From Lachnospiraceae bacterium AC2031 (lineage in GTDB: Bacteria; Bacillota; Clostridia; Lachnospirales; Lachnospiraceae), in contig JIAB01000001.1 of the NCBI GenBank assembly GCA_000687975.1, positions 1,426,001 to 1,490,000 of the forward strand: 64,000 nt of DNA, given 5' to 3'. The notes under the pieces were generated by a model. That model saw nothing but the letters and a program-made list of their open reading frames with translations. It did no database searches and was not told where the DNA came from. Made by a program: the position numbers and the translations under genes. Shown here piece by piece: positions 1 through 64,000 of this stretch (position 1 is the stretch's first letter; every line of letters begins with the position of its first letter).

Positions 1-695
1 CTTGATACTATGATACACACCGATAAAATAATCTGCACAGGCGTACCAGGATTTGCATCATCTCCCATCAGCCCTGTATGAACAAACCACTGTCCTAAAC
101 AGCTTATGTTATACGCTATAGTTACAATCTTATATAGAACTCCCTTTGTGATCATAAGGAACATATTTCCAAAGGTTATAGTATTAAATGCAACGTTCAT
201 TACAACAAAGGAAATTATGGCACTGGCTACTATCTTTGTGATTCTAAATGACAATGCGTAGACCACTGCCACATATCCAAGTATGGCTATAAAATCAGTA
301 ATGATATCCACCCACCACGCGCCGCTTGGGCGAGCTCCAGCAACAACACCAGCTAATATGTGAAGCGCCCACATAATGAATGCCGCACTGAGTTGAGTCA
401 TCATTCCGCCGCCGAACATTTCTTTCTGTGTGAATCCAGAGATAAACTTATTTTTTATAGATCCCTCACTATACTCTTCACATACAAAAAGCGGAGTATA
501 TATTGTAAAGAATCCAACAATAGCCGCACTAACAAAATGCATTCTTCCAGCAAGTGTCATTCCATTGAAGACACCGCCAAATCCCATCAGATTATCAGTA
601 AACTGATGAGTGACAACGACTGCAATGATCAGTCCTATAAGATAAAGCTTACTTTTAAAAAGCTTTCTCATATTTGCTTTATATATATTAATCAT
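1..695 (-). CDS. ABC-2 type exporter permease, partial (3' end outside window)
   Basis: Reading frame open from an ATG at 695 to the left edge of the window (at least 231 residues), so the C-terminus is missing. The translation has several hydrophobic segments and a cytoplasmic-loop motif (EEYSEGSIKNKFISGF) that matches the motif EYNDGIIKNKLVSGA in the next permease upstream, so the two are paralogous ABC-2 permeases. It lies 18 bp downstream of that permease and is the last visible gene of the TetR-ATPase-permease-permease operon. By family it would form the membrane channel for export of an unknown substrate (drug, peptide or lipid). An upstream ATG at 706 is followed at once by a stop, so 695 is the better start. 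Confidence 0.75.
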   Translation of the reverse strand, partial: MINIYKANMRKLFKSKLYLIGLIIAVVVTHQFTDNLMGFGGVFNGMTLAGRMHFVSAAIVGFFTIYTPLFVCEEYSEGSIKNKFISGFTQKEMFGGGMMTQLSAAFIMWALHILAGVVAGARPSGAWWVDIITDFIAILGYVAVVYALSFRITKIVASAIISFVVMNVAFNTITFGNMFLMITKGVLYKIVTIAYNISCLGQWFVHTGLMGDDANPGTPVQIILSVCIIVS

Positions 696-713
696 ATCTA
701 TACCATTTAACCC

Positions 714-1478
714 CTACTTAATTTCTTTTTTACCAAACACTATGAGTCCAGAAACCACTGATATTAGTATTAACCCCAGACTACCTAAAGCTGTGTACAC
801 AAGGCTCCACCTTGGAGTTCCATCGCAGTGAGCATATGGAACGTATTTATCATAGAAGGTATACAGTGCCAGCTTTGTACCTGTAAGTGAGCAGAGGCCC
901 TTCTCAGGATACAGCTTATCCATAACCTCAAGACTAACCAGCTTGAAAAGGAAAGCGAGTCCAAGACCAACCACATAACAAAGATTTGTTCCACCCATCA
1001 TCATTACGATGGCAGTTGAAAAAACAGCTATAGAAACTGACGCAATGATCAGCTCAATAAATGATGCTGCAATCTCAGAAGGAGTAATATTATAGATTCC
1101 CTGAGTAAAAACAAGAGATATAAGAATTGCAGTAATCTGATTTACTACTGATAAGTAAAATGCCATTCCTGCCGATGTGATCACTGAAGAAAGGAAGATA
1201 TTGCTTCTCTTCGCTCCACTGACCAGCTTATTCTTTATTATCCCATCATTATATTCCTTAGAAAAAACAAGCAGTGTTGCTGCAGTAACTAAGAATATAG
1301 AAATTGTTGCATAGGAGATCAGTACCTCATCTGCATAAAGCTTACCATTCAAAAAGAAGAGAATGAGAAAAGAAAAAAGTATATTTCCAATCAGATAAGC
1401 AATGCTGACCGCAGTACAAATATGAAAACCTACGCAATGAAATATATTTCTAATATCTGTATAAAGTATCTTAAGCAT
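714..1478 (-). CDS. ABC-2 type exporter permease
   Basis: Protein of 254 aa starting MLKILYTDIRN, with about six hydrophobic segments and the loop motif EYNDGIIKNKLVSGAKRSN typical of ABC-2 permeases of bacitracin/lantibiotic-type exporters. A longer frame opens at 1529, but the ATG at 1478 overlaps the stop of the ATPase gene by 8 bp, the usual arrangement for translational coupling, so I chose it. It probably pairs with the ATPase at 1471-2385 and the partial permease at 1-695 in one exporter. The substrate cannot be told from sequence. Confidence 0.8.
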   Translation of the reverse strand: MLKILYTDIRNIFHCVGFHICTAVSIAYLIGNILFSFLILFFLNGKLYADEVLISYATISIFLVTAATLLVFSKEYNDGIIKNKLVSGAKRSNIFLSSVITSAGMAFYLSVVNQITAILISLVFTQGIYNITPSEIAASFIELIIASVSIAVFSTAIVMMMGGTNLCYVVGLGLAFLFKLVSLEVMDKLYPEKGLCSLTGTKLALYTFYDKYVPYAHCDGTPRWSLVYTALGSLGLILISVVSGLIVFGKKEIK

Positions 1479-2385
1479 CCTCTTCGCCCCCCAGAAGCTC
1501 CAGATAGAAGGATTCCAGATCCTCCTCATTCTCTGTCAGCGTAAGTATCGAACAGTTTTCCTCCTCGAAGGCCTTTGCCATCTCAGATACTGTAATGTCA
1601 CTATAAACATCTGCAGAAGTCTCATCCACTATCTCATACTCGAAGCCCTTCTTTTTCATGACACGTTTAAGACCTTCAATGTCACTGACAGTCATACGTA
1701 TAGACTTACGACATTCTGAACGAAGCTCCTCCGCACTCATCTCACGAACGATATGTCCCTTATCTATGAAGCCATAGCAGCTGGCAAGCTTTGAAAGCTC
1801 ACCAAGGATATGACTGGAAATGAGAAATGTTATTCCACGCTCTTTATTGAGTTTAAGGATCAGCTCTCTGATATCGATAATACCCTGAGGGTCCAGACCA
1901 TTTGTAGGTTCATCCAATATGATAAAGTCAGGATCACCACAAAGTGCTATAGCAATACCAAGTCTCTGTCTCATACCAAGAGAGAAGTTCTTAGCCTTCT
2001 TCTTTCCTGTATCCTGAAGACCTACAAGCTCAAGCAGTTCATCTATTCCATCAAAGTTTGGAAGTCCAAGCATAAGATACTGCTGCATAAGATTATCTCT
2101 TGCAGACATATCCTTGTAATAGGCTGGAGATTCTACAACTGCTCCCAGTTTACGTCTTGAAAGGTTGATATCCTTCTCATCGTTCTTTCTTTCCATGAGA
2201 GTAAATCCACCTTCAGATGGCTGCTGAAGACCACAGATCATTCTGATAAGAGTAGTTTTGCCGGCTCCATTTTTCCCTACAAATCCGTAGATTGAGCCTT
2301 TCTCTATAGTCATGTTGAGATCATTCAGTGCAGTAAACCTACCGTAGTGTTTGCACAGTCCCTCACTTTTAAAGATTACTTCCAT
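1471..2385 (-). CDS. ABC transporter ATP-binding protein
   Basis: Protein of 304 aa with a complete ABC ATPase domain in the first 220 residues: Walker A GKNGAGKTT (near residue 38), signature FSLGMRQRL, Walker B FIILDEPTNGLDP and a downstream switch His (SSHILGEL). The C-terminal 80 residues form the regulatory tail usual in BcrA/CcmA-like exporter ATPases. Its start overlaps the end of the TetR gene by 17 bp and its stop overlaps the permease start, so the operon is tightly coupled. It powers export through the two downstream permeases. Confidence 0.92.
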   Translation of the reverse strand: MEVIFKSEGLCKHYGRFTALNDLNMTIEKGSIYGFVGKNGAGKTTLIRMICGLQQPSEGGFTLMERKNDEKDINLSRRKLGAVVESPAYYKDMSARDNLMQQYLMLGLPNFDGIDELLELVGLQDTGKKKAKNFSLGMRQRLGIAIALCGDPDFIILDEPTNGLDPQGIIDIRELILKLNKERGITFLISSHILGELSKLASCYGFIDKGHIVREMSAEELRSECRKSIRMTVSDIEGLKRVMKKKGFEYEIVDETSADVYSDITVSEMAKAFEEENCSILTLTENEEDLESFYLELLGGEEDA

Positions 2386-2998
2386 TTTTTCCTTTTTCCC
2401 CTTTCACTTTAAATGTCTTATCTATGAAATAATCCACATATTTTTCTATGGTTTTTATCATCTCTTCCTGTTTTTCAGGCTCTCTGTCACAAATCTGAAT
2501 CAGCATTGATATTGGTGAGAAAAACTGCAGAGATAGCATCTCTGTATCTGTCGCTTCAATCTCACCGTACTCAACAAGCTTGTTAAAGATATATGTATAC
2601 TGTTCCTTAATACTTTCGAACGTATGGAAAGTTGCCATCTGTTTCAGTTCTTTACTCTTGAAACTATCCATGCAATATATCTTTCGCATACAACGAGTTA
2701 GATCATTGCTGATGGTAAAATTTATCTGACTCATGCAAAAGGTTTTAAATTCCTCAGCATTATGAATCCATATCATAGAATCCTTATGCATTCGCATCTT
2801 TTGAAAGTATAATTCATCAGATAAACGGTGAAGCTCCTCATATATTTCTGCTTTTCCTTTAAAATACTTATATAGATTTGGTCCCTTCATTCCTATAGAT
2901 TCAGCAATCTGATCCATGGATACAGCATCATATCCCTTTTCTGCAAAAAGAACGACTGCTGTATTTAGTATCCTCTCTTGTACTTCAGTTCTACTCAT
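2369..2998 (-). CDS. TetR/AcrR family transcriptional regulator
   Basis: Protein of 209 aa. The N-terminal 50 residues form a TetR helix-turn-helix (ILNTAVVLFAEKGYDAVSMD, then IAESIGMKGPNLYKYFKGK); the rest is a helical ligand-binding/dimer domain with no clear ligand signature. First gene of the ABC exporter operon, with a 20-bp palindrome 23 bp upstream of the start, so it most likely represses its own operon and releases it when an exported compound binds. That link is inference from position. Confidence 0.88.
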   Translation of the reverse strand: MSRTEVQERILNTAVVLFAEKGYDAVSMDQIAESIGMKGPNLYKYFKGKAEIYEELHRLSDELYFQKMRMHKDSMIWIHNAEEFKTFCMSQINFTISNDLTRCMRKIYCMDSFKSKELKQMATFHTFESIKEQYTYIFNKLVEYGEIEATDTEMLSLQFFSPISMLIQICDREPEKQEEMIKTIEKYVDYFIDKTFKVKGEKGKNGSNL

Positions 2999-3020
2999 AT
3001 ATCTTCTCCTATTTTTTGTT

Positions 3021-3040
3021 TTTATAACGCCCGTTATAAA
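3021..3040 (-). promoter_or_regulatory. Perfect palindromic operator for the TetR-family repressor
   Basis: TTTATAACG-CC-CGTTATAAA: two 9-bp arms with a 2-bp centre, 23 bp upstream of the TetR ATG. A further half-like site (GCGTTAT) lies just beyond at 3053-3059. Size, symmetry and position fit a TetR autoregulatory operator. The assignment to this regulator is inferred. Confidence 0.7.
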
Positions 3041-3118
3041 ATAATATATAATGCGTTATCTGTCAATAGAAAAGAGAAAAATGTTATAAAAGTATTGTGA
3101 GAAGGTACTTAATATATT

Positions 3119-3160
3119 AAAATGTGACATTAGTGACTACGTTACTTAATGTCACATTTT
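3119..3160. repeat. TGTGAC-type palindrome upstream of a secreted-protein gene
   Basis: Arms AAAATGTGACATT and AATGTCACATTTT (13 bp, perfect) around a 16-nt loop, ending 29 bp before the ATG at 3190. The arms begin with the same AAATGTGA found in hairpins at 10737, 14248 and 45736. Here it cannot be a terminator for a plus-strand gene, because none lies upstream; it may sit in the leader of the 3190 gene or end a minus-strand transcript. Confidence 0.6.
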
Positions 3161-3189
3161 TACGTAAAAACAAAAAGGAGGGATTTTTA

Positions 3190-4350
3190 ATGAAATCCAA
3201 GAAGATCATTAAGAGACTTGTAGTAACAACACTTGCAGCAGTGATGTGCTTCGGAAGTGCTATAAGTACATTTGCAGCTAGCGGCTCCTGGAAGAACGAT
3301 TCAAACGGCTGGTGGTACAGCTACACCAACGGTGGCTATCCAAAGAAGCAGTGGCTTGAAATCGATAAAACTTGGTACTACTTCAAGGAAGACGGATATA
3401 TGGCAGCCGGCGAATATCGCGAAGGCTACTGGCTTGACGGAAGTGGTGCTTGCAGTTCAAAGTATGTTGGTGGTACATGGAAGTCTAACAAAACTGGTAA
3501 GTGGTACGAGGATAAGTCAGGTTACTATCCAGTAAAGTGCTGGCTTCAGATTGATGGCAGCTACTACTATTTTGAAAACACAGGCTACCTTGCAACAGAC
3601 AAATGGATCGACGGCTATTATGTAGATAAGGACGGAAAGTGGGTAAAGGACGCTACTTTCACAGATTACTCAGGAACATACGTTGATAACTTCGCTGGAA
3701 GAGGAACAATCAAAGTTACTCACACATATGATAACTTCTATTCAGTAAAGGTTCAGTGGCCATCAAGTGCAAGCGTAACTAATGAATGGTCATTCACAGC
3801 TGAGATTGATTACAGCGGAAACATGAGCTACAAGGACTGCACAAAGACAGAGACAATCTACGATGCAAAGGGTGGCTCAACAACAAAGACAGTTTATACA
3901 GACGGTACAGGTACTATGAAGTTTAAGGACGAAACAGTTACCTGGGAAGATAAGAAAGAAAATGTAGCTTTAGGAAATACATTTATCAAGACAAAGGAAG
4001 TTGAAGTAACAGGAAAGAACTACAGCGGTGAGTATGCAGATGCTAAAACTCATAGATCAGCTGTAAAGATCACAGCAACATCTAATGGATTCTACAGTGT
4101 TACTATAGGTCTTCCAGATGATAACGGAAATCTTGACAAGTATGAATTCACAGGTTCCTTCGATAAGGACGGAAAGCTTTCATACAATGACTGTGTAAAG
4201 ACTCACGAGGATTACAAGACAGACGGTCAGACAATAACAAAGCAGCTTTATAAGAACGGAACTGGTTCAATCACAATCACAGATAAAAAACTCAAATGGG
4301 AAAACAACAATGAGGATGTATCTGTAACAGAATTCGAATTATTCCAGTAA
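3190..4350 (+). CDS. Secreted protein with N-terminal aromatic wall-binding repeats
   Basis: Protein of 386 aa. The start at 3190 follows AAAGGAGG; an upstream in-frame ATG at 3124 sits inside a palindrome and lacks a ribosome site. A signal peptide covers residues 1-27 or so (cut near TFAAS). Residues 30-135 hold two Trp/Tyr-rich repeats of the choline-binding-like type (SNGWWYSY, WYYFKEDGYMA, WLQIDGSYYYF). The remainder is two similar all-beta domains of about 110 residues (NFYSVKVQW / GFYSVTIGL; SYKDC / SYNDC). It is probably surface-attached through the N-terminal repeats. The function of the twin C-terminal domains is unknown. It ends at a terminator shared with the convergent giant gene. 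Confidence 0.88.
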   Translation: MKSKKIIKRLVVTTLAAVMCFGSAISTFAASGSWKNDSNGWWYSYTNGGYPKKQWLEIDKTWYYFKEDGYMAAGEYREGYWLDGSGACSSKYVGGTWKSNKTGKWYEDKSGYYPVKCWLQIDGSYYYFENTGYLATDKWIDGYYVDKDGKWVKDATFTDYSGTYVDNFAGRGTIKVTHTYDNFYSVKVQWPSSASVTNEWSFTAEIDYSGNMSYKDCTKTETIYDAKGGSTTKTVYTDGTGTMKFKDETVTWEDKKENVALGNTFIKTKEVEVTGKNYSGEYADAKTHRSAVKITATSNGFYSVTIGLPDDNGNLDKYEFTGSFDKDGKLSYNDCVKTHEDYKTDGQTITKQLYKNGTGSITITDKKLKWENNNEDVSVTEFELFQ

Positions 4351-4354
4351 ATCA

Positions 4355-4427
4355 AAAAAGTGCGATGGGGTCAGTCCCCTCTTGCACCGTTAGGTGCAAG
4401 GGGGTCTGACCCCATCGCACTTTTTTT
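4355..4427. terminator. Long bidirectional terminator between convergent genes
   Basis: Near-perfect inverted repeat of about 32 bp per arm around a GTTA loop. The arms run GTGCGATGGGGTCAG... and ...CTGACCCCATCGCAC, flanked by A and T runs on both sides. It ends the plus gene at 3190-4350 and the minus gene at 4446-10331. The GGGGTCAGNCCCC core is longer than a terminator needs and may be a palindromic repeat recruited for the purpose. Confidence 0.85.
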
Positions 4428-4445
4428 ATCATAGAAATATATTCT

Positions 4446-7400
4446 CTATGGCTCCCATTCGCCATCATTGTTTACCCAGTATCCATCTACGTACTGGTTG
4501 TATACTCGGTAACCATCAGATCCGAAATAGTAGCACTTTCCATTAATCCATAGCCACTGACTTACAGGATACCAGCCAGATGCATCTTCATACCAGAACT
4601 GGCCATCTTTTTCTCCCCAGCCGCCGCCATAGTAAGTTTCTACCCATGCGCCGTCTGATCCCAGCCAGAATCCATCTCTATATTCTGAGTAATCCATGTA
4701 GCCATCTGATGTGAAGTAATACCACTTGCCATCTATCTTCTGCCACTGGCTTGATGGATACCATCCATCCTCATCCTGATACCACCAGCCTGTGCTATCC
4801 TGATACCATTTACCCTGTGGCTTATATGTTGCATTTCCTTCAGAATCATACCACTGACCATCAACCCATTCAGTTCTGTAAGGGCTCTGAGTTTCAGTTG
4901 GTACTTCTTCGCTTGAATTATCTTCAGTATTTTCTTCAACCTCTGGAGTCACATCAGTTTCCTTTGGAGTCTCTTTTGGTTCCTCCTTTGGCTCGTCCTT
5001 TGGTTCGTCCTTTGGCTGTTCTTTAATTATAGATTCGATACATTTTGCTTCTGAATCAAAATGATTAGCATCACCTACAACCTTGTACCATACATAATAG
5101 GTTCCCGCGTCGGTAGCTGTAGGGATGGTTGTGGTATAAATGTTATCCGCAGGGACAGTAGTGGCATTTTCGCCAAGCGCATACCACATTTCTCCGCCTA
5201 CCAGCGTCGATTTATCCTCGGTTACCAACGGTTTCTCAGTACCATCATATGTACGATTGTTCACTGTAATGGTAGATGAGGTAGCATTCGTCCTGTTAAT
5301 CGTAAACTTCCAGTCCTCGCCATGTAAAACAGCGGTAGTTGCGTTGTAGTTATCGCCTTCGGTCACTGTAATTCCCACATAGTAGGTGCCAACATTCACA
5401 GGTTCAGCCTCAGTACTGCATGCCACATCGCTGTAATATTTCACTGTCACCTCGCCCATTCCTTTAGCGGATGATACTGCCGTAACTGTTGCAGACTTAG
5501 CTGTACCGTCATAGTTGAGATCTGACGGTGCTGTGAAAACAAAATCGTTAGCATTAGGAGTAATTTTGCCTATCGTAAACTTCCAATCCTCACCATGTAA
5601 AACAGCGGCAGCTGCGTTATAGTTATCGCCTTCAGTCACTGTAATTCCCACATAGTAAGTGCCAACATTAACAGGTTCAGCCTCAGTACTGCATGCCGCG
5701 TCGCTGTAATACTTCACTGACACTGTGCCCATTCCCTTAGCAGTGGATGCTGCCGTAACTGTTGCAGATTTGGCAGTGTCGTCGTAGTCAAGATCTGCCG
5801 GTGCTGCGTAGATAAAGTCGCTGGCAGTAGGATTTATTTTGCAGATCGTAAACTTCCAGTCCTCACCGTGTAAAACAGTGGCAGCCGCGTTGTAGTTGTC
5901 GCCTTCGGTCACTGTAATACCCACATAGTAAGTTCCGGCATTCTTAGGTACAGCCACTGTAGTACATGCTGCGTCACTGTAATACTTCACCGTCACTGCA
6001 CCTATGCCGGTAATGCCTGACGCTGCCGTAACTGTTGCAGACTTAGCTGTACCGTCATAGTTGAGATCTGACGGTGCTGCGTAGGTAAAGTCGCTGGCAG
6101 CAGGATTTATTTTGCCTATCGTAAACTTCCAGTCCTCACCATGTAAAACAGCGGTAGTTGCGTTATAGTTATCGCCTTCGGTCACTGTAATTCCCACATA
6201 GTAAGTGCCAACATTAACAGGTTCAGCCTCAGTACTGCATGCCACATCGCTGTAATATTTCACTGTCACCTCGCCCATTCCTTTAGCGGATGATACTGCC
6301 GTAACTGTTGCAGACTTAGCTGTACCGTCATAGTTGAGATCTGACGGTGCTGTGAAAACAAAATCGTTAGCATTAGGAGTAATTTTGCCTATCGTAAACT
6401 TCCAATCCTCACCATGTAAAACAGCGGCAGCTGCGTTATAGTTATCGCCTTCAGTCACTGTAATTCCCACATAGTAAGTGCCAACATTAACAGGTTCAGC
6501 CTCAGTACTGCATGCCGCGTCGCTGTAATACTTCACTGACACTGTGCCCATTCCCTTAGCAGTGGATGCTGCCGTAACTGTTGCAGATTTGGCAGTGTCG
6601 TCGTAGTCAAGATCTGCCGGTGCTGCGTAGATAAAGTCGCTGGCAGTAGGATTTATTTTGCAGATCGTAAACTTCCAGTCCTCACCGTGTAAAACAGTGG
6701 CAGCCGCGTTGTAGTTGTCGCCTTCGGTCACTGTAATACCCACATAGTAAGTTCCGGCATTCTTAGGTACAGCCACTGTAGTACATGCTGCGTCACTGTA
6801 ATACTTCACCGTCACTGCACCTATGCCGGTAATGCCTGACGCTGCCGAAACTGTTGCAGATTTGGCAGTGTCGTCGTAGTCAAGATCTGCCGGTGCTATG
6901 TAAGTAAAGTCGCTGGCAGAAGGATTTACTTTGCAGATCGTAAACTTCCAGTTCGAATCATGAAGAACCGAGGTGATTGCATTGTAGTTGTCGCCTTCGG
7001 TCACAGTAATGCCAACATAGTATGTTCCAACATTTTTCGGGTTTTCTACCACGTCTGTGCATGCTGCGTCACTGTAATACTTCACCGTCACATTGCCCAT
7101 GCCGGTAACGCCCGATCCCGGAACAACCGTAGCAGTTTTGTCGGTGCCGTCGTAACCGCGACTTGAAGGTGCCGTGAAGTTAAAATCGTCGGCAGTTGGG
7201 GTTGCCTTCCCAATCGTAAACTGCCAGCTTGAATCGTGCAGAACAGTAGAAACTGCGCTGTAGTTATCGCCCTCGGTCACTGTAATGCCAACATAGTAGG
7301 TACCTACGTTGGTCGGACTTCCCACAAGCTCAGCAGTACACTCTGGGTTGCTATAATACTTCACTGTCACCTGACCCATGCCGGTAACGCCTTCTTTTGG

Positions 7401-10331
7401 CACGACAGTCGCAGTCTTTGCGGTACCGTCATAGGTAAGATCAGACGGTGCTGAATAGGTGAAGTCGCTAACAACGGGCGTTAGCGCGGTAGACGCAAAT
7501 TGTGCGGTAAGATCTAAATCTTCGCTGATATTCTTATACTCCAGCTCCGCATTATCCGAATAAAGAGTTTCTCCATTATACCAACCAGTAAAGGCATAAC
7601 CATCCGCAGGGACTGCGGTGATTGTACCGGTGTTATTTGCAGCGGGATAGAATGAAACCTTTCCACCGGATAGAACATTGATGGATGCACCTTCGTTCAC
7701 ATTTATGAAATAATCGGTTTCAACATTCAATGTGCCTGTTAAATCAAATTCGCTCACTACAAAAACCGAAGTCCCAGAACAATTTCCATAAGTACCGCTG
7801 TTCATCACGACTTTTCCGTTTTCTCCGACATTGAGAGTGAGCTTGGAAGGCGCCGCCTCATTCACCGTAACATCACAGCTTGCGCTCTTTGTGCTGTCAG
7901 CATTGCTGGTGCATGTGACGGTGGCACTGCCCACTGATATGCCCTTAGCATAGACGGTCATGGTTTCGGTGGCTGTATCCAATGTGACCGGAGTTTCACA
8001 AGTTTCGTCGGAATACAACGCCACTGCACTCGCGTTCGTTCCGCCGACGCTCCACTTCACGGTCTTGTCCGTAGCGCCGTCAGGTGTCACGGTAGCATTG
8101 AAAGATACACTACCTCCTACATTGATGGTCTGTGCATCGGTCTTGTCAAGTGACACGACAGTGACTGGCACTGTGCTTACCACCTTCATATAATGCGTCC
8201 GCGTGGTCAGGCTGCTTGTCGTATCCGTCCAGTTTGAATTGTCATTAGATGTAAAAACAGCGAGACCTGTGCCGATGGTCAGCGTACCATTGCCACTGCC
8301 GCCATGCCCCGCGCCGATGCCCATGCCCTTACCTTGACCATCACCACTTGCCGTAACCGTGCCGCCATATATCGTAACAGTTCCTCCTGCTCCACCGTTT
8401 CCGCCACCGATGCCTGCAGCTTTCGTGTTGCCTAGCGCGGTGACTTCGCCGCCGTGGATGGTCACTGTGCCGCCGCTTGCGCCGTTGCTGCCACCAATGC
8501 CTGCGTACTCACCTTCACAGGTATTAATTGTGCCATTTACGGTACCCGCGTACAGTTTGCCTGTGCCAAGTATGGTCTCGTCTATGCTTCCCGCATAGAT
8601 GTTCAACGTATTGCCGCTTGTGACCGTGATTCCCTTACGGGCGATCAGGGTCGCGCCATCGCAGAGAATCAGGTTGACTGTGCCGTTGACAACAAGGCGG
8701 TTTGTTGCTACCGCATTGCCAGATAGGATTACATACCAACCCGCCGGTATCGTAGTGAGTGTGCTGTTCGTCCCCTCTACGAAAGCGGTGTAGCTCGTAC
8801 AGGCTTTCGTTTCCGCCGTGCCGGTCGTCGCGTTGTGGTCGATGTAGGCCACGGGATCGGGAACCGCCGGGAACTGAACTTTCTTATAAGAATTAAGTTC
8901 CTGCCCTGCTTCACTGACTGCAATTGATGCCTTTCCCGTAGTGCCTTCTGTGTCCGTCCATCCGGTTCCGGCAACGGAGTTCTTCACTGTGCCGCTGATG
9001 GCCTGCGAGTTTCCGATGGCACTCAGTGAGCCATCAACGGTAACGTTGCCGGCCCAGATTCCACAACTTCCGGCTTCTCCTGTTCCGCCGCTTGCAGCCA
9101 ACGTTCCACTGCTTCTAACTGTAACATCAGCGGCATAGATACCACAGCTCATAGCGTCTTGAGTCTCGCCACCGCTTGCATTTAACGGCCCATTGATGGT
9201 GACTGCCCTGTCAACATAGATGCCGTAGCTACAGCCGTAGCCGTTAGCAGATTCGCCACCCGTAGTGGTCAATCTGCCACTGCCCTTAATGGTCAGACAG
9301 CCATCGTCAATATAGATACCTTCGGAATTGTCGTCAAGACCATTCGTCTCCGGTCCGGTGACTGTACTGTTTTCTGTCACGTTGATGGTCAGATCTAAGC
9401 CTTTGGCGTAAATAGCGGCATACTCAGAATCATTATTCCCGCCGCTGATATCCGCACCGTTAAGCACAAGAGTAGCAGGGCTGCTTTCGTTCACATCTGT
9501 TGTTGCCGCATTGTCATCTACTGCCGGAGTGAATACTACTGTTGTCCCTTCATCAGTATCGCCCAACACATCGTCCTTGTTCGCGCTCGTCACCTGTACG
9601 CCACCGACCCAGAGGGGATACTCAACGACCGGCGTCAACTCAAATTTCTTCGTGCTAGAATCAAACGTCACCTTGCTCAGGTCGAGCTTTAAAGCGGGAC
9701 GAACACCGAGTTCTTCATCGTAAGTGGGGGACAAAACTACCAAACCCAAATCGCCAGTCACAATCCTCACAAAATCATAATTTCCTTCGTCTAATGATGT
9801 GCGTAGCCACCATCCTTTTTGATAGCCACCATCCGGAAAGTCTGCCTTAAGAACAGCTCTAGGAACCCTTTCTGCTTCATCAACGCTCAGAAGATATAAC
9901 TTGCCGTTCCCCGCATCGTTGATTACAGAAGCAACACCCGAAAAATCTGGATTTCCTGTACCGGCTGTACCCGCAACTATACTATCCAAATAGCCCTTTA
10001 ACGTCGAACTGGCGTAACTGTTGGGTGCAGGATAAGAATCATGGAACTTTGCCGTACCAAAAGCCGTCCCCTGCGCCAGCAATGTAACCGTTCCCGATGT
10101 GGCGCTAGTGGATTCATCTTTGATTATGTACCAATCAAAGCCATTAAAATGGACTACCTTGCCCGGCAATGAATCACTATCATCTTCATCATTTACCAGA
10201 TAACTGCCATAAGGCGTATCCGCATACGCAGTCAGGCTCATCCCCGGAATGATTCCAGTCAATGTACTAAGCACCATCACCAGGCTTAATAAGATACTTA
10301 ATAAACGTTTCATCTTTCTTTCCATAAGCAT
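4446..10331 (-). CDS. Giant repeat-rich surface protein with C-terminal wall-binding repeats
   Basis: Protein of 1961 aa. In order: signal peptide (cut near TAYA, residue 38); a DUF6273-like domain (WWLRTS, VRPALKL, residues 40-235); a beta-helix-like region with many Gly/Thr repeats (GGTVTIHGG, GGTVTIYGG, about 280-690); a BIG2-like Ig domain (about 720-830); an InlB-type repeat (YAFTGWYNGE); eight MBG-like repeats of about 91 aa (about 955-1678) with the conserved core VGTYYVGITVTEGDNY; a Pro/Glu/Lys linker; and Trp/Tyr-rich wall-binding repeats (about 1815-1961). Repeats 3-5 are duplicated as 6-8. This suggests a long stalk that displays the N-terminal domains away from the wall. The ATG at 10331 follows AAGGAG. 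A role in adhesion is inference. Confidence 0.88.
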   Translation of the reverse strand: MLMERKMKRLLSILLSLVMVLSTLTGIIPGMSLTAYADTPYGSYLVNDEDDSDSLPGKVVHFNGFDWYIIKDESTSATSGTVTLLAQGTAFGTAKFHDSYPAPNSYASSTLKGYLDSIVAGTAGTGNPDFSGVASVINDAGNGKLYLLSVDEAERVPRAVLKADFPDGGYQKGWWLRTSLDEGNYDFVRIVTGDLGLVVLSPTYDEELGVRPALKLDLSKVTFDSSTKKFELTPVVEYPLWVGGVQVTSANKDDVLGDTDEGTTVVFTPAVDDNAATTDVNESSPATLVLNGADISGGNNDSEYAAIYAKGLDLTINVTENSTVTGPETNGLDDNSEGIYIDDGCLTIKGSGRLTTTGGESANGYGCSYGIYVDRAVTINGPLNASGGETQDAMSCGIYAADVTVRSSGTLAASGGTGEAGSCGIWAGNVTVDGSLSAIGNSQAISGTVKNSVAGTGWTDTEGTTGKASIAVSEAGQELNSYKKVQFPAVPDPVAYIDHNATTGTAETKACTSYTAFVEGTNSTLTTIPAGWYVILSGNAVATNRLVVNGTVNLILCDGATLIARKGITVTSGNTLNIYAGSIDETILGTGKLYAGTVNGTINTCEGEYAGIGGSNGASGGTVTIHGGEVTALGNTKAAGIGGGNGGAGGTVTIYGGTVTASGDGQGKGMGIGAGHGGSGNGTLTIGTGLAVFTSNDNSNWTDTTSSLTTRTHYMKVVSTVPVTVVSLDKTDAQTINVGGSVSFNATVTPDGATDKTVKWSVGGTNASAVALYSDETCETPVTLDTATETMTVYAKGISVGSATVTCTSNADSTKSASCDVTVNEAAPSKLTLNVGENGKVVMNSGTYGNCSGTSVFVVSEFDLTGTLNVETDYFINVNEGASINVLSGGKVSFYPAANNTGTITAVPADGYAFTGWYNGETLYSDNAELEYKNISEDLDLTAQFASTALTPVVSDFTYSAPSDLTYDGTAKTATVVPKEGVTGMGQVTVKYYSNPECTAELVGSPTNVGTYYVGITVTEGDNYSAVSTVLHDSSWQFTIGKATPTADDFNFTAPSSRGYDGTDKTATVVPGSGVTGMGNVTVKYYSDAACTDVVENPKNVGTYYVGITVTEGDNYNAITSVLHDSNWKFTICKVNPSASDFTYIAPADLDYDDTAKSATVSAASGITGIGAVTVKYYSDAACTTVAVPKNAGTYYVGITVTEGDNYNAAATVLHGEDWKFTICKINPTASDFIYAAPADLDYDDTAKSATVTAASTAKGMGTVSVKYYSDAACSTEAEPVNVGTYYVGITVTEGDNYNAAAAVLHGEDWKFTIGKITPNANDFVFTAPSDLNYDGTAKSATVTAVSSAKGMGEVTVKYYSDVACSTEAEPVNVGTYYVGITVTEGDNYNATTAVLHGEDWKFTIGKINPAASDFTYAAPSDLNYDGTAKSATVTAASGITGIGAVTVKYYSDAACTTVAVPKNAGTYYVGITVTEGDNYNAAATVLHGEDWKFTICKINPTASDFIYAAPADLDYDDTAKSATVTAASTAKGMGTVSVKYYSDAACSTEAEPVNVGTYYVGITVTEGDNYNAAAAVLHGEDWKFTIGKITPNANDFVFTAPSDLNYDGTAKSATVTAVSSAKGMGEVTVKYYSDVACSTEAEPVNVGTYYVGITVTEGDNYNATTAVLHGEDWKFTINRTNATSSTITVNNRTYDGTEKPLVTEDKSTLVGGEMWYALGENATTVPADNIYTTTIPTATDAGTYYVWYKVVGDANHFDSEAKCIESIIKEQPKDEPKDEPKEEPKETPKETDVTPEVEENTEDNSSEEVPTETQSPYRTEWVDGQWYDSEGNATYKPQGKWYQDSTGWWYQDEDGWYPSSQWQKIDGKWYYFTSDGYMDYSEYRDGFWLGSDGAWVETYYGGGWGEKDGQFWYEDASGWYPVSQWLWINGKCYYFGSDGYRVYNQYVDGYWVNNDGEWEP
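5297..6935. repeat. Tandem 819-bp duplication of three MBG repeats
   Basis: The DNA for repeats 6-8 (about 5297-6115) and 3-5 (about 6116-6935) matches at a constant offset of 819 bp, equal to three 273-bp units. The matching strings starting at 5551 and 6370 show the offset. A central block (roughly 5409-6025 against 6228-6844) appears identical base for base, while the edges differ at a few positions. This is a recent higher-order duplication or gene conversion. Confidence 0.85.
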
Positions 10332-10396
10332 TTTTCTCCTTCATACTGTATTTGCGACTGTTAAAGTTGCCGCTAAACCATTATCTATATAAAAGA

Positions 10397-10445
10397 AACC
10401 GCCGAACCTGACAGGGTATACTTACCCCGTCAGACTCCGACGGTT
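10397..10445 (-). terminator. Terminator of the 38-aa peptide gene
   Basis: Interrupted inverted repeat (AACCG...CGGTT outside, CTGAC/GTCAG and GGG/CCC inside), followed on the minus strand by a T-rich stretch (TTTCTTTTATAT). It starts at the stop codon of the small ORF at 10444-10560 and lies 66 bp before the giant gene, so the peptide probably has its own short transcript. Confidence 0.65.
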
Positions 10446-10560
10446 ATCCATCCTGAATGTTGTATTCAGTTTCAAGCGCCCTACTGCCACAAGACGCAAA
10501 AAAAGCGCAGTTATAGCATCTGCTCTGCTCTGCTCTAAGAAGTGTAGGTCTAATCCTCAT
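10444..10560 (-). CDS. Small Cys-containing peptide (38 aa), unknown function
   Basis: Peptide starting MRIRPTLLRAEQ with three cysteines in CYNCAFFASC (C15, C18, C24). A longer frame opens at 10668, but the ATG at 10560 has a very strong ribosome site (AGGGGGTGA, 5 nt before ATG). It is framed by its own SARP-like promoter (10634-10666) and terminator (10397-10445). The same promoter architecture drives the VirB2-like gene at 10834-11283. There is no signal peptide or membrane segment. It could be a signalling peptide, a modified-peptide precursor or a small metal-binding protein; no family is recognised. The packaging of signals makes a real gene likely. Confidence 0.6.
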   Translation of the reverse strand: MRIRPTLLRAEQSRCYNCAFFASCGSRALETEYNIQDG

Positions 10561-10633
10561 GGCAGTCACCCCCTCTTTTCTAGCATTATCCCTAAAAAAG
10601 CGAATAACATCCCCTAACTCATTTTCTATGAAA

Positions 10634-10666
10634 ATTATATCAATTAAAGCGCAACAAAAGTGCAAC
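10634..10666 (-). promoter_or_regulatory. SARP-like activated promoter of the 38-aa peptide
   Basis: On the minus strand: GTTGCAC, 4 nt, GTTGCGC, 9 nt, then a perfect -10 TATAAT at 10634-10639. The heptamers start 11 bp apart. There is no good -35 box, as expected for a promoter that needs an activator. The predicted start lies about 67 nt upstream of the ATG at 10560. It is nearly identical to the site at 11358-11390. Confidence 0.65.
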
Positions 10667-10688
10667 ACAGACTAAGGTTTTCATTAAC

Positions 10689-10730
10689 CGGAAATTTTTC
10701 TCAGCATGTAATTCTATGAAAAAATTTCCG
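10689..10730. repeat. Inverted repeat upstream of the small-peptide promoter
   Basis: CGGAAATTTTT and AAAAATTTCCG, 11-bp perfect arms separated by 20 nt. It lies 23 bp upstream of the SARP-like heptamers and 104 bp downstream of the VirB2-like stop. It could be an operator or a structural element; its function is unknown. Confidence 0.45.
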
Positions 10731-10736
10731 TTATTA

Positions 10737-10775
10737 AAAATGTGACAAACGGCCAATGGCCATCTGTCACATTTT
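10737..10775 (-). terminator. Terminator of the VirB2-like gene (TGTGACA palindrome family)
   Basis: AAAATGTGACA and TGTCACATTTT arms with an inner GGCC-AAT-GGCC stem, followed by TTTTTA on the minus strand. It lies 59 bp downstream of the VirB2-like stop. The outer arms match the palindromes at 3119, 14248 and 45736. Confidence 0.7.
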
Positions 10776-10833
10776 CACAGTATATATATGAATACCCTCT
10801 CCAAAATATTCACGTATAAATACTGTCGTAAGC

Positions 10834-11283
10834 TTACTGTGTTGTTGTCACTTCAATAGTTGTGTTTGTTCCAGCTGTTGCATTATTCATCCGTGTTGTA
10901 AGTGACTCGATTGAAAGCTTAAGTGCTACTATAAGGATAAATATAAGTAAGCATCCAATAAGAGCTGTCTTAAGAGCCTGCTTTCTCTTTTCCTTCTCCT
11001 GTGGCTCCTCAGCAGTTACAAACTTAACACCGAGCATGATGCAGAAGAGAACTCCTCCTGCTCCTACGATTGCAAGAAGTGGATCTACCAATGGATTGAT
11101 AAGCTCCACGATTGATGATACAACACCATCAGAGTTTGCTCCGCCAGATGCGAATGCTGCTCCGCTATATGTAAGTGTAACAACAGCTGCTACCATAGAT
11201 GTTCCTAATGCTTTTGCTGTCATACAAGCCTTACGACTCTTTGAAAGGCTTGTTACGCTTTTCATAATCATGTCGTTTTTCAT
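10834..11283 (-). CDS. VirB2/TrbC-like pilin or small secreted membrane protein
   Basis: Protein of 149 aa with a long basic N-terminus, a hydrophobic stretch ending in AFA (about residues 26-46, a likely signal cleavage), then two further membrane segments (LLAIVGAGGVLFCIMLGVKF and ALIGCLLIFILIVALKL) joined by a charged loop (EEPQEKEKRKQ). This is the layout of VirB2/TrbC pilins and the related conserved membrane proteins of Gram-positive conjugation systems. No other type IV secretion or conjugation gene is in the window, so it is an orphan. It has a SARP-like promoter and its own terminator, so its transcription is tied to the neighbouring kinase/regulator genes. Confidence 0.65.
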   Translation of the reverse strand: MKNDMIMKSVTSLSKSRKACMTAKALGTSMVAAVVTLTYSGAAFASGGANSDGVVSSIVELINPLVDPLLAIVGAGGVLFCIMLGVKFVTAEEPQEKEKRKQALKTALIGCLLIFILIVALKLSIESLTTRMNNATAGTNTTIEVTTTQ

Positions 11284-11357
11284 TCTCCCAATCCTCTTTG
11301 GCTAATTTTTATAATGTCTTTGCTTGTCCTCAAAGCTGTTTTTGTTCTTATGGCTTG

Positions 11358-11390
11358 ATTATAGCAAGGAAAGCGCAACAAAAGCGCAAC
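11358..11390 (-). promoter_or_regulatory. SARP-like activated promoter of the VirB2-like gene
   Basis: On the minus strand: GTTGCGC, 4 nt, GTTGCGC, 9 nt, TATAAT (11358-11363). The direct heptamers are identical and 11 bp apart, the spacing known for SARP activators. The leader to the ATG at 11283 is about 67 nt, almost the same as at the 38-aa peptide gene. No -35 consensus is present. Confidence 0.7.
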
Positions 11391-11420
11391 ACAGATTTAA
11401 AAAAATTTTATTTTTTTCTT

Positions 11421-12620
11421 CTACATCTTAGCTCTTGATGCTGGAATCTTTATGATAGCTTCTGTTCCTTCATCTGATTTATTGAGAATCATCTCGCCAT
11501 CGCAGAGAATCTTTAGTCTGGTTTTAACATTTGCCGTTCCTACGCTCTTATGTTTCTTCTGAGTTGAAAGCTCGGTCTGTTTGCCATGGCCATCGTCAAT
11601 TACCTTAACGAAGACATAGCCTCCCTCTTCTTTTGTCTCTATGCGGATGATATCACCTGCTTCGCTCATTCCTATACCATAATAGATGGCATTTTCCACC
11701 AAGGGCTGTACCGTAAGGGCAGGAATTCTGAAGTCGGTTATTTCAAAATTCTTTTCAAGCTCAAAATTACGGGATGGAAGGATCTTGGAAAGCGCCACAT
11801 AGGCGTCCACATGCTCCATCTCCTGTAAGAAAGGAATCATTTTCTCGTTAGTCAGCGCCTCAAAATTCATTCTAAGATACTGTGAAAAGTTGAGTATCGC
11901 TGGTTTTACAGCCGTTGTATCCTCGTCCGAAAGAAGAGCGATCTGCTGAAGCGCATTATAAATAAAATGGGGATGAATCTGTTCCATAAGCAGCGACACC
12001 TTATTCTCAGAAAGCTCAACCTGCTTATCCAGAAGTTCACGTTCCGTATCAGCCTGATAACCGAAGAATACTATAAGTAGCATCATAGTAAGTCCTGCCC
12101 CCTGAAGTCTCAGGTCGTAGTAAAGCATTCCCGAAAGAGCTGTACATATTGGAAAAAGTGTTGCCAGCAGGAATCCAATGATCTCACCGATTGACTTAGA
12201 AGAAATATAGAGCATAACAATAAGAACTATATTCTGTGCCGTAAATACAACGCTGATAAGATATCCGCCTCGTCCATAGACCACCATCATCATAACGAGT
12301 ACTGATACTATTGTCTGAAGGAACATCCAGAAGAATCCGTCCCAGTTCTGGCCCGCATCACGTTCAGTTTCTATAAAGTAAAGGGTGAACATAGGAATGA
12401 CCAGAGAATATACCACGTAGGCATATGATACATAATCCGCTATCTGGAACATAAGACCGCCAAGACATATAGCAACACACGAAATGAAGTACCTGATTCT
12501 TCGACTTCTGTTCTTAATCTGGAACGCCACAATAAAAACCACAATCGACAGTACAATACAGATGAGCGTCGAGATGTGATTGATCAGCGATATCACAATT
12601 TCCAGCGGAATACTTACCAT
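11421..12620 (-). CDS. LytS-type sensor histidine kinase
   Basis: Protein of 399 aa with six to seven membrane segments in residues 5-190, a short linker, a His_kinase (PF06580-type) box QIHPHFIYNALQQI with the phospho-acceptor His near residue 217, and an HATPase domain (QPLVENAIYYGI, DDGHGK). This class autophosphorylates and passes phosphate to LytTR or similar regulators. It is the last gene of the operon 14655-11421, after the membrane protein, with an AATGAGTC palindrome in the gap. The likely partner is one of the three regulators in the block. The signal is unknown; the multi-span sensor could detect a peptide or membrane state. Confidence 0.88.
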   Translation of the reverse strand: MVSIPLEIVISLINHISTLICIVLSIVVFIVAFQIKNRSRRIRYFISCVAICLGGLMFQIADYVSYAYVVYSLVIPMFTLYFIETERDAGQNWDGFFWMFLQTIVSVLVMMMVVYGRGGYLISVVFTAQNIVLIVMLYISSKSIGEIIGFLLATLFPICTALSGMLYYDLRLQGAGLTMMLLIVFFGYQADTERELLDKQVELSENKVSLLMEQIHPHFIYNALQQIALLSDEDTTAVKPAILNFSQYLRMNFEALTNEKMIPFLQEMEHVDAYVALSKILPSRNFELEKNFEITDFRIPALTVQPLVENAIYYGIGMSEAGDIIRIETKEEGGYVFVKVIDDGHGKQTELSTQKKHKSVGTANVKTRLKILCDGEMILNKSDEGTEAIIKIPASRAKM

Positions 12621-12631
12621 ATATACTCTCC

Positions 12632-12669
12632 AATGAGTCGATTTGGCTCTGAGCCCTTTTGACTCACTT
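12632..12669. repeat. AATGAGTC palindrome, copy 1
   Basis: AATGAGTC-GATTT-GGCTC-T-GAGCC-CTTTT-GACTCA hairpin in the gap between the membrane protein and the LytS-type kinase; it includes the stop codon of the former. Member of the seven-copy family described in the findings. Confidence 0.75.
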
Positions 12670-13353
12670 CTGATTATTGTAGGAGTAAATGTAGTAATCG
12701 TAACTGAAGTTCTTTACTCTTACATACATAATGATCATTATTGCAACATTAAATATATAAACTATAGAGATAAAAATCACCGCGAAAACGGAAAGGTTCT
12801 CCGTTCCATTTTCTAGACTTATTACCACATTCAGCATTATCTGAGAGGCAAATGCGGCTATTATATAAACTTCTGTTCGAAGACAGCCCAAACGCTTAGA
12901 TTTCTTTCCCATCTCTGTATATGCATCCGCAGCTCCACGAAGTGTAAAGATCAGCATCATAAGCAGGCAGGCAGTTGGTACCATTTTAGAAAAGAGAAGT
13001 ATGATATCAAACCATTTCGGTATACCTTCAAATTCAGAGATCCATTTCATTACATATACAACAGCCTCTGTAATTATATAGGCTCCTGTCATATTACAGG
13101 ATACACCGAACCAGCGATTGATTATCGAAAGGTGATATAGACATGACAAAATGCCGATTATAGCCATATATGTAAAGAAGTAACACAGCATGAACAAGGA
13201 ATCGTTCATCTGGTACATAGCGGCCTCATCGACATCACCTGAAATAAACATCTGAATCAAAGGAGACAGCATGCTTGTCATGATTGCTACGATCATAGCA
13301 AATATAACATACGGAAAGAGCCGTAGTGTTTTATAGTCTAACTTTTCTTTCAT
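12664..13353 (-). CDS. Multi-spanning membrane protein of the kinase operon, unknown function
   Basis: Protein of 229 aa with about six hydrophobic segments and short polar loops; no known family is recognised. The ATG at 13353 comes one base after the TAA of the upstream SARP-type regulator, so the two are translationally coupled. The position between a response regulator and its kinase suggests an accessory sensor or an exporter of the signal, but this is inference from context only. Confidence 0.7.
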   Translation of the reverse strand: MKEKLDYKTLRLFPYVIFAMIVAIMTSMLSPLIQMFISGDVDEAAMYQMNDSLFMLCYFFTYMAIIGILSCLYHLSIINRWFGVSCNMTGAYIITEAVVYVMKWISEFEGIPKWFDIILLFSKMVPTACLLMMLIFTLRGAADAYTEMGKKSKRLGCLRTEVYIIAAFASQIMLNVVISLENGTENLSVFAVIFISIVYIFNVAIMIIMYVRVKNFSYDYYIYSYNNQK

Positions 13354-13354
13354 A

Positions 13355-14146
13355 TTATTTCATAATGAGTTCGCCGAGAGTCATCTCAGCCCATGAAAAC
13401 TGGATCATATATTCGCCCATGAAGGAATTGACAGCGTGAGTATCACCCTGAAGATAGCTAAGATAATCGCAGTCAATAAGAGAGCAGTCCACACCGTAAG
13501 CGTTCCAGCCCTTTACAAAGACATTTGCTGCCCCAACCTTAGCCAGATCATCTCTAAGACTTGAGAGGAATACACGAAGCTGCTTTTTTAACGCACGGTC
13601 TTCGTCTCTATCCTCAAAAAGAACTCCGCAGAGTTCACCGATGGAGCAAAGTGCTCCTCTTCTATCTATCATATAGGCAAGGATTTCCTTGCTTTTACTT
13701 CTCTTAAACTTAATTGGATGGTCGTCCTTATCGAAAACCTCAAAATTTCCAAAGCACTGAACTCTGATAAGACCCTTGCGTTCCGCAACTATAGGAGTAC
13801 GAAGGTTATCAAGCTCACGTTCAAGTGCCTCTTTTGTGGCAGGTTTAAGAACGAATCCACTGGCATGAGACTGAAAAGCCTGGTAAGCAAACTTTTCATG
13901 ACCAGTTACAAATACAATATTGGTATTAGGTGAAAGCTTCTTCACCTCCATAGCCATCTCAAGACCTGACATTTCCGGCATTTCTATATCCAGCCATGCC
14001 ACATCAGGCTTTGCTTCGTCAGCAAATGCAAGCGCCTCTTTGATATCCGAAAACGGTTTATGTGTGCCGGACGGATCAATCTCACCCATAATCTTAGTAA
14101 TTTCTTCAGCAACATTTGGCTGATCATCGATAGAAAATGTAATCAT
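13355..14146 (-). CDS. Response regulator with SARP/BTAD-like DNA-binding output domain
   Basis: Protein of 263 aa. Residues 1-120 are a receiver with the phospho-acceptor Asp in AWLDIEMPEMSG and the switch Lys in FVLKPATKE. Residues 135-240 form a winged-helix domain of the SARP/BTAD N-terminal type (RVQCFGNFEVF, KRSKSKEILAYMIDRRGA, LKKQLRVFLSSLRDDL). The start at 14146 follows AGGGGG; the frame opens further upstream at 14206 but within a hairpin. SARP proteins bind direct heptamer repeats spaced 11 bp, and three such sites lie within 4 kb. It is the best candidate to activate the pilin-like gene, the 38-aa peptide and its own operon. Confidence 0.85.
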   Translation of the reverse strand: MITFSIDDQPNVAEEITKIMGEIDPSGTHKPFSDIKEALAFADEAKPDVAWLDIEMPEMSGLEMAMEVKKLSPNTNIVFVTGHEKFAYQAFQSHASGFVLKPATKEALERELDNLRTPIVAERKGLIRVQCFGNFEVFDKDDHPIKFKRSKSKEILAYMIDRRGALCSIGELCGVLFEDRDEDRALKKQLRVFLSSLRDDLAKVGAANVFVKGWNAYGVDCSLIDCDYLSYLQGDTHAVNSFMGEYMIQFSWAEMTLGELIMK

Positions 14147-14175
14147 CCCCCTATCCTCTCTCGATGCTATGGAAC

Positions 14176-14206
14176 GTGACACCAGTGCCCTGCTCACTAC
14201 TGTCAC
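14176..14206 (-). promoter_or_regulatory. Hairpin in the leader of the SARP-type regulator, inner segment complementary to its neighbour
   Basis: GTGACA...TGTCAC stem enclosing the 13-mer GTGCCCTGCTCAC (14185-14197, plus strand). That 13-mer is the exact reverse complement of 14261-14273 in the next hairpin. It lies 30 nt before the start of the SARP-type regulator on the minus strand. Confidence 0.6.
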
Positions 14207-14247
14207 ACCTTGTTACACCCATAAAAAGTATTTCAAAACCCTTCTCA

Positions 14248-14287
14248 AAATGTGAAAGTGGTGAGCAGGGCACCCGCCATCACATTT
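14248..14287 (-). promoter_or_regulatory. Second hairpin (AAATGTGA family) with complementary inner segment
   Basis: AAATGTGA...TCACATTT arms with an inner GGTG/CACC stem and the 13-mer GTGAGCAGGGCAC at 14261-14273. It lies between the stop of the single-domain regulator (14293) and the SARP-type regulator. It could be a terminator-like element that rearranges by pairing with 14185-14197. Confidence 0.6.
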
Positions 14288-14292
14288 ATCGA

Positions 14293-14655
14293 TTAGTGAA
14301 AATCGGCTAAGACATGAGTTACTTCGCGGGTCAGCGTCTCCTGGTTTACTGGTTTCAGGAGGTAGCCATCCGCATGCACATCAAATGCATCTATCGCATA
14401 CTTTTCGTACGCAGTTACAAAAATTATCTTAATATCAGGTTTCACCTCGCGAAGCTTCTTCACAAGATTAATCCCGTTAATATCTGGCATGTTTATATCT
14501 AGCATAGCAATATCGACCGGGTTCTTAGTGCACCAATCAAGTGCAGACCTGGATTTGGTAAAACCCTTTATATCTGTAAGTTCTGGAATATTCTCACAAA
14601 GCTTGGTTAGATAATCCAGACCTGTTTTTTCATCATCAACTAAAACAGCCTTCAT
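14293..14655 (-). CDS. Single-domain response regulator (receiver only)
   Basis: Protein of 120 aa consisting of a CheY-like receiver only: acidic pair VDDE, phospho-acceptor Asp in AMLDINMPDING, Thr in IFVTAYEKYAI and Lys in YLLKPVNQE. No output domain follows. The start at 14655 (MKAVLVDDEK) sits 6 nt after AGAGG; an ATG three bases earlier is possible. First gene behind the SARP-like promoter at 14706-14737, upstream of the SARP-type regulator. It probably acts as a phosphate sink, relay or adaptor between the two kinases of the block. Confidence 0.85.
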   Translation of the reverse strand: MKAVLVDDEKTGLDYLTKLCENIPELTDIKGFTKSRSALDWCTKNPVDIAMLDINMPDINGINLVKKLREVKPDIKIIFVTAYEKYAIDAFDVHADGYLLKPVNQETLTREVTHVLADFH

Positions 14656-14705
14656 CATAATCCTCTTTGCTATGCCGCACTCCGGCATTTACGCGACTAA
14701 AAAAG

Positions 14706-14737
14706 ATTATAATAAAGGCTGTCCAACAAATGTCCTA
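14706..14737 (-). promoter_or_regulatory. SARP-like promoter of the response regulator operon
   Basis: On the minus strand: TAGGACA, 4 nt, TTGGACA, 8 nt, then TATAAT (14706-14711). The heptamers start 11 bp apart. The heptamer sequence differs from the GTTGCGC pair at 10.6 and 11.4 kb, so it may be bound by the other SARP-type regulator (14763-15599) or with lower affinity. The start codon of the first gene is 51 bp downstream. Confidence 0.5.
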
Positions 14738-14762
14738 CTAATATAATATCTATGTAATTTTT

Positions 14763-15599
14763 CTATGAAAGTCTTGAAGTAATAAGCCCTTCCGTAACCG
14801 TGCCCCATGAATACTGATTCATATATTCACCACGATAATGATTTATCACCTCGATATCCCCTGCCAGGAATTTAAAAAGATCGCAATCCATCTTCTCTGG
14901 ATCGATCCTGAGAAGTCCCTTCTCAACACTGAGAATATCCCCGATCTTATACTCTTTCAGGGTCTCACGTAAACTTCTGATAATGACATCAATTCTTTTC
15001 TGGCCCTTACGGTCATACACATCATCCTCCCAAAGCACCGAGAATGCAGTAGCTCTGGATATAGTTCCGCCCTCACGATCAACAAGATACGCAAGAAGCT
15101 CCTTGGATTTAGCTCTTTTAAAGCTAACAACTGTACCATCTACAAATATATCAAACTCTCCGAAGGTTCTTACAACCACCTTTCTGGATGGATCATTCTC
15201 CATTAATTCAACTTCATCCACTGGCTTCTCAATATGTCTGTTTCTTCTTTCAACAGCGTACTGTACCTCTCTTTCCAGCCTTTCCTTATTTATCGGCTTC
15301 AGAAGATATCCAGTAGCATGAAGTCCAAAGGCCTCCAGCGCGTAGTCTGAATAGCCTGTTAGAAACATAATGGATGCGTAAGGGTGACAGTTCTTGATCC
15401 GTCTTGCCATCTCGATTCCATTTATCTCTGGCATATCTATATCAAGAATCGCAATATCCACCTGATTTTCCGAAATGTGACTCAGGGCTTCATTTGCATC
15501 AGAAAACCCCTGCACATCAGTAAGCATCGGCAGTTCCTTGCACATCTTCACAGTCATATTTAAGATTAACTCTTCATCATCAATGCAAATAAGTTTCAT
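14763..15599 (-). CDS. Response regulator with SARP/BTAD-like output domain
   Basis: Protein of 278 aa, paralogous to 13355-14146. Receiver in residues 1-120 (IDDEE; Asp in AILDIDMPEING; Lys in YLLKPINKE), then a SARP/BTAD-like winged-helix domain (VRTFGEFDIFVDG, KRAKSKELLAYLVDREGG, RIDVIIRSLRETL). Its ATG overlaps the stop of the upstream kinase gene by 4 bp (ATGA), so kinase 15596-16942 is its natural partner. It is a DNA-binding activator candidate for the 11-bp-spaced direct repeats nearby. Confidence 0.87.
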   Translation of the reverse strand: MKLICIDDEELILNMTVKMCKELPMLTDVQGFSDANEALSHISENQVDIAILDIDMPEINGIEMARRIKNCHPYASIMFLTGYSDYALEAFGLHATGYLLKPINKERLEREVQYAVERRNRHIEKPVDEVELMENDPSRKVVVRTFGEFDIFVDGTVVSFKRAKSKELLAYLVDREGGTISRATAFSVLWEDDVYDRKGQKRIDVIIRSLRETLKEYKIGDILSVEKGLLRIDPEKMDCDLFKFLAGDIEVINHYRGEYMNQYSWGTVTEGLITSRLS

Positions 15600-16942
15600 T
15601 CTTTATCCTTATCTGTTTCTGGAATACGCATAGTAACAAGGGTACCTTCGCCAGGTGTACTCTCTATTGCAAAAGTACCTTTACACTGATCCTCAATACG
15701 CTGCTTAACATTTAGAATACCAATGTGAGAACCTGATTGTCCAGAAGGCGTGTTTATATCAAAACCTATTCCATTATCCTGTACGGTAATCTTAAAGAAT
15801 CCTTCTTCCTTATGAGCACCGATCACGATCCTGCCGTCCCTCTTCGAACGAACGCCGTGTCTGATGGCATTTTCTACCATAGGCTGAATAGTGAGAGCAG
15901 GAAGATTAAAGTCTGTATCCTTTACCTCATCGATGTCATACACAACCCTTATAAAAGGGAAACGAATCTGTTCAATATCCACGTAAACCCTTGTGTGTTC
16001 CAATTCCTTGTTAAATGGAATCAAATCCGTCTCATTTAATGAATCGATATTTTGTCTCAGATATGTACCAAACTTCTCCACAGTATCTGCCGCCCTCTCT
16101 GGATCCGAATGGCACAGAGCCTGTATAGTAGATAAGGTATTATATAAGAAATGAGGCTGTATCTGAGAAACCATGATCTGAATTCTCTGCTGCTCCATAA
16201 TATCACCCTCATGTTCGCGTACGAAATTAAGGTGAATCCATACATAATAGAACAGATTACAGCTTACAATAGACATAGTGAGAAATGTTATCGGAAGATA
16301 AGGAGAATAGATCTTAGAATCCATAAGCACCGCTCCCAAGATAACAATAACGCACCAAACTGGAATCAGTCCTTCCAGACCGTAACGATACCTGGCAACC
16401 TCAAACTTCCAGTCTTTTTCAATTTCAGGCATATAGTCATATCTATCATTTCGACCTGTGAGTTCAATAAAAGAATCTGCAGAAAGCCATAATAAATACA
16501 CGAGTAACAAAGCACTTATTACGTGACAGCTATAGCCAATCGGACCACGCTTAAAGTTGTTTTCTGCAGTTATAGTGAAGCATATATCCGTAAATAACGC
16601 AGAAAGATGAATTAAAGTATTAATTCCAATAAGAACCCAGGCAATGATCAGCTTCTGCTTCTTCTTTATAAGATAAAGCCACATAACTATAATAACTGGG
16701 CGAAGACAATAACCGATAATAGCAGTGATCAGACGTTCTTTTACCTTATCAGGATCAAGAGCAAACATAGTATCCCAGTAATTCTGAATGATCAGTAAAG
16801 TCGTAAGTGCGGTGTTAATAAGAATTACTGTTGAATGTCTCTTGCTGATGTAAGGATCAATAAAAACAGCAAATGCGAGACCCATTACCTGCAAAAATAT
16901 AGTAAAATATATAACCACTTCTAAAACAAGAATATCAGACAT
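15596..16942 (-). CDS. LytS-type sensor histidine kinase
   Basis: Protein of 448 aa with about six membrane segments in the first 240 residues, then the His_kinase box QIQPHFLYNTLSTIQ with the acceptor His near residue 271, and an HATPase domain (QPMVENAIRHGV, VQDNGIGFD, GSHIGILNVKQRI). It is paralogous to the kinase at 11421-12620 and paired by a 4-bp overlap with the SARP-type regulator. Ribosome site GGGAAAG before the ATG. The signal is unknown. Confidence 0.9.
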   Translation of the reverse strand: MSDILVLEVVIYFTIFLQVMGLAFAVFIDPYISKRHSTVILINTALTTLLIIQNYWDTMFALDPDKVKERLITAIIGYCLRPVIIVMWLYLIKKKQKLIIAWVLIGINTLIHLSALFTDICFTITAENNFKRGPIGYSCHVISALLLVYLLWLSADSFIELTGRNDRYDYMPEIEKDWKFEVARYRYGLEGLIPVWCVIVILGAVLMDSKIYSPYLPITFLTMSIVSCNLFYYVWIHLNFVREHEGDIMEQQRIQIMVSQIQPHFLYNTLSTIQALCHSDPERAADTVEKFGTYLRQNIDSLNETDLIPFNKELEHTRVYVDIEQIRFPFIRVVYDIDEVKDTDFNLPALTIQPMVENAIRHGVRSKRDGRIVIGAHKEEGFFKITVQDNGIGFDINTPSGQSGSHIGILNVKQRIEDQCKGTFAIESTPGEGTLVTMRIPETDKDKE

Positions 16943-17036
16943 AATCTTTCCCTTTTACGACTCATGGAGGAATCTAATGAAAAACCCTTCTTCTTCGAGT
17001 CAGAACATCACCAATACTCAAGTAAGACAGGGGTAG

Positions 17037-18485
17037 TTACCTGCCACAATCTTCATCGCAGCCGTCACAGTCTGTTCCACCCGCTGTTGCACCTTCCACT
17101 GGCGCAAGTCCCAGCGCATCATGTGCAACCTGAATCATAATAGCACACTCAATTCTCTTTCGGAAGAGTTCACAGCCATATTCGTAGATTCCCTTAACAT
17201 CGCCTGTAGCATGATAAGCATTTGCAGCACATCCGCCTGAGCAATACAGCTGAGCCCAGCAATCCAGACATTCTGGTCTTGCATAAGCATTACAATAACG
17301 GAACTCATCCTGTTTTTCTACATTAGAAACCCCATTCCAGATATCACCCAGCTTATACTTCTCATCACCAACAAACTGGTGACAAGGGTAAAGGTCACCC
17401 CAAGGAGTAACCGCCATATACTCAGTACCTGAACCACATCCAGATATTCTCTTATAAATACATGGGCCTTCCTTAAGGTCCAGCATGTAGTGGTAAAATG
17501 TGAATCCCTCGCCTTTTAAATCACGAGATAACATTTCCTTTGCCAGAATCTCATACTGTTCCTTAAGAACAGGAAGATCCTCTTCAGTAAGTGCCAGTGG
17601 ATCAGATGGGTTACAAACAACCGGCTCCATAGACAGCTCTTTAAAGCCCAGATCCGCCATAGCAAAGATATCTTTAGTAAAATCAGTATTAAGATGAGTG
17701 AATGTACCACGCATATAGTAATTCTTACCGCCACGTGACTCAACCAGCTTCTGGAACTTTGGTACTATTTTATCATAGCTTCCCGTTCCTGCATAATCCA
17801 CACGGGTGCGGTCATGAACTTCCTTACGTCCGTCCAGACTGAGAACCACGTTACTCATCTCTTTATTACAGAAGTCAATGACTTCATCATCAATCAGCAT
17901 ACCATTTGTGGTCAAAGTAAAACGGAAATTCTTGCCTGCCTCCCTCTCGATAGAACGAGCATATCTAACAATATCCTTGCACACATCCCAGTTCATCAGA
18001 GGCTCGCCACCGAAGAAATCCACCTCCAGATTATGTCTGGTTCCGCTATGCTCCACCAGAAAATCTATAGCGCGCTTTCCGACCTCAAGACTCATAACAG
18101 CTCTTTCACCATTATACTTACCTTGAGCCGCAAAGCAGTACTCGCAATTAAGATTGCAAGTATGGGAAACATGAAGACATAGAGCCTTTATAACATCGCC
18201 ACTACGCTTCTTAAACTCGCCTGCAAGAGGGGCATACTCATTTGGTGTATACAGCTTCTTCATATCACGAAGAGTTCTAACGTCATCAATGCAGAGACGC
18301 ACCTCCTCCTCGGTCACATCCTCCCTGTCTCCATACCTCTTAAGTATTTCTTCTACTATGTCGTCCTCAGACTTGTCCGGAAACATTTCGATTATATCGT
18401 ACGCAACATCGTCCACGCTGTGAACCGATCCCGAACACGTATCCAGCACTATATTATATCCATTTAACTTATACTGATGTACCAT
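17037..18485 (-). CDS. scfB: SCIFF (ranthipeptide) radical SAM maturase
   Basis: Protein of 482 aa. N-terminal peptide-binding region (MVHQYKLNGYN), a radical SAM core with the CX3CX2C cluster site (CNLNCEYCF, near residue 103), and a C-terminal SPASM domain with Cys in CHQF, CLDCWAQLYCSGGC and YGCELF. This family forms thioether cross-links in the SCIFF peptide by joining Cys to alpha carbons. The substrate gene lies directly upstream. The start at 18485 follows AGAGGA; an alternative frame start at 18515 lacks a site. The extra tail CDGCDEDCGR is Cys-rich beyond the SPASM set and may be a lineage feature. Confidence 0.93.
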   Translation of the reverse strand: MVHQYKLNGYNIVLDTCSGSVHSVDDVAYDIIEMFPDKSEDDIVEEILKRYGDREDVTEEEVRLCIDDVRTLRDMKKLYTPNEYAPLAGEFKKRSGDVIKALCLHVSHTCNLNCEYCFAAQGKYNGERAVMSLEVGKRAIDFLVEHSGTRHNLEVDFFGGEPLMNWDVCKDIVRYARSIEREAGKNFRFTLTTNGMLIDDEVIDFCNKEMSNVVLSLDGRKEVHDRTRVDYAGTGSYDKIVPKFQKLVESRGGKNYYMRGTFTHLNTDFTKDIFAMADLGFKELSMEPVVCNPSDPLALTEEDLPVLKEQYEILAKEMLSRDLKGEGFTFYHYMLDLKEGPCIYKRISGCGSGTEYMAVTPWGDLYPCHQFVGDEKYKLGDIWNGVSNVEKQDEFRYCNAYARPECLDCWAQLYCSGGCAANAYHATGDVKGIYEYGCELFRKRIECAIMIQVAHDALGLAPVEGATAGGTDCDGCDEDCGR

Positions 18486-18565
18486 AATTCCTCTTTCTAG
18501 AAAAAGAAACGCCACCTTGATGATAGGCGGCGTATCCTTCTTAGTTTAATTTGTGCGAAGCCTTA

Positions 18566-18715
18566 TTATTTCTCAGACTTGTTCTCACATTTCTGATTTG
18601 CTACGCCACAGCTTGTCTTACAAGCACTCTGGCATGATGTCTGGCACTCGCCACATCCACCATTCTTAGCGCTCTCACAAAGATCTCTTGTCTCAAGTGT
18701 CTTTATTCTTTCCAT
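18566..18715 (-). CDS. scfA: SCIFF precursor peptide (six-cysteine in forty-five)
   Basis: Peptide of 49 aa with the SCIFF core CGECQTSCQSACKTSC and a seventh Cys at residue 13. Residues 21, 24, 28, 32, 36 and 43 are the six family cysteines. Good ribosome site AAAGGAG before the ATG. It lies 80 bp upstream of its maturase, which cross-links it into a ranthipeptide. The mature peptide's role is not established; the pair is nearly universal in Clostridia. Confidence 0.95.
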   Translation of the reverse strand: MERIKTLETRDLCESAKNGGCGECQTSCQSACKTSCGVANQKCENKSEK

Positions 18716-18738
18716 GATTTTTCTCCTTTTTATTTTCT

Positions 18739-18775
18739 AATGAGTCGATTTGGCTCTCTCGCCATTTGACTCATT
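18739..18775. repeat. AATGAGTC palindrome, copy 2
   Basis: AATGAGTC-GATTT-GGCTC...GCC-ATTT-GACTCATT hairpin, 24 bp upstream of the SCIFF precursor start and 31 bp after the stop of the 78-aa ORF. Confidence 0.75.
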
Positions 18776-18806
18776 CAGAATAATCACATATTCGTTCCGA
18801 ATAGTA

Positions 18807-19043
18807 TCATAATTTGATAGGTTTCGCAACCCCAGACCCTTCAATATGGTAATTGTTCTTGAAGAATTGTGTGTACCTCATCATTTCGGACAGATCCTCG
18901 ACTGCGGATAACATCTCATCATACATGTCATTCATCATGAGCTGTCCCTGTGTAAGGTCTTGTAGTTTCCTTCTTACCTGGGATATTTCCACAGGAAACT
19001 CAGCCATATCTCTTAACGAATCTTCAAACATTGAATTCTGCAT
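18807..19043 (-). CDS. Small hypothetical protein (78 aa)
   Basis: Largely helical, charged 78-aa protein with no membrane segment or known motif (RRKLQDLTQGQLMMNDMYDE). It lies 17 bp downstream of glgP and before scfA, in the same direction. The ribosome site is weak (TAGGTAAG). I do not recognise the family. Its placement, length and lack of overlap with another gene support it as real. Confidence 0.6.
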   Translation of the reverse strand: MQNSMFEDSLRDMAEFPVEISQVRRKLQDLTQGQLMMNDMYDEMLSAVEDLSEMMRYTQFFKNNYHIEGSGVAKPIKL

Positions 19044-19060
19044 ATCGCTTACCTATCAGA

Positions 19061-21499
19061 TTAGATCTCTACTTCAACTTTTTTGAGCTTCCAGATATCC
19101 TTTACATACTGCTCGATAGTTCTGTCAGATGAGAACTTACCAGAGCATGCAGTATTCATCATAGCCATGCGAGCCCATTTAGCCTGATCTCTATATGCGG
19201 CATCAACTCTCTGCTGTGCCTCTGCATATGAATCAAAGTCCTTAAGGATGAAGTAAATGTCTTCCTTAGTAAGTGAATCGTACAGATCTCTGAAGAGTTC
19301 TGTGTCATCGTTGTAGGTTCCATTGATGAGCTGTGTAAGAACTCTACGAACATTCTGATTGTTATTGTAGATATCCCAAGGGTTGTAACCACCCTCACGC
19401 TCATACTTCATTACTTCGTCAGCGCTGAGACCAAAGATAAATGCGTTCTCAGAACCAACTTCTTCAACGATTTCAACATTAGCACCGTCCATAGTACCAA
19501 TTGTAAGAGCACCGTTCATCATGAACTTCATGTTACCTGTACCAGATGCCTCACGAGATGCAGTAGAAATCTGCTCAGAAACATCTGCAGCAGCGAAGAT
19601 GATCTCGCCGTTAGATACACGGTAATCCTCGATGAAGACAACCTTGATCTTACCCTTGATAGATGCATCGTTATTTACAACATCAGCTACAGAATTAATA
19701 AGCTTGATAGTAAGCTTAGCGCGCTTGTAGCCTGCTGCAGCCTTTGCACCAAAGATAAATGTCCTTGGATACATATCGAAGTCAGGATTCTCCTTCAGCT
19801 CTGTGTAAAGATGCATTACATGAAGGATATTAAGAAGCTGTCTCTTATACTCATGAAGACGCTTAACCTGAACATCGAAGATAGAGTTAGGATCAACCTC
19901 AATACCGTTGTGCTCCTTGATGTACTTAGCAAGACGAAGCTTGTTCTGGTACTTGATGTTCATAAACTCCTGCTGATACTTTTTATCATCAACGTAAGTC
20001 TGGAGCTTGCTGATCTGAGAAAGATCTGTGATCCACTCCTTACCGATCTTATCATTTAACCACTTAGCAAGAAGTGGGTTACCATGAGCCAGGAATCTTC
20101 TCTGTGTTACACCATTAGTCTTGTTGTTGAACTGCTTAGGATTCATTTCGTAGAAATCCTTGAGCTCACGCTTCTTCAGAATCTCAGTATGAAGTCTGGC
20201 AACACCATTTACTGAGTAAGAACCAGCGATTGCAAGGTGAGCCATCTTAACCTGTCCATCATAGAGGATAGCCATAGACTTAACCTTACTCTGATCTCCT
20301 GGGTACATTTCCTGAATCTTCAGAACAAAGCGGCGGTTAATCTCCTCAACGATCTGATAAATACGTGGAAGAAGTCTGGAAAACAGCTCGATAGGCCACT
20401 TCTCAAGAGCCTCAGCCATGATAGTGTGGTTTGTATATGCACAGGTCTTTGTTGTGATATCCCATGCCTCATCCCACTCAAGGCCTTCCTCATCCATCAG
20501 GATACGCATCAGCTCTGGAACTGTCAGAGTTGGGTGAGTATCGTTCATCTGGAAGGTTACCTTCTTTGGAAGATCCTGAATCTTCTTATTGTTTTCCTTA
20601 AACTTCTTTATAGCAGTCTGAAGTGATGCAGATACGAAGAAGTACTGCTGCTTCAGACGAAGTTCCTTACCTGAATAATGATTGTCGTTAGGATAGAGAA
20701 CCTCACTGATAGTCTTAGCAAGATTCTGCTGCTCAACAGCCTTCTCATACTCACCCTTGTCGAATGAGTTAAGGTTGAACTCCTGAGTAGCCTCAGCATC
20801 CCACATACGAAGTGTATTTACTACATTGTTGCCATAACCAACGATAGGCATATCGTAAGGTACGGCACGTACAGAAGTATATCCCTCCTGAATGAAATGG
20901 TTTCTACCGTCTTTGTTTTCGACGCGAACATATCCGCCAAACTTAACCTCAGTAGCGTACTCATTTCTCTTTATCTCAAATGGGAATCCATTACGAAGCC
21001 AATCGTCTGGTTCCTCAAGCTGATAGCCATCAACGATTGCCTGCTTGAACATACCATAGTGATATCTGATACCACATCCATAAGCTGGATATCCAAGTGT
21101 TGATAATGAATCAAGGAAGCATGCTGCAAGACGTCCAAGACCACCGTTACCAAGAGCAGGATCTCTCTCCTGATCTTCGATAAAGTTGATGTCTAGACCC
21201 ATTTCATCAAGAGCCTTCTTGATGTCCTCGTAATAGCCAAGATTGATCAGGTTGTTACCAAGAGCACGTCCTACAAGGAACTCCATAGAAAGGTAGTAAA
21301 CCTTCTTTACATTCTTTTCTTTATATACCTTATGAGTCGCTATCCATCTATCAATGATGTCGTCCTTTACTGCGTAGCTGACAGCCTGGTATAACTCCTG
21401 AGGTGTTGCCTCCTCCAGAGTTTTGCGATAAAGCAGCTTAACATGTGAAGCTATCTCTTTCTTAAACCCTTCTTTATCGAATTTAGCGATTTTCTTCAT
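19061..21499 (-). CDS. glgP: Glycogen/alpha-glucan phosphorylase
   Basis: Protein of 812 aa, full length for the family. It releases glucose-1-phosphate from the non-reducing ends of alpha-1,4-glucans using pyridoxal phosphate. Diagnostic blocks: ALGNGGLGRLAACF near the N-terminus, QMNDTHPTL, VKRLHEYKRQLLNILH and the PLP-lysine block EASGTGNMKFMMNGAL (Lys in NMK). The start follows GGAGGAGGG. It lies downstream of ileS, separated by an AATGAGTC palindrome. Confidence 0.97.
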   Translation of the reverse strand: MKKIAKFDKEGFKKEIASHVKLLYRKTLEEATPQELYQAVSYAVKDDIIDRWIATHKVYKEKNVKKVYYLSMEFLVGRALGNNLINLGYYEDIKKALDEMGLDINFIEDQERDPALGNGGLGRLAACFLDSLSTLGYPAYGCGIRYHYGMFKQAIVDGYQLEEPDDWLRNGFPFEIKRNEYATEVKFGGYVRVENKDGRNHFIQEGYTSVRAVPYDMPIVGYGNNVVNTLRMWDAEATQEFNLNSFDKGEYEKAVEQQNLAKTISEVLYPNDNHYSGKELRLKQQYFFVSASLQTAIKKFKENNKKIQDLPKKVTFQMNDTHPTLTVPELMRILMDEEGLEWDEAWDITTKTCAYTNHTIMAEALEKWPIELFSRLLPRIYQIVEEINRRFVLKIQEMYPGDQSKVKSMAILYDGQVKMAHLAIAGSYSVNGVARLHTEILKKRELKDFYEMNPKQFNNKTNGVTQRRFLAHGNPLLAKWLNDKIGKEWITDLSQISKLQTYVDDKKYQQEFMNIKYQNKLRLAKYIKEHNGIEVDPNSIFDVQVKRLHEYKRQLLNILHVMHLYTELKENPDFDMYPRTFIFGAKAAAGYKRAKLTIKLINSVADVVNNDASIKGKIKVVFIEDYRVSNGEIIFAAADVSEQISTASREASGTGNMKFMMNGALTIGTMDGANVEIVEEVGSENAFIFGLSADEVMKYEREGGYNPWDIYNNNQNVRRVLTQLINGTYNDDTELFRDLYDSLTKEDIYFILKDFDSYAEAQQRVDAAYRDQAKWARMAMMNTACSGKFSSDRTIEQYVKDIWKLKKVEVEI

Positions 21500-21538
21500 A
21501 AGCCCTCCTCCTTTGCTACTTATTTGATAAATGTATTT

Positions 21539-21573
21539 AATGAGTCACTTCCCATAAAGGGAAATGACTCATT
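21539..21573. repeat. AATGAGTC palindrome, copy 3
   Basis: AATGAGTC...TTCCC-ATAAA-GGGAA...GACTCATT in the gap between the ileS stop and the glgP start. It has the same outer arms as the other copies but a different inner stem (TTCCC/GGGAA in place of GGCTC/GAGCC). Confidence 0.7.
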
Positions 21574-21582
21574 TAAACTAAA

Positions 21583-24500
21583 TTATTTAGAAACACCAAA
21601 TGTTGCTTCCTCACCATTGATGTCAAGCTCCTTAGTGAAGCCTGCCATAGAGCCGAGCTTGATATAGTCAGCAAGTACGCTTGACTTAATCTTATCAGCA
21701 TTCTTTGTAACGATCTCACTGATCTTATCACCTGATACAATGTAGAGTGTGATATGATCTGTAACCTCGAAGTCAGCCTCTTTTCTAAGTGTCTGAACCT
21801 TTGAAATGATCTCTCTTACGAAACCTTCCTCGATAAGTTCTGGTGTAAGCTTTGTATCAATTACAACGGTGTACTTATTGTCACCAAATGTTGCATAGTC
21901 ACCGCTCTCAGCAACATCGATAAGCAGATCCTCTTCTGTAAGTTCTACTGATTCCCCATTAACTTCGAACTTCATAGCTCCATCTGCCTTAAGTGCTGCA
22001 TAAGCAGCATTTCCATCCTCGATATTTGAAAGGTATTCCTTGATACCTCCGAGGAGCTTGCCATACTTAGGACCAACTGTTCTAAGCTGTGGCTTAAATG
22101 TATATGATGAGAAGCTAGATAAATCATCTGTTAACTCAACATTCTTGATATTAAGCTCATCTTTAATGATATCGATATAGAACTGATTCAGCTCTGTATC
22201 TGACTTAACATACATGTTAGCGATTGGCTGACGATTCTTGATATTTGCAGCATTACGTGCAGCACTACCATATGTCTTGATAGCAAGAACTGCTTCCATG
22301 CAATTCTCAAGTTCAGCATCGATTGCTGACTCATCAACCTCTGGATACTCGCAAAGGTGGATACTGATTGGCGCATCCTTATCAACATTTCTAACAAGAT
22401 TCTGATAAATACTTTCTGTGAGGAATGGCACCATAGGAGCTGCAACCTTACAGATAGTTACAAGTGCTGTATAAAGAGTCATGTAAGCATTGATCTTATC
22501 CTGCTCCATACCCTTTGCCCAGAATCTCTCACGGCAACGTCTTACGTACCAGTTACTGAGTTCATCAACGAAGTCAGTGAGTACTGCTGCTGCCTCAGGA
22601 ATCTTGTAAGATCCAAGGTTTTGATCAAATACCTTAACTGCAGTGTTAAGCTTTGAAAGAAGCCATTTATCCATTACAGTAAGTGAGTTAGTATCAAATG
22701 TATACTTAGTAGGATCGAACTGATCGATCTCAGCGTAAAGTGTGTAGAACGCATATGTATTCCAAAGTGTTCCCATGAACTTACGCTGTCCTTCAAGAAC
22801 TGCATCTCCATGGAACTTGTTAGGAAGCCATGGCTGTGAGTTTGTATAGAAGTACCATCTGATAGCATCTGCCCCATACTGTCCCAGAGCTTCCATAGGA
22901 TCTACTGCATTTCCCTTAGACTTAGACATCTTGTTTCCGTCCTTATCCAGAACGTGGCCAAGAACGATAACATTTTTATAAGGAGCCTTGTCGAAGAGAA
23001 GTGTTGAGATAGCCATAAGTGAATAGAACCATCCACGAGTCTGATCAACTGCCTCTGAGATAAAGTCTGCAGGGAAGTTGTCATTGAAGATATCTTCGTT
23101 CTCAAATGGATAGTGCCACTGTGCAAATGGCATCGCACCTGAATCGAACCAGCAGTCGATAACTTCAGGAACTCTTCTCATTGGCTTACCACAATCAGGA
23201 CAAGTAAGAACTACGCCGTCAACAAATGGTCTATGAAGCTCGATATCCTCAGGAACATCGCTTCCATCTTCCATCTTTCCACGTTCGCGGAGCTCTGCGA
23301 TAGAACCAACTGCATCTCTCTTACCGCATTCAGCACACTCCCAAACATTAAGAGGAGTACCCCAATAACGGTCACGTGAGAGACCCCAGTCCTGAACGTT
23401 CTTCAGCCACTCGCCGAAACGTCCCTGTCCGATTCCTTCAGGAATCCAGTTAACTGTATTGTTATTAGCAACCATACGGTCACTAACTTCTGTCATCTTA
23501 ATGAACCATGACTCTCTTGCATAGTAGATAAGTGGTGTATCACATCTCCAGCAGAATGGATAGTCATGCTCAAACTTAGGAGCTGAGAAAAGAAGGCTTC
23601 TTGAATCAAGATCCACAAGAACCTTTGGATCAGCATCCTTAACGAAGAGACCACCAAATGGTGTGTCGTCTGTCAGGTTACCTTCAGCATCTACGAACTG
23701 AACGAATGGAAGGTCATACTTACGACCTACACGTCCATCGTCCTCACCAAATGCAGGAGCGATATGAACGATACCAGTACCATCTGACATTGTTACATAA
23801 TCATCAGCTACGATGAAATGTGCCTTCTTATGCTGCTTTGCAGCACTTGCTGCAGCACCTTCATAAAGTGGTTCATACTCTCTGCCCTCAAGGTCGATAC
23901 CCTTGTAAGACTCAAGCTTTACATATGCCTTTCCGTCTGTTGCAGAAGTATCATACTTGTTTACATGCTTTCCTTCTTCATTCTTTACCTTCTCTTCAGC
24001 GAGAGGTCCAAGAACTGTATCAAGAAGAGCATCAGCCATAATATATGTGTAGCCGTCGCAAGCCTTAACCTTGCTGTAGCTTTCTTCTGGATTTACACAA
24101 AGTGCCAGGTTTGATGGAAGTGTCCAAGGAGTTGTTGTCCAAGCAAGGAAATAGTACTGCTCTTCGCCCTCAGCAACCTTAGCCTTGAAACGAACAACTG
24201 CAGATCTTTCCTTAACTGCCTTGTATCCCTGTGCAACCTCGTGAGATGAAAGTGGAGTACCACAACGAGGACAATAAGGAACTACCTTGAAGCCCTTGTA
24301 AAGAAGACCCATATCCCAAATCTTCTTGAGTGCCCACCACTCAGATTCGATATAATCATTATGGTATGTTACATATGGATCATCCATATCTGCCCAGAAT
24401 CCAACCTTACCGGAGAATTCCTCCCACATACCTTTATACTGCCATACAGACTCTTTACATTTGCCGATAAATGGCTCGATTCCATACTCTTCGATCTGCT

Positions 24501-24816
24501 CCTTGCCATCGATTCCGATTTCCTTCTCGACCTCAAGCTCAACAGGAAGACCGTGAGTATCCCAACCAGCCTTACGAATGATCTTGTGACCCTTCATTGT
24601 CTGGTAACGTGGAATCATATCTTTAATTACTCTTGTAAGTACGTGACCGATGTGTGGCTTACCATTAGCCGTTGGAGGGCCATCATAGAATGTATAAGTT
24701 GGAAGATCCTTCTTCTCATCTATACTTTTTTCAAAGATTTTTTCATCTTTCCAAAACTTAAGTACTTTTTCTTCATTTTCAGCAAAATTCAGTTTTGTAG
24801 ATACCTTATCGTACAT
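21583..24816 (-). CDS. ileS: Isoleucyl-tRNA synthetase, type 2 (long form)
   Basis: Protein of 1077 aa. Class I synthetase motifs: GKPHIGH (the HIGH box, residues 52-58) and KMSKS in GNKMSKSKGNAVDP. The editing domain sits between, with zinc-type CX2C pairs (CPRCG, CAECG, CPDCG), and a tRNA-binding C-terminal region follows. The length and the GWDTHGLPVE block fit the eukaryote-like type-2 clade rather than the roughly 930-aa bacterial type 1. That clade is known for low mupirocin sensitivity. No T-box is visible: only 45 bp separate it from the DUF1858 gene, with a short TGTGCC-T-GGCACA stem. Confidence 0.97.
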   Translation of the reverse strand: MYDKVSTKLNFAENEEKVLKFWKDEKIFEKSIDEKKDLPTYTFYDGPPTANGKPHIGHVLTRVIKDMIPRYQTMKGHKIIRKAGWDTHGLPVELEVEKEIGIDGKEQIEEYGIEPFIGKCKESVWQYKGMWEEFSGKVGFWADMDDPYVTYHNDYIESEWWALKKIWDMGLLYKGFKVVPYCPRCGTPLSSHEVAQGYKAVKERSAVVRFKAKVAEGEEQYYFLAWTTTPWTLPSNLALCVNPEESYSKVKACDGYTYIMADALLDTVLGPLAEEKVKNEEGKHVNKYDTSATDGKAYVKLESYKGIDLEGREYEPLYEGAAASAAKQHKKAHFIVADDYVTMSDGTGIVHIAPAFGEDDGRVGRKYDLPFVQFVDAEGNLTDDTPFGGLFVKDADPKVLVDLDSRSLLFSAPKFEHDYPFCWRCDTPLIYYARESWFIKMTEVSDRMVANNNTVNWIPEGIGQGRFGEWLKNVQDWGLSRDRYWGTPLNVWECAECGKRDAVGSIAELRERGKMEDGSDVPEDIELHRPFVDGVVLTCPDCGKPMRRVPEVIDCWFDSGAMPFAQWHYPFENEDIFNDNFPADFISEAVDQTRGWFYSLMAISTLLFDKAPYKNVIVLGHVLDKDGNKMSKSKGNAVDPMEALGQYGADAIRWYFYTNSQPWLPNKFHGDAVLEGQRKFMGTLWNTYAFYTLYAEIDQFDPTKYTFDTNSLTVMDKWLLSKLNTAVKVFDQNLGSYKIPEAAAVLTDFVDELSNWYVRRCRERFWAKGMEQDKINAYMTLYTALVTICKVAAPMVPFLTESIYQNLVRNVDKDAPISIHLCEYPEVDESAIDAELENCMEAVLAIKTYGSAARNAANIKNRQPIANMYVKSDTELNQFYIDIIKDELNIKNVELTDDLSSFSSYTFKPQLRTVGPKYGKLLGGIKEYLSNIEDGNAAYAALKADGAMKFEVNGESVELTEEDLLIDVAESGDYATFGDNKYTVVIDTKLTPELIEEGFVREIISKVQTLRKEADFEVTDHITLYIVSGDKISEIVTKNADKIKSSVLADYIKLGSMAGFTKELDINGEEATFGVSK

Positions 24817-24861
24817 TTTATCTTTTTCCTCTCTGAATTATATGTGCCAGGCACATTTGAT

Positions 24862-25257
24862 TTATTCTTCTGCTTTCTTATCACCAAGAGTCTGTGTGAG
24901 GTAATCATTTACAACCTTGGCAACATCGTCTGTGTAAAGACCGTGCACTGCACAGGCCTGATCTAGTGTCTCGTACTGTGATACCCCGCAGCTAATGCAA
25001 TGCATTCCACACTTCATCAAAACAAGTGATGCATCAGGGTACCACCTAATAATGTCGCCAATAATCATGTCTGGGGTAATGTATTCAATAATTCCATCCT
25101 CATCAACCTTAAGTGTTGATGGATCAGGTCTTTCTGTCTTGTTGTCGACACCAAGATTTAAAGCCTTTCCGTCGTCTGATGCTACTGCACCGTCCATCAC
25201 CTTAGAAGTGATGTTGTCAGTGTTAGCATTTCCAGCATTATAAACTTCTTCTGCCAT
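24862..25257 (-). CDS. DUF1858 domain protein
   Basis: Protein of 131 aa. The N-terminal half is acidic and of low complexity; the C-terminal 70 residues are a DUF1858 domain (ITPDMIIGDIIRWYP, then LMKCGMHCISCG). The conserved Cys residues in CGMHCISCG suggest metal or cluster binding, as in the hybrid-cluster-associated domains of this family. It lies between a DUF3137 protein and ileS, all on the minus strand. Biochemical role unknown. Confidence 0.82.
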   Translation of the reverse strand: MAEEVYNAGNANTDNITSKVMDGAVASDDGKALNLGVDNKTERPDPSTLKVDEDGIIEYITPDMIIGDIIRWYPDASLVLMKCGMHCISCGVSQYETLDQACAVHGLYTDDVAKVVNDYLTQTLGDKKAEE

Positions 25258-25311
25258 AATTTTTCCTTCTTTCTACTTGTAAATAATCCGTTTGGGAAGC
25301 AATCCCGCAGA

Positions 25312-26190
25312 TTATAGGATATCGATAATCTTTCCAACCACCATGAATTTTTCACGAACCTTGAGAAGCTCATCTTCCACGTTGTGTTTCTTGGTAAGAA
25401 CTTCGTCATAGGTGTTGGATTCTGTCGTAAAGTAAAGGTATATCTTTCCGTTGGCAAAGCATATTCGGAAAATCTTTCCAAGCTGAAGTCCAACTAACTG
25501 TCTCAGCTTATAGATCATATTCTCTGTCAGCAGGTTCTCTGCCTCTCTCTCATCAAACGCATAAACACGGAACATTCTATCTACCACATCATTCTGAGGT
25601 TTGATAGGATGCACTCTCTCGTTCTGACAATCAAGAACTGGAGCAGATGATGATGTAAGCACAACAGGGTTGATATTCTTTGTATCAATATCTATTTCAA
25701 AGAAACGTCCTCTGATATGTGCATCGTTTACATCGCAGTCCTCAAAAACATCCGCGTTCATAAATGAAATGTTCTTGTGCTTTCCCTTAAGCTCGTTCAT
25801 TGATGAATAACGATAATCTGAAGCATCAGAGAACATATTTGTCGCAATTATCTCTCTCTCAGTTGGACCACCCTTTACATGGAACATGCCACCTTCAAAA
25901 TATCTCGCCGCATATGGCATTACAATATTTTCTCTATAATCCAGCTTCATGTTGTTAAGCTTCACCTGAAGCTTAATTCGATACGAAGCAAAGACCGCCA
26001 AAATTATCAATGATACAGCTGCAAGTATAATACCATAAGACAGCCATACACCACTATGGTTCATGTATATTGCAAACGCAGCACCTATTACAAGAAATAC
26101 GAAGAACGCACTGATAGCATTTATCTGATTCTTGAGTTTTTTGATTCCTATATTCTTTTCAAGCTTTTTTATAAATTTCCTTTTTTCCAC
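25312..26190 (-). CDS. DUF3137-like membrane protein
   Basis: Protein of 292 aa with a basic N-terminus, two adjacent membrane segments (residues 27-45 and 51-68), then a soluble domain of about 220 residues with the pattern of DUF3137 proteins (FEDCDVNDAHIRGRFFEID). Function unknown in the family. First of a minus-strand run leading into DUF1858 and ileS. The assignment rests on overall layout. Confidence 0.65.
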   Translation of the reverse strand: MEKRKFIKKLEKNIGIKKLKNQINAISAFFVFLVIGAAFAIYMNHSGVWLSYGIILAAVSLIILAVFASYRIKLQVKLNNMKLDYRENIVMPYAARYFEGGMFHVKGGPTEREIIATNMFSDASDYRYSSMNELKGKHKNISFMNADVFEDCDVNDAHIRGRFFEIDIDTKNINPVVLTSSSAPVLDCQNERVHPIKPQNDVVDRMFRVYAFDEREAENLLTENMIYKLRQLVGLQLGKIFRICFANGKIYLYFTTESNTYDEVLTKKHNVEDELLKVREKFMVVGKIIDIL

Positions 26191-26268
26191 TTCACTTCAC
26201 TACCCTATGTTTAAAAGATTTCAAACAGCAACATTTTACCACAATTTTTGTTATAAATACAACAAAAA

Positions 26269-26297
26269 ACAAGACGGAGATATAGGCTCCGTCTTGT
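26269..26297 (-). terminator. Terminator of hsp20
   Basis: ACAAGACGGAG / CTCCGTCTTGT, 11-bp perfect arms with a 7-nt loop, followed by TTTTTTG on the minus strand, 22 bp after the hsp20 stop. Confidence 0.9.
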
Positions 26298-26318
26298 ATA
26301 AATGTAACAAAGTAATTG

Positions 26319-26801
26319 TTAGTCTGTGATTGAGATAATCTCGCTTTCTCCTTCAGGCTTTGAAACCTTCTTCGGAATAACCAGAGTCAGGATACCATTT
26401 GCATACTGAGCCTTGATATCCTCCTTTGAAAGATCCTTTCCAACGTAGAAGCTTCTTTCGAATTTTCCATAGAATCTCTCACGGCAGATGTACTTAGGTT
26501 CCTTCTTTGCCTCGGCATCCTCAGCTGTTTCAGCCTCGTCCTCGGTATCTTTCTTCTCAGGGTGCTCTGCACTTACGATAAGATAACCATTCTTTAGCTC
26601 TGCCTTGATATCGCTCTTGTCGAATCCAGGGAATTCCATCTCAAGCTCGTACCTGTCATCAAACTCCATAATATCTGTGGTGCATCTCTTCTTGTCCAGC
26701 ATCTCATTGCGGAGCCTCTTACCGTAATCAACAGGGAAGTTAAATACCTCATCAAAAAGATCATTTGCAAAATCGCCATTAAATAAACTTGGATAATACA
26801 T
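26319..26801 (-). CDS. hsp20: Small heat-shock protein, Hsp20/alpha-crystallin family
   Basis: Protein of 160 aa with a central alpha-crystallin domain (YELEMEFPGFDKSDIKAEL to ANGILTLVIPKK) and an acidic insert (DTEDEAETAEDAEAKK) in the middle of that domain. It is an ATP-independent holdase for unfolding proteins. Two ATGs lie near the ribosome site AGGAGGA; the second (26801, MYYPSLF) has the better spacing. A CIRCE element 73 bp upstream points to control by HrcA. Confidence 0.93.
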   Translation of the reverse strand: MYYPSLFNGDFANDLFDEVFNFPVDYGKRLRNEMLDKKRCTTDIMEFDDRYELEMEFPGFDKSDIKAELKNGYLIVSAEHPEKKDTEDEAETAEDAEAKKEPKYICRERFYGKFERSFYVGKDLSKEDIKAQYANGILTLVIPKKVSKPEGESEIISITD

Positions 26802-26873
26802 AATCATTCCTCCTTCTATATGTGATATATGTTCTAGTAAATCTTGATTTCTGAATATGTTATACCATTTTTA

Positions 26874-26900
26874 TTAGCACTCGTCAAGTGTGAGTGCTGA
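26874..26900 (-). promoter_or_regulatory. CIRCE element (HrcA operator)
   Basis: TTAGCACTC, 9-nt spacer, GAGTGCTGA. It matches the CIRCE consensus TTAGCACTC-N9-GAGTGCTAA with one mismatch. It precedes hsp20. Confidence 0.92.
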
Positions 26901-26939
26901 TAATTCTATGAAGATTGTGTGAAACGTTATCCGAAGCCT

Positions 26940-27509
26940 TTATTTTTCTAGCTTTGTTTTACCTTCATATATATCTTTCAGTTTTTGTGGAACTGACTCG
27001 ACGAGTGCTTTAACCATTTCCTCCTGGCTTATATCATTAGGATTACTGAGCCAGACAAGTATCAGATTTGAGAAGCCACCAACCCACATCTTAATCAGCA
27101 GCTTATATTCCTGTGGCAATTCGTCTACCTTCAACTTAAGACACATTTCTCTCTCGATAGCTGAACAGAAATACCGGCCACCTTTTGTACAATACGAATC
27201 CTCTCCACTTGTATTTGCTACAGCATTCAGTATGTATCTGGAATTATACATATAATCGGCAAGATACTGATTCAGGAACTCTTCAAAAGTTATTCTTTCC
27301 TCCACCAGTTCCTTAAGAAGGCGATCCACACGTTTTTGATACGCCCAATGAGTAATCTCATACTTGTCAGAAAAGTGATTGTAAAAGGTCTGGGTTGTCA
27401 CCCCGCAGTGTTCCGCAATCTGTCTGACAGTTATCTTATCCAGCGGCTTATCATACATAAGCTCTATTAATGAATTAAAAAGTTTTTCTTTCATGTCCCC
27501 ATTTTTCAT
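26940..27509 (-). CDS. TetR/AcrR family regulator (DhaS-like)
   Basis: Protein of 189 aa. N-terminal TetR helix-turn-helix (ITVRQIAEHCGVTTQTFYNHF), then a helical domain (YMYNSRYILNAVANT) of the type found in DhaS-like regulators. The start is uncertain: a TTG at 27515, ATG at 27509 or ATG at 27494 all lie behind AAGAAGG. It is 20 bp after mgtE, on the same strand. The target is unknown; an unlinked target or mgtE are both possible. Confidence 0.82.
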   Translation of the reverse strand: MKNGDMKEKLFNSLIELMYDKPLDKITVRQIAEHCGVTTQTFYNHFSDKYEITHWAYQKRVDRLLKELVEERITFEEFLNQYLADYMYNSRYILNAVANTSGEDSYCTKGGRYFCSAIEREMCLKLKVDELPQEYKLLIKMWVGGFSNLILVWLSNPNDISQEEMVKALVESVPQKLKDIYEGKTKLEK

Positions 27510-27528
27510 GTACAATATGCCTTCTTTC

Positions 27529-28881
27529 TTACATATCCAGAATGTGTGATGCGAGCTGGAAATAAATGATCAGTGATATCGCATCAACGATAGTGGTGAT
27601 AAATGGACTCGCCATCACTGCCGGGTCGAAGCCAACTCTTTTTGCCAGGATCGGAAGTGAGCAGCCTACAAACTTAGCAACTGAAACAGTGAGCATAAGT
27701 GTAAAGCAAACAACAAGCGCGATGACTACTGTAACCTTATCGAAGTAAAGCAGCTTCACGAAGTTAGCAACCGCCAGCGTGATTCCGCAGAGAAGGGCTA
27801 CCAGAAGTTCCTTTCCCTGTATTCTGAATATATCCTTAAACTCTATCTCATCCAGTGAAAGTCCACGGATGATTGAAACCGAAGCCTGGGATCCCGCATT
27901 TCCGCCGGTATCCATCAGCATCGGAATGTATGCTGTAAGAATTACATATTTACCCAGGGCGCTCTCATACTTAGTGATGATAGCACCTGTAAATGTTGCA
28001 GAGATCATGAGCAGAAGAAGCCACGGAATACGCTTCTTGTAGGTTTCAAAGAAACCTGTGCTGATGTATGGCTTATCGGTAGGTGTGATAGCGGCCATCA
28101 TCTCGATATCCTCGGTGTTTTCTTCCTGGATGACATCGATAGCATCATCGACAGTAACGATACCAACCAGACGATGTTCCTGATCTACTATAGGGATGGC
28201 AGTAAGGTTGTACTTTGCCATATCCTTTGCCACCTGCTCCTGGTCGTCAAGAGTATTGGCTGAGATAACATTTGTCTCCATTATATCGCCGATCAGAGTA
28301 TCCTTGGATACCAAGAACATATCTTTCAGGCTGACAGTTCCCTGAAGTTTTCTGGAAGGGCTTACTACGTAACAGGTGTAGATGTCCTCTTTCTCGTCAG
28401 CGGTTCGTCTGATTCTTTCAAAGGAATCCGCCACCGTCATGTTGCTTCTAAGGCTCATGTACTCGGTGGTCATAACTGATCCAGCGCTGTCCTCTGGATA
28501 CTTCAGGAGTTCATTTATCTCTTTACGAGTCCGTGGGTCGGCATGACGGAGTATCTTATTAACTACGACTGCCGGCATTTCCTCGATCATATCAACGGCA
28601 TCATCGATGTACATTTCTTCAAGCACATCTTTAATCTCTCGGTCGTTGAAGGCTCTGATCAGAGTTTCCTGCTCCTCATGTTCCATCTCAGAGAATACGT
28701 CTGCAGCATCCTCTTTTGGAAGGAGTCTGAATAAAAGTAGCAGCTTATCGTCTGGAACTTCTCCCAGAAGCTGTGCCACATCGATTGTGTTTGCATCTCT
28801 GAGAAGCTCTCTCAGTTCTGCAAAATGTCTCCCCTCAAGGAGTTCCATAACTGTTTCCAGTTCAATAATCTTCTCATCCAT
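27529..28881 (-). CDS. mgtE: Magnesium transporter MgtE
   Basis: Protein of 450 aa with the full MgtE layout: N-terminal helical domain (LLLLFRLLPKEDAADVFSEM), a CBS pair (about residues 135-255, TAIPIVDQEHRLVGIVTVDD), and a C-terminal five-helix channel (GGNAGSQASVSIIRGLSL, the ion-pore signature). It imports Mg2+, gated by Mg2+ binding to the cytoplasmic domains. The start at 28881 follows GGAG; longer frames to 28944 lack a site. The 300-bp leader holds two stem-loops and a small ORF; I saw no M-box consensus. Confidence 0.95.
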   Translation of the reverse strand: MDEKIIELETVMELLEGRHFAELRELLRDANTIDVAQLLGEVPDDKLLLLFRLLPKEDAADVFSEMEHEEQETLIRAFNDREIKDVLEEMYIDDAVDMIEEMPAVVVNKILRHADPRTRKEINELLKYPEDSAGSVMTTEYMSLRSNMTVADSFERIRRTADEKEDIYTCYVVSPSRKLQGTVSLKDMFLVSKDTLIGDIMETNVISANTLDDQEQVAKDMAKYNLTAIPIVDQEHRLVGIVTVDDAIDVIQEENTEDIEMMAAITPTDKPYISTGFFETYKKRIPWLLLLMISATFTGAIITKYESALGKYVILTAYIPMLMDTGGNAGSQASVSIIRGLSLDEIEFKDIFRIQGKELLVALLCGITLAVANFVKLLYFDKVTVVIALVVCFTLMLTVSVAKFVGCSLPILAKRVGFDPAVMASPFITTIVDAISLIIYFQLASHILDM

Positions 28882-28950
28882 AATCTTATCTCCAAGCATT
28901 TTTGTAGTGTCGTCCCTGGCCGCATTTGGGGCTATCCAGGGCACAAAAAG

Positions 28951-28980
28951 TGGTAGTATGGAGATTACCCCATACTACCA
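28951..28980 (-). promoter_or_regulatory. Strong stem-loop with T-run in the mgtE leader
   Basis: TGGTAGTATGG / CCATACTACCA, 11-bp arms with an 8-nt loop; on the minus strand it is followed by CTTTTTG, as in an intrinsic terminator. A second stem (CCCTGG/CCAGGG, about 28915-28942) follows before mgtE. It could be the terminator of the small ORF upstream or an attenuator for mgtE. Confidence 0.6.
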
Positions 28981-29007
28981 GAACATAAACACCAATACTC
29001 AGAAATG

Positions 29008-29044
29008 AATGAGTCACTTTGGCTCAAAGCCGAATCGACTCATT
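29008..29044. repeat. AATGAGTC palindrome, copy 4
   Basis: AATGAGTC-ACTTT-GGCTC-AAA-GCC-GAATC-GACTCATT; contains the stop codon of the 36-aa ORF 29024-29134. Confidence 0.75.
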
Positions 29045-29134
29045 TCGGGCAACGAAGTATGGCATATTATGTTCTTTAATATTCGATACATAGCACAAGT
29101 GATAGTCTATATCCTGTTTCGCATCATGTTCCAT
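29024..29134 (-). CDS. Small ORF (36 aa) between pyk and mgtE
   Basis: MEHDAKQDIDYHLCYVSNIK and 16 more residues, ending inside an AATGAGTC palindrome. Its ribosome site is the strongest possible (AAAGGAGGTGA, 6 nt before ATG), which is why I list it despite its size. No family is recognised. It could be a leader peptide coupling translation to mgtE expression, or a short stand-alone protein. Confidence 0.5.
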   Translation of the reverse strand: MEHDAKQDIDYHLCYVSNIKEHNMPYFVARNESIRL

Positions 29135-29158
29135 AAATCGTCACCTCCTTTATTTTGG

Positions 29159-29195
29159 AATGAGTTAATTCGGCTCAAAGCCCTTTTGACTCATT
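29159..29195. repeat. AATGAGTC palindrome, copy 5
   Basis: AATGAGTT-AATTC-GGCTC-AAA-GCC-CTTTT-GACTCATT, directly after the pyk stop codon and before the 36-aa ORF. One arm base differs (T for C). It may double as the pyk terminator. Confidence 0.75.
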
Positions 29196-30620
29196 TTACC
29201 AAGCACGGTCGATTTCTTCGACCTTGATAAGATTTGTATTTCCACTGGTTCCGTTAACCATACCACCAGTGATTACTACGTTGTCACCCTTCTGAAGTCC
29301 AAGGGCTGCTGTAGCCTCCTGAACAGAGTTAGCAAACATTTCTTCCATGCTGTCGTACATACCACACATTACCGGAGTAAGTCCCCATGAAAGATTCAGC
29401 TTACGCCAAACCTTTGCAGATGTGGTCATACCTATAATGTCTACTGGACATCTGAAACGGCTTACCATTCGGGCCGTCCTTCCACTGAGGGAATTGACGA
29501 TGATACATTTGGCGTCTACGTCGATTGCCATAGTACAAACTGAATGGGATACCGCATCCAAGGTGCTTCGAACCTCGAAATCCGCATTGTGGAATCTCTT
29601 CTTGTAATTGATCTTAGTCTCTGTAAACTCAATGGTCTGAACCATAGTCTTCAGAGCTTCAACTGGGTACTTTCCAGAAGCAGTCTCGCCAGATAGCATA
29701 ACCGCAGAAGTTCCGTCATAAACTGCATTTGCCACGTCAGAAATCTCAGCTCTAGTAGGACGTGGATTCTTGATCATAGACTCCAGCATCTCAGTCGCTG
29801 TGATAACGCGGACACCCAGCATACGACATTTGGATATGAGGTACTTCTGAACCGAAGGAACCTCCATACCAGGAATCTCAACACCCAGATCACCACGGGC
29901 GATCATGATTCCGTCTGAATATTTACAAATCTCTTCGACGTGCTCAACGCCGGAGCGATTTTCAATCTTTGCAATGATCTCAACTTCCTTACCACCATTC
30001 TGGTCAAGGAACTCACGCATCTCCAGAACGTCCTTCTCAGTAGAGACAAATGAAGCTGCCACATAGTCGGCACCATTCTGAATACCGAACAGAAGGTCGC
30101 TCTTATCCTGCTCACTAAGGAAAGGCTGATCCAGCACCTTGTTAGGAAAGTTCATAGATTTCTTATCTGACAGCACGCCGCCGGCAAGACATTTGCAGAT
30201 GGCATCGTTGCCTGAAATCTCAGTAACCTCAAAAATAACAAGACCGTTATTAACAAGTATTCTATCGCCAACCTCAAGATTCTCGATCAGATTCTTGTAG
30301 CTGACAGAAACCTTTTCCTGATTACCAACAATATCATCAGTGGTAAAAGTAAATGTGTCTCCATCATTTAATTCGATGGAGTGATTTTCAAATGTTCCAA
30401 TTCTATATTCTGGACCCTTTGTGTCAAGCATGATAGCGATAGGCTGTCTCAGATCACCACGAACCTTCTTAACGAGGTCGAACTTTTTCTTCTGCTCCTC
30501 GTAGGTTCCATGAGAGAAGTTCATTCTGGCAACGGCCATACCTTCCTCAATCAGCTTACGAATAGTTTCTTCATTATCACTTGCAGGTCCTATAGTACAT
30601 ATAACCTTGGTTTTTCTCAT
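29196..30620 (-). CDS. pyk: Pyruvate kinase
   Basis: Protein of 474 aa. It transfers phosphate from PEP to ADP, the last step of glycolysis. Blocks: TKVICTIGPAS at the N-terminus, ARMNFSHG, MLDTKGPE, KIENRSGVEH (substrate/Mg region), MIARGDLGVEIP and SAVMLSGETASGKYP. The C-terminal allosteric domain is of normal size, without the extra PEP-utiliser-like domain found in some Firmicutes. Ribosome site AGGAG before the ATG. Confidence 0.97.
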   Translation of the reverse strand: MRKTKVICTIGPASDNEETIRKLIEEGMAVARMNFSHGTYEEQKKKFDLVKKVRGDLRQPIAIMLDTKGPEYRIGTFENHSIELNDGDTFTFTTDDIVGNQEKVSVSYKNLIENLEVGDRILVNNGLVIFEVTEISGNDAICKCLAGGVLSDKKSMNFPNKVLDQPFLSEQDKSDLLFGIQNGADYVAASFVSTEKDVLEMREFLDQNGGKEVEIIAKIENRSGVEHVEEICKYSDGIMIARGDLGVEIPGMEVPSVQKYLISKCRMLGVRVITATEMLESMIKNPRPTRAEISDVANAVYDGTSAVMLSGETASGKYPVEALKTMVQTIEFTETKINYKKRFHNADFEVRSTLDAVSHSVCTMAIDVDAKCIIVNSLSGRTARMVSRFRCPVDIIGMTTSAKVWRKLNLSWGLTPVMCGMYDSMEEMFANSVQEATAALGLQKGDNVVITGGMVNGTSGNTNLIKVEEIDRAW

Positions 30621-30743
30621 AGTGTATGTCTCCTAACCTTTTTTGGCTTTATCCCTCAGGCCATAGATAAAATGACTATACCACTTTTCAAGTACAGAAG
30701 CAAGAAAAGACAAGGATTAGTGGCCATTTTGCAAAATAAAAAT

Positions 30744-30775
30744 ACCCTCTTCACTGGTTTTCCAGCAAAGAGGGT
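30744..30775 (-). terminator. Terminator of the TPM-domain gene
   Basis: ACCCTCTT/AAGAGGGT outer arms and an inner CTGG/CCAG stem, followed by ATTTTTATTTT on the minus strand, 10 bp after the TPM-domain stop. Confidence 0.85.
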
Positions 30776-30784
30776 GAATATAAC

Positions 30785-31615
30785 CTAGAAGCCGTGGCTG
30801 GCACCGCCGCCTCCGCCACCGCCTCCACCACCGCCGCCTCCGCCGCCGGAGGACGATGAACTTGGTGGATCGTAACGACTAGTCTGATGTGTAAATTGTC
30901 TTTCAAAATTCAGCAGATTCTGCTGTGTCTGTATAGCTGCAAGAAGTTCTTTCTCTGAAGCCTTTGGCACGATTGAAAATGCCTTCACGATACCAAATGC
31001 AATCAGCATTCCAAGCATTAACGCAAGGAGAATGTTAGATGCAAGCTTCATAGGTGCCGCAACTCTTGCTCCCTGGAGCATAGCTGCTTCTTCCTTAAAG
31101 ACTTCGCTTGCGCAATCATAATATCTGCCCTGAGAAGCCTTTCTATAAACATTTGATACGATAGTTGAAGCCTTACTTCTTGTGACGGTTTTATATATAG
31201 CACCATCACTATATACAGAAAGCTCACGGTTCGCCATATCGATAATGAACACCGTTCCATTAGGTGAAGAACCAAAAAGTTCCTCCAGCTTGCGCTGTCC
31301 CTCATAGATAGTAGTGCCCTTATTCTTATCGATAGTATAGAACATTACATTTCCATACTCAGTAATTGGCTGCATATCCTCGATAAGGCTCCTCTTCTCT
31401 CCATCAGTAAGAAGTCCTGCTTCATCGATGATTATGGCTTCATAATAAGTGGTCTTATTGACGTAATAATTATCGCCCTCTTCTTCCTCTGAATCAGCAA
31501 AAGCATTAATACCAGAAAAAGCAAATGATATCACTACCATCAGTGCTGTAAGAAGCACTGTCAGTACCACTCTACTTAGTTTTATTTTACTACTAACTAT
31601 CCTATGCACGATCAT
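30785..31615 (-). CDS. TPM-domain (YgcG-like) membrane-anchored protein
   Basis: Protein of 276 aa: signal/anchor segment (residues 13-40), a TPM domain (YYEAIIIDEAGLLTDGEKRS to NGTVFIIDMANRELSVYSDG), a second membrane segment (about 188-207), and a Ser/Gly-rich tail ending in ASHGF. TPM proteins occur in membrane photosystem or respiratory quality control in other bacteria; here the role is unknown. The start overlaps the end of the zinc-ribbon gene upstream; a GTG at 31609 is an alternative. Probably one functional unit with that gene. Confidence 0.82.
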   Translation of the reverse strand: MIVHRIVSSKIKLSRVVLTVLLTALMVVISFAFSGINAFADSEEEEGDNYYVNKTTYYEAIIIDEAGLLTDGEKRSLIEDMQPITEYGNVMFYTIDKNKGTTIYEGQRKLEELFGSSPNGTVFIIDMANRELSVYSDGAIYKTVTRSKASTIVSNVYRKASQGRYYDCASEVFKEEAAMLQGARVAAPMKLASNILLALMLGMLIAFGIVKAFSIVPKASEKELLAAIQTQQNLLNFERQFTHQTSRYDPPSSSSSGGGGGGGGGGGGGGGASHGF

Positions 31616-33311
31616 CACCTCCCCGATACATCTCAAACTGAGGTAATGGTCTTGTTGCAAGAAGATTATAATTCATGATGATTCCAATAATGTTCATCAG
31701 TACACCCACCATAGCGATCATAGATATGATGTAGTACAGAGTATCATTTATGGAATTAGTCATAGTGATTATGGCTATCATCAGAATACTGACTGTAGAC
31801 CAGACAGATGCTGGGAACAGTCTCTTGGTCTTCATATGTCCCAGATTCTTCCAGGCAATTATTGTAAAGACAAGCGATACAATAAAGAAGAGTACTGCCA
31901 CAAGCACGCCGCCAAGTCCCAGATTTCCAGTATCCAGAACAGATTCAAGTCCCTGGAAAATAAAGGAACCAAATCCTATAAACAGGAATGACAGTGCAAT
32001 GATCCATACAAAGCAACCTGAAGAATCCTTCTTGGCCTTCTTCTGCTTTGCCTTCTCACGCTTGGCGCGAGCGATATCATTTTTCGTTACTACATATGCA
32101 TCTGTACCCGCTCCCTCAACTCCGTTAAAGTTTGCTCCGACCTGAGCCTGAACACGGGCCATCTTCTTTTCTTCAACACGGCGCTCCTTATCCAGCATTC
32201 CCAGGTCATCTTCATAGTTCTCTAGAGAGATGATCTTCTTCAGCTCATTGCTATAAAGAATAACACTGATCATACCGATCAGAGCAACAAACAGAACCAG
32301 GATCTTCGGTGTAATAGTGAAGAACATCTGAAACACCACAAAAAGTATTGCCGCAATAAAAAGCGCGCAGAGCAGATACTTTGGAATACTCATAGGAACA
32401 TCCGCAGATACCTTACCAGTCTGGCCGTTTACTGTGGCATAGGCCACACGGTCCCTGTTACGGTAAGACATAAACCATACCGGAAACATGGCCGAGCGAG
32501 TTGCATTTACATTAGTCTTCATACATCCCTTTACGTTTTCCTTCGGGGTATCAAAACTACACTTCGCCATCGGGCTGCTCTTCTTCAGGTAGTTATAAGT
32601 ACTTTCCTTAGCCAGATCAACAGCCGTATCCCTGTAAACAGGGGCATCAACATCTGCTATATCAGCATAGTAGCCCGACAAAAATGAAGGGCTGAACTTG
32701 GTTATATCCTTAACATTAAATGGTGCGATGTCGCTGCTGATGTCGTCGGCAAACGATGACGATGCATCATAGGAAACTCCGTTATAGTAACAGTCCAGCA
32801 TACCACGCATCATGTAGTGGTCAGTAATTATATAGTCGCCGCTTCGATGAGATTCCGAAGTAGCCACATTTATTTGTCCCCTCTGGGACATATCGAAGAG
32901 CCAGTATGGCATGTAGATTCCTCTAAATGAATCTGCGCGGCCAGCGGCTCTATAAGAATTCGGTGCAAAGACTGCACGCTTGATAAACTTCTCAAAAGCA
33001 TTGGTACAATCCTGCTTGGTCTTCTTAAATGGAATGATAAGCTGTGGTCTCTTCTCCTTAGAAATCCTGCTTTCCAGGACATTTGACGATCCACAATAAC
33101 TACAGAAACCCGCAGCGGTTTCATCGGTTGAGGTTATCTCGCCTCCGCACTGCGGGCATCTGAATATGGTTACGTCATAGTCCGTACTCTCCTCCGCTCC
33201 GCTCATTTCAAATGCATACGGATCGAAGAGGGATGAACAGGAGTCACATCGCATCTGCTGGGACGCAATGTCAAACTTCAGGAGTCCTCCACAATTCGGA
33301 CATTGAATCAT
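31602..33311 (-). CDS. Zinc-ribbon membrane protein
   Basis: Protein of 569 aa. Two N-terminal zinc ribbons (CPNCGGLLKF...CDSC and CPQCGGE...CSYCG) are followed by a globular domain of about 220 residues and seven or so membrane segments (pairs near 315-355, then 440-545). The TFIIB-like ribbon plus membrane layout is common beside TPM-domain proteins in Lachnospiraceae. Function unknown. It overlaps the TPM gene and lies downstream of the 56-aa helical protein. Confidence 0.75.
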   Translation of the reverse strand: MIQCPNCGGLLKFDIASQQMRCDSCSSLFDPYAFEMSGAEESTDYDVTIFRCPQCGGEITSTDETAAGFCSYCGSSNVLESRISKEKRPQLIIPFKKTKQDCTNAFEKFIKRAVFAPNSYRAAGRADSFRGIYMPYWLFDMSQRGQINVATSESHRSGDYIITDHYMMRGMLDCYYNGVSYDASSSFADDISSDIAPFNVKDITKFSPSFLSGYYADIADVDAPVYRDTAVDLAKESTYNYLKKSSPMAKCSFDTPKENVKGCMKTNVNATRSAMFPVWFMSYRNRDRVAYATVNGQTGKVSADVPMSIPKYLLCALFIAAILFVVFQMFFTITPKILVLFVALIGMISVILYSNELKKIISLENYEDDLGMLDKERRVEEKKMARVQAQVGANFNGVEGAGTDAYVVTKNDIARAKREKAKQKKAKKDSSGCFVWIIALSFLFIGFGSFIFQGLESVLDTGNLGLGGVLVAVLFFIVSLVFTIIAWKNLGHMKTKRLFPASVWSTVSILMIAIITMTNSINDTLYYIISMIAMVGVLMNIIGIIMNYNLLATRPLPQFEMYRGGDDRA

Positions 33312-33347
33312 ACTTTTCTCCTTCTTTTAGATTCTGAACTCAGAATC

Positions 33348-33518
33348 TTACTTGCCAGTCTTCTTGTTGATAAGGTCCTTTGCTACATCGACAGCCTTAT
33401 CCTTTGCCTTATCGATATCCTTCTCTGTGATGCCAGCCTTCTTTGCAGCATCCTCAGCCTTCTTTGCAAGATCACCAGCCTTGTCAGCTACGTTCTTGAT
33501 ATCATCTAAACCTGCCAT
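33348..33518 (-). CDS. Small amphipathic helical protein (56 aa)
   Basis: Lys/Ala/Asp-rich peptide starting MAGLDDIKNVADKAGDLAKK with regular DKAxDxAK repeats, probably a single or paired amphipathic helix. The ribosome site GGAGGT stands 8 nt before the ATG. It resembles LEA-like or Rv0909-type (MT0933) small proteins, but the low complexity makes this uncertain. It lies 36 bp upstream of the zinc-ribbon gene. A short hairpin (AGATTCTGA/TCAGAATCT) covers its stop. Confidence 0.7.
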   Translation of the reverse strand: MAGLDDIKNVADKAGDLAKKAEDAAKKAGITEKDIDKAKDKAVDVAKDLINKKTGK

Positions 33519-33592
33519 AATAGTTACCTCCCTGTTATTTGTTTTAATTATATAGATATTTTCTACCGTGAATTATTATAACACAGCCCACA

Positions 33593-34114
33593 TTAGTTCG
33601 CTAATAAATCTAGAAGGGTTTCATAAACGAACTCCACAGATTTCGCTCTCACATTGTTCCTTCCAATATCACCGAATTGCTGGGTAAATGTCTTCACCAC
33701 TCCACCTACGTAGAAGCCAAAGCATACCATACCCACAGGCTTCTCAGCAGTGCCGCCTGTCGGACCTGCAATGCCAGAGATTCCAACGCCCACTACACTC
33801 TTTGAGTTTGATTGGTGATTTCCTACCAGTTCGTCCTCAGCATGCGCCACGCCACATGCCATTTCACCTGCAACCGGTTCGCTGACAACGCCGTACTTTT
33901 CTATGGTGTCGTCATTTACTCCGACATATTTTACCTTAGCCTCATTTGCATAAGTCACAAAGCTCACATCCAGCACCTTGGAAGCGTCAGGCACGTTAAC
34001 CAGACGAGCAGTCGCAAGACCCGCCGTACAAGACTCAGCAAATGCTATGTGCAGCCCCTTCTCAATAAGCAGCTCCACAACCTTATACTCTATATCTTTA
34101 TTTTCTGTATCCAT
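33593..34114 (-). CDS. CinA C-terminal domain protein (nicotinamide-nucleotide amidase type)
   Basis: Protein of 173 aa consisting only of the CinA C-terminal (PncC-like) domain: AESCTAGLATARL near residue 26, VSEPVAGEMACGV, and GISGIAGPTGGTAEKPVGMV. PncC enzymes convert NMN to nicotinate mononucleotide and ammonia in pyridine nucleotide salvage. The N-terminal molybdopterin-binding-like domain of full CinA is absent. The family is certain; activity on NMN is inferred. Confidence 0.92.
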   Translation of the reverse strand: MDTENKDIEYKVVELLIEKGLHIAFAESCTAGLATARLVNVPDASKVLDVSFVTYANEAKVKYVGVNDDTIEKYGVVSEPVAGEMACGVAHAEDELVGNHQSNSKSVVGVGISGIAGPTGGTAEKPVGMVCFGFYVGGVVKTFTQQFGDIGRNNVRAKSVEFVYETLLDLLAN

Positions 34115-34149
34115 ATATTTCGTTTCCTGTATTATTTTATGATGTCTAA

Positions 34150-34383
34150 TTAGTCTGTAGGAATGCTGTCCAGCATTTCGTCAGCATCTTCAGCTGACTG
34201 TCCCTGCTGTTCCACGTTATCCTTTGCTTTCTCTTCAAGTCTGTTACCCAGTTCAACCTCTCTCTCAAGAATATCATTATTCTCATCGCTGACGTCTGAA
34301 CCGGTTCCTCCACAGGCAGTAACTCCGCCAAGAGAAAGAACAACCATCATAGAAACTAAAATCATTTTAAACTTCTTCTTCAT
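34150..34383 (-). CDS. Small lipoprotein (77 aa)
   Basis: Type II signal peptide with lipobox GVTAC (Cys near residue 24), then a short acidic helical mature part (DENNDILEREVELGNRLEEK). Probably anchored to the outer face of the membrane. No family is recognised. It ends 36 bp before the CinA-like gene and starts 2 bp after the SGNH gene stop. Confidence 0.8.
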   Translation of the reverse strand: MKKKFKMILVSMMVVLSLGGVTACGGTGSDVSDENNDILEREVELGNRLEEKAKDNVEQQGQSAEDADEMLDSIPTD

Positions 34384-34385
34384 AA

Positions 34386-35018
34386 CTACCTCTCTTTAAT
34401 ACACGTGGCTAAAACCTCTGCCAACTTCGCATGAGCCTCTGGATCCAAATGTAATGAATCCACTTCAGATGGCTTAATATGTTCTGCTGCATTCACGAAG
34501 ATGCAGCCATGTTTCTCAGCAACTTCTCCATAGTACATTGGAAACTCCTTCGAACGGTCGATAGCCCCTTCTAAAAAACTTCCATAGAATGTAGATGTCT
34601 TTATTCCTTCACCAATCTCAGGTGGAGAAACAAGAATTATTTCTGGAACAAAACCCTGCTTTTCACTAGTAAACTCCTCAATATCCTCTACCAGCTTTTC
34701 AGCACCTGCAGCGATTTCCTTAGCAGAAAGATGAAAGACTTCCTTCAGATCATTTGACCCAAGCATAAGAACCACCAAATCTACCGGCTTATGAGAATTG
34801 AGGCATGGCTTAAGATAGTCACGTCCATTCTTCCAGCCCTCGATAGGATCATCGTAGATTGTAGTCCTGCCATTGCAGCCCTCTTCGATTACTTTATACT
34901 CATCACCCAGCAAGGTCTGAAGCCTGCCAGTCCACCTTACATCCGAAGGATAACGAAGTCCCGTCCTTGGACTATAACCGTATGTATTTGAATCGCCGTA
35001 GCAGAGCACCGTTGTCAT
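34386..35018 (-). CDS. SGNH/GDSL hydrolase
   Basis: Protein of 210 aa with GDSN (catalytic Ser, residue 10), an Asn in MLGSNDL, and the DxxH block (SLHLDPEAH) near the C-terminus. Similar to arylesterases and acyl-CoA thioesterases of the SGNH superfamily. No signal peptide, so it is cytoplasmic. The substrate is unknown, probably a short-chain acyl or acetyl ester. First of a short run with the lipoprotein and CinA-like genes. Confidence 0.9.
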   Translation of the reverse strand: MTTVLCYGDSNTYGYSPRTGLRYPSDVRWTGRLQTLLGDEYKVIEEGCNGRTTIYDDPIEGWKNGRDYLKPCLNSHKPVDLVVLMLGSNDLKEVFHLSAKEIAAGAEKLVEDIEEFTSEKQGFVPEIILVSPPEIGEGIKTSTFYGSFLEGAIDRSKEFPMYYGEVAEKHGCIFVNAAEHIKPSEVDSLHLDPEAHAKLAEVLATCIKER

Positions 35019-35198
35019 ATGTCTTCACTCCATATATTTATCTATATCTCAAATGCATCATCAATTACGAATATACATCATTAACCATAAATCCACAAGC
35101 ATAGAAAAGTTCTTTCGAAGTATCATGGTATGTGATAAAATAGCCTATGTAATGCTATATACTACAAGGTAATAAAGCATATTTCACGGGAGGTTATT

Positions 35199-35600
35199 AT
35201 GGGAGAAATACTTTTTAAACAGAGGAAGAGAAACTGGTGCGGACTACCATGGTCCTTTACTATATACAGCTTCGATGAGGAGAGACTTTTCATCGAAAGC
35301 GGAGTCCTTTCAAAGAAGGAAGATGAAGTAAGACTTTACCGCATCCTTGATATATCACTTACCCGTTCCTTTGGTCAGCGTATCTTCAAAATGGGTACGA
35401 TCAAGATCGACAGTTCCGATAAGACTATGAAATGCTTCGAACTGAAGAACATCAAGAATGCAAAGGAAGTAAAGGAGCAACTTTCACAGCTGGTTGAAGA
35501 AGAAAGACAGCGCAAACGTATCTCAGGACGTGAGTTCATGACAGACCACGACCATGACGGATTCGCTGATGACTACGACGATGATCAGCACCATTATTAA
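35199..35600 (+). CDS. PH-like domain protein with Asp/His-rich tail
   Basis: Protein of 133 aa. Residues 10-95 form a bacterial PH-like domain (SFTIYSFDEERLFIESGVLS...YRILDISLTRSFGQRIFKMG). A charged helix and a tail follow, with DHDHDGFADDYDDD and HHY at the end. The tail may bind divalent metal. No membrane segment, unlike most YdbS-type homologs. Ribosome site GGGAGGT. Followed by a terminator at 35617. Confidence 0.78.
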   Translation: MGEILFKQRKRNWCGLPWSFTIYSFDEERLFIESGVLSKKEDEVRLYRILDISLTRSFGQRIFKMGTIKIDSSDKTMKCFELKNIKNAKEVKEQLSQLVEEERQRKRISGREFMTDHDHDGFADDYDDDQHHY

Positions 35601-35616
35601 AATATAGAACTTAGTA

Positions 35617-35650
35617 TGTGAGAGGGATTCAGTCCCCCTCGCATTTTTTT
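35617..35650 (+). terminator. Terminator of the PH-domain gene
   Basis: TGTGAG/CTCGCA outer stem and GGG/CCC inner stem, followed by a run of seven T. Confidence 0.8.
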
Positions 35651-35693
35651 CGGGCACTAGTCGACCCGTGGCTGACTTTGCATAAATGACATT

Positions 35694-35714
35694 TGTCACA
35701 TGGGAGTTGTGACA
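35694..35714 (+). promoter_or_regulatory. Inverted repeat upstream of the second ABC operon
   Basis: TGTCAC, 9 nt, GTGACA, 80 bp before the ATPase ATG. A -10-like TAGAAT lies about 30 bp downstream. A plausible operator for an unidentified regulator, since no regulator gene adjoins this operon. Confidence 0.45.
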
Positions 35715-35793
35715 GAGTTCACTACCGATTTTACTGGACTTTGCTAGAATGGTGTCATAAAGATTACTACCCCGCATGGAGAAAGGAAATGCT

Positions 35794-36741
35794 ATGAGTG
35801 AAACAGTTGTTAAGATTAATAATCTGGTAAAGAGATATAAAGAGCTGATTGCACTGGACAACTTCAGTCTTGAGATTAAAGAGGGTGAGGTGTTCGGTCT
35901 TCTGGGACCTAACGGTTCAGGTAAGACAACAACAATCAACTGCCTGCTGTCGCTTCTCACATACGACAAGGGCGAGGTTGAACTTTTCGGAGAGAAAATG
36001 TCACCATCCCGCCGCGACCTGAAAAGAAGGATCGGAGTTGTATGCCAGAACGTCGCAGTCTTCGATGAACTTACAGTATACGAAAATATCGACTACTTCT
36101 GCGGTCTATATATAAAGGACAAGAAAACAAGAAAGCAGTACGTCGAAGATGCTATAGCATTTGTTGACCTGAACGACTTTAGAAAATTCTATCCTAAGAA
36201 GCTGTCAGGCGGACTTCTGAGACGACTCAATATCGCCTGCGGAATTGCCCACAAGCCTGACCTCATAATTCTGGATGAGCCAACAGTTGCAGTAGACCCA
36301 CAGTCAAGAAACAAAATCCTTGAGGGTGTAGTGGAACTGAACCAGAAGGGAGCCACAATAATCTACACCTCACACTATATGGAAGAAGTTGAGCAGATCT
36401 GCTCAAGAATCCTCATTATGGATAAAGGTAAAGAGATCGCATCCGGAACCAGCGAAGAGCTTAAGAGCAAAATCAAGAACACAGAAAATGTTATCGTCGA
36501 TGTAAGACGACTTCCAGAAGAACACATGGACGGAGTAAAGAAACTGAATCACGTATATGACGTTCAATATATGGGCGATAAGCTCACAATCAAATGTGAC
36601 GGCGGCAAGCACAACATCACGCATGTTATCGAGTACTTCTCTGACAATAATATAAACTACGACCGAATCTATTCAGAGCTGCCAACACTAAATGACGTGT
36701 TCCTTGAGATCACAGGCAAAGAACTCCGCGACAAAGAATAA
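35794..36741 (+). CDS. ABC transporter ATP-binding protein
   Basis: Protein of 315 aa. Walker A GPNGSGKTTTI, signature SGGLLRRLNIA (with Leu-Leu where SGGMRRR is commoner), Walker B LIILDEPTVAVDP, switch His in TSHYMEEV. C-terminal regulatory tail of 80 residues. The start at 35794 follows GAAAGGA; an ATG at 35776 lacks spacing. It drives the two permeases downstream as an ABC-2 exporter. Confidence 0.93.
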   Translation: MSETVVKINNLVKRYKELIALDNFSLEIKEGEVFGLLGPNGSGKTTTINCLLSLLTYDKGEVELFGEKMSPSRRDLKRRIGVVCQNVAVFDELTVYENIDYFCGLYIKDKKTRKQYVEDAIAFVDLNDFRKFYPKKLSGGLLRRLNIACGIAHKPDLIILDEPTVAVDPQSRNKILEGVVELNQKGATIIYTSHYMEEVEQICSRILIMDKGKEIASGTSEELKSKIKNTENVIVDVRRLPEEHMDGVKKLNHVYDVQYMGDKLTIKCDGGKHNITHVIEYFSDNNINYDRIYSELPTLNDVFLEITGKELRDKE

Positions 36742-36776
36742 TGAGTCAAAATGGCTCTGAGCCAAATCGACTCATT
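36740..36776. repeat. AATGAGTC palindrome, copy 6
   Basis: AATGAGTC-AAAAT-GGCTC-T-GAGCC-AAATC-GACTCATT, overlapping the ATPase stop codon and inside the ABC operon. Read on the minus strand it matches copy 1 closely, so copies have orientation. Confidence 0.8.
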
Positions 36777-36790
36777 GAAAGGATAAAGAT

Positions 36791-38206
36791 ATGTTTGGAA
36801 GAATATGTATAGCCGAGCTGAAGAGGCTCGTTAGATCAAAAAAATATATGTTTTGGACATTTGCATTTCCTATTATGCTGGGTACACTTTTCTACTTTGC
36901 ATTTAGCACTATCTACAGCTCACAAAAGAGCGAAACAATCCCAGTAGTTATCGAGGTAACGGACAATGCAATAAACGAATATAAGATTCTTCAGGCTTTC
37001 TCAAATCTGGATACTGATCAGATGTCAAGCGACCTGGAGCAGTACTACGAAGATAAAGCCGTAGCAGAGGCCATGGGAGAAAGCTTTGACAAGGAAATTC
37101 CTATATCCGATGAGACCATGGATAAGATTGAGGATATCCAGAGCTACGACGATATGAAGAAATACAACCTTGCAGACTTCCCTTACGATTACCTCAAGGT
37201 TGATAGATCAGAAATTGATAACATCAGTAAGGACGATCTTCCATTTATCAAGATGCTTAAGAATCTTACCTACGACGATGGAAACAAGATGGTCGAAGAG
37301 GTAGAGGGAATCACACATGAAGAAGCTGAAGAAAAGCTCTCAGATGGTGACATAGCAGGTATCATCACCGTAGATTCAATGCAGGACATATATCTTCTTG
37401 TAAATGGAAATGGTGTAAAGCACAGCATCCTTTCAACCATCATCAGTGAATATAAGCTGGAGGCTGGTAAGGCAATCGACACCATCAACGACGATCATGA
37501 AAACCTGGAACGCTCTAGTGAGATAATGGATGAAAGCACAGAAAGCATAGAGTACATCGAAGCAAAGAGCACAGGCGGCGATAACAAGGATCCATTCATT
37601 GCATACTTCTACAACCTCATCGCTATGATCGCCATTATGGGATCAACGGCTTCGCTAAATGTAATCGTTATGAGTCAGGCTAATCAGTCTGACGTAGGAA
37701 TCCGTGTAGATATGTCACCTTCCATCAAGATAATCCACGAACTGGCGCAGCTGCTTGCAGTATTTATTCTCCAGTCAATAATACTAATTTTTACACTGAC
37801 CTATCTGATATTCATACTAGGTATCAAATTCGGTGGAAACATCACATTCATTTACCTCACCACACTTCTGGCAGGACTTGTGGGTGACAACCTCGGTTTT
37901 ATGATCGCACATTTCGGCAAGATAGCTATTGATAAAAAAGAAGCATTCCTTATGGCAATTTTTCTTGGAGGCGGTTTCATGTCAGGACTTATGTATGGTG
38001 ACATGAAGATAATCGTCGAACAAAAAGCCCCTTGGTTCAACCGCATCAACCCATCCGCTGTTATAACAGATGCATTTTACGCATTAAACGTATTCGGCGT
38101 TGGCCCAAGATATTATAGAGCTGTAATGTACATACTTATAACAAGTGGAGTAATGCTTCTCATTGGCTGCATCCTCTCCCGCCGTTCATCTTATAAATCG
38201 TTATAA
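36791..38206 (+). CDS. ABC-2 type exporter permease
   Basis: Protein of 471 aa. One N-terminal membrane segment (residues 17-37), a large extracytoplasmic domain of about 230 residues, then five or six C-terminal segments, including a block of short loops (FLGGGFMSGLMYGDM). This is the ABC-2/YhgE-like plan. It is paralogous to the next gene and probably forms a heterodimer with it. Substrate unknown. Confidence 0.88.
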   Translation: MFGRICIAELKRLVRSKKYMFWTFAFPIMLGTLFYFAFSTIYSSQKSETIPVVIEVTDNAINEYKILQAFSNLDTDQMSSDLEQYYEDKAVAEAMGESFDKEIPISDETMDKIEDIQSYDDMKKYNLADFPYDYLKVDRSEIDNISKDDLPFIKMLKNLTYDDGNKMVEEVEGITHEEAEEKLSDGDIAGIITVDSMQDIYLLVNGNGVKHSILSTIISEYKLEAGKAIDTINDDHENLERSSEIMDESTESIEYIEAKSTGGDNKDPFIAYFYNLIAMIAIMGSTASLNVIVMSQANQSDVGIRVDMSPSIKIIHELAQLLAVFILQSIILIFTLTYLIFILGIKFGGNITFIYLTTLLAGLVGDNLGFMIAHFGKIAIDKKEAFLMAIFLGGGFMSGLMYGDMKIIVEQKAPWFNRINPSAVITDAFYALNVFGVGPRYYRAVMYILITSGVMLLIGCILSRRSSYKSL

Positions 38207-38251
38207 GCTGAGATAACATTTCACTGTTATACACTTTGAAAGGAAAAAACT

Positions 38252-39430
38252 ATGCACGTATATAAAACCTTCTTTAAGGTAATGACCAAATATAAATTAT
38301 CCATCATCATATATACAGCCATCGTCATCTTCATGCTATTTTCCCTCATAAATGCGTACTCTGCATCTGAAGAAGAGGATGTAGCCGAGAAAAAGTATAC
38401 TTTGCTTATTGTTGATAACGATAACTCAGAACTGTCAAAAGAATTAGTTAAGTTCCTGGGAACAAAGCATTATCTCGAGGATGGAAGCTACACAGATGAG
38501 CAGATCAAGGACATGCTGTATTATCAGTACATCTCAGAATATATCGTTATCCCAGAAGGCTTCGGAGAGAAGTACGAAAAAGCAGCTGAGAACAGTGAGG
38601 CATCCTCACTTCTTCAGGCAACCTATGATGAAGCCCTTCCTAAAGGAATCTTCATCAATATGCAGATTGACCAGTACCTCAATGCTGTAAAAGATTATAT
38701 GAATTCTGGATACACACTTGAAGAGGCATCAGCCAAATGCACCGACGCCATGGATTCTTCGAAATACGTATCTATGCAGAAGAAGGAAACAGTAGCAACC
38801 CAGAGAGTTTATACATCATTTCAGTTCCTTCCATTTGGAATACTCACAATTATCTTCTCAGGAGTACTTCCAGTAATAATGTGCTTCAATGATGCAGAAA
38901 GAAAGAACCGCACTATCATCTCAAGCTATAAGATGACAAAGAGAAATTTCGAACTTATACTTGGCAGCGCAAGTCTTGCACTTGTTGTAACATCACTCCT
39001 TGTTGGACTTGCATCTGCTTCCCAGAATAGTGAGTATATCTTCACTACATCCTGGTGGCTCTCAGTGACAAATTCATTCGTCTACACACTTAGTGTCACT
39101 ATGCTACTATCTATGATAACAAGTCTTCCACTAGGCATAAACACTAAAGGATCAGCAAACACATCAACATTTATTACTTGTATCGTTGGACTTTGCTTCT
39201 CATTCTTAGGCGGAACTTTTGTAGATATTACAATACTGGGAGATAAGGTTGCAAAAATCGGACAATTTACACCAAACTACTGGTACTCAGTAGCATCTCG
39301 TAAGATCTGGTACGAAGGTGGAAACCTCAGCGACGTAGCAGAAAGCTTCGGAATGCAGCTCCTCTTTGGACTCGTATGTCTCTCCATCGGACTTTGCTTC
39401 ACCCGTTTCTTCGGTGAAAAGAAAGCATAA
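38252..39430 (+). CDS. ABC-2 type exporter permease
   Basis: Protein of 392 aa with an N-terminal membrane segment, an extracytoplasmic domain (about residues 40-185) and six C-terminal segments. Conserved block FLGGTFVDITILGD in the C-terminal half. Last gene of the operon, ending at the AATGAGTC palindrome at 39434, which here has A and T flanks and serves as a terminator. Confidence 0.88.
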   Translation: MHVYKTFFKVMTKYKLSIIIYTAIVIFMLFSLINAYSASEEEDVAEKKYTLLIVDNDNSELSKELVKFLGTKHYLEDGSYTDEQIKDMLYYQYISEYIVIPEGFGEKYEKAAENSEASSLLQATYDEALPKGIFINMQIDQYLNAVKDYMNSGYTLEEASAKCTDAMDSSKYVSMQKKETVATQRVYTSFQFLPFGILTIIFSGVLPVIMCFNDAERKNRTIISSYKMTKRNFELILGSASLALVVTSLLVGLASASQNSEYIFTTSWWLSVTNSFVYTLSVTMLLSMITSLPLGINTKGSANTSTFITCIVGLCFSFLGGTFVDITILGDKVAKIGQFTPNYWYSVASRKIWYEGGNLSDVAESFGMQLLFGLVCLSIGLCFTRFFGEKKA

Positions 39431-39433
39431 AAA

Positions 39434-39470
39434 AATGAGTCAAAACGGCTCAAAGCCGTTTTGACTCATT
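39434..39470. repeat. AATGAGTC palindrome, copy 7 (bidirectional terminator)
   Basis: AATGAGTCAAAACGGCT-CAA-AGCCGTTTTGACTCATT: perfect 17-bp arms between convergent genes, preceded by AAAAA and followed by TT. The best-formed copy of the family; here it looks like a terminator for both strands. Confidence 0.85.
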
Positions 39471-39477
39471 TCGAGTT

Positions 39478-40515
39478 TTAGTTAAACTGGTTGAGAATTT
39501 CATCCTTTGTCCAGCCACCAGAGATGTTCTTATCAGTGTTATACTTAAGACCATTATACTCGTCCTTTGATATCTCCTGATAATCCTTTGTCTTACCCTT
39601 TGAGCTAGAGAGGATCTTGTAATAGTGATAGTCATTATCTTCAGCATGTGACCAGCTTGCACCATACTTCTTATAGTCAAACATAGCCTGGCAGAGATAA
39701 TACTCAGTATTCTTCAGCTCACCATTCTCAAGCTTCCAGTAGGTTGTGTAATGCAGAGAACCTGCCATATCGGAATTACCATTTGACACGATACCTGTCT
39801 TCTCACCATAGTCATATCCATAGTTGCCGCCTGCACCGTATGCCCAGTTATCCATGATACACTTAACTTCATTGTTATAATATGTGTAAACAGTTACATT
39901 GTAACCCTGCTTTGCACAAACAAGCTCAGGAATATCATCATTATCAATATAGATAAGTCCATATCTGATCTTGGCATACTTTGACTCAGTGTTCTTAGAA
40001 GCAAATTCATTAATCTTATCCTTATAAGCATTTACCCAAGCACCGCTGAACTTCTGCTTACCAGGAACCCACGCTCCATCTGAACCAAGATAATAGTCAC
40101 CAACCCATTCATTAGTAGCCATATATCCTGTATCCTTAAAGTAGTACCAGCTACCATCAATCTGAAGCCACTGACTTGTTGGGTACCAGCCTGATGAATC
40201 TGTGTACCAATAACCTACAGAATTGCTAGCCCATTTTCCACCTGAATATCTGGTATCCCATGAACCGTCTCCATTCAGCCAGCATCCATCACGGTATCCG
40301 CCAGCATCCATATAACCATCAGCCTTGAAATAATACCAGCTGCCATCAATCTTCTCCCACTTGCTGCTAGCATAGCTTCCGCCGGAATACTCATACCACC
40401 AGCCTGTTGAATCGCTCTTCCAAGTTCCGGATGCAGCCTGAGCTCCAGTTACTGCGGATACACAGACTGTAGCAGCTACTAATACAGTTGCAATTAATTT
40501 TTTGATAGATCTCAT
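39478..40515 (-). CDS. Secreted protein with N-terminal aromatic wall-binding repeats
   Basis: Protein of 345 aa. Signal peptide (cut near AQAAS, residue 28), then Trp/Tyr-rich repeats at residues 30-150 (STGWWYEY, SWYYFKADGYMDAG, GWYPTSQWLQIDGSWYYF), and a C-terminal domain of about 190 residues rich in Tyr and Asn (AGGNYGYDYGEKTG). The same N-terminal placement of the repeats is seen in 3190-4350. Ribosome site AAAGGAGG. The C-terminal domain starts like DUF-type calcium or sugar sensors (YIDNDDIPEL), but I do not assign it. Confidence 0.87.
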   Translation of the reverse strand: MRSIKKLIATVLVAATVCVSAVTGAQAASGTWKSDSTGWWYEYSGGSYASSKWEKIDGSWYYFKADGYMDAGGYRDGCWLNGDGSWDTRYSGGKWASNSVGYWYTDSSGWYPTSQWLQIDGSWYYFKDTGYMATNEWVGDYYLGSDGAWVPGKQKFSGAWVNAYKDKINEFASKNTESKYAKIRYGLIYIDNDDIPELVCAKQGYNVTVYTYYNNEVKCIMDNWAYGAGGNYGYDYGEKTGIVSNGNSDMAGSLHYTTYWKLENGELKNTEYYLCQAMFDYKKYGASWSHAEDNDYHYYKILSSSKGKTKDYQEISKDEYNGLKYNTDKNISGGWTKDEILNQFN

Positions 40516-40550
40516 ATTTCCATCCTCCTTTTAACCTACTAACGTTTTTA

Positions 40551-40579
40551 ATGATACCATTTTCTTTTGCTATTAACAA
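40551..40579 (-). promoter_or_regulatory. Sigma-A promoter of the 39478-40515 gene
   Basis: On the minus strand TTGTTA (40574-40579), 17-bp spacer, TATCAT (40551-40556), 35 bp upstream of the ATG. Confidence 0.65.
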
Positions 40580-40591
40580 TTAATTCGTTAG

Positions 40592-40611
40592 TGTTTTATC
40601 AATGTTTTATC
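40592..40611 (-). repeat. Direct repeat upstream of a secreted-protein promoter
   Basis: TGTTTTATC at 40592-40600 and again at 40603-40611, 11 bp apart, just upstream of the -35 box. On the minus strand this is GATAAAACA twice. The phasing places both on one face of the DNA, as for an activator. Confidence 0.5.
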
Positions 40612-40690
40612 TACATGCGATATACTACCAAGATGCGTTCCGATATTTTTTGCACAATTCCTTTAGAACCTCAGTTTTGTTTACCAAATC

Positions 40691-40724
40691 AAGAACCGGT
40701 TACAAATCAATGTAACCGGTTCTT
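40691..40724 (-). terminator. Terminator of the 40752-42929 gene
   Basis: AAGAACCGGTTACA / TGTAACCGGTTCTT, 14-bp perfect arms with a 6-nt loop. The T-run is weak on both strands, but the position 28 bp after the stop fits a terminator. Confidence 0.65.
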
Positions 40725-40751
40725 TAATAACTTGTTGACTAAATGATATGC

Positions 40752-42929
40752 TTACTTGTAGGCACCATCTGCTCCTACCCAATATCCGTCGACATATTTA
40801 CTTACAGCAATATAACCACTTGCTTCGAAGTAGTAGCATGAACCATTGATCCATAACCACTGTGATGTAGGATACCAGCCTGATTCATCCTCAAACCACC
40901 ATCCAGTTGCATCACTCTTCCACTGACCATAGTAACCGTCAACTAAAGCACCATCAGATCCAAGCCAGTAACCATCACGATACTCTGAATAATCAAGATA
41001 ACCATTATCAAGGAAATAGTACCACTTACCGTCTATCTTCTGCCACTGTGAATATGGGTACCAGCCTGAAGAGTCTTCATACCACCAACCAGTGCTATTG
41101 CATTTCCATTCACCCTTTGGTTCATAGGTTGCATTTCCATCAGCATCATACCACTGACCATTTATCCACTCATTTGAAGGCTTACTATTCTCTTCCTTAT
41201 TTTCCTCTGTATTATTTTCTTTGTTTTCTTCTTTATTCTTTGCAGCCTCTTCCTGAATCGACTTTATCTTATCTTCAGAACCTGTAAGCTTCTTTAAAAC
41301 TTCTTCACTTACCTTCTTCTTCTGATCATCTGTCAGATCATCATATGCCTTACGAGCTGCCTCAACTGCTTCCTTATCAGCCTCTGTAACCTTGTCCGCT
41401 GCTGGAAGCTTACTTATTGTTTCCTCAACCTTCTTAGCTGCTTCAGTATCTTCTATATCCTTCACTGCAGCTTTTGCTTCAGTAAGCGCATCCTGAATAG
41501 CCTTGTAAACTTCAGATACCTCATCACTATTTACATTAGCTTCAGCCACTGTTTCTTCTGCTTCATCGATAGAATCAAAAAGCTTCTCTGCTATCTCTTT
41601 ATAATCATCCTTAATGCTATCGTAATAATCCTGTGCATCCTTTATTGCTGTCTCAAGATCCTTCTTTTCTACAGGTGAAACAGTCACCTTAACCTTCTTC
41701 ACTGTTTCATTGTAATAAAGTCTTGCACCTGCTGTTACAATAACAGTTGTCTCGCCAACCTTCTTGGCTTTGATTTCTCCAGTCTTCTCATCTAACTCGA
41801 TGATGTTTGAAGCATTCTCATCATCTGGATCCAGTTTAAATGATATCTCACCTTCACCATCAGCGGAAGCATCCAGCTTTCCAGATTCACCATATTTGAT
41901 TTCAGTATCATCTAAAGCGATAACCTGATCTCTATATGGCTCCCATACTGCATAGAGAGTCATGTTTTCAGCAGGAACATCGATTTCCTGATTATCTGTG
42001 TAGGTAACAATCTTGTTTGCAGCATCTTCAGCTGAAGTTGCCCAGCCCATGAAGTAGTTGTTTTCTTTGGTGTAGGCATTCTTTGATAGAGTCATCTTTG
42101 TAGAATCACCCTTTATTGCAGTAGTTGCAACCATCGTTCCCTCGCTATCACTAGAATTATAGCTTACGGTTACGAGCTTAAGGACTCCAGTTGCTGGTGC
42201 AGAGGATGTTGATACAGAAGAATGAGCAGGTACATTAAGTGTCCAAGAATAAGCTATACCACTATCAAGCGCATTACCTGCATACTCGGTTGCTTCGCTA
42301 TTGTTAAAAATATTTTTTGATGCATCATGAAAATCTCCTATCCATCTGGTTGTAAAATCACCATTACCAGAAATAATAGCAAACTTTCTTCCTGTTTTAT
42401 CATCTTTTTCTTCCATAACTATGGCATTTCCCAGAAAATATATAGGTGCTCGATCATTATCACCAATCTGAGTATCAGCCCAAGAACCAATTTTTACTAC
42501 TAAATCTTCATCAGTTGTATTTGTAACATTATATGTCAATACAACCGCATCATCAGTAAGACTAGCAACTACAGAAGCTTTAACACCATGATCCTCATAT
42601 TCTTTTCCTAAGGTAAATATTGAACTACTTCCATCTCCATTGTTAAGAACAACTTTAGGGTTATCTCCAACCTGCATCTGAGTTTCATATCCTCTGTAAT
42701 TATAGGTTGTTTTAACTGCTTTACTACCATTAGTAACCCCCCAGACATCAAAGCCTTTTCGATCTCCATCTGTCGAGATATCAAATCCCATATTAGCGTT
42801 TTGGCCAGACTGTGGCGTATCACTTCCATCACCACTAGCCCTGACATTCATACCCATACCAGACAACATGCCCAGCGCCATGGACGCAGTCAGAGCTCCC
42901 ACTAAAAATCTCTTTAATGCTTTTCGCAT
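40752..42929 (-). CDS. Secreted multidomain protein with C-terminal wall-binding repeats
   Basis: Protein of 725 aa. Signal peptide (residues 1-30); an N-terminal beta domain of about 210 residues (KAVKTTYNYRGYETQMQVGD...VVLTYNVTNTTDEDLVV); an InlB-type repeat (NNYFMGWATSAEDA); a BIG2-like Ig domain (IKAKKVGETTVIVTAGA); a long helical stretch with Ala/Glu/Lys (residues 425-560); a Glu/Asn linker; and Trp/Tyr-rich repeats at 585-725 closely like the giant protein's C-terminus. Probably wall-associated. The ATG at 42929 follows AGGGGGAAAG; a GTG three bases earlier is an alternative. Confidence 0.87.
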   Translation of the reverse strand: MRKALKRFLVGALTASMALGMLSGMGMNVRASGDGSDTPQSGQNANMGFDISTDGDRKGFDVWGVTNGSKAVKTTYNYRGYETQMQVGDNPKVVLNNGDGSSSIFTLGKEYEDHGVKASVVASLTDDAVVLTYNVTNTTDEDLVVKIGSWADTQIGDNDRAPIYFLGNAIVMEEKDDKTGRKFAIISGNGDFTTRWIGDFHDASKNIFNNSEATEYAGNALDSGIAYSWTLNVPAHSSVSTSSAPATGVLKLVTVSYNSSDSEGTMVATTAIKGDSTKMTLSKNAYTKENNYFMGWATSAEDAANKIVTYTDNQEIDVPAENMTLYAVWEPYRDQVIALDDTEIKYGESGKLDASADGEGEISFKLDPDDENASNIIELDEKTGEIKAKKVGETTVIVTAGARLYYNETVKKVKVTVSPVEKKDLETAIKDAQDYYDSIKDDYKEIAEKLFDSIDEAEETVAEANVNSDEVSEVYKAIQDALTEAKAAVKDIEDTEAAKKVEETISKLPAADKVTEADKEAVEAARKAYDDLTDDQKKKVSEEVLKKLTGSEDKIKSIQEEAAKNKEENKENNTEENKEENSKPSNEWINGQWYDADGNATYEPKGEWKCNSTGWWYEDSSGWYPYSQWQKIDGKWYYFLDNGYLDYSEYRDGYWLGSDGALVDGYYGQWKSDATGWWFEDESGWYPTSQWLWINGSCYYFEASGYIAVSKYVDGYWVGADGAYK

Positions 42930-42983
42930 CACTCTTTCCCCCTTGTTTAAATATCTTTGTTGTTATAAAACACACGAAGTTTA

Positions 42984-43011
42984 TTATAAAGCATTCACCT
43001 AATATATCAAT
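42984..43011 (-). promoter_or_regulatory. Sigma-A promoter of the 40752-42929 gene
   Basis: On the minus strand TTGATA (43006-43011), 16-bp spacer, TATAAT (42984-42989), 55 bp before the ATG. Confidence 0.7.
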
Positions 43012-43092
43012 TCACACATTTTACCAATTCTCTTTATACACTTTCACCAATTACAGTTTCTTTGCGATAGAAAAACTGATATACTTTGAGTT

Positions 43093-44211
43093 ATGAACAG
43101 ATTAATCGACAAAACTTTACTAATTGCATTAACAGTCTATACCATGTCGCTCTTCGTAAATGGTACAGCCTTTATTGTGTGCATTTATTCCGCAATAATC
43201 TGTGCCGCATTAAACTATTATCTGCTCTCAACCGACAGTGGCGACTTCAAGATTAAATTCACCGACCTAAAAGAGCGAATTGCTTTTATTCTGGAGATAG
43301 GTGTGATCATCGCTACTTTCATATTTCCAGACCTCGTCCCACTGATTCCGCTCCTCATGTATGATATAGCAAGAAGTCGAAATTACTATGCATTTGCAGC
43401 AGCTGTGATCATCATAATCTCATACTTCGTTTACCCGACCAGTCTGCTCATCATCATTTTGTCAGTACTGGCTATCACCCTTTCGATAAAGTCGGAAATG
43501 GTATCTATATATTACAGGGATCTGAAGAAGATCAGAGACGACAGTGAAGAAACCAACAGCCGCCTTCGTTCACAGAACACTGAGCTTATGAACGCTCGTG
43601 ACACAGAAATCTACAACGCACAGCTCTCTGAGCGTAACCGAATTGCAAGAGAAATCCACGACAACGTTGGCCACACTCTTTCCCGTGCTATTCTCCAAAT
43701 GGGAGCCCTCCTTGCAATTCATAAGGAAGAACCTATTCATTCGGAACTGGAAGGTGTTCGTGAAACCCTGGACAATGCCATGAATTCCATCAGATCCAGC
43801 GTCCACGATCTGCATGACGATTCAATCGACGTAAAGGCAAGTATCGCTGATCTGGTGAAGCCACTTAATGATAAATATACAGTCCATATGGATCTTGATA
43901 TTGGCGACAACACACCGCGCCCAGTAAAATATGCATTGATCGGTATCACCAAGGAGTGCATATCCAATATAATCAAGCATAGTTCGAACACCGATGTGGA
44001 CATCAAGCTGAACGAACATCCATCTATGTATCAGTTGATCATTCATGATTATAGCGCTGATAACACAGTTAGTAGTAAAAAAGAACTAAGTAACTTTGAA
44101 GACTTCGGAATGGGACTTGAGAACATCCGTGGCAGAGTTGAATCAGTGAACGGAACACTGAGCATCTCCACCCATAACGGATTCCGCGTATTCGTCTCAA
44201 TCCCCCGCTAA
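43093..44211 (+). CDS. NarL-type sensor histidine kinase
   Basis: Protein of 372 aa. Five or so membrane segments (residues 5-130), a coiled coil, the HisKA_3 box ERNRIAREIHDNVGHTLS (acceptor His in REIHDN, near residue 191) and an HATPase domain (GITKECISNIIKHS, FGMGLENIRGRVESVNG). It pairs with the LuxR-type regulator 14 bp downstream. Similar to LiaS/DesK-type kinases that sense envelope state. It is the nearest two-component pair to the ABC operon at 35794-39430, but a link is unproven. Confidence 0.92.
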   Translation: MNRLIDKTLLIALTVYTMSLFVNGTAFIVCIYSAIICAALNYYLLSTDSGDFKIKFTDLKERIAFILEIGVIIATFIFPDLVPLIPLLMYDIARSRNYYAFAAAVIIIISYFVYPTSLLIIILSVLAITLSIKSEMVSIYYRDLKKIRDDSEETNSRLRSQNTELMNARDTEIYNAQLSERNRIAREIHDNVGHTLSRAILQMGALLAIHKEEPIHSELEGVRETLDNAMNSIRSSVHDLHDDSIDVKASIADLVKPLNDKYTVHMDLDIGDNTPRPVKYALIGITKECISNIIKHSSNTDVDIKLNEHPSMYQLIIHDYSADNTVSSKKELSNFEDFGMGLENIRGRVESVNGTLSISTHNGFRVFVSIPR

Positions 44212-44225
44212 TGAAAGGATAGATT

Positions 44226-44891
44226 ATGAAGGTTGTTATTGTTGATGATGATAAGTTAGTGGCTATGTCACTTAAAACTATAGTTGAATCTGATAGTGAG
44301 ATAGAGGTCCAGGCCACAGGCGGTTCAGGGGAGGATGCAATAAAGCTCTACAACGAATTTAAGCCAGACGTTCTCCTTACAGATATACGAATGGAAGGCA
44401 TGACGGGACTTGAAGCTGGAGAACAGATACTATCTCAGCATCCCGATGCAAAGATACTTTATCTGACCACATTTAACGACGACGAATATATCGTAAAGGC
44501 GCTTTCCATAGGCGCTAAGGGCTACATCATAAAGCAGGACTTTGACTCCATCGTCCCTTCCCTTAAAGCAGTCTACAGCGGTCAGTCCGTATTCGGAAAT
44601 GAGATCACTGAAAAGCTGCCAGACATTCTAAATGCAAAACTAAGTGGTGGGAACTCCACCGCTTCCGATAAAACTCAGGGAGAATCACATTTTGATTTTG
44701 CGTCACATGGACTTACCGAACAGGAAGCTGAGATAGTAAAATGTGTCGCCGACGGCCTCTCAAATAAAGAAATTGCTGATACGCTCTTCCTGTCCGAAGG
44801 AACAGTAAGAAACTATATCAGCAATATATTGTCCAAGCTGGATCTTCGCGATCGCACCAACCTGGCGATATTCTATTATAAGCATTCATAA
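44226..44891 (+). CDS. LuxR/NarL-type response regulator
   Basis: Protein of 221 aa. Receiver (VDDDKL; Asp in VLLTDIRMEGMTG; Lys in YIIKQDFDS), linker, and a LuxR helix-turn-helix (GLSNKEIADTLFLSEGTVRN) at the C-terminus. Partner of the upstream kinase. Ribosome site GAAAGGA. A weak hairpin (TAACGC/GCGTTA) overlaps the stop. Confidence 0.94.
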   Translation: MKVVIVDDDKLVAMSLKTIVESDSEIEVQATGGSGEDAIKLYNEFKPDVLLTDIRMEGMTGLEAGEQILSQHPDAKILYLTTFNDDEYIVKALSIGAKGYIIKQDFDSIVPSLKAVYSGQSVFGNEITEKLPDILNAKLSGGNSTASDKTQGESHFDFASHGLTEQEAEIVKCVADGLSNKEIADTLFLSEGTVRNYISNILSKLDLRDRTNLAIFYYKHS

Positions 44892-44914
44892 CGCCGTAAC
44901 GCGTTATATCATTA

Positions 44915-45709
44915 TTAGTCACCCATTTGTTCGGTTATCTTCTTGTAGTCTGTGTAATATGAAATATTTACAATACGTGCAGACTGCTTATTTACTGCGA
45001 TAACCATGCAGTCATTTGCCTTCTCATTATAGTAAATATAATTGTTTGAAACAGGATCCACATCATCTGTGATAACTTCGTAGTATTCATCATACTGATA
45101 AGTCATCTCACGAAGGGCATCCTTTTCTGCCTGATTGATACTCACACCATAGAAGGTATAGCTTCGACTTGTAGTATTAACTCCCACCTGTATTCCATCA
45201 ATGTAGACAATATTTAGTCCCTTATCTGATTTAACAGTTGGAGTACCATAGGAGTACTGAATCAGCGACTTTGCCGCTTCAGGATCATCTTCAAGAGTCA
45301 AATGAAGATCCGCACTTATCTGACTATCTGACATAGCAAGCTCATTGGTGATATCTTTTCCACCAGAACCTACCAAGTACTGAACTCCCTTAACTACTAC
45401 AACAGCTATTGCTATAAGAAATATAGCACCAATAATTTTATATACTATAGAACGAACCTTCTGGTTGCTAACTCCAGCTCCCTCTGTTGGGATATAGCTT
45501 GGACCCGTATACGTAGGAAGGTCATTTATCCTATCGATTGAAACAGTTCCATCTCCAATTCCTCCATGGAACTTAGAACTCTCATCATTTAGATTGTCAG
45601 CTCCAGTATTTCCTGACATAAAGTCTGTATCAAAACCATCTAGCCCCATAGTATCTACTGATGCGATGTCATCAGTATCATTTCCATCTTTTTTTAGTGA
45701 TATTGCCAT
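44915..45709 (-). CDS. Single-pass membrane protein, unknown function
   Basis: Protein of 264 aa. The cytoplasmic N-terminus (85 residues) is Asp/Gly-rich (GLDGFDTDFMSGNTGADN); one membrane segment at about residues 87-107; then an outside domain of about 155 residues (YTFYGVSINQAEKDALREMT). I recognise no family. It may be a bitopic sensor or assembly factor. Ribosome site GGGAAA. It converges on the two-component pair. Confidence 0.7.
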   Translation of the reverse strand: MAISLKKDGNDTDDIASVDTMGLDGFDTDFMSGNTGADNLNDESSKFHGGIGDGTVSIDRINDLPTYTGPSYIPTEGAGVSNQKVRSIVYKIIGAIFLIAIAVVVVKGVQYLVGSGGKDITNELAMSDSQISADLHLTLEDDPEAAKSLIQYSYGTPTVKSDKGLNIVYIDGIQVGVNTTSRSYTFYGVSINQAEKDALREMTYQYDEYYEVITDDVDPVSNNYIYYNEKANDCMVIAVNKQSARIVNISYYTDYKKITEQMGD

Positions 45710-45735
45710 AATTTTCCCTTTTTTTCTTAATTGTA

Positions 45736-45772
45736 AAATGTGACAAGCGGCATAAAGCCGTTTGCCACATTT
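45736..45772 (-). terminator. Terminator of iorAB (TGTGACA palindrome family)
   Basis: AAATGTGACAAGCGGC-ATAAA-GCCGTTTGCCACATT; on the minus strand the T-run ATTTTA follows. It lies 14 bp after the iorB stop. The outer arm is shared with the palindromes at 3119, 10737 and 14248. Confidence 0.75.
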
Positions 45773-45786
45773 ATGATTTCTTCAAA

Positions 45787-46371
45787 TTAATCTACAGAGT
45801 TATAACCTACTTCAAAGCCTGCAAGGTTGATATCAACAGTCTTAGGTGGAACCTTAGACTTGATAACATCTACCCACTGCTCCTTTGAATAGTTCATGTG
45901 GCGGGCAGCCATACCAAGTACTATTGTGTTGAAGACTCTTGTGTTTCCAAGCTCCTCAGCCTTTGCCATAGCATCGATTGAGAATACTCTGTACTTCTCA
46001 CGAAGTCCTTCAAGGATGTTCTCAGGATACTCAGCAGCACCTGTGATCACTGGCATTGGATCAATTCTCTGATCATTTACGATAAGTGCTCCATCCTTCT
46101 TAAGGAAATGAGCATATCTGAGTGCTTCAAGTCTTTCGAAGGCGATAAGGACATCAGCGCAGCCCTCTTCAACGATAGGCTCTGTAACAGCCTCGCCTTC
46201 AGTTGCATATCTAACGTAGGTAACAACAGAACCACCACGCTGAGCCATACCGTGAACCTCAGAAAGCTTCACATCGTAGCCTGCTGATTCAGCAAGACCA
46301 CCAAGGATACGGCTTGTGAGCAGGGTACCCTGACCACCTACACCAACGATCATAATATTTGTAACTGACAT
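45787..46371 (-). CDS. iorB: Indolepyruvate ferredoxin oxidoreductase, beta subunit
   Basis: Protein of 194 aa, a gamma-type pyruvate:ferredoxin oxidoreductase domain: MIVGVGGQGTLLTSRILGG at the N-terminus, SEVHGMAQRGGSVVTYVRY, and ADVLIAFERLEALRY. With IorA it oxidises aryl pyruvates (from aromatic amino acids) to aryl acetyl-CoA with ferredoxin as electron acceptor. It lies 72 bp downstream of iorA. Confidence 0.95.
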   Translation of the reverse strand: MSVTNIMIVGVGGQGTLLTSRILGGLAESAGYDVKLSEVHGMAQRGGSVVTYVRYATEGEAVTEPIVEEGCADVLIAFERLEALRYAHFLKKDGALIVNDQRIDPMPVITGAAEYPENILEGLREKYRVFSIDAMAKAEELGNTRVFNTIVLGMAARHMNYSKEQWVDVIKSKVPPKTVDINLAGFEVGYNSVD

Positions 46372-46443
46372 ATTCTTTTCCTCTTTATAATATTTAATCT
46401 AATTATCTAAGCTATGGCTGCCAGCTTTACGCCGCCTGCCTAA

Positions 46444-48201
46444 CTATCTAAGCTGGATGGCATCAAATGGACAAAGCTGCTGGCAAAGGCCACAACCGTT
46501 GCACATTGTCTCATCGATTACTGAGAAGCCTGTCTCTTTGTCCTTCTTGATAGCTGGACATCCAGGTGTGAGACATTTTCCACACTTCATACATTTCTCT
46601 GTATCTACGAAGCACTTACCCTTTGGAACATAGGTCTTAAGGAGTGCACATGGTGACTGAGATATAATAACTGAAAGCTCATCTCTAGCAACCTCTTCCT
46701 TGATAGTAGCTTCGAGCTTCTCAAGGTCAAATGCATCAACCACCTTTACGTGCTTAACGCCCATACCTTCGCAAAGCTTAACAAGGTCGATAGCAAATGT
46801 CTCTTCTCCGTTAAGCATTTTGCCTGTTGCAGGATGATTCTGGTGACCAGTCATACCTGTTGTTGAGTTATCAAGAATGATAACTGTTCCAGTTGCCTGG
46901 TTGTATACCATATTCATAAGTGAGTTAACACCTGTGTGAAGGAATGTTGAGTCTCCGATAACTGCTACCCAGTTCTTAACCCAGTCCTTACCTTTACCCT
47001 TCTCCATACCATGAAGCATAGAGATTGAACCGCCCATGCAAAGGGTTGTATCTACAACTGAAAGTGGTGCAGCTACACCAAGTGTGTAGCATCCGATATC
47101 GCCACTTGCATGAATCTTTAACTTCTTAAGTACGCTGTATGTAGCTCTGTGAGGACATCCAGGACAAAGAATTGGTGGACGTACTGGAACCTGTGCAGGA
47201 TCTGCAAGGTCAAGCTCCTGACCAAGAATCTTCTCACGAAGCATGTTAGCGCTGTACTCGCCATCAAGTGGGAAGAGATCCTTACCGATACAATCAATTC
47301 CCCATGAACGAACAAGCTCTTCGATAACTGGCTCAAGCTCTTCTACGATGTACAGAACATCAACCTTAGAAGCGAACTCTTCGATAAGCTTCTTAGGAAG
47401 TGGTGTTACCATACCAAGCTTAAGAATACTTGCATCTGGAAATACTTCCTTTACATACTGATAAGGGATACCACTAGTAATGAATCCAACCTTCTTGCCA
47501 TTTACAGTTCCGTCACCGTAAGTTACCTTGTTGATATCAGCGAACTTCTCTGTTGCTCCATCAGCAGCAAGCTTTGCATCACGCTCAATAACGAACTTAT
47601 GACGCTTCATTGCATTAGCTGGGACCATAACATTTTTCGCTGGGTCTCTAACATATTCTTTATCCTCAACCTCAACTCTATCCTCAAGGTTAACAACACC
47701 CTGTGAGTGAGCGATACGAGTTGTTGTTCTAAGGATAACTGGTGTATCGTACTCTTCTGAAATCTCAAATGCCTTCTTGGTGAATACTCTAGCCTCTTCT
47801 GAGTCAGATGGCTCGAGCACTGGCACGTGTGATGAGATAGCAATACGTCTTGTATCCTGCTCATTCTGTGAGCTGTAAAGACCTGGATCATCTGCTACCA
47901 GGTATACAAGTCCGCCCTTTGCTCCAATATAAGATGCTGTATAAAGTGGGTCAGATGCAACATTGAGACCAACACACTTCATGGCACACATTGCTCTAAC
48001 GCCTGCGATAGAAGCACCCATTGCAACCTCAGCTGCAACCTTCTCATTTGGTGCCCACTCAGCATAAACGCCTTCATACTTAACAAGATTTTCGCTCATC
48101 TCAGTACTTGGTGTACCTGGATAAGCTGATGAAACCTTAACTCCTGCCTCCCAGGCACCACGAGCTATAGCTTCATTTCCAAGCATAATCTTCTTTTCCA
48201 A
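46444..48201 (-). CDS. iorA: Indolepyruvate ferredoxin oxidoreductase, alpha subunit
   Basis: Protein of 585 aa. N-terminal pyrimidine-binding domain (SSAYPGTPSTEMSE), a TPP-binding domain (GDIGCYTLGVAAPL, GDSTFLHTGVNSL), and a C-terminal ferredoxin-type region with two cluster motifs (CMKCGKCLTPGC and CNGCGLCQQLCP). The likely start is a TTG at 48201, 8 nt after AAGGAG; an ATG five codons in is an alternative. Forms the IorAB complex. Confidence 0.95.
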   Translation of the reverse strand: MEKKIMLGNEAIARGAWEAGVKVSSAYPGTPSTEMSENLVKYEGVYAEWAPNEKVAAEVAMGASIAGVRAMCAMKCVGLNVASDPLYTASYIGAKGGLVYLVADDPGLYSSQNEQDTRRIAISSHVPVLEPSDSEEARVFTKKAFEISEEYDTPVILRTTTRIAHSQGVVNLEDRVEVEDKEYVRDPAKNVMVPANAMKRHKFVIERDAKLAADGATEKFADINKVTYGDGTVNGKKVGFITSGIPYQYVKEVFPDASILKLGMVTPLPKKLIEEFASKVDVLYIVEELEPVIEELVRSWGIDCIGKDLFPLDGEYSANMLREKILGQELDLADPAQVPVRPPILCPGCPHRATYSVLKKLKIHASGDIGCYTLGVAAPLSVVDTTLCMGGSISMLHGMEKGKGKDWVKNWVAVIGDSTFLHTGVNSLMNMVYNQATGTVIILDNSTTGMTGHQNHPATGKMLNGEETFAIDLVKLCEGMGVKHVKVVDAFDLEKLEATIKEEVARDELSVIISQSPCALLKTYVPKGKCFVDTEKCMKCGKCLTPGCPAIKKDKETGFSVIDETMCNGCGLCQQLCPFDAIQLR

Positions 48202-48323
48202 TGTTCAAACTCCTTCGTATTATATTTTCCTAATGACAACGCTGAAATGCGCCGCCAATATTTCCAGTTAAGAGCCTAGCAACCTTAATATTATAGAGTA
48301 TCAGTGGGAAAAATACAACAAAA

Positions 48324-48350
48324 AAGGGCGCTGAATATAATAGCGCCCTT
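48324..48350 (-). terminator. Terminator of the 48390-50015 gene
   Basis: AAGGGCGCT / AGCGCCCTT, 9-bp perfect arms with a 9-nt loop; on the minus strand TTTTTTG follows. Confidence 0.9.
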
Positions 48351-48389
48351 AAATATTTCATTTTACAAATCCAGTTTCCGTCAGCCGAA

Positions 48390-50015
48390 TCAACTCCAGG
48401 CTCCATCTGCGCCAAGCCAACATCCATCCACATACTGATTTGTAACCATATAGCCGTCACCACCAAAGTAGTAACATTTTCCATTGATCCAAAGCCACTT
48501 GTTCTGTGGATACCAGCCAGATGTATCTTCAAACCACCAGCCTTTTGAATCGCTTTTCCACTCACCATAATAGCCATCTACCAAAGCTCCATCAGCCCCA
48601 AGCCAATAGCCATCACGGTACTCGCTATAATCCATATAGCCCGACTCAGTGAAGTAGTACCACTTACCATCTATTTTCTGCCACTGTGATACTGGGTACC
48701 AGCCCTTAGAATCCTCTACCCACCATCCGGTTGAGTTGCATTTCCACTCAAGTACTCCATCATAGTCAGAAACGCCTTCGGAGTTGTACCATTTACCATC
48801 AACCCACTCATTCTTATATGCTGTGGTATTAGTCACATCAGTTGCAGCAGGATTTTCATTTCCGGTTGTATTAGTATTTTTATTTCCCGTCGTATCAGTT
48901 GTACCATTTGCAGCAGTTGTATCAGGAATATTCTCCCACTTTGCATACAGTGTTATATCCGATGTCACTGCCTTTCCAAAATCATAGGCTGTACCAAAAC
49001 TGTTATCAGTATACCAACCACCAAATGAGTATCCTGTTCTGGATGGATCAGTTGGTTTTACTACGGTCTTACCACTCTCAATGCTTTGAGTTGCCACAGC
49101 ACTTCCACCATTAGTTTCAAATGAAACATTATATTTCATAATAGGATGTCCGCATCTTTTAAAGTAGGATAATTCATAGAAATAATTTTTGCTTGGTTCT
49201 CCATTTATGGTATTATTACTTGAATCGAGAGTTGCATTATATTTTTCATTAACATGATCGTTCCTATTGTGAATATCAATGGCCCAGTAATAATACTTAC
49301 CTTCTTTAAATGTCTCGCCTTCCTTCATAGGCTTAGCATCACAGCCTTCATAATATTGGTGATAACCAAGAGCCTTCCAGTAAAAATCTACTTTATCAAT
49401 ATCTTGATCAAATTCAAACCAAAGCAAAGGAACACTACCACTAACTGCATCTGCAGGATCCATCTCCAAAGTAGCCTCCTTTGCAGGCGTTTCTCCAACC
49501 ACTGGATCAGAAATCACTATATTATATTTTTTAATTGCCGATCCACCTGGAGTATTCCTAATCGATATATATTCAAGCTTATTATCTACTCCCCACGATG
49601 CGCCGTAGCATTCATATCCATTTATAGTAGAATTATAAAAACTTTCTAGTGGAAATGAATATTTATTATCATCCCACATATAAACAATGAAACGAATTTC
49701 ATACTGTTGGTTCTGAAAAGTTCCGTCATCTACACTAAACTTTACTTCCCCGTTGTCCACAGGAAAAACACTTACTCTTGGAATATAATAATTCGAACCT
49801 TCCGGAATTTTACAATATCCTTTATTTTTAATAAATTCATAAATATCATCCCCTACTTTAGGCTCTTTATAAGTAATTTCAATAGCTTCAATCGGGGTAG
49901 TAGCCGCATAGACATCCATAGAAAAATTCTGTACAGAAAGAACTGACAGAATAAGAGCTATTGCCGTCAAAACAGCCACAAAACCTTTTAAACCTTTTAA
50001 ACCTTTCACTTTCAC
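48390..50015 (-). CDS. Secreted protein with C-terminal wall-binding repeats
   Basis: Protein of 541 aa. Signal peptide (residues 1-38), an N-terminal beta region of about 280 residues (GEVKFSVDDGTFQNQQYEIR, ATLEMDPADAVSGSVPLLWF), an InlB-type repeat (GYSFGGWYTDNSFGTAYDF), a Thr/Asn-rich linker, and Trp/Tyr-rich repeats at 405-541 closely like 40752-42929. The start codon is a GTG, 6 nt after GGAG. Function unknown; probably wall-bound. Confidence 0.85.
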   Translation of the reverse strand: MKVKGLKGLKGFVAVLTAIALILSVLSVQNFSMDVYAATTPIEAIEITYKEPKVGDDIYEFIKNKGYCKIPEGSNYYIPRVSVFPVDNGEVKFSVDDGTFQNQQYEIRFIVYMWDDNKYSFPLESFYNSTINGYECYGASWGVDNKLEYISIRNTPGGSAIKKYNIVISDPVVGETPAKEATLEMDPADAVSGSVPLLWFEFDQDIDKVDFYWKALGYHQYYEGCDAKPMKEGETFKEGKYYYWAIDIHNRNDHVNEKYNATLDSSNNTINGEPSKNYFYELSYFKRCGHPIMKYNVSFETNGGSAVATQSIESGKTVVKPTDPSRTGYSFGGWYTDNSFGTAYDFGKAVTSDITLYAKWENIPDTTAANGTTDTTGNKNTNTTGNENPAATDVTNTTAYKNEWVDGKWYNSEGVSDYDGVLEWKCNSTGWWVEDSKGWYPVSQWQKIDGKWYYFTESGYMDYSEYRDGYWLGADGALVDGYYGEWKSDSKGWWFEDTSGWYPQNKWLWINGKCYYFGGDGYMVTNQYVDGCWLGADGAWS

Positions 50016-50150
50016 CCTTCACTCCTTATTAATATTTTTGACACCATATGACATACGGATCGCTCCATTTCTTACGAAATTTTCACAATCCTAGAAACAT
50101 TCGGAAACCGCTATTTTTCTAAGAAAAATGCTATTTCCTCATGTTTCAGC

Positions 50151-50208
50151 GTGTCATAAGGTCAACATGCTTTTCCTGCAAGCAGGAACGCATTTTGACT
50201 TTTGACAC
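50151..50208. repeat. Long imperfect palindrome
   Basis: GTGTCA...TGACAC, GTCA/TGAC, ATGC/GCAT and TTCCTGC-AA-GCAGGAA stacked stems with small internal loops. It lies between the OmpR-type regulator and the 48390-50015 gene. Either a folded 5' leader element or a repeat. Confidence 0.6.
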
Positions 50209-50236
50209 TTATGTCATATTATATTAACAATAAAAA

Positions 50237-50301
50237 ATTCTTCGTCACGCTCAGAATGGCACAACTTATCTAGTCATTCTAAAGATAGCAATCCGAAGAA
50301 T
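50237..50301 (-). repeat. CATTCTGAGCG / CGAAGAATC-type palindromic repeat
   Basis: ATTCTTCG (50237-50244) pairs with CGAAGAAT (50294-50301), and AGAATG (50253) with CATTCT (50275-50280). It is built from two inverted half-copies of a CATTCTGAGCGnnnCGAAGAATC-like unit, a pattern I know from dispersed repeats in several bacterial genomes. It lies 34 bp after the OmpR-type regulator stop and ends with a T-run on the minus strand, so it may act as a terminator. The 319-bp gap 50016-50334 otherwise shows no gene. Confidence 0.65.
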
Positions 50302-50334
50302 CTTTTATCATTTTACTTTGATACTTTTACTAAT

Positions 50335-51024
50335 TTAGTCCTGGAAGAAGTATCCCACGCCCCACTTTGTATGGATATACTCTGGATCCGCAGGTTTTGT
50401 CTCAATCTTCTCTCTGAGTCGTCTAACGTGAACATCCACTGTACGTGCATCACCTGGGTAAGTAGCGCCCCAGATCTCGCTGAGCAACTCGTCTCTTGAA
50501 TAAACCTTGTTAGGGTTTGATACAAGAAGAAGTACCAGATCAAACTCCTTAGCTGTAAGGCTGACTTCATGTCCCTTGATAAATACTCGACGTGAATCAG
50601 TCTCTATCTTAAGGCCCTTCTTTTCGATAACATTTGACGTGGACACGCTCAGGTCCTCGCCCTTTGAATTTCTTCTGAGGATGGCCTTAATTCTCGCCTT
50701 TACCTCAAGTATGTTAAATGGCTTCGTGATGTAATCATCCGCGCCATATTCAAGACCCATGATCTTGTCCATGTCCTCGCCCTTGGCGGTGAGCATGATG
50801 ATCGGAACCTCAGAAAACTCTCTGATCATCTGGCAGACCTCAAGGCCTGAAAACTTTGGAAGCATGATGTCCAAAAGAATGATGTCGTAGCTGTTGGCTC
50901 TTGCCTTGTTCACAGCTTCCTCACCATCAAACGCTGTATCAACCTCCATATCGTCCTGCTCAAGTGAGAACTTAAGTCCCTTAACGATTGACTTCTCGTC
51001 GTCTACAACCAGTACTTTTTTCAT
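50335..51024 (-). CDS. OmpR/PhoB-type response regulator
   Basis: Protein of 229 aa. Receiver (VDDEKSI; Asp in IILLDIMLPKFSG; Lys in YITKPFNI) and a winged-helix DNA-binding domain (VSLTAKEFDLVLLLVSNPN, RTVDVHVRRLREKIE). No kinase gene adjoins, so its partner must be elsewhere. 18 bp downstream of the ComEA-like gene on the same strand. Confidence 0.92.
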   Translation of the reverse strand: MKKVLVVDDEKSIVKGLKFSLEQDDMEVDTAFDGEEAVNKARANSYDIILLDIMLPKFSGLEVCQMIREFSEVPIIMLTAKGEDMDKIMGLEYGADDYITKPFNILEVKARIKAILRRNSKGEDLSVSTSNVIEKKGLKIETDSRRVFIKGHEVSLTAKEFDLVLLLVSNPNKVYSRDELLSEIWGATYPGDARTVDVHVRRLREKIETKPADPEYIHTKWGVGYFFQD

Positions 51025-51042
51025 CCAAATACCCCTTAAAGA

Positions 51043-51750
51043 TTAATTAACAGTTATATACGAACTGATCCTGTTATACGTACTCTCTCCAATTCCATTT
51101 ACGTTCTGGATATCCTCGATGGATCCAAAACTTCCATGTTCTTCTCGGTAAGCTATTATATCCGCCGCCTTTGTATCGCCAATGCCTGGCAGGCTCTTCA
51201 GCTGCTCTACGTCCGCAGTGTTAATATTCACCTTGCCTCCAGATGAAATGCTATCTCCAGCCGTCTCATTCGAAGCACTTTCGGTACTATCACCGCTCAT
51301 CGGGACCAGTCCTAATTCTTCAAATTCCTGGTAATCCGGGAAGTAAACCCGCTCCCCGTCTTCCACTAACTTAGCCAGATTAACATATCCATGCAACGCA
51401 TTAGCATCATAACCTCCAGCCGCCCGTAGTGCATCACTTAGACGGGATCCTGCAGGCAGTTCATAGACACCTTCATTCACCACCGCTCCACAAACATAGA
51501 CTGTGACTGTGGTTTCGGAATTATCTTCTGTGGTCTCTTCCGCACTAGCGGTTTTTGAATCTGCGCTGGTGGTCTCCGACACGTTTTCTGAGTTTGTCGC
51601 AGTCTCTGAGTCATCTTCGAAAATGTTATCGGACGCGATGACATTTGGCTCCTCATCTTTCATGGTCTCCACCAGGATTCCCTGAGTACCGCACCCTGAA
51701 AGGCTTAAGCTAATAGCAAAACCGATCAATAATATATTTAATTTTTTCAT
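51043..51750 (-). CDS. comEA: ComEA-like lipoprotein
   Basis: Protein of 235 aa. Lipobox LSLSGC, an acidic Ser/Thr-rich linker, a SLBB domain (VTVYVCGAVVNEGVYELPAG) and a C-terminal double helix-hairpin-helix (KVNINTADVEQLKSLPGIGD...). This is the DNA-receptor layout of competence protein ComEA. It sits 10 kb from comEC, not adjacent as in a comE operon. The ATG at 51750 follows AAGGATT; a TTG three codons earlier is an alternative. Confidence 0.9.
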   Translation of the reverse strand: MKKLNILLIGFAISLSLSGCGTQGILVETMKDEEPNVIASDNIFEDDSETATNSENVSETTSADSKTASAEETTEDNSETTVTVYVCGAVVNEGVYELPAGSRLSDALRAAGGYDANALHGYVNLAKLVEDGERVYFPDYQEFEELGLVPMSGDSTESASNETAGDSISSGGKVNINTADVEQLKSLPGIGDTKAADIIAYREEHGSFGSIEDIQNVNGIGESTYNRISSYITVN

Positions 51751-51868
51751 TGACACCAATCCTTTCGTAACTCAGTAGATCAGTGTCATAAAAACGAACA
51801 AACAACTAATTTATTCTAACATATTTCGAGCATCTTTTGAAGTGACTTGTTTCGACAATAATAGTTGT

Positions 51869-52759
51869 CTAGTTAGTCTCGTCCTTCAGAATAGCAGTTC
51901 CGATACCCTTCTCAGTATAGAACTCAAGTAAGAGACAATGCTCAAGTCTTCCGTCCAGAATATGCACGCGGGATACGCCGTTATTCATGGCATCAATACA
52001 GTTCTGAAGCTTTGGAAGCATACCGCCACCAACAACGCCGTCGTCGATCAGTGTCTGAGCCTCTTCAAGAGTCATCTCAGAGATCAGTGTCTTCTTGTCG
52101 CTAGGATCTGTGAAAACGCCCTCAATATCTGTGAGGAATACAAGCTTCTCAGCATTGATTGCAGTTGCAACTGCACAAGCGCAGTCGTCAGCATTTATAT
52201 TGTAATCATGATCGTCGTCCATACCCATACCGATAGGAGCAACAACTGGAATAAAATCTGCCTCAAGGAGTGAATCGAGAACTGAGCTATCAGTCTCCAC
52301 AACCTCTCCAACATAACCGATATCCTTGCCGTCAGAAAACTTCTTCTGAACCTTGAGAAGACCAGCATCCTTACCGCTGATACCAACAGCCTTAAGTCCA
52401 ACCTTTGACATCAGACCAACAAGGCTTCTATTAACATTATTGAGAACCATCTCAGCAACCTCAAGGGTTGGCTCATCTGTAACTCTGAGTCCATTCTGGA
52501 AATGGGTCTCCATGCCAAGTCTGTCGATCCATTTGCTTATTTCCTTGCCGCCGCCGTGAACGATGATTGGCTGAAGACCAACCAGCTTCAGGAGTGCAAC
52601 GTCCTGGATAACATTGAACTTAAGATTCTCGTCAAGCATAGCAGAGCCGCCATACTTTACAACGATCTTCTTACCGCTGAACTTCTTAATATAAGGAAGG
52701 GCCTCGATCAGGGTCTGCGCCTTTCTCTTAACCTCTTCGATATCGTCATTCTTTACCAT
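51869..52759 (-). CDS. argB: Acetylglutamate kinase
   Basis: Protein of 296 aa. Amino-acid kinase fold: [31 protein letters not shown]-type block, [26 protein letters not shown]. It phosphorylates N-acetylglutamate in arginine synthesis. The start at 52759 follows AGAGGATA; the upstream frame to 52894 overlaps argJ without a site. 55 bp after argJ. Confidence 0.97.
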
Positions 52760-52814
52760 TTTTATATCCTCTCTATATACCATAATCATTTCCTCGAAAA
52801 CCTGCCAGTGGGTA

Positions 52815-54218
52815 TTATGAACGATAATCTGCGTTGATTGTAACATACTCGTGGGTGAGGTCACAACCCCAGGCAGTTGCCTCAAAATCTCCATCGTGAA
52901 GGTCGCAGATAGCTGTCACCTCATCTGGTGAAAGGATCTGCAGCGCCTCTTCCTCAGAGAATTCAGGAAGCTTGCCCTGCTCTATCATTTTGATAGAACC
53001 CTCAGAACTCATCATTGTAATATCTACCTTATCTGGATCGAACTTTGCACCTGAATAACCCATAGCGCAGAACACACGACCGCAGTTTGCATCTCTACCA
53101 TATATAGCAGCCTTTGTAAGACTAGATGTGACAACAGCCTTAGCAAGAGTTTTTGCTGTCACATAATCAGGAGCTCCAACAACCTTCACGATGAAGAGTC
53201 TAGTTGCACCCTCGCCGTCAGACGCCATAGTCTTAGCCAGGTATTCCATAACTGTGTATATTGCCTCAACCAGTTCAGCGAAATCAAGAGCAGCCTGCTT
53301 CTCAGGTGTGCCTTCAAGAAGTCTGCTGGTTCTATCAGTCAGCTTCTTCGCAAGGTCGCGAACATCTGTGTCACCACTCTCATCTATATCATCGAGCTTG
53401 ATACCAAGTGTATCAGCGCTCAGCTCCTCGTTGCCTGCGAGGCCATTTGCCAGCCAAACAAATGTATCATTAGTAGAAGTATCGCCATCAACAGAGACCA
53501 TGTTAAATGTCCTCTCAACGACAGCTCTTAGAAGTCTCTGGGCAAACTCTCGCTCGATATTTATATCTGACAGCATGAAGCCCAGCATAGTACCCATGTT
53601 TGGATGAATCATTCCGGAGCCCTTGCACATAGCGCCGATGTGACAAGTCTTGCCGCCCATCTCAAACTCTACTGCAATCTCCTTAGGTATTGTATCGGTG
53701 GTCATGATAGCCTTTGCAGCCTCACTAGCCTCCATATATGCATTTGCTTTATTGCCGTTGAAGTATGGTCGGAGCACAGCGGTGCCTGTATAAGGAACGC
53801 CGACGAGACATTTGGATAGATCCATAATACCCTGCTCGATCTTCTCTATAGGAATCTGTGGTCCAATAACACCAGTGGACATTGTAAGAACCTGTGAGCG
53901 TTCAACTCCCAGTGCCTTTGAAACAGCCGCAGCCTCTCGTCGGCAGTTCTCGAGACCCTCATCGCCAGTAGCCGCATTTGCGATTCCTGTATTAACAACG
54001 ATAGCGCTAGCCTTACCGCCAGCAACTACCTTCATGTCCCACTTAACTGGAGCAGCCTTAACTACGTTACGGGTAAATGTACCAACAACTGTAGCTGGTG
54101 TGTCGCTCATCATAAGTGTAAGATCTCTGTTTTCGCCCTTTGGTTTGATCCCAACGCGCTTGCTTGCAACACTGTAGCCGCGAGCCGCAAGGATACCACC
54201 TTCAACCTTATTTACCAT
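52815..54218 (-). CDS. argJ: Bifunctional ornithine acetyltransferase / N-acetylglutamate synthase
   Basis: Protein of 467 aa with the self-cleavage region [13 protein letters not shown], where the second Thr becomes the new N-terminal nucleophile of the beta chain. It recycles the acetyl group from acetylornithine to glutamate in arginine synthesis. Blocks: [14 protein letters not shown] near the N-terminus and [19 protein letters not shown]. Operon with argB. Confidence 0.97.
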
Positions 54219-54360
54219 AGCATTCTCCTATTTTTTTAAACTTACGTACAATATAAGATACTCCTCCGCAACGTAAAAAACAAGAAAAATCCTCAAAATT
54301 CGCTTATTTTCGCCACTTTTTCTCAAAATACAAGTTGAATGAATTATACATAGGAAGCAA

Positions 54361-54388
54361 AAAACACCCATCATCCGATGGGTGTTTT
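54361..54388. terminator. Terminator between the NUDIX gene and argJ
   Basis: AAAACACCCATC / GATGGGTGTTTT, 12-bp perfect arms with a 4-nt loop, T-run on both strands. It ends the NUDIX-regulator transcript on the minus strand. Next to it (about 54394-54422) lies an AGGGACGGTTCTCCCT palindrome that resembles dispersed repeats of other Firmicutes. Confidence 0.85.
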
Positions 54389-54429
54389 TTTGCACCTGTC
54401 AACAGGGACGGTTCTCCCTGGCCTTATTT

Positions 54430-55065
54430 TTATATTTTCGTATACAGGCGGCTTGGTCTATGAGCCGCACCTACTGTCATGTAATCTGTTTCCTCGACGA
54501 GGTTCTTTATCTTATTACGGAAGTTTGCCTTGAATAGTGGCTTGCCCAGCATTAACTCATATGCCTTCTGCAAATCTGGCAGTGTAAATTCTTCATCTAC
54601 CAGGTTAAATGCAATCTCAGATGTCTGCGCTTTAAATGCAAACCATGCCAGAGTCTTCGATAAAATCTTGCCGTGGTCAAATGCCATTTTCTTGCTTCCC
54701 GCAAGATCATCTATATCTAGCAGCTCCGCATCTTCCACAATGAAATCCCCATAATCATCAATAAGCTGAGACGCCGGAACCAAAGCTACGTATGTTATCG
54801 AGATAGTTCGCTCTCTCGTATCGCGCTTAACCTCGCCAAATGTGTGCATCTGCTCCATGTACGCATTCTTTATTCCTGTCACTTCCTTAACACAGCGCCT
54901 GGATCCCTCTTTAAGTGACTCGTCAGCCTTCAGATAAACGCCCGGAAGCTCATATCTTCCAGCGTAAGGCGCCTTAGCCCGCTTCTTCACAACAACCTTC
55001 AGACTGTCATCATACATCGTGCAGATAACCGCATCCATCGAAATCGTCATCTTGTCATTCTTCAT
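54430..55065 (-). CDS. NrtR-like NUDIX regulator
   Basis: Protein of 211 aa. N-terminal NUDIX-like domain (ICTMYDDSLKVVVKKRAKAP; the box is degenerate, YLKADESLKEGSRRCVKEVTG), then an NrtR-type winged helix (FRNKIKNLVEETDYMTVGA). In NrtR the NUDIX fold binds ADP-ribose and represses NAD genes. The start at 55065 follows GGAGGAGG. The 5' side holds the 73-bp repeat array A. Target unknown; the pncC-type gene at 33593 is one candidate. Confidence 0.85.
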   Translation of the reverse strand: MKNDKMTISMDAVICTMYDDSLKVVVKKRAKAPYAGRYELPGVYLKADESLKEGSRRCVKEVTGIKNAYMEQMHTFGEVKRDTRERTISITYVALVPASQLIDDYGDFIVEDAELLDIDDLAGSKKMAFDHGKILSKTLAWFAFKAQTSEIAFNLVDEEFTLPDLQKAYELMLGKPLFKANFRNKIKNLVEETDYMTVGAAHRPSRLYTKI

Positions 55066-55140
55066 ACGTTGTAACCTCCTCCTTATTATTTCCCGCAACA
55101 AAACTCCATAATCCCATCTTAGTATCCAACCACTACTAAG

Positions 55141-55585
55141 TCAACACTTTCCCCCTGTTGTGTCTAATTTTGTTGCTTTTTCTCCTCTCTGCCGCCTAAT
55201 TCCGCCCCCTCTAGCTCCTCTAGCAACAATTTTCCCATTTATCACTTTATTTTGTTGCTTTTAACCCTGGCTAGCAACCTAATTTCACCCTCCCAGCAAC
55301 AATTCTCCCATTTTTCACCTTATTTTGTTGTCTTTCCCCTAGTCAACAATCTATTTTCAGTCCATACAGCAACAATTTCCCCTTTTTTTGCCTTATTTTG
55401 TTGCTTTTATCCCCTCTCAGCCACCTTGTTTCAACCCCTCCAGCAACAATTTCTTGCTTTTCCACCTATTTTTGTTGCTTCCACCTCTGATCAACAACCT
55501 AATTTATACTCTCCATCAACAATTTCACCCTTTTTCGCCTTATTTTGTTGTTTTTATCCCCTCTCAATCATGTCAGAAAGATTAA
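55141..55585. repeat. Tandem repeat array A (about 73-bp unit, six copies)
   Basis: Units begin at about 55141, 55223, 55296, 55369, 55443 and 55516 (spacings 82, 73, 73, 74, 73). Each holds GCAACAATTTC near its start and TTTTGTTGC near its middle, an inverted pair, and a C/T-rich second half. Plus strand strongly C+T rich. Ends by about 55585. It lies 76 bp upstream of the NUDIX-regulator start. No gene in 55066-55662. Confidence 0.85.
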
Positions 55586-55602
55586 TTAGAATAAAAAGCT
55601 CT

Positions 55603-55636
55603 CTGGTGCTGTTCATTTGAACAGCGCCAGAGAGTC
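55603..55636 (-). terminator. Terminator after the cupin remnant
   Basis: CTCTCTGGTGCTGTTCA / TGAACAGCGCCAGAGAG arms with one mismatch; on the minus strand GCTTTTTATT follows. 27 bp after the cupin stop, the original terminator of a now broken gene. Confidence 0.8.
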
Positions 55637-55662
55637 TTAGTACGATTATCCGATTTTATATC

Positions 55663-55940
55663 CTAACCAAGCTTACCATAATCGTCTTCGCTTACCGCCT
55701 CCAGCCATTCCGCAGAAGTATCTTCACCCGGCACTTCAATCGCAAGGTGTGAGAACCATGAATCCGATGCTGCTCCATGCCAGTGCTTAGTATTTGCCGG
55801 AATATTGATCACGGTTCCGGGAGTAAGTTCTACCGCATCCTTCCCCCATTCCTGGTAATACCCTCTTCCGCCGACACAGATCAGCATCTGGCCGCCACCA
55901 CTTTTAGCATGGTGTATATGCCAGTTATTACGGCATCCCG
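55663..55940 (-). pseudogene. Cupin fragment, 5' truncated
   Basis: The in-frame part encodes the C-terminal cupin barrel: PGCRNNWHIHHAKSGGGQ, then INIPANTKHWHGA and a C-terminus of normal length. The frame ends in a stop (TAG) just before PGC, where the sequence changes to aldo-keto reductase, so the 5' part is lost by a deletion with its junction near 55940. An ATG at 55887 could still start a 74-aa piece, but a function is unlikely. Confidence 0.75.
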
Positions 55941-56200
55941 GCTAATAAGCTTAATCCCATACTTATCAAGAGTTACTCTCAGTTCTTTCTGGGTAAAATA
56001 TTGATGAGCCTCTACCTGGATAAACTGCGGCACGATCTCCCACTTCGTCTCAAGTTCTTCGATATATTTTCCTTCAAAGTTAGAGATACCGATGCTCTTT
56101 GCCTTACCTTCCTTATAAGCCTTCTCAAGCTGTCTGTATCCTGCAAGCCAGTTGCCGGCCGGCTGATGTATATAAAGAAGATCTACGTAGTCTACTCTTG
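55941..56200 (-). pseudogene. Aldo-keto reductase fragment
   Basis: Central piece of an aldo-keto reductase: VDYVDLLYIHQPAGNWLAGY, KAKSIGISNFEGKYIEEL and IQVEAHQYFTQKELR. The N-terminal cofactor part and the C-terminal part are missing; after KYGIKLIS the frame enters the cupin DNA. The 5' edge meets a LysR fragment in the opposite direction. Confidence 0.75.
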
Positions 56201-56406
56201 TAAATGTCGCATCCGGCAAAGGTATCTGCCTTGCTCCCGGATTCTTAAACGACCATAGCGGACAATTTGCATGGATCCCTTATGACAGCAAGGAATGTTT
56301 CCACTGCGTCCTCTGTACTCACAAGACAGATAACCGCGAGAGCCTTGCTGAATTTATTAAAACACTTCAGAAGCTGTACAAGGATGCTGTGGCTTTTCCG
56401 CTTTAA
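56191..56406 (+). pseudogene. LysR-type regulator C-terminal fragment
   Basis: The plus-strand frame encodes VASGKGICLAPGFLNDHSG, then FAWIPYDSKECFHCVLCTHK, the C-terminal part of a LysR effector domain, ending at TAA 56404-56406. The upstream part is replaced by aldo-keto reductase DNA. It was probably the divergent regulator of the reductase before the deletions. The assignment rests on a short match. Confidence 0.5.
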
Positions 56407-56454
56407 CTTCCAATATAAGCTGCTATCAATTCACAAATTTCATAGTTCATTTTA

Positions 56455-57099
56455 TTATAGTATAAAATGCTCTTCAATTATTTTCAGTGTATTTTCAAGC
56501 GTATCTCCTTCTTTTCTTTCAAGATACTTAAACCCACTTTCAACTATCTTATGTCTTTCAGATTCATTATCAATATTAAGTGCTTCTATTAAATTTCTTA
56601 GAAGTTCCTGTCCGTCCGGAAATGAAAGAATAAACTGATATACTTCATCTTTATCTGCACGATCAAAATAATGCTTTCTCTTCATTTCGTCAGGTGCAAA
56701 TAACAGAAATACATGTTCATAATCACTTATTTCTTTCAGTAAATCAATTGGTATTATTCCATCTACGATAATCTTCTTATCCTTTGGCATACTAATTAGA
56801 TCTGCCACAGTAAACTCCGCCTCCTCTCGAAGCTCAGCCTGCATCCAATCTGCATACTTACGCGGAGACTGAGAAAAGAATCCATGCCAATCGGCACTTC
56901 TATCCAGGCTCATCGCCGGCTGATCTTTTGAGTTTGCTATAGCAGCATATTCATCCCAATGATCGCCTTGACGATACCTTATAAATCCATACCTTTCTTC
57001 TAGTAGCTTAGCCATTGTAGTTTTCCCACCATAAGCACCACCACATAGAAAATATACATTCTTTAAATGCTCTTTTATTATATTATTTGCTATCTTCAT
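56455..57099 (-). CDS. P-loop nucleotide kinase-like protein
   Basis: Protein of 214 aa with a Walker A near the start (GGAYGGKTTMA, residues 20-30), a Walker B-like IIVDGIIPI and a helical lid (FLLFAPDEMKRKHYFDRADK). It resembles small-molecule or nucleoside kinases of the AAA_33-type group; substrate unknown. An intrinsic terminator (57122-57145) lies directly before its ribosome site AGGAGA. Confidence 0.72.
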   Translation of the reverse strand: MKIANNIIKEHLKNVYFLCGGAYGGKTTMAKLLEERYGFIRYRQGDHWDEYAAIANSKDQPAMSLDRSADWHGFFSQSPRKYADWMQAELREEAEFTVADLISMPKDKKIIVDGIIPIDLLKEISDYEHVFLLFAPDEMKRKHYFDRADKDEVYQFILSFPDGQELLRNLIEALNIDNESERHKIVESGFKYLERKEGDTLENTLKIIEEHFIL

Positions 57100-57121
57100 A
57101 TAATTTTTCTCCTAAAAAAAA

Positions 57122-57145
57122 ATATCACTTATTGCTAAGTGATAT
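57122..57145 (-). terminator. Intrinsic terminator in front of the kinase ribosome site
   Basis: On the minus strand ATATCACTTA-GCAA-TAAGTGATAT followed by nine T, then AGGAGAAAAATT and the ATG. A perfect 10-bp stem inside the leader, so read-through must be regulated or the gene must start downstream of it. Confidence 0.8.
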
Positions 57146-57718
57146 CTCAGAAAAAACATATAATACATATGAAAAAAAGCCTACAAAATGTAAGCAACTC
57201 ACATGCGCAGTAATAATCTGAGATACACATAGCAAAAACAAGCAAAGAAAATTCTTCGCATTTACACATTGCTATAATCATTTATCTCAATTACATTACT
57301 AACACACGTAAGCCTCCTTCCGCTTTCAACTGAATTTCAGTATATAATATAAATTTTTGTTTTGCAACAAATACAAAAAATCCGACAGTGTAAATTTACA
57401 TTCGGAAATTAAATGTGGGAATCCACCATAGATAGCTGAGTGCTCAGCTATTAGATGCGTTGAATTTACTATACATTTAACTTCTCTGCAATACTGGGCT
57501 CCGCCCAGACCCGTCCCACATTGTCCAGAATAATGATTTCTCATTTCTGCACACCTTTGCCTTCATGATATCCATCTGGCAGTTATCGGATGGTGTGACA
57601 AATTGCAGTCGTATCTGCCTGGTGTGCGTAAACCATAATTCTATAGAGAACGGACCCTTGTTATATCATATTTTGTATTCCCGTTTATGCTAAAAGTTAC
57701 TTCACTCATACTTTTTCA
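57146..57718. other. Gene-poor stretch with short palindromes
   Basis: About 570 bases without a convincing gene. Stems seen: AGCTGAG-TG-CTCAGCT (about 57434-57450) and CTGGGCTCCGCCCAG (about 57497-57511). AT-rich on the left side. A frame at 57326-57544 exists, but without a ribosome site or recognisable protein. Looks like remnants of a mobile segment; it also holds the leader of the kinase gene. Confidence 0.5.
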
Positions 57719-58333
57719 TCATTTTTCCGGTCTGCGCCTTATCTTGAATGGTGCGGGTTTCAAGATATCCTTCCAACGCTCAAGCTTACGGTTGACCTTG
57801 AGCCTCTCCATATATTCACGAAAATCAAAGTCCGCCTTAACAGCATCATCAGGATAACGGTATCTTTCCATAGCAATAGATGTATGATCTTCGTTCGTAA
57901 GGCTCTCAAGCGCGTCTTTGATTGAAGAGGGATTAGTCAAGACTCGCAGATAATGCACACCCGGCATCCCAAACCAGTCCGAAATATCTTCATCGTAAAC
58001 ACTTTTATCTACGATTATGAAGATGTGCCAATATGCTTCCTTCTTATCACCTATAAAAGGGGGTTCTTTCATCTGCTCATCAAGATACTCCTGTTTGGAT
58101 GAATATTTTTCCATCCCCGGAAATCCGTCTGCCCAGCAGTACTGAGCACCATAGTAACGGCAATTCATGTCTTGCTGGTTGTAAGTCTCTTTGTCGTGGA
58201 GGACATACGCCCATTTTATGATCTGCTCGTGATCTAAGGCAGATTTGATGAAGGCTTCGGTATCGTTACCTCGATCTCCTTCTTTAATATTAAAAATGTA
58301 AAATCTTTCCTTTGCTCTTTTCATATCAAACAC
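57719..58333 (-). CDS. Rep_2-like replication protein homolog, probably inactive
   Basis: Protein of 204 aa. It aligns by eye with rolling-circle RepB proteins (PF01719 type): YVLHDKETYN matches the LHDKD block, AYWHIFIIV matches the HYHV metal block, and YRYPDDAVKADFDFREYM matches the C-terminal block. One metal His is replaced (YWH for HYH), and the region expected to hold the catalytic Tyr reads ALESLTNEDH, so strand nicking is unlikely. Probably a relic or re-purposed Rep from an integrated element. Confidence 0.55.
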   Translation of the reverse strand: MFDMKRAKERFYIFNIKEGDRGNDTEAFIKSALDHEQIIKWAYVLHDKETYNQQDMNCRYYGAQYCWADGFPGMEKYSSKQEYLDEQMKEPPFIGDKKEAYWHIFIIVDKSVYDEDISDWFGMPGVHYLRVLTNPSSIKDALESLTNEDHTSIAMERYRYPDDAVKADFDFREYMERLKVNRKLERWKDILKPAPFKIRRRPEK

Positions 58334-58668
58334 TCTCTTTGTGATCCCAGGCCTCTAATAAACATTGCCCTTAAGCTATATCCTTGTTTTCCGTATCTTC
58401 CTCTATAATGCTGATATTCTTCTATACATCGGTATGGCAATTATCATTTATGCTCTTCACAGAAATCCACAACATCATCAAGGCCGGCGTTGATGACTTT
58501 TTCGTTTGACGTCACATCGCCTAATTTGCATTCAGTGCATCCGATTCGTCATGATCCAACTCATTCAGCAGCCCGGCTGTCAGGTTGTCCTCGAGATATT
58601 TGTCCGTCTTATTTTTTCTCAGACCATTGGCATCGTCATTATTTATCAGATTGATTATCGTTTCATGC
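58334..58668 (-). other. Decayed coding segment
   Basis: Short minus-strand frames without starts: NKHETIINLINNDDANGLRK and more, ending at a TAG near 58527, then VTSNEKVINAGLDDVVDFCE in another frame. Their amino-acid composition is protein-like, so this looks like a gene broken by frameshifts. No intact gene is seen. Confidence 0.4.
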
Positions 58669-59313
58669 TTATTCCTTAACTACATACTTCCAATTATTCT
58701 TTTCATTTTTGCCAAAATATAGAATGAGGGCGCTTTTACCTTTTTCAGCGAGCGGTTTAAGGCCGTTTGATCTCGCACAAAGTTGCTCGCCTGTTGTAGT
58801 AACGAATTGTATCGTTACGCTGGTTTTGCCTCTTGATTGCATTCGAACACTTTTGTTTCGAACTGTTGCATCTGATACCAGGAACCTTTTTCTATAGATA
58901 CAGTTCAATCTGCGGATATCTGCAAAAAGAATATAACCGGTAGCCACAATGAGGATCAGCATGACCAAATACACGATAATTGAACAGATTATAACCCCCG
59001 CATTATGATTGACTATATTGCAATATATCACGAAACCAACTGTTGCAATCATAAGAATAAGCGAAAACGCAATTCCGACAGTAATTGCAGCCGTAGGTCT
59101 CGCATACTTTTCCTTTATATATTCAAATTCATCTTCAGACGCCTCGCGCCATTTTATTTCCTGATTCTTTTCCATAATCATAAAAGATAATAGTCCATCC
59201 AGCATCCGGAAGGCATCCTTAATCCAGGATTCATCGTAATTAGGATGTTGTTTAAGTATATCAGCATTTGCGTCGCAGGCGCTGTGCTTCTTCCCTCCCA
59301 ATTCAAAAAGCAA
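58669..59313 (-). CDS. Two-segment membrane protein, unknown function
   Basis: Protein of up to 214 aa with two membrane segments (about residues 75-98 and 106-128) and a C-terminal soluble domain of about 85 residues (DATVRNKSVRMQSRGKTSVT). The frame starts at a TTG at 59313 without a clear ribosome site; ATGs at residues 37 and 45 are alternatives, so the start is uncertain. No family recognised. Confidence 0.6.
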   Translation of the reverse strand: MLFELGGKKHSACDANADILKQHPNYDESWIKDAFRMLDGLLSFMIMEKNQEIKWREASEDEFEYIKEKYARPTAAITVGIAFSLILMIATVGFVIYCNIVNHNAGVIICSIIVYLVMLILIVATGYILFADIRRLNCIYRKRFLVSDATVRNKSVRMQSRGKTSVTIQFVTTTGEQLCARSNGLKPLAEKGKSALILYFGKNEKNNWKYVVKE

Positions 59314-59389
59314 TCTGTCTTATTTGCTTTTTACACTTAATGCTCCGTATAAACCAACGGTGACAGGCACCATGAAAGTTTTATAAACT

Positions 59390-60049
59390 TTATTGTTCTT
59401 TCGGTGGTCGTTCTCCTATGAAGACAACCTCGTCATCACGCATATATGCGATGTAATAGATTCCTACATACTCTTCGCCCTCTGAGTCACCATCAACTCC
59501 GGCAATATAAATCTTCCATCCGTCGTTATTGACATCATACATGTTGTATTGGAAACACGTCTGGCTTCTGCCGTTCTCTTTGCTTGTATAATTCCTGTAA
59601 TGATTCGTCTGCACCGCCCCCATATCAATATACTTACGAAGGTCGTTCGCATCAACATTACTAAGGTCGCATTGATCCAGAAATTTCTCAACGTCTTCAA
59701 CTGTTATGTTATTACGCCGGACCACGTCATCCGCCATCATATCGTACAGGCTCTGCGCGTCTTCCCCGGCCACAGGAGTTGCAAGGATCTCACGGTTCGG
59801 AATCCATCTGTTGTTATTTGCATCATAAATTCTGGCTCCGATCAGAAGCGCAGCTACAAATGTCCATGGGATGACTATCATAACTATGCCAACCCATAGT
59901 CCCACCTTATGTGTCTTCCTGTTTTCCTTCTTGGCTATTAATGCTCTTACCAGGGAACCTATAATAAGTCCTATTGCTACGAGCGTCAATATAGCAGCAA
60001 TAACTATTACAACCGTCACCAAAACCGCATTTAACAATACTACAAACAT
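59390..60049 (-). CDS. Membrane protein, unknown function
   Basis: Protein of 219 aa with two N-terminal membrane segments (residues 8-36 and 49-71) and an outside domain of about 145 residues containing YDMMADDVVRRNNITVEDVE and MYDVNNDGWKIYIAG. Ribosome site AGGTGAG. No family recognised. Confidence 0.68.
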   Translation of the reverse strand: MFVVLLNAVLVTVVIVIAAILTLVAIGLIIGSLVRALIAKKENRKTHKVGLWVGIVMIVIPWTFVAALLIGARIYDANNNRWIPNREILATPVAGEDAQSLYDMMADDVVRRNNITVEDVEKFLDQCDLSNVDANDLRKYIDMGAVQTNHYRNYTSKENGRSQTCFQYNMYDVNNDGWKIYIAGVDGDSEGEEYVGIYYIAYMRDDEVVFIGERPPKEQ

Positions 60050-60255
60050 CTATTCTCACCTGCTATCATTCAGCTATTCAATTTATGCTTAATTTTTTCC
60101 TTACCCATTTATTTCATGTTTCCTTTACATTACTGAGCATTACCCTGTAAAATTTTTCCATTTTTCACCTTATATACTGTAATATACTCTGCACTTATTC
60201 TAACATAATTATTAACGAAAACAACGTGCTTATATTACTGATTCTTATTCCTACT

Positions 60256-61080
60256 TCACACTTTTTCATAACCAAGTGATTTAGCAAGTTTCATTATCAT
60301 ATTTCTCAAATCCTTTGTGTTGATTGGTAGCCTCCCTGTCTCAAAAGTCCATATTAATCTGTCACACTGATAGAATCCACACTCCTCATACTTTCTCATC
60401 TTTAAAAACGCATCATTTCTGTAATCCATATCATCCATCATCCCAAAGTGTTCCCAATATATCTCTCGCCTATTTTTTATATCAAGCACAGTAAAGTCAG
60501 GATGAATCGTCCACGCCCCAAACTTAAGAGGTTTCTCATATAGAAATGGTATCTGCATCTCATCAAGCATGTCAGCAATTATCATCTCCGATTTCGACCG
60601 AACTCGAACTCCTTTTCTAGTGTAAAACTCTGGAGAGTCATCCTTAAATGGCATTTTTTCATATATCTGTCCTTTCCATTCTTGAATAAAATGCACATCA
60701 TGGCAGTATGCAGGGGTTACTAAGATATATTTTCCTCGACTCATATTTTCCTCAACCCAATTAAATGGATCTCCTGACCATGTTTCTTTTAGCACATTCA
60801 GGCATTTTATATCATGTTGTAATATCCCTGATAGTTTCTCATAATACTCAATTTGAGCTAAAGTTTTTGCTTCATCCATCCGCTCTTTCCCTATATATTC
60901 TCTTTCCCTTTGGGGGCCATTCCACCTAATGTAATACTGATATGCATTTCCATGTTTTGCCGCATGCAATCTTGATCCATCTGGCACTTTCTTTTTTAAT
61001 TCCGTTAATTCTGTCGACACCTTGTCATAATAATTCTGGAATAAAACCATCATACTTTCTAAATCTTCAATCCATATCAT
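60256..61080 (-). CDS. PD-(D/E)XK-type nuclease-like protein
   Basis: Protein of 274 aa. The C-terminal half shows RSKSEMIIADMLDE, YEKPLKFG, HPDFTVLDIKNRREIYWEHF and YEECGF, with E, D and E-x-H in the places of the nuclease triad. This is the pattern of a nuclease-like domain often found alone or with helicases. The N-terminal half is helical (ELTELKKKVPDGSRLHAAKH). The start lies 28 bp from repeat array B. Catalysis is inferred; the last position is His, not Lys. Confidence 0.65.
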   Translation of the reverse strand: MIWIEDLESMMVLFQNYYDKVSTELTELKKKVPDGSRLHAAKHGNAYQYYIRWNGPQREREYIGKERMDEAKTLAQIEYYEKLSGILQHDIKCLNVLKETWSGDPFNWVEENMSRGKYILVTPAYCHDVHFIQEWKGQIYEKMPFKDDSPEFYTRKGVRVRSKSEMIIADMLDEMQIPFLYEKPLKFGAWTIHPDFTVLDIKNRREIYWEHFGMMDDMDYRNDAFLKMRKYEECGFYQCDRLIWTFETGRLPINTKDLRNMIMKLAKSLGYEKV

Positions 61081-61107
61081 ATCGATGCTCCTTTCTAAAT
61101 CATGTAA

Positions 61108-61599
61108 GCAACACTTTCGACCTTTTGCATCTTATTTTGTTGCTTTTCTCTCATCTCTGTCACCTTGTTGCAATCGCCGCTACAACACTTTTTTCTTTTT
61201 ACGCCTTAGATTGTTGCTTTTTCTCCTCTATGTCGCCTTATTTCAATCTCTCTTACAACACTTTCTTGCTTTTACGCCTGATTTTGTGGCTTTTCCACCT
61301 CTACGCGGCCTGATTTCATACACTCAGGCAACACTTTCTTGCTTTTACGCCTGATTTTGTGGCTTTTCTACCTCTACACGGCCTGATTTCATCCACTCAG
61401 GCAACACTTTCTTGCTTTTACGCCTGATTTTGTGGCTTTTTCTCCTCTATGTCGCCTTATTTCAATCTCTCTTACAACACTTTCTTGCTTTTACGCCTGA
61501 TTTTGTGGCTTTTCTACCTCTACGCTGCCTGATTTCATCCACTCAGGCAACACTATCTTGTTTGTTTCCTTAATTTTGTTGCTTTCACCCTCCTGTTAT
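61108..61599. repeat. Tandem repeat array B (73-bp unit, seven copies)
   Basis: Units begin at 61108, 61182, 61255, 61328, 61401, 61474 and 61547 (spacings 74, 73, 73, 73, 73, 73). Unit pattern: GCAACACTTTCTTGC, then TTTTACGCCTGATTTTGTGGC, then a C/T-rich part ending CACTCAG. Neighbouring units are near-identical in the centre. It is related to array A in unit length, GCAACA start and TTTTGTKGC middle. No gene. Confidence 0.9.
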
Positions 61600-64000
61600 T
61601 CAATATTTAATTATTATTGCGCCTGTCTTGTCGGTACGATAGATTATGCTACCCACATCAGCAAGGCGATCCAGTGTTTCTGGGGATGGGTGGCCGTAGT
61701 TGTTGTATCGACCGCAGGATACAACAGTGAAGTCTGGTGATACCGCTTCCAGAAACTCTGGGCTACTGGAATACTTCGAACCATGGTGCGGGCACTTAAG
61801 GATAGTTACTGATGTACCATCCCCAGATGCTTCAAGACTTGAGGTGTCTTTTCCAGATGTATCACGTCTTGAGGTTTCATGACTTTCTTTCCAGGCAAGA
61901 TAGGTTTCGTCCCGCATGGCTTCGACAACATAAAGTTCAACCTCGCTGCTAATATCGCCCGTGTAAAGGACCTCGACACCACTATAGATGTAACTAAATA
62001 CAAGTGAGTAATCATTACCGCTATGCTCTATCTCCTCTCCTCCGCTAGGGTATAAAACATAGATTTTGTCATCGATCACATCGCCCTCACTTAGCTCCAA
62101 TAGTTTTGTTCCTTCCATCTTCTCCTTTCCTTTTTTTAATAACTCCTGCTGCGAAGATAAATCAGTAGTATTATCTCCAGAAAAGTTCAGCATAGATTCA
62201 GTGATTTCTCCAGACGAACTAAACATCGCTTCAAGAATATGAGCGTAGTTCTCGTCCACATCGGTATCTTTCGACACAGCTACATAGTCCACCTCGATGC
62301 CATAAAGTTCTTGGTTCTCCAGCAGGTACGCCACTCCACTCATGTGATCTAAGTCCATATGCGAAATAAATGCACAGTCCACCCTCGAGACACCGTAGTA
62401 CTTTAGTGCAGGAATTATTGTGTAATCCCCAACTCGCTCGTAGCTTGTTGAGCCCCCATCCACCATGTAACACCTGTCCCCTGTGCGTATGATTGATCCA
62501 TCCCCCTGTCCTACATCGAGAAATGTTATCCCCGCCGACATCTTATTAAGAAGCTTCACCCCGCCTATCTCTAACGCTGAAACAATTGCGAATGAAGCAA
62601 ACACAGCCACCAGCACATAACTACGCCAGCCCACATATTTGCTGAGGCGTTTACGAAATACCAACCAGGCTAATCTTTTTCTTTTTGCATTTTCCAGCTG
62701 ATTATTCTTTTTCTTTACTATTGACTCAATTGCTTCTGAATAATCTATATTCTCTTCCTTATCTGATTTCTTTAATTTCTGCTTATCGCCTGATTTCTTC
62801 GACTTCTCCTCTACGCTCTCGCCTTCTTCAGCACTCACACCTTCCTTCAGATTCTTCATAACAAGTATCTCATCCTCCAAATCCTTAACTCGCCTTTCAA
62901 ACCAAAAAGCGAACTCTTTCTTCCTCTTACTTAGTAGCAAATAGATACTAACTATCAACACTGCAATCAGAAGATACATCAATCCCATCTGCCATATTTC
63001 CACATGCCCAGTTATCACTATTGCACCTGGAATTGAAATGAACACACGGCACAGCCACTCGTAAAACTTCAGCAGCACATGACATCCCCAGACAAATGGC
63101 ATGCTGTACGGTCCCAGTATCGCAACCAACATTCCCATAGCCACAACAAAAGTTAATAGCGGAATGATGATAAGGTTCAGTAGCAGTGAAAAAACAGGCA
63201 CCTCATAGTAGGTCCGCATAATCAACGGCAGCATCCACAGGTTGATAGATATGGAGATTATCACACCCTCAACGAAGCCCTTGATTCGACCCTTTCTCCT
63301 AAGCTTCTTGATAAACTTAAAACTTCGCCTATCAAGCACCTGATGAATCAGCATCTCGCCCGTAACGACACCCATCACGGCCATGTAACTCATCAGCATG
63401 CCCGTGGAAAAGAGAGAGTCGGGATTGTGGATCACCATGATGAGAAGTGCCTCCACCATACTAGTTGGTAAATCCGGCGTCCTACCAACGAGAAATGCTA
63501 TCCTCCCTATGATCAGCATAAGAACAGCTCTCATTGTTGCGTCACTGAAGCCTGTCATTATTCCGTAAAGAACTGCCACGATCATGATGATCACCACTGC
63601 CTTGTTCTTTCTAACCTTTAGCCGAATAAGAAGCCACTCTAGTATGCTTGCTAAAAGACCAACGTGTAGTCCCGAAATAGCTAAGATATGGATAATTCCA
63701 CTTCGCTGATATAGAATCTTTGTTTCATTGCTGAGATCAGACTTATCTCCGAGAATCATAGTTTTTAATACTGCCTCATCAAAATCAACTTTTCCCTCAT
63801 TACTATGTCGTTCCTCATATTCAAGAAATGCCTCATCTATCCTCTCTGCCATCCAGCACTTCATATGGTAGAGTCCATTTACCACCCGATTCTTCTTTCC
63901 ACTTATCACTTCCGACTTCGACACATCCAGCTCATACCGTATCCCTTTTCCAGCATAGTACTGCTCCATGTCGAAGCTTCCCGGGTTTGTGCTTCCCGGA
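61600..64000 (-). CDS. comEC: DNA internalisation protein ComEC, partial (5' end outside window)
   Basis: Frame open to the right edge (about 800 residues visible). Competence channel domain with ILAISGLHVGL, many membrane segments, a charged linker, and a C-terminal metallo-beta-lactamase-like domain: DVGQGDGSI, ISHMDLDHMSG and PHHGSKYSSSPE. An ATG at 63969 is not the true start, because upstream codons (PGSTNPGSFD) belong to the ComEC N-terminal domain. It imports single-stranded DNA in transformation. With the ComEA-like gene, this hints at competence. Confidence 0.95.
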   Translation of the reverse strand, partial: PGSTNPGSFDMEQYYAGKGIRYELDVSKSEVISGKKNRVVNGLYHMKCWMAERIDEAFLEYEERHSNEGKVDFDEAVLKTMILGDKSDLSNETKILYQRSGIIHILAISGLHVGLLASILEWLLIRLKVRKNKAVVIIMIVAVLYGIMTGFSDATMRAVLMLIIGRIAFLVGRTPDLPTSMVEALLIMVIHNPDSLFSTGMLMSYMAVMGVVTGEMLIHQVLDRRSFKFIKKLRRKGRIKGFVEGVIISISINLWMLPLIMRTYYEVPVFSLLLNLIIIPLLTFVVAMGMLVAILGPYSMPFVWGCHVLLKFYEWLCRVFISIPGAIVITGHVEIWQMGLMYLLIAVLIVSIYLLLSKRKKEFAFWFERRVKDLEDEILVMKNLKEGVSAEEGESVEEKSKKSGDKQKLKKSDKEENIDYSEAIESIVKKKNNQLENAKRKRLAWLVFRKRLSKYVGWRSYVLVAVFASFAIVSALEIGGVKLLNKMSAGITFLDVGQGDGSIIRTGDRCYMVDGGSTSYERVGDYTIIPALKYYGVSRVDCAFISHMDLDHMSGVAYLLENQELYGIEVDYVAVSKDTDVDENYAHILEAMFSSSGEITESMLNFSGDNTTDLSSQQELLKKGKEKMEGTKLLELSEGDVIDDKIYVLYPSGGEEIEHSGNDYSLVFSYIYSGVEVLYTGDISSEVELYVVEAMRDETYLAWKESHETSRRDTSGKDTSSLEASGDGTSVTILKCPHHGSKYSSSPEFLEAVSPDFTVVSCGRYNNYGHPSPETLDRLADVGSIIYRTDKTGAIIIKY

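Follow-up and report, generated by a model that had tools for sequence, protein, structure and literature searches.

Two-component control of type IV effector regulons is known from Legionella, where it is exerted by PmrA and CpxR. Clostridioides difficile reportedly carries a putative type 4C secretion system with VirB4- and VirD4-like ATPases, and the relatives' secretion locus treated below resembles it, by description, in that VirB4/VirD4 ATPases are proposed for secretion in a Clostridia species. The pho box consists of 7-bp repeats with 4 A/T-rich bp in place of the -35 element, and ActII-ORF4 is, beside AfsR, a further SARP activator of Streptomyces. SARP activators are winged-helix proteins that bind tandem direct repeats 11 bp apart that overlap the -35 region, with the 3' repeat 8 bp from the -10 (PMC10936776). 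Type IV effectors in which variable N-terminal parts precede a shared C-terminal domain are described for Bartonella (BID domain, with a positively charged tail used as the secretion signal) and for Xanthomonas (XVIPCD) (PMC10025392).

The window (the whole 64,000-nt stretch of Lachnospiraceae bacterium AC2031 DNA that was analysed) contains a locus that we read, with a probability of about three in four, as the regulatory region of a two-component cascade with two tiers, in which RR2 acting on box 2 would lead to RR1, and RR1 acting on box 1 to a secretion regulon. Its features are as follows.

4446..10331, minus strand: gene of a secreted surface protein of 1961 aa with MBG and choline-binding repeats, behind promoter A
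10385..10446, minus strand: strong terminator-like hairpin (z -8.7) between the 38-aa ORF and the surface-protein gene
10444..10560, minus strand: 38-aa Cys-containing ORF in the leader, probable start 10560, no Pfam family
10634..10666, minus strand: box 1 promoter A, GTTGCAC-N4-GTTGCGC-N9-TATAAT, 5' of the 38-aa ORF and the surface-protein gene leader
10834..11283, minus strand: VirB2-like, T4SS pilin-like protein of 149 aa (PF18895, 1e-10; NF045849 above cut-off)
11358..11390, minus strand: box 1 promoter B, GTTGCGC-N4-GTTGCGC-N9-TATAAT, 5' of the pilin-like gene
11421..12620, minus strand: sensor kinase 2, LytS-type His_kinase (PF06580)
12664..13353, minus strand: 229-aa membrane protein, no Pfam family, place kept in the relatives' loci read (synteny)
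13355..14146, minus strand: RR1, receiver and OmpR-type winged helix, proposed reader of box 1
14293..14658, minus strand: REC, receiver-only response regulator (PF00072, 6e-25), first gene behind promoter C
14706..14738, minus strand: box 2 promoter C, GTAGGAC-N4-GTTGGAC-N9-TATAAT, 5' of REC and RR1
14763..15599, minus strand: RR2, receiver and OmpR-type winged helix, proposed reader of box 2
15596..16942, minus strand: sensor kinase 1, LytS-type His_kinase (PF06580, 9e-22)

In the proposed mechanism, kinase 1 would phosphorylate RR2, which would bind the tandem GTTGGAC heptamers of box 2, 11 bp apart and 9 bp from the -10, and switch on the genes for REC, RR1, the 229-aa membrane protein and kinase 2. 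Kinase 2 would in turn phosphorylate RR1, which would bind the tandem GTTGCGC heptamers of box 1, sited in place of the -35 element, and recruit RNA polymerase to promoters without a -35.

The geometry given in the original prediction, direct repeats 11 bp apart followed by a perfect TATAAT, was found exactly at promoters A and B. On the minus strand, promoter A reads GTTGCAC-TTTT-GTTGCGC (10649-10666), 9 bp and TATAAT (10634-10639), and promoter B reads GTTGCGC-TTTT-GTTGCGC (11373-11390), 9 bp and TATAAT (11358-11363). The predicted near-identity of their heptamers and leaders of about 67 nt was borne out by the sequence (measured from the box, the start codons are at offsets 106 and 107; transcription start assumed 7 nt past the -10), and by eye neither promoter has a canonical -35 hexamer 16-18 bp 5' of the -10, as had been claimed. 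Box 1 was defined as GTTGC(A/G)C-N4-GTTGCGC-N9-TATAAT, which with at most three mismatches occurs twice in the window against a shuffle mean of 0.07. Chance repeats were ruled out as an explanation because box 1 matched 270 times in the 61 same-genus genomes and the reversed pattern once; all matches were counted, and the sites read individually were among the matches listed. The genus includes Eubacterium ruminantium FB3002. At 44 of 49 box-1 sites, picked by the 18-mer box alone with at most two mismatches and no -10 filter, TAnnnT stands exactly 9 bp 3' of the box, the runner-up offset accounting for 10 sites; this set includes sites of the window's own genome, and one place in it represents two overlapping sites.

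A sequence model of box 1, R1, was built from 50 sites of other genomes (at most two mismatches; no own-genome site used), each of them also selected for TAnnnT at N9, and it is therefore unusable as evidence for that spacing. With R1, promoters A and B scored 37.1 and 37.0 bits (E 8e-9) and ranked first and second in the 3.19-Mb genome, where the scan gave six sites at E < 0.001 and a weak seventh; a motif common at unrelated promoters, which would have counted against the original prediction, was thus not seen, and in relatives the box-1 sites make up a coherent regulon. Promoter C reached only 3.0 bits and therefore carries a distinct box, so that the single motif proposed for all three promoters is replaced by two, apparently with two readers. 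The common geometry holds, but not the spacer range of 8-9 bp: promoter C is best read in another register (GTAGGAC 14732-14738, GTTGGAC 14721-14727, TATAAT 14706-14711), which leaves 9 bp at all three sites and a different heptamer.

The assignment of the boxes to the regulators, as originally suggested, is backed by their distribution in the 61 genomes. RR1 and box 1 occurred together in 30 genomes, box 1 alone in 10, RR1 alone in none and neither in 21 (box 1 in 30/30 genomes with RR1 and 10/31 without); the RR1 cut-off, E 1e-56, was set after the list was seen, and RR1/RR2 membership was assigned by hand. For RR2 and box 2 the corresponding numbers were 14 with both, one with the box only, none with RR2 only and 46 with neither (14/14 against 1/47). 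All 17 genomes with RR1 and without RR2 had box 1 and none had box 2 at up to two mismatches, while three mismatches gave a box-2 match in three of them (G010, G012, G046); the sole genome with RR2 only (G013, 80% complete) had box 2 and no box 1. The p-values of these co-occurrences ignore shared ancestry and draft incompleteness. Box 2 was present in four of the five RR2 loci read, at the equivalent position in L168, L169 and L180, and absent behind the RR2-like gene of L170. Because of this pattern of presence and absence, including the 17 genomes with RR1 only, box 2 is probably read by RR2 and box 1 by RR1. The original prediction had the circuit feeding back on its own operon. Box 2 is located 3' of RR2 and 5' of REC and RR1, and with RR2 as its probable reader the arrangement therefore resembles an RR2-to-RR1 cascade more than self-feedback.

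Kinases and the membrane protein also adjoin RR1 in the loci read, and co-occurrence alone therefore cannot pick the DNA-binding partner. A different transcription factor, as yet unseen and carried along with the type IV secretion locus, could read the boxes while RR1 and RR2 regulate other things, a reading that might also draw on the one to six box-1 matches in each of the ten genomes without RR1. Other paralogues of these regulators were found in eight of those ten (none at E 1e-10 in G039 and G052). We consider such a factor very unlikely, since the two boxes track the two regulators, the RR2-only genome holds box 2 only, and the geometry of the boxes matches the requirement of an OmpR-type tandem binder; moreover, the three response regulators of the window's own genome with such a DNA-binding domain all adjoin boxes, the third lying directly behind one. 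Since natural losses have separated the two regulator/box pairs, their binding specificity is open to direct test.

RR1 and RR2 look like OmpR/PhoB response regulators in their domains. Both have the receiver (PF00072; 2e-20 in RR1, 5e-23 in RR2), with residues D6/D7, D52, T80 and K100 invariant in 20/20 RR1 orthologues, followed by Trans_reg_C, for which RR2 exceeds the Pfam cut-off (26.2 bits) and RR1 alone is weak, 17 of 20 orthologues giving weak matches (best 0.00097). The closest solved winged helices by sequence were SaeR (PDB, E 0.007) and other OmpR-type regulators. RR1 and RR2 differ from the OmpR/PhoB family in their heptamer and in an extension of about 45 residues at the C-terminus (GEYM..YSWAE), and their sequence similarity to it is low. 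The SARP label of the original prediction suits the geometry, with the 11-bp repeat inherent in the box definition and the -10 at 9 bp where SARP promoters have 8 bp (PMC10936776). It does not suit the proteins: sequence searches found no BTAD domain in the 20 RR1 orthologues at E up to 1 or in RR2 at 0.1, and SARP membership is therefore unsupported. Unlike SARPs, moreover, RR1 and RR2 have a receiver domain, their hosts are low-GC Clostridia, and their putative targets are secretion genes and not antibiotic clusters.

In relatives, box 1 lies 5' of the VirB2-like pilin gene, the VirD4/VirB4 secretion locus and scattered genes of large proteins. The regulon under RR1 there would comprise these large proteins and, on the chromosome, a type IV secretion locus with pilin, VirD4, VirB6-like and VirB4 genes. 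VirD4 (PF02534, 3e-54, in NE2001; P-loop_TraG, 4e-18, in C6A11), VirB4 and the VirB2-like pilin stand together in one locus each of C6A11 and NE2001, and RR1 and VirD4 coincided in 28 of the 61 genomes, with RR1 alone in two, VirD4 alone in none and neither in 31 (copies that are broken or lie at a contig edge counted for G010, G040 and G059, a 97-residue edge fragment in G030 not). The relatives' pilins are orthologues of the window's T4SS_pilin match. Among 50 of the 80 RR1 loci (L168-L217), those from named relatives, 33 had the pilin near RR1, and 25 of these 33 had an upstream box (sites starting GT, at most three mismatches; one other site listing in relatives took only box-1 sites starting GTT). 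A diverged box was seen by eye in seven of the other eight, in keeping with the pilin as a predicted target.

The large proteins encoded behind box 1 have no Sec signals, and many of them end in a common C-terminal domain with a Lys/Arg-rich tail. Of 43 first long ORFs behind boxes, 8 had the domain; nine of the 43 extended beyond the stretch examined, and one of the eight matched just the last third. The domain occurred in 30/61 same-genus genomes and 0/38 others. Four genomes had the domain without RR1 (G011, G021, G039, G045) and four RR1 without the domain (G000, G007, G036, G046). In a protein-first test, domain genes were found without using the box; the first 40 domain hits listed were taken, G042 and G043 being left out because both had defined the domain. 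A box lay within 300 nt upstream of 31/39 untruncated domain genes and of 0/39 in reversed upstreams, in a sample with one gene twice (L360, L363) and some G022/G056 genes that are near-copies of G043 genes. Six of the remaining eight had a boxed same-strand gene upstream; L393 and L394 had none. Among control ORFs of the same loci, 9/68 reached the box threshold, all by eye large or secreted and one counted twice.

In 35/40 domain proteins the final 40 residues carried a net charge of +4 or more, with a median of 21 residues after the domain, and mean tail charge was +5.4 in 18 boxed proteins against -0.3 in 65 controls (p 7e-8; non-membrane sets by a crude hydrophobicity filter). Pfam gave little for 29 distinct box-driven proteins (L145:737-3124 entered twice): only SpoIIE in L154 exceeded the cut-off, with Nif11, PI3/PI4-kinase (L144, 1.3e-5) and B domain below it, as were both matches in eight further proteins. 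The shared domain had no Pfam match in the proteins scanned, a difference from BID and XVIPCD, as is its restriction to one genus; varied N-termini before a common C-terminal domain are alike, as is the basic tail in BID, and transport is putative here (PMC10025392). The scattered large proteins, many of them with the domain and basic tail, are candidate substrates of the type IV machine and, in the preferred reading, most likely its cargo.

VirD4, VirB4 and the pilin belong to conjugation-machine families, and the regulon could instead be an ordinary conjugative element (ICE) with remnants, whose locus moves DNA and whose large proteins are unrelated cargo. We regard this as unlikely, given that relaxase families were absent from 18 proteins scanned, which cover part of the loci's ORFs, that targets are spread over many contigs among the matches listed, that the pilin recurs near RR1 as counted above, and that many of the large proteins share the domain and basic tails. 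Transport of the large box-driven proteins, which the preferred reading assumes, would make this an effector-type T4SS regulon of gut Firmicutes, and no such regulon was found described among the top-ranked open-access literature. As in Legionella, one response regulator would coordinate the secretion machine and scattered substrate genes; unlike there, the host is a monoderm rumen Lachnospiraceae, the substrates are without recognisable families, and there are a two-tier cascade and two box types. The promoter signature of 34 bp (11-bp repeat, 9 bp to the -10) has a built-in check and lists candidate secretion-regulon members in uncultured rumen genomes from sequence alone.

The window's own genome gave no matches to VirD4, to VirB4 (positive in 4/4 other genomes searched) or to the shared domain; it keeps the circuit, pilin and boxes and appears to have lost the secretion machine. 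The circuit there would serve the pilin, two surface-protein leaders, a third kinase/RR (RR3) operon and a few other genes. These absences, with about seven sites by R1 compared with as many as 23 simple matches in one relative, would also suit boxes that are decaying leftovers of a lost system and no longer relevant. That is improbable, to about the same degree as the conjugative element: promoters A and B score 37 bits, RR1 retains its receiver residues and shares 93% identity with its NE2001 counterpart, and the RR3 operon is preceded by a box-1 promoter (2161083) that is absent from all four relatives' RR3 loci with the kinase in view (L395, L396, L397, L399). These boxless loci rule out RR3 as the reader of its own box, and strong boxes, an intact RR1 and the extra kinase/RR box together suggest upkeep and rewiring. 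More tentatively, and at slightly under even odds, the chromosomal T4SS of this rumen genus may deliver a large, modular arsenal to the inside of other cells, whether rival bacteria or protozoa of the rumen. Its proteins would be marked by the new C-terminal domain with a basic tail and switched on by the cascade through the two related tandem boxes, GTTGGAC and then GTTGCGC, and the window's lineage would have discarded the machine and turned the switch over to surface proteins and another two-component pair.

The Cys peptide, also predicted as a target, does lie behind promoter A as the 38-aa ORF; it may be only a leader ORF, because it sits in a leader of about 300 nt that, with its terminator-like hairpin, precedes the giant surface-protein gene. 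A known riboswitch was sought there, and Rfam gave no match at gathering or at E up to 1 for 10250-10700. By eye, a similar hairpin is present in the C6A11 leader.

The first two repeat promoters of the original prediction, with -10 elements at 10634 and 11358 on the minus strand, were exact in sequence and more than chance would be expected to supply; both carry box 1, GTTGC(A/G)C-N4-GTTGCGC-N9-TATAAT. The third one (-10 at 14706) retained the claimed 11-bp spacing, but its register had to be corrected to GTAGGAC-N4-GTTGGAC-N9-TATAAT (box 2), in which the heptamer differs. With the third re-registered, all three window promoters have repeats 11 bp apart and a 9-bp gap to the -10 element. The genes of the block are as follows:

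15596–16942, minus strand: kinase 1, LytS type (PF06580)
14763–15599, minus strand: response regulator RR2, N-terminal receiver domain
14293–14658, minus strand: REC, a receiver-only protein
13355–14146, minus strand: response regulator RR1, N-terminal receiver domain
between RR1 and kinase 2, minus strand: membrane protein, 229 aa
11421–12620, minus strand: kinase 2, LytS type (PF06580)
10834–11283, minus strand: pilin-like gene, matching T4SS_pilin and an ICE pilin family
10444–10560, minus strand: 38-aa Cys ORF
4446–10331, minus strand: secreted protein, 1961 aa

REC and RR1 are separated by 146 nt (14147–14292, minus strand) that fold into a single long, nearly perfect hairpin (-59.5 kcal/mol, z -6.5), which possibly sets the REC to RR1 ratio or represents a repeated element.

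Among 49 sites chosen by the 18-mer box alone, TAnnnT was located exactly 9 bp past the second heptamer in 44, and any other offset accounted for at most 10; the consensus from 50 filtered box-1 sites was TTTGTTGCGCTTTTGTTGCGCTTTnnnTGnTATAAT. In SARP promoters, as described in PMC10936776, the repeats are spaced 11 or 22 bp from one another and 8 bp separate the 3' repeat from the -10 element; because box 1 resembles this spacing and distance, the activation mode is plausibly shared, by analogy. The description of the regulators themselves as SARP type was not supported: their DNA-binding part is a winged helix of the OmpR type, as in SARP, whereas the BTAD domain of SARP was not detected in them, so that, judged by domain content, they are better filed as OmpR/PhoB-type response regulators acting like SARP.

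In the 61 same-genus genomes, own genome included, box 1 gave 270 matches in sum against one for the reversed pattern. RR1 was present in 30 of these genomes, all of which had box 1, and 10 of the 31 RR1-less genomes still had box-1 matches (1–6 each). RR2 was found in 14/61 genomes, each with box 2, and box 2 without RR2 occurred in one genome, G017 (Fisher p = 5e-9 for RR1 and box 1 and 7e-13 for RR2 and box 2, uncorrected for relatedness). The 17 genomes with RR1 and without RR2 all carried box 1, but none carried box 2 at up to two mismatches; at three mismatches, a box-2 match appeared in G010, G012, and G046. Conversely, the sole RR2-only genome (G013, 80% complete) had box 2 and lacked box 1. 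Mainly because of this co-occurrence, including the genomes with only one of the regulators, RR1 was assigned as the putative reader of box 1 and RR2 as that of box 2. When individual loci were read, box 2 was located behind the RR2-like gene in the own genome, NE2001, RUG12023, and LC2019, and was not found behind that of locus L170. The 19 aligned RR1 orthologues were 70–93% identical to the window RR1, with receiver residues intact; named carriers include Lachnospiraceae bacteria NE2001, C6A11, AC2029, and YSB2008 and Eubacterium ruminantium FB3002.

In NE2001, C6A11, and YSB2008, box 1 lies upstream of the pilin, after which come VirD4 and other genes for secretion. Two of these loci, in C6A11 and NE2001, also encode VirB4 (TraG P-loop), a membrane protein resembling VirB6, and STAS, SpoIIE, or HATPase proteins. 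The pilin was boxed at up to three mismatches in 25 of 33 named loci, and a diverged box with N9 could be read by eye in seven of the other eight. By our own count, VirD4 of this class occurs in 28 genomes, every one with RR1; included are the copies of G010, G040, and G059, which are broken or lie at a contig edge, and the RR1 genomes outside this count are G030, with a 97-residue edge fragment, and the own genome. A VirD4 protein 61% identical to that of NE2001 was also observed in a genome of another family (G070), which gave no regulator match. A putative VirB4/VirD4 secretion system has reportedly been proposed in C. difficile, in a study cited by PMC12857230; no description of the present system was found among the top-ranked open-access literature matches.

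In the relatives, box 1 also precedes proteins of ~250–1500 aa on many contigs, and nearly all of the large box-driven proteins scanned had no Pfam family. A C-terminal domain of ~250 residues, common to 8 of 43 first long ORFs behind boxes, was detected by protein profile in 30/61 genus genomes and 0/38 others, that is, in 26 of the 30 genomes with RR1 and 4 of the 31 without it. Starting from the protein, 31 of 39 untruncated domain genes had a box within 300 nt upstream, against 0/39 for the same upstreams reversed; six of the remaining eight are preceded by a different boxed gene in the same orientation. As a control, 68 further ORFs from these loci were compared; 9 passed the threshold, and by eye each of the 9 encodes a large or secreted protein. 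The domain ends a median of 21 residues before the C-terminus and is followed by Lys/Arg-rich tails (net charge at least +4 in 35/40 domain proteins), and by a crude measure, the N-terminus was hydrophobic in 2/40. Basic C-terminal signals and domain-plus-tail signals are known for T4SS effectors, as described in a review (PMC10025392). By inference, the domain proteins would be transported by the T4SS. Other box-driven genes observed were a 994-aa protein of C6A11 (L144:1125-4106) with a sub-threshold PI3/PI4-kinase match (1.3e-5) around a DRHxxN motif, small NE2001 proteins with double-glycine-type leaders (L131, L135; bacteriocin-like by eye), and, by eye, a type IV prepilin-like gene ~320 nt downstream of a box-1 promoter in C6A11 (L141).

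The window corresponds to positions 1426001–1490000 of one 3,191,482-base contig, on which GTTGCNC-N4-GTTGCNC at up to two mismatches gave 62 matches versus 21 with the reversed pattern. A box-1 promoter model built without own-genome sites ranked the two window sites at the top:

Box-1 sites in the own genome
window sites, 37 bits: upstream of the 38-aa ORF and leader (first) and the pilin (second)
25883 (L004), 34.7 bits: short ORF and hairpin, then another large secreted protein
2161080 (L003, L051), 34.0 bits: LytS kinase, then the third regulator, RR3
2660263 (L255), 24.2 bits: no clear gene close downstream
1255733 (L006), 22.2 bits: 154-aa protein downstream
1586996 (L008), weak, 12.9 bits, E 0.35: small hydrophobic protein downstream (by eye)

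Seven more matches all had E >1. A profile search gave three regulators with this DNA-binding domain, which were also seen as full-length matches: RR1 and RR2 of the window, and RR3 behind the box of L003.

Searches of the own genome did not find VirD4, VirB4, or the C-terminal domain; it still has the regulators and kinases, the membrane protein, the pilin, and the strong boxes. The box before kinase 3/RR3 is present in the own genome but absent at the four relatives' RR3 loci with the kinase in view. The simplest account is that the own genome lost the machine and the switch was partly rewired. In G023, the RR3 orthologue is seemingly split across two open stretches (L399).

The 38-aa Cys ORF lies within a structured leader that includes a hairpin resembling a terminator (z -8.7). 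At L004, L126, and L152, large secreted proteins are likewise preceded by box-driven leaders with hairpins, ~370–490 nt long; therefore, the relevant product may not be the Cys peptide itself. Three surface-protein leaders (L126, L152, and window 10340–10440) have a stretch in common close to the start codon, GCGGC...AACAG.CG.AAATA, which matched no Rfam family and was not seen in the leader of L004.

Elsewhere in the window, a SCIFF radical SAM maturase (17037–18488, minus strand; TIGR03974, 754 bits) lies just downstream of a Cys-rich 49-aa ORF (18566–18715, minus strand) that looks like its precursor, and a Clostridiales-1 small RNA is located at 50049–50216 on the minus strand (RF01699, 111.6 bits).
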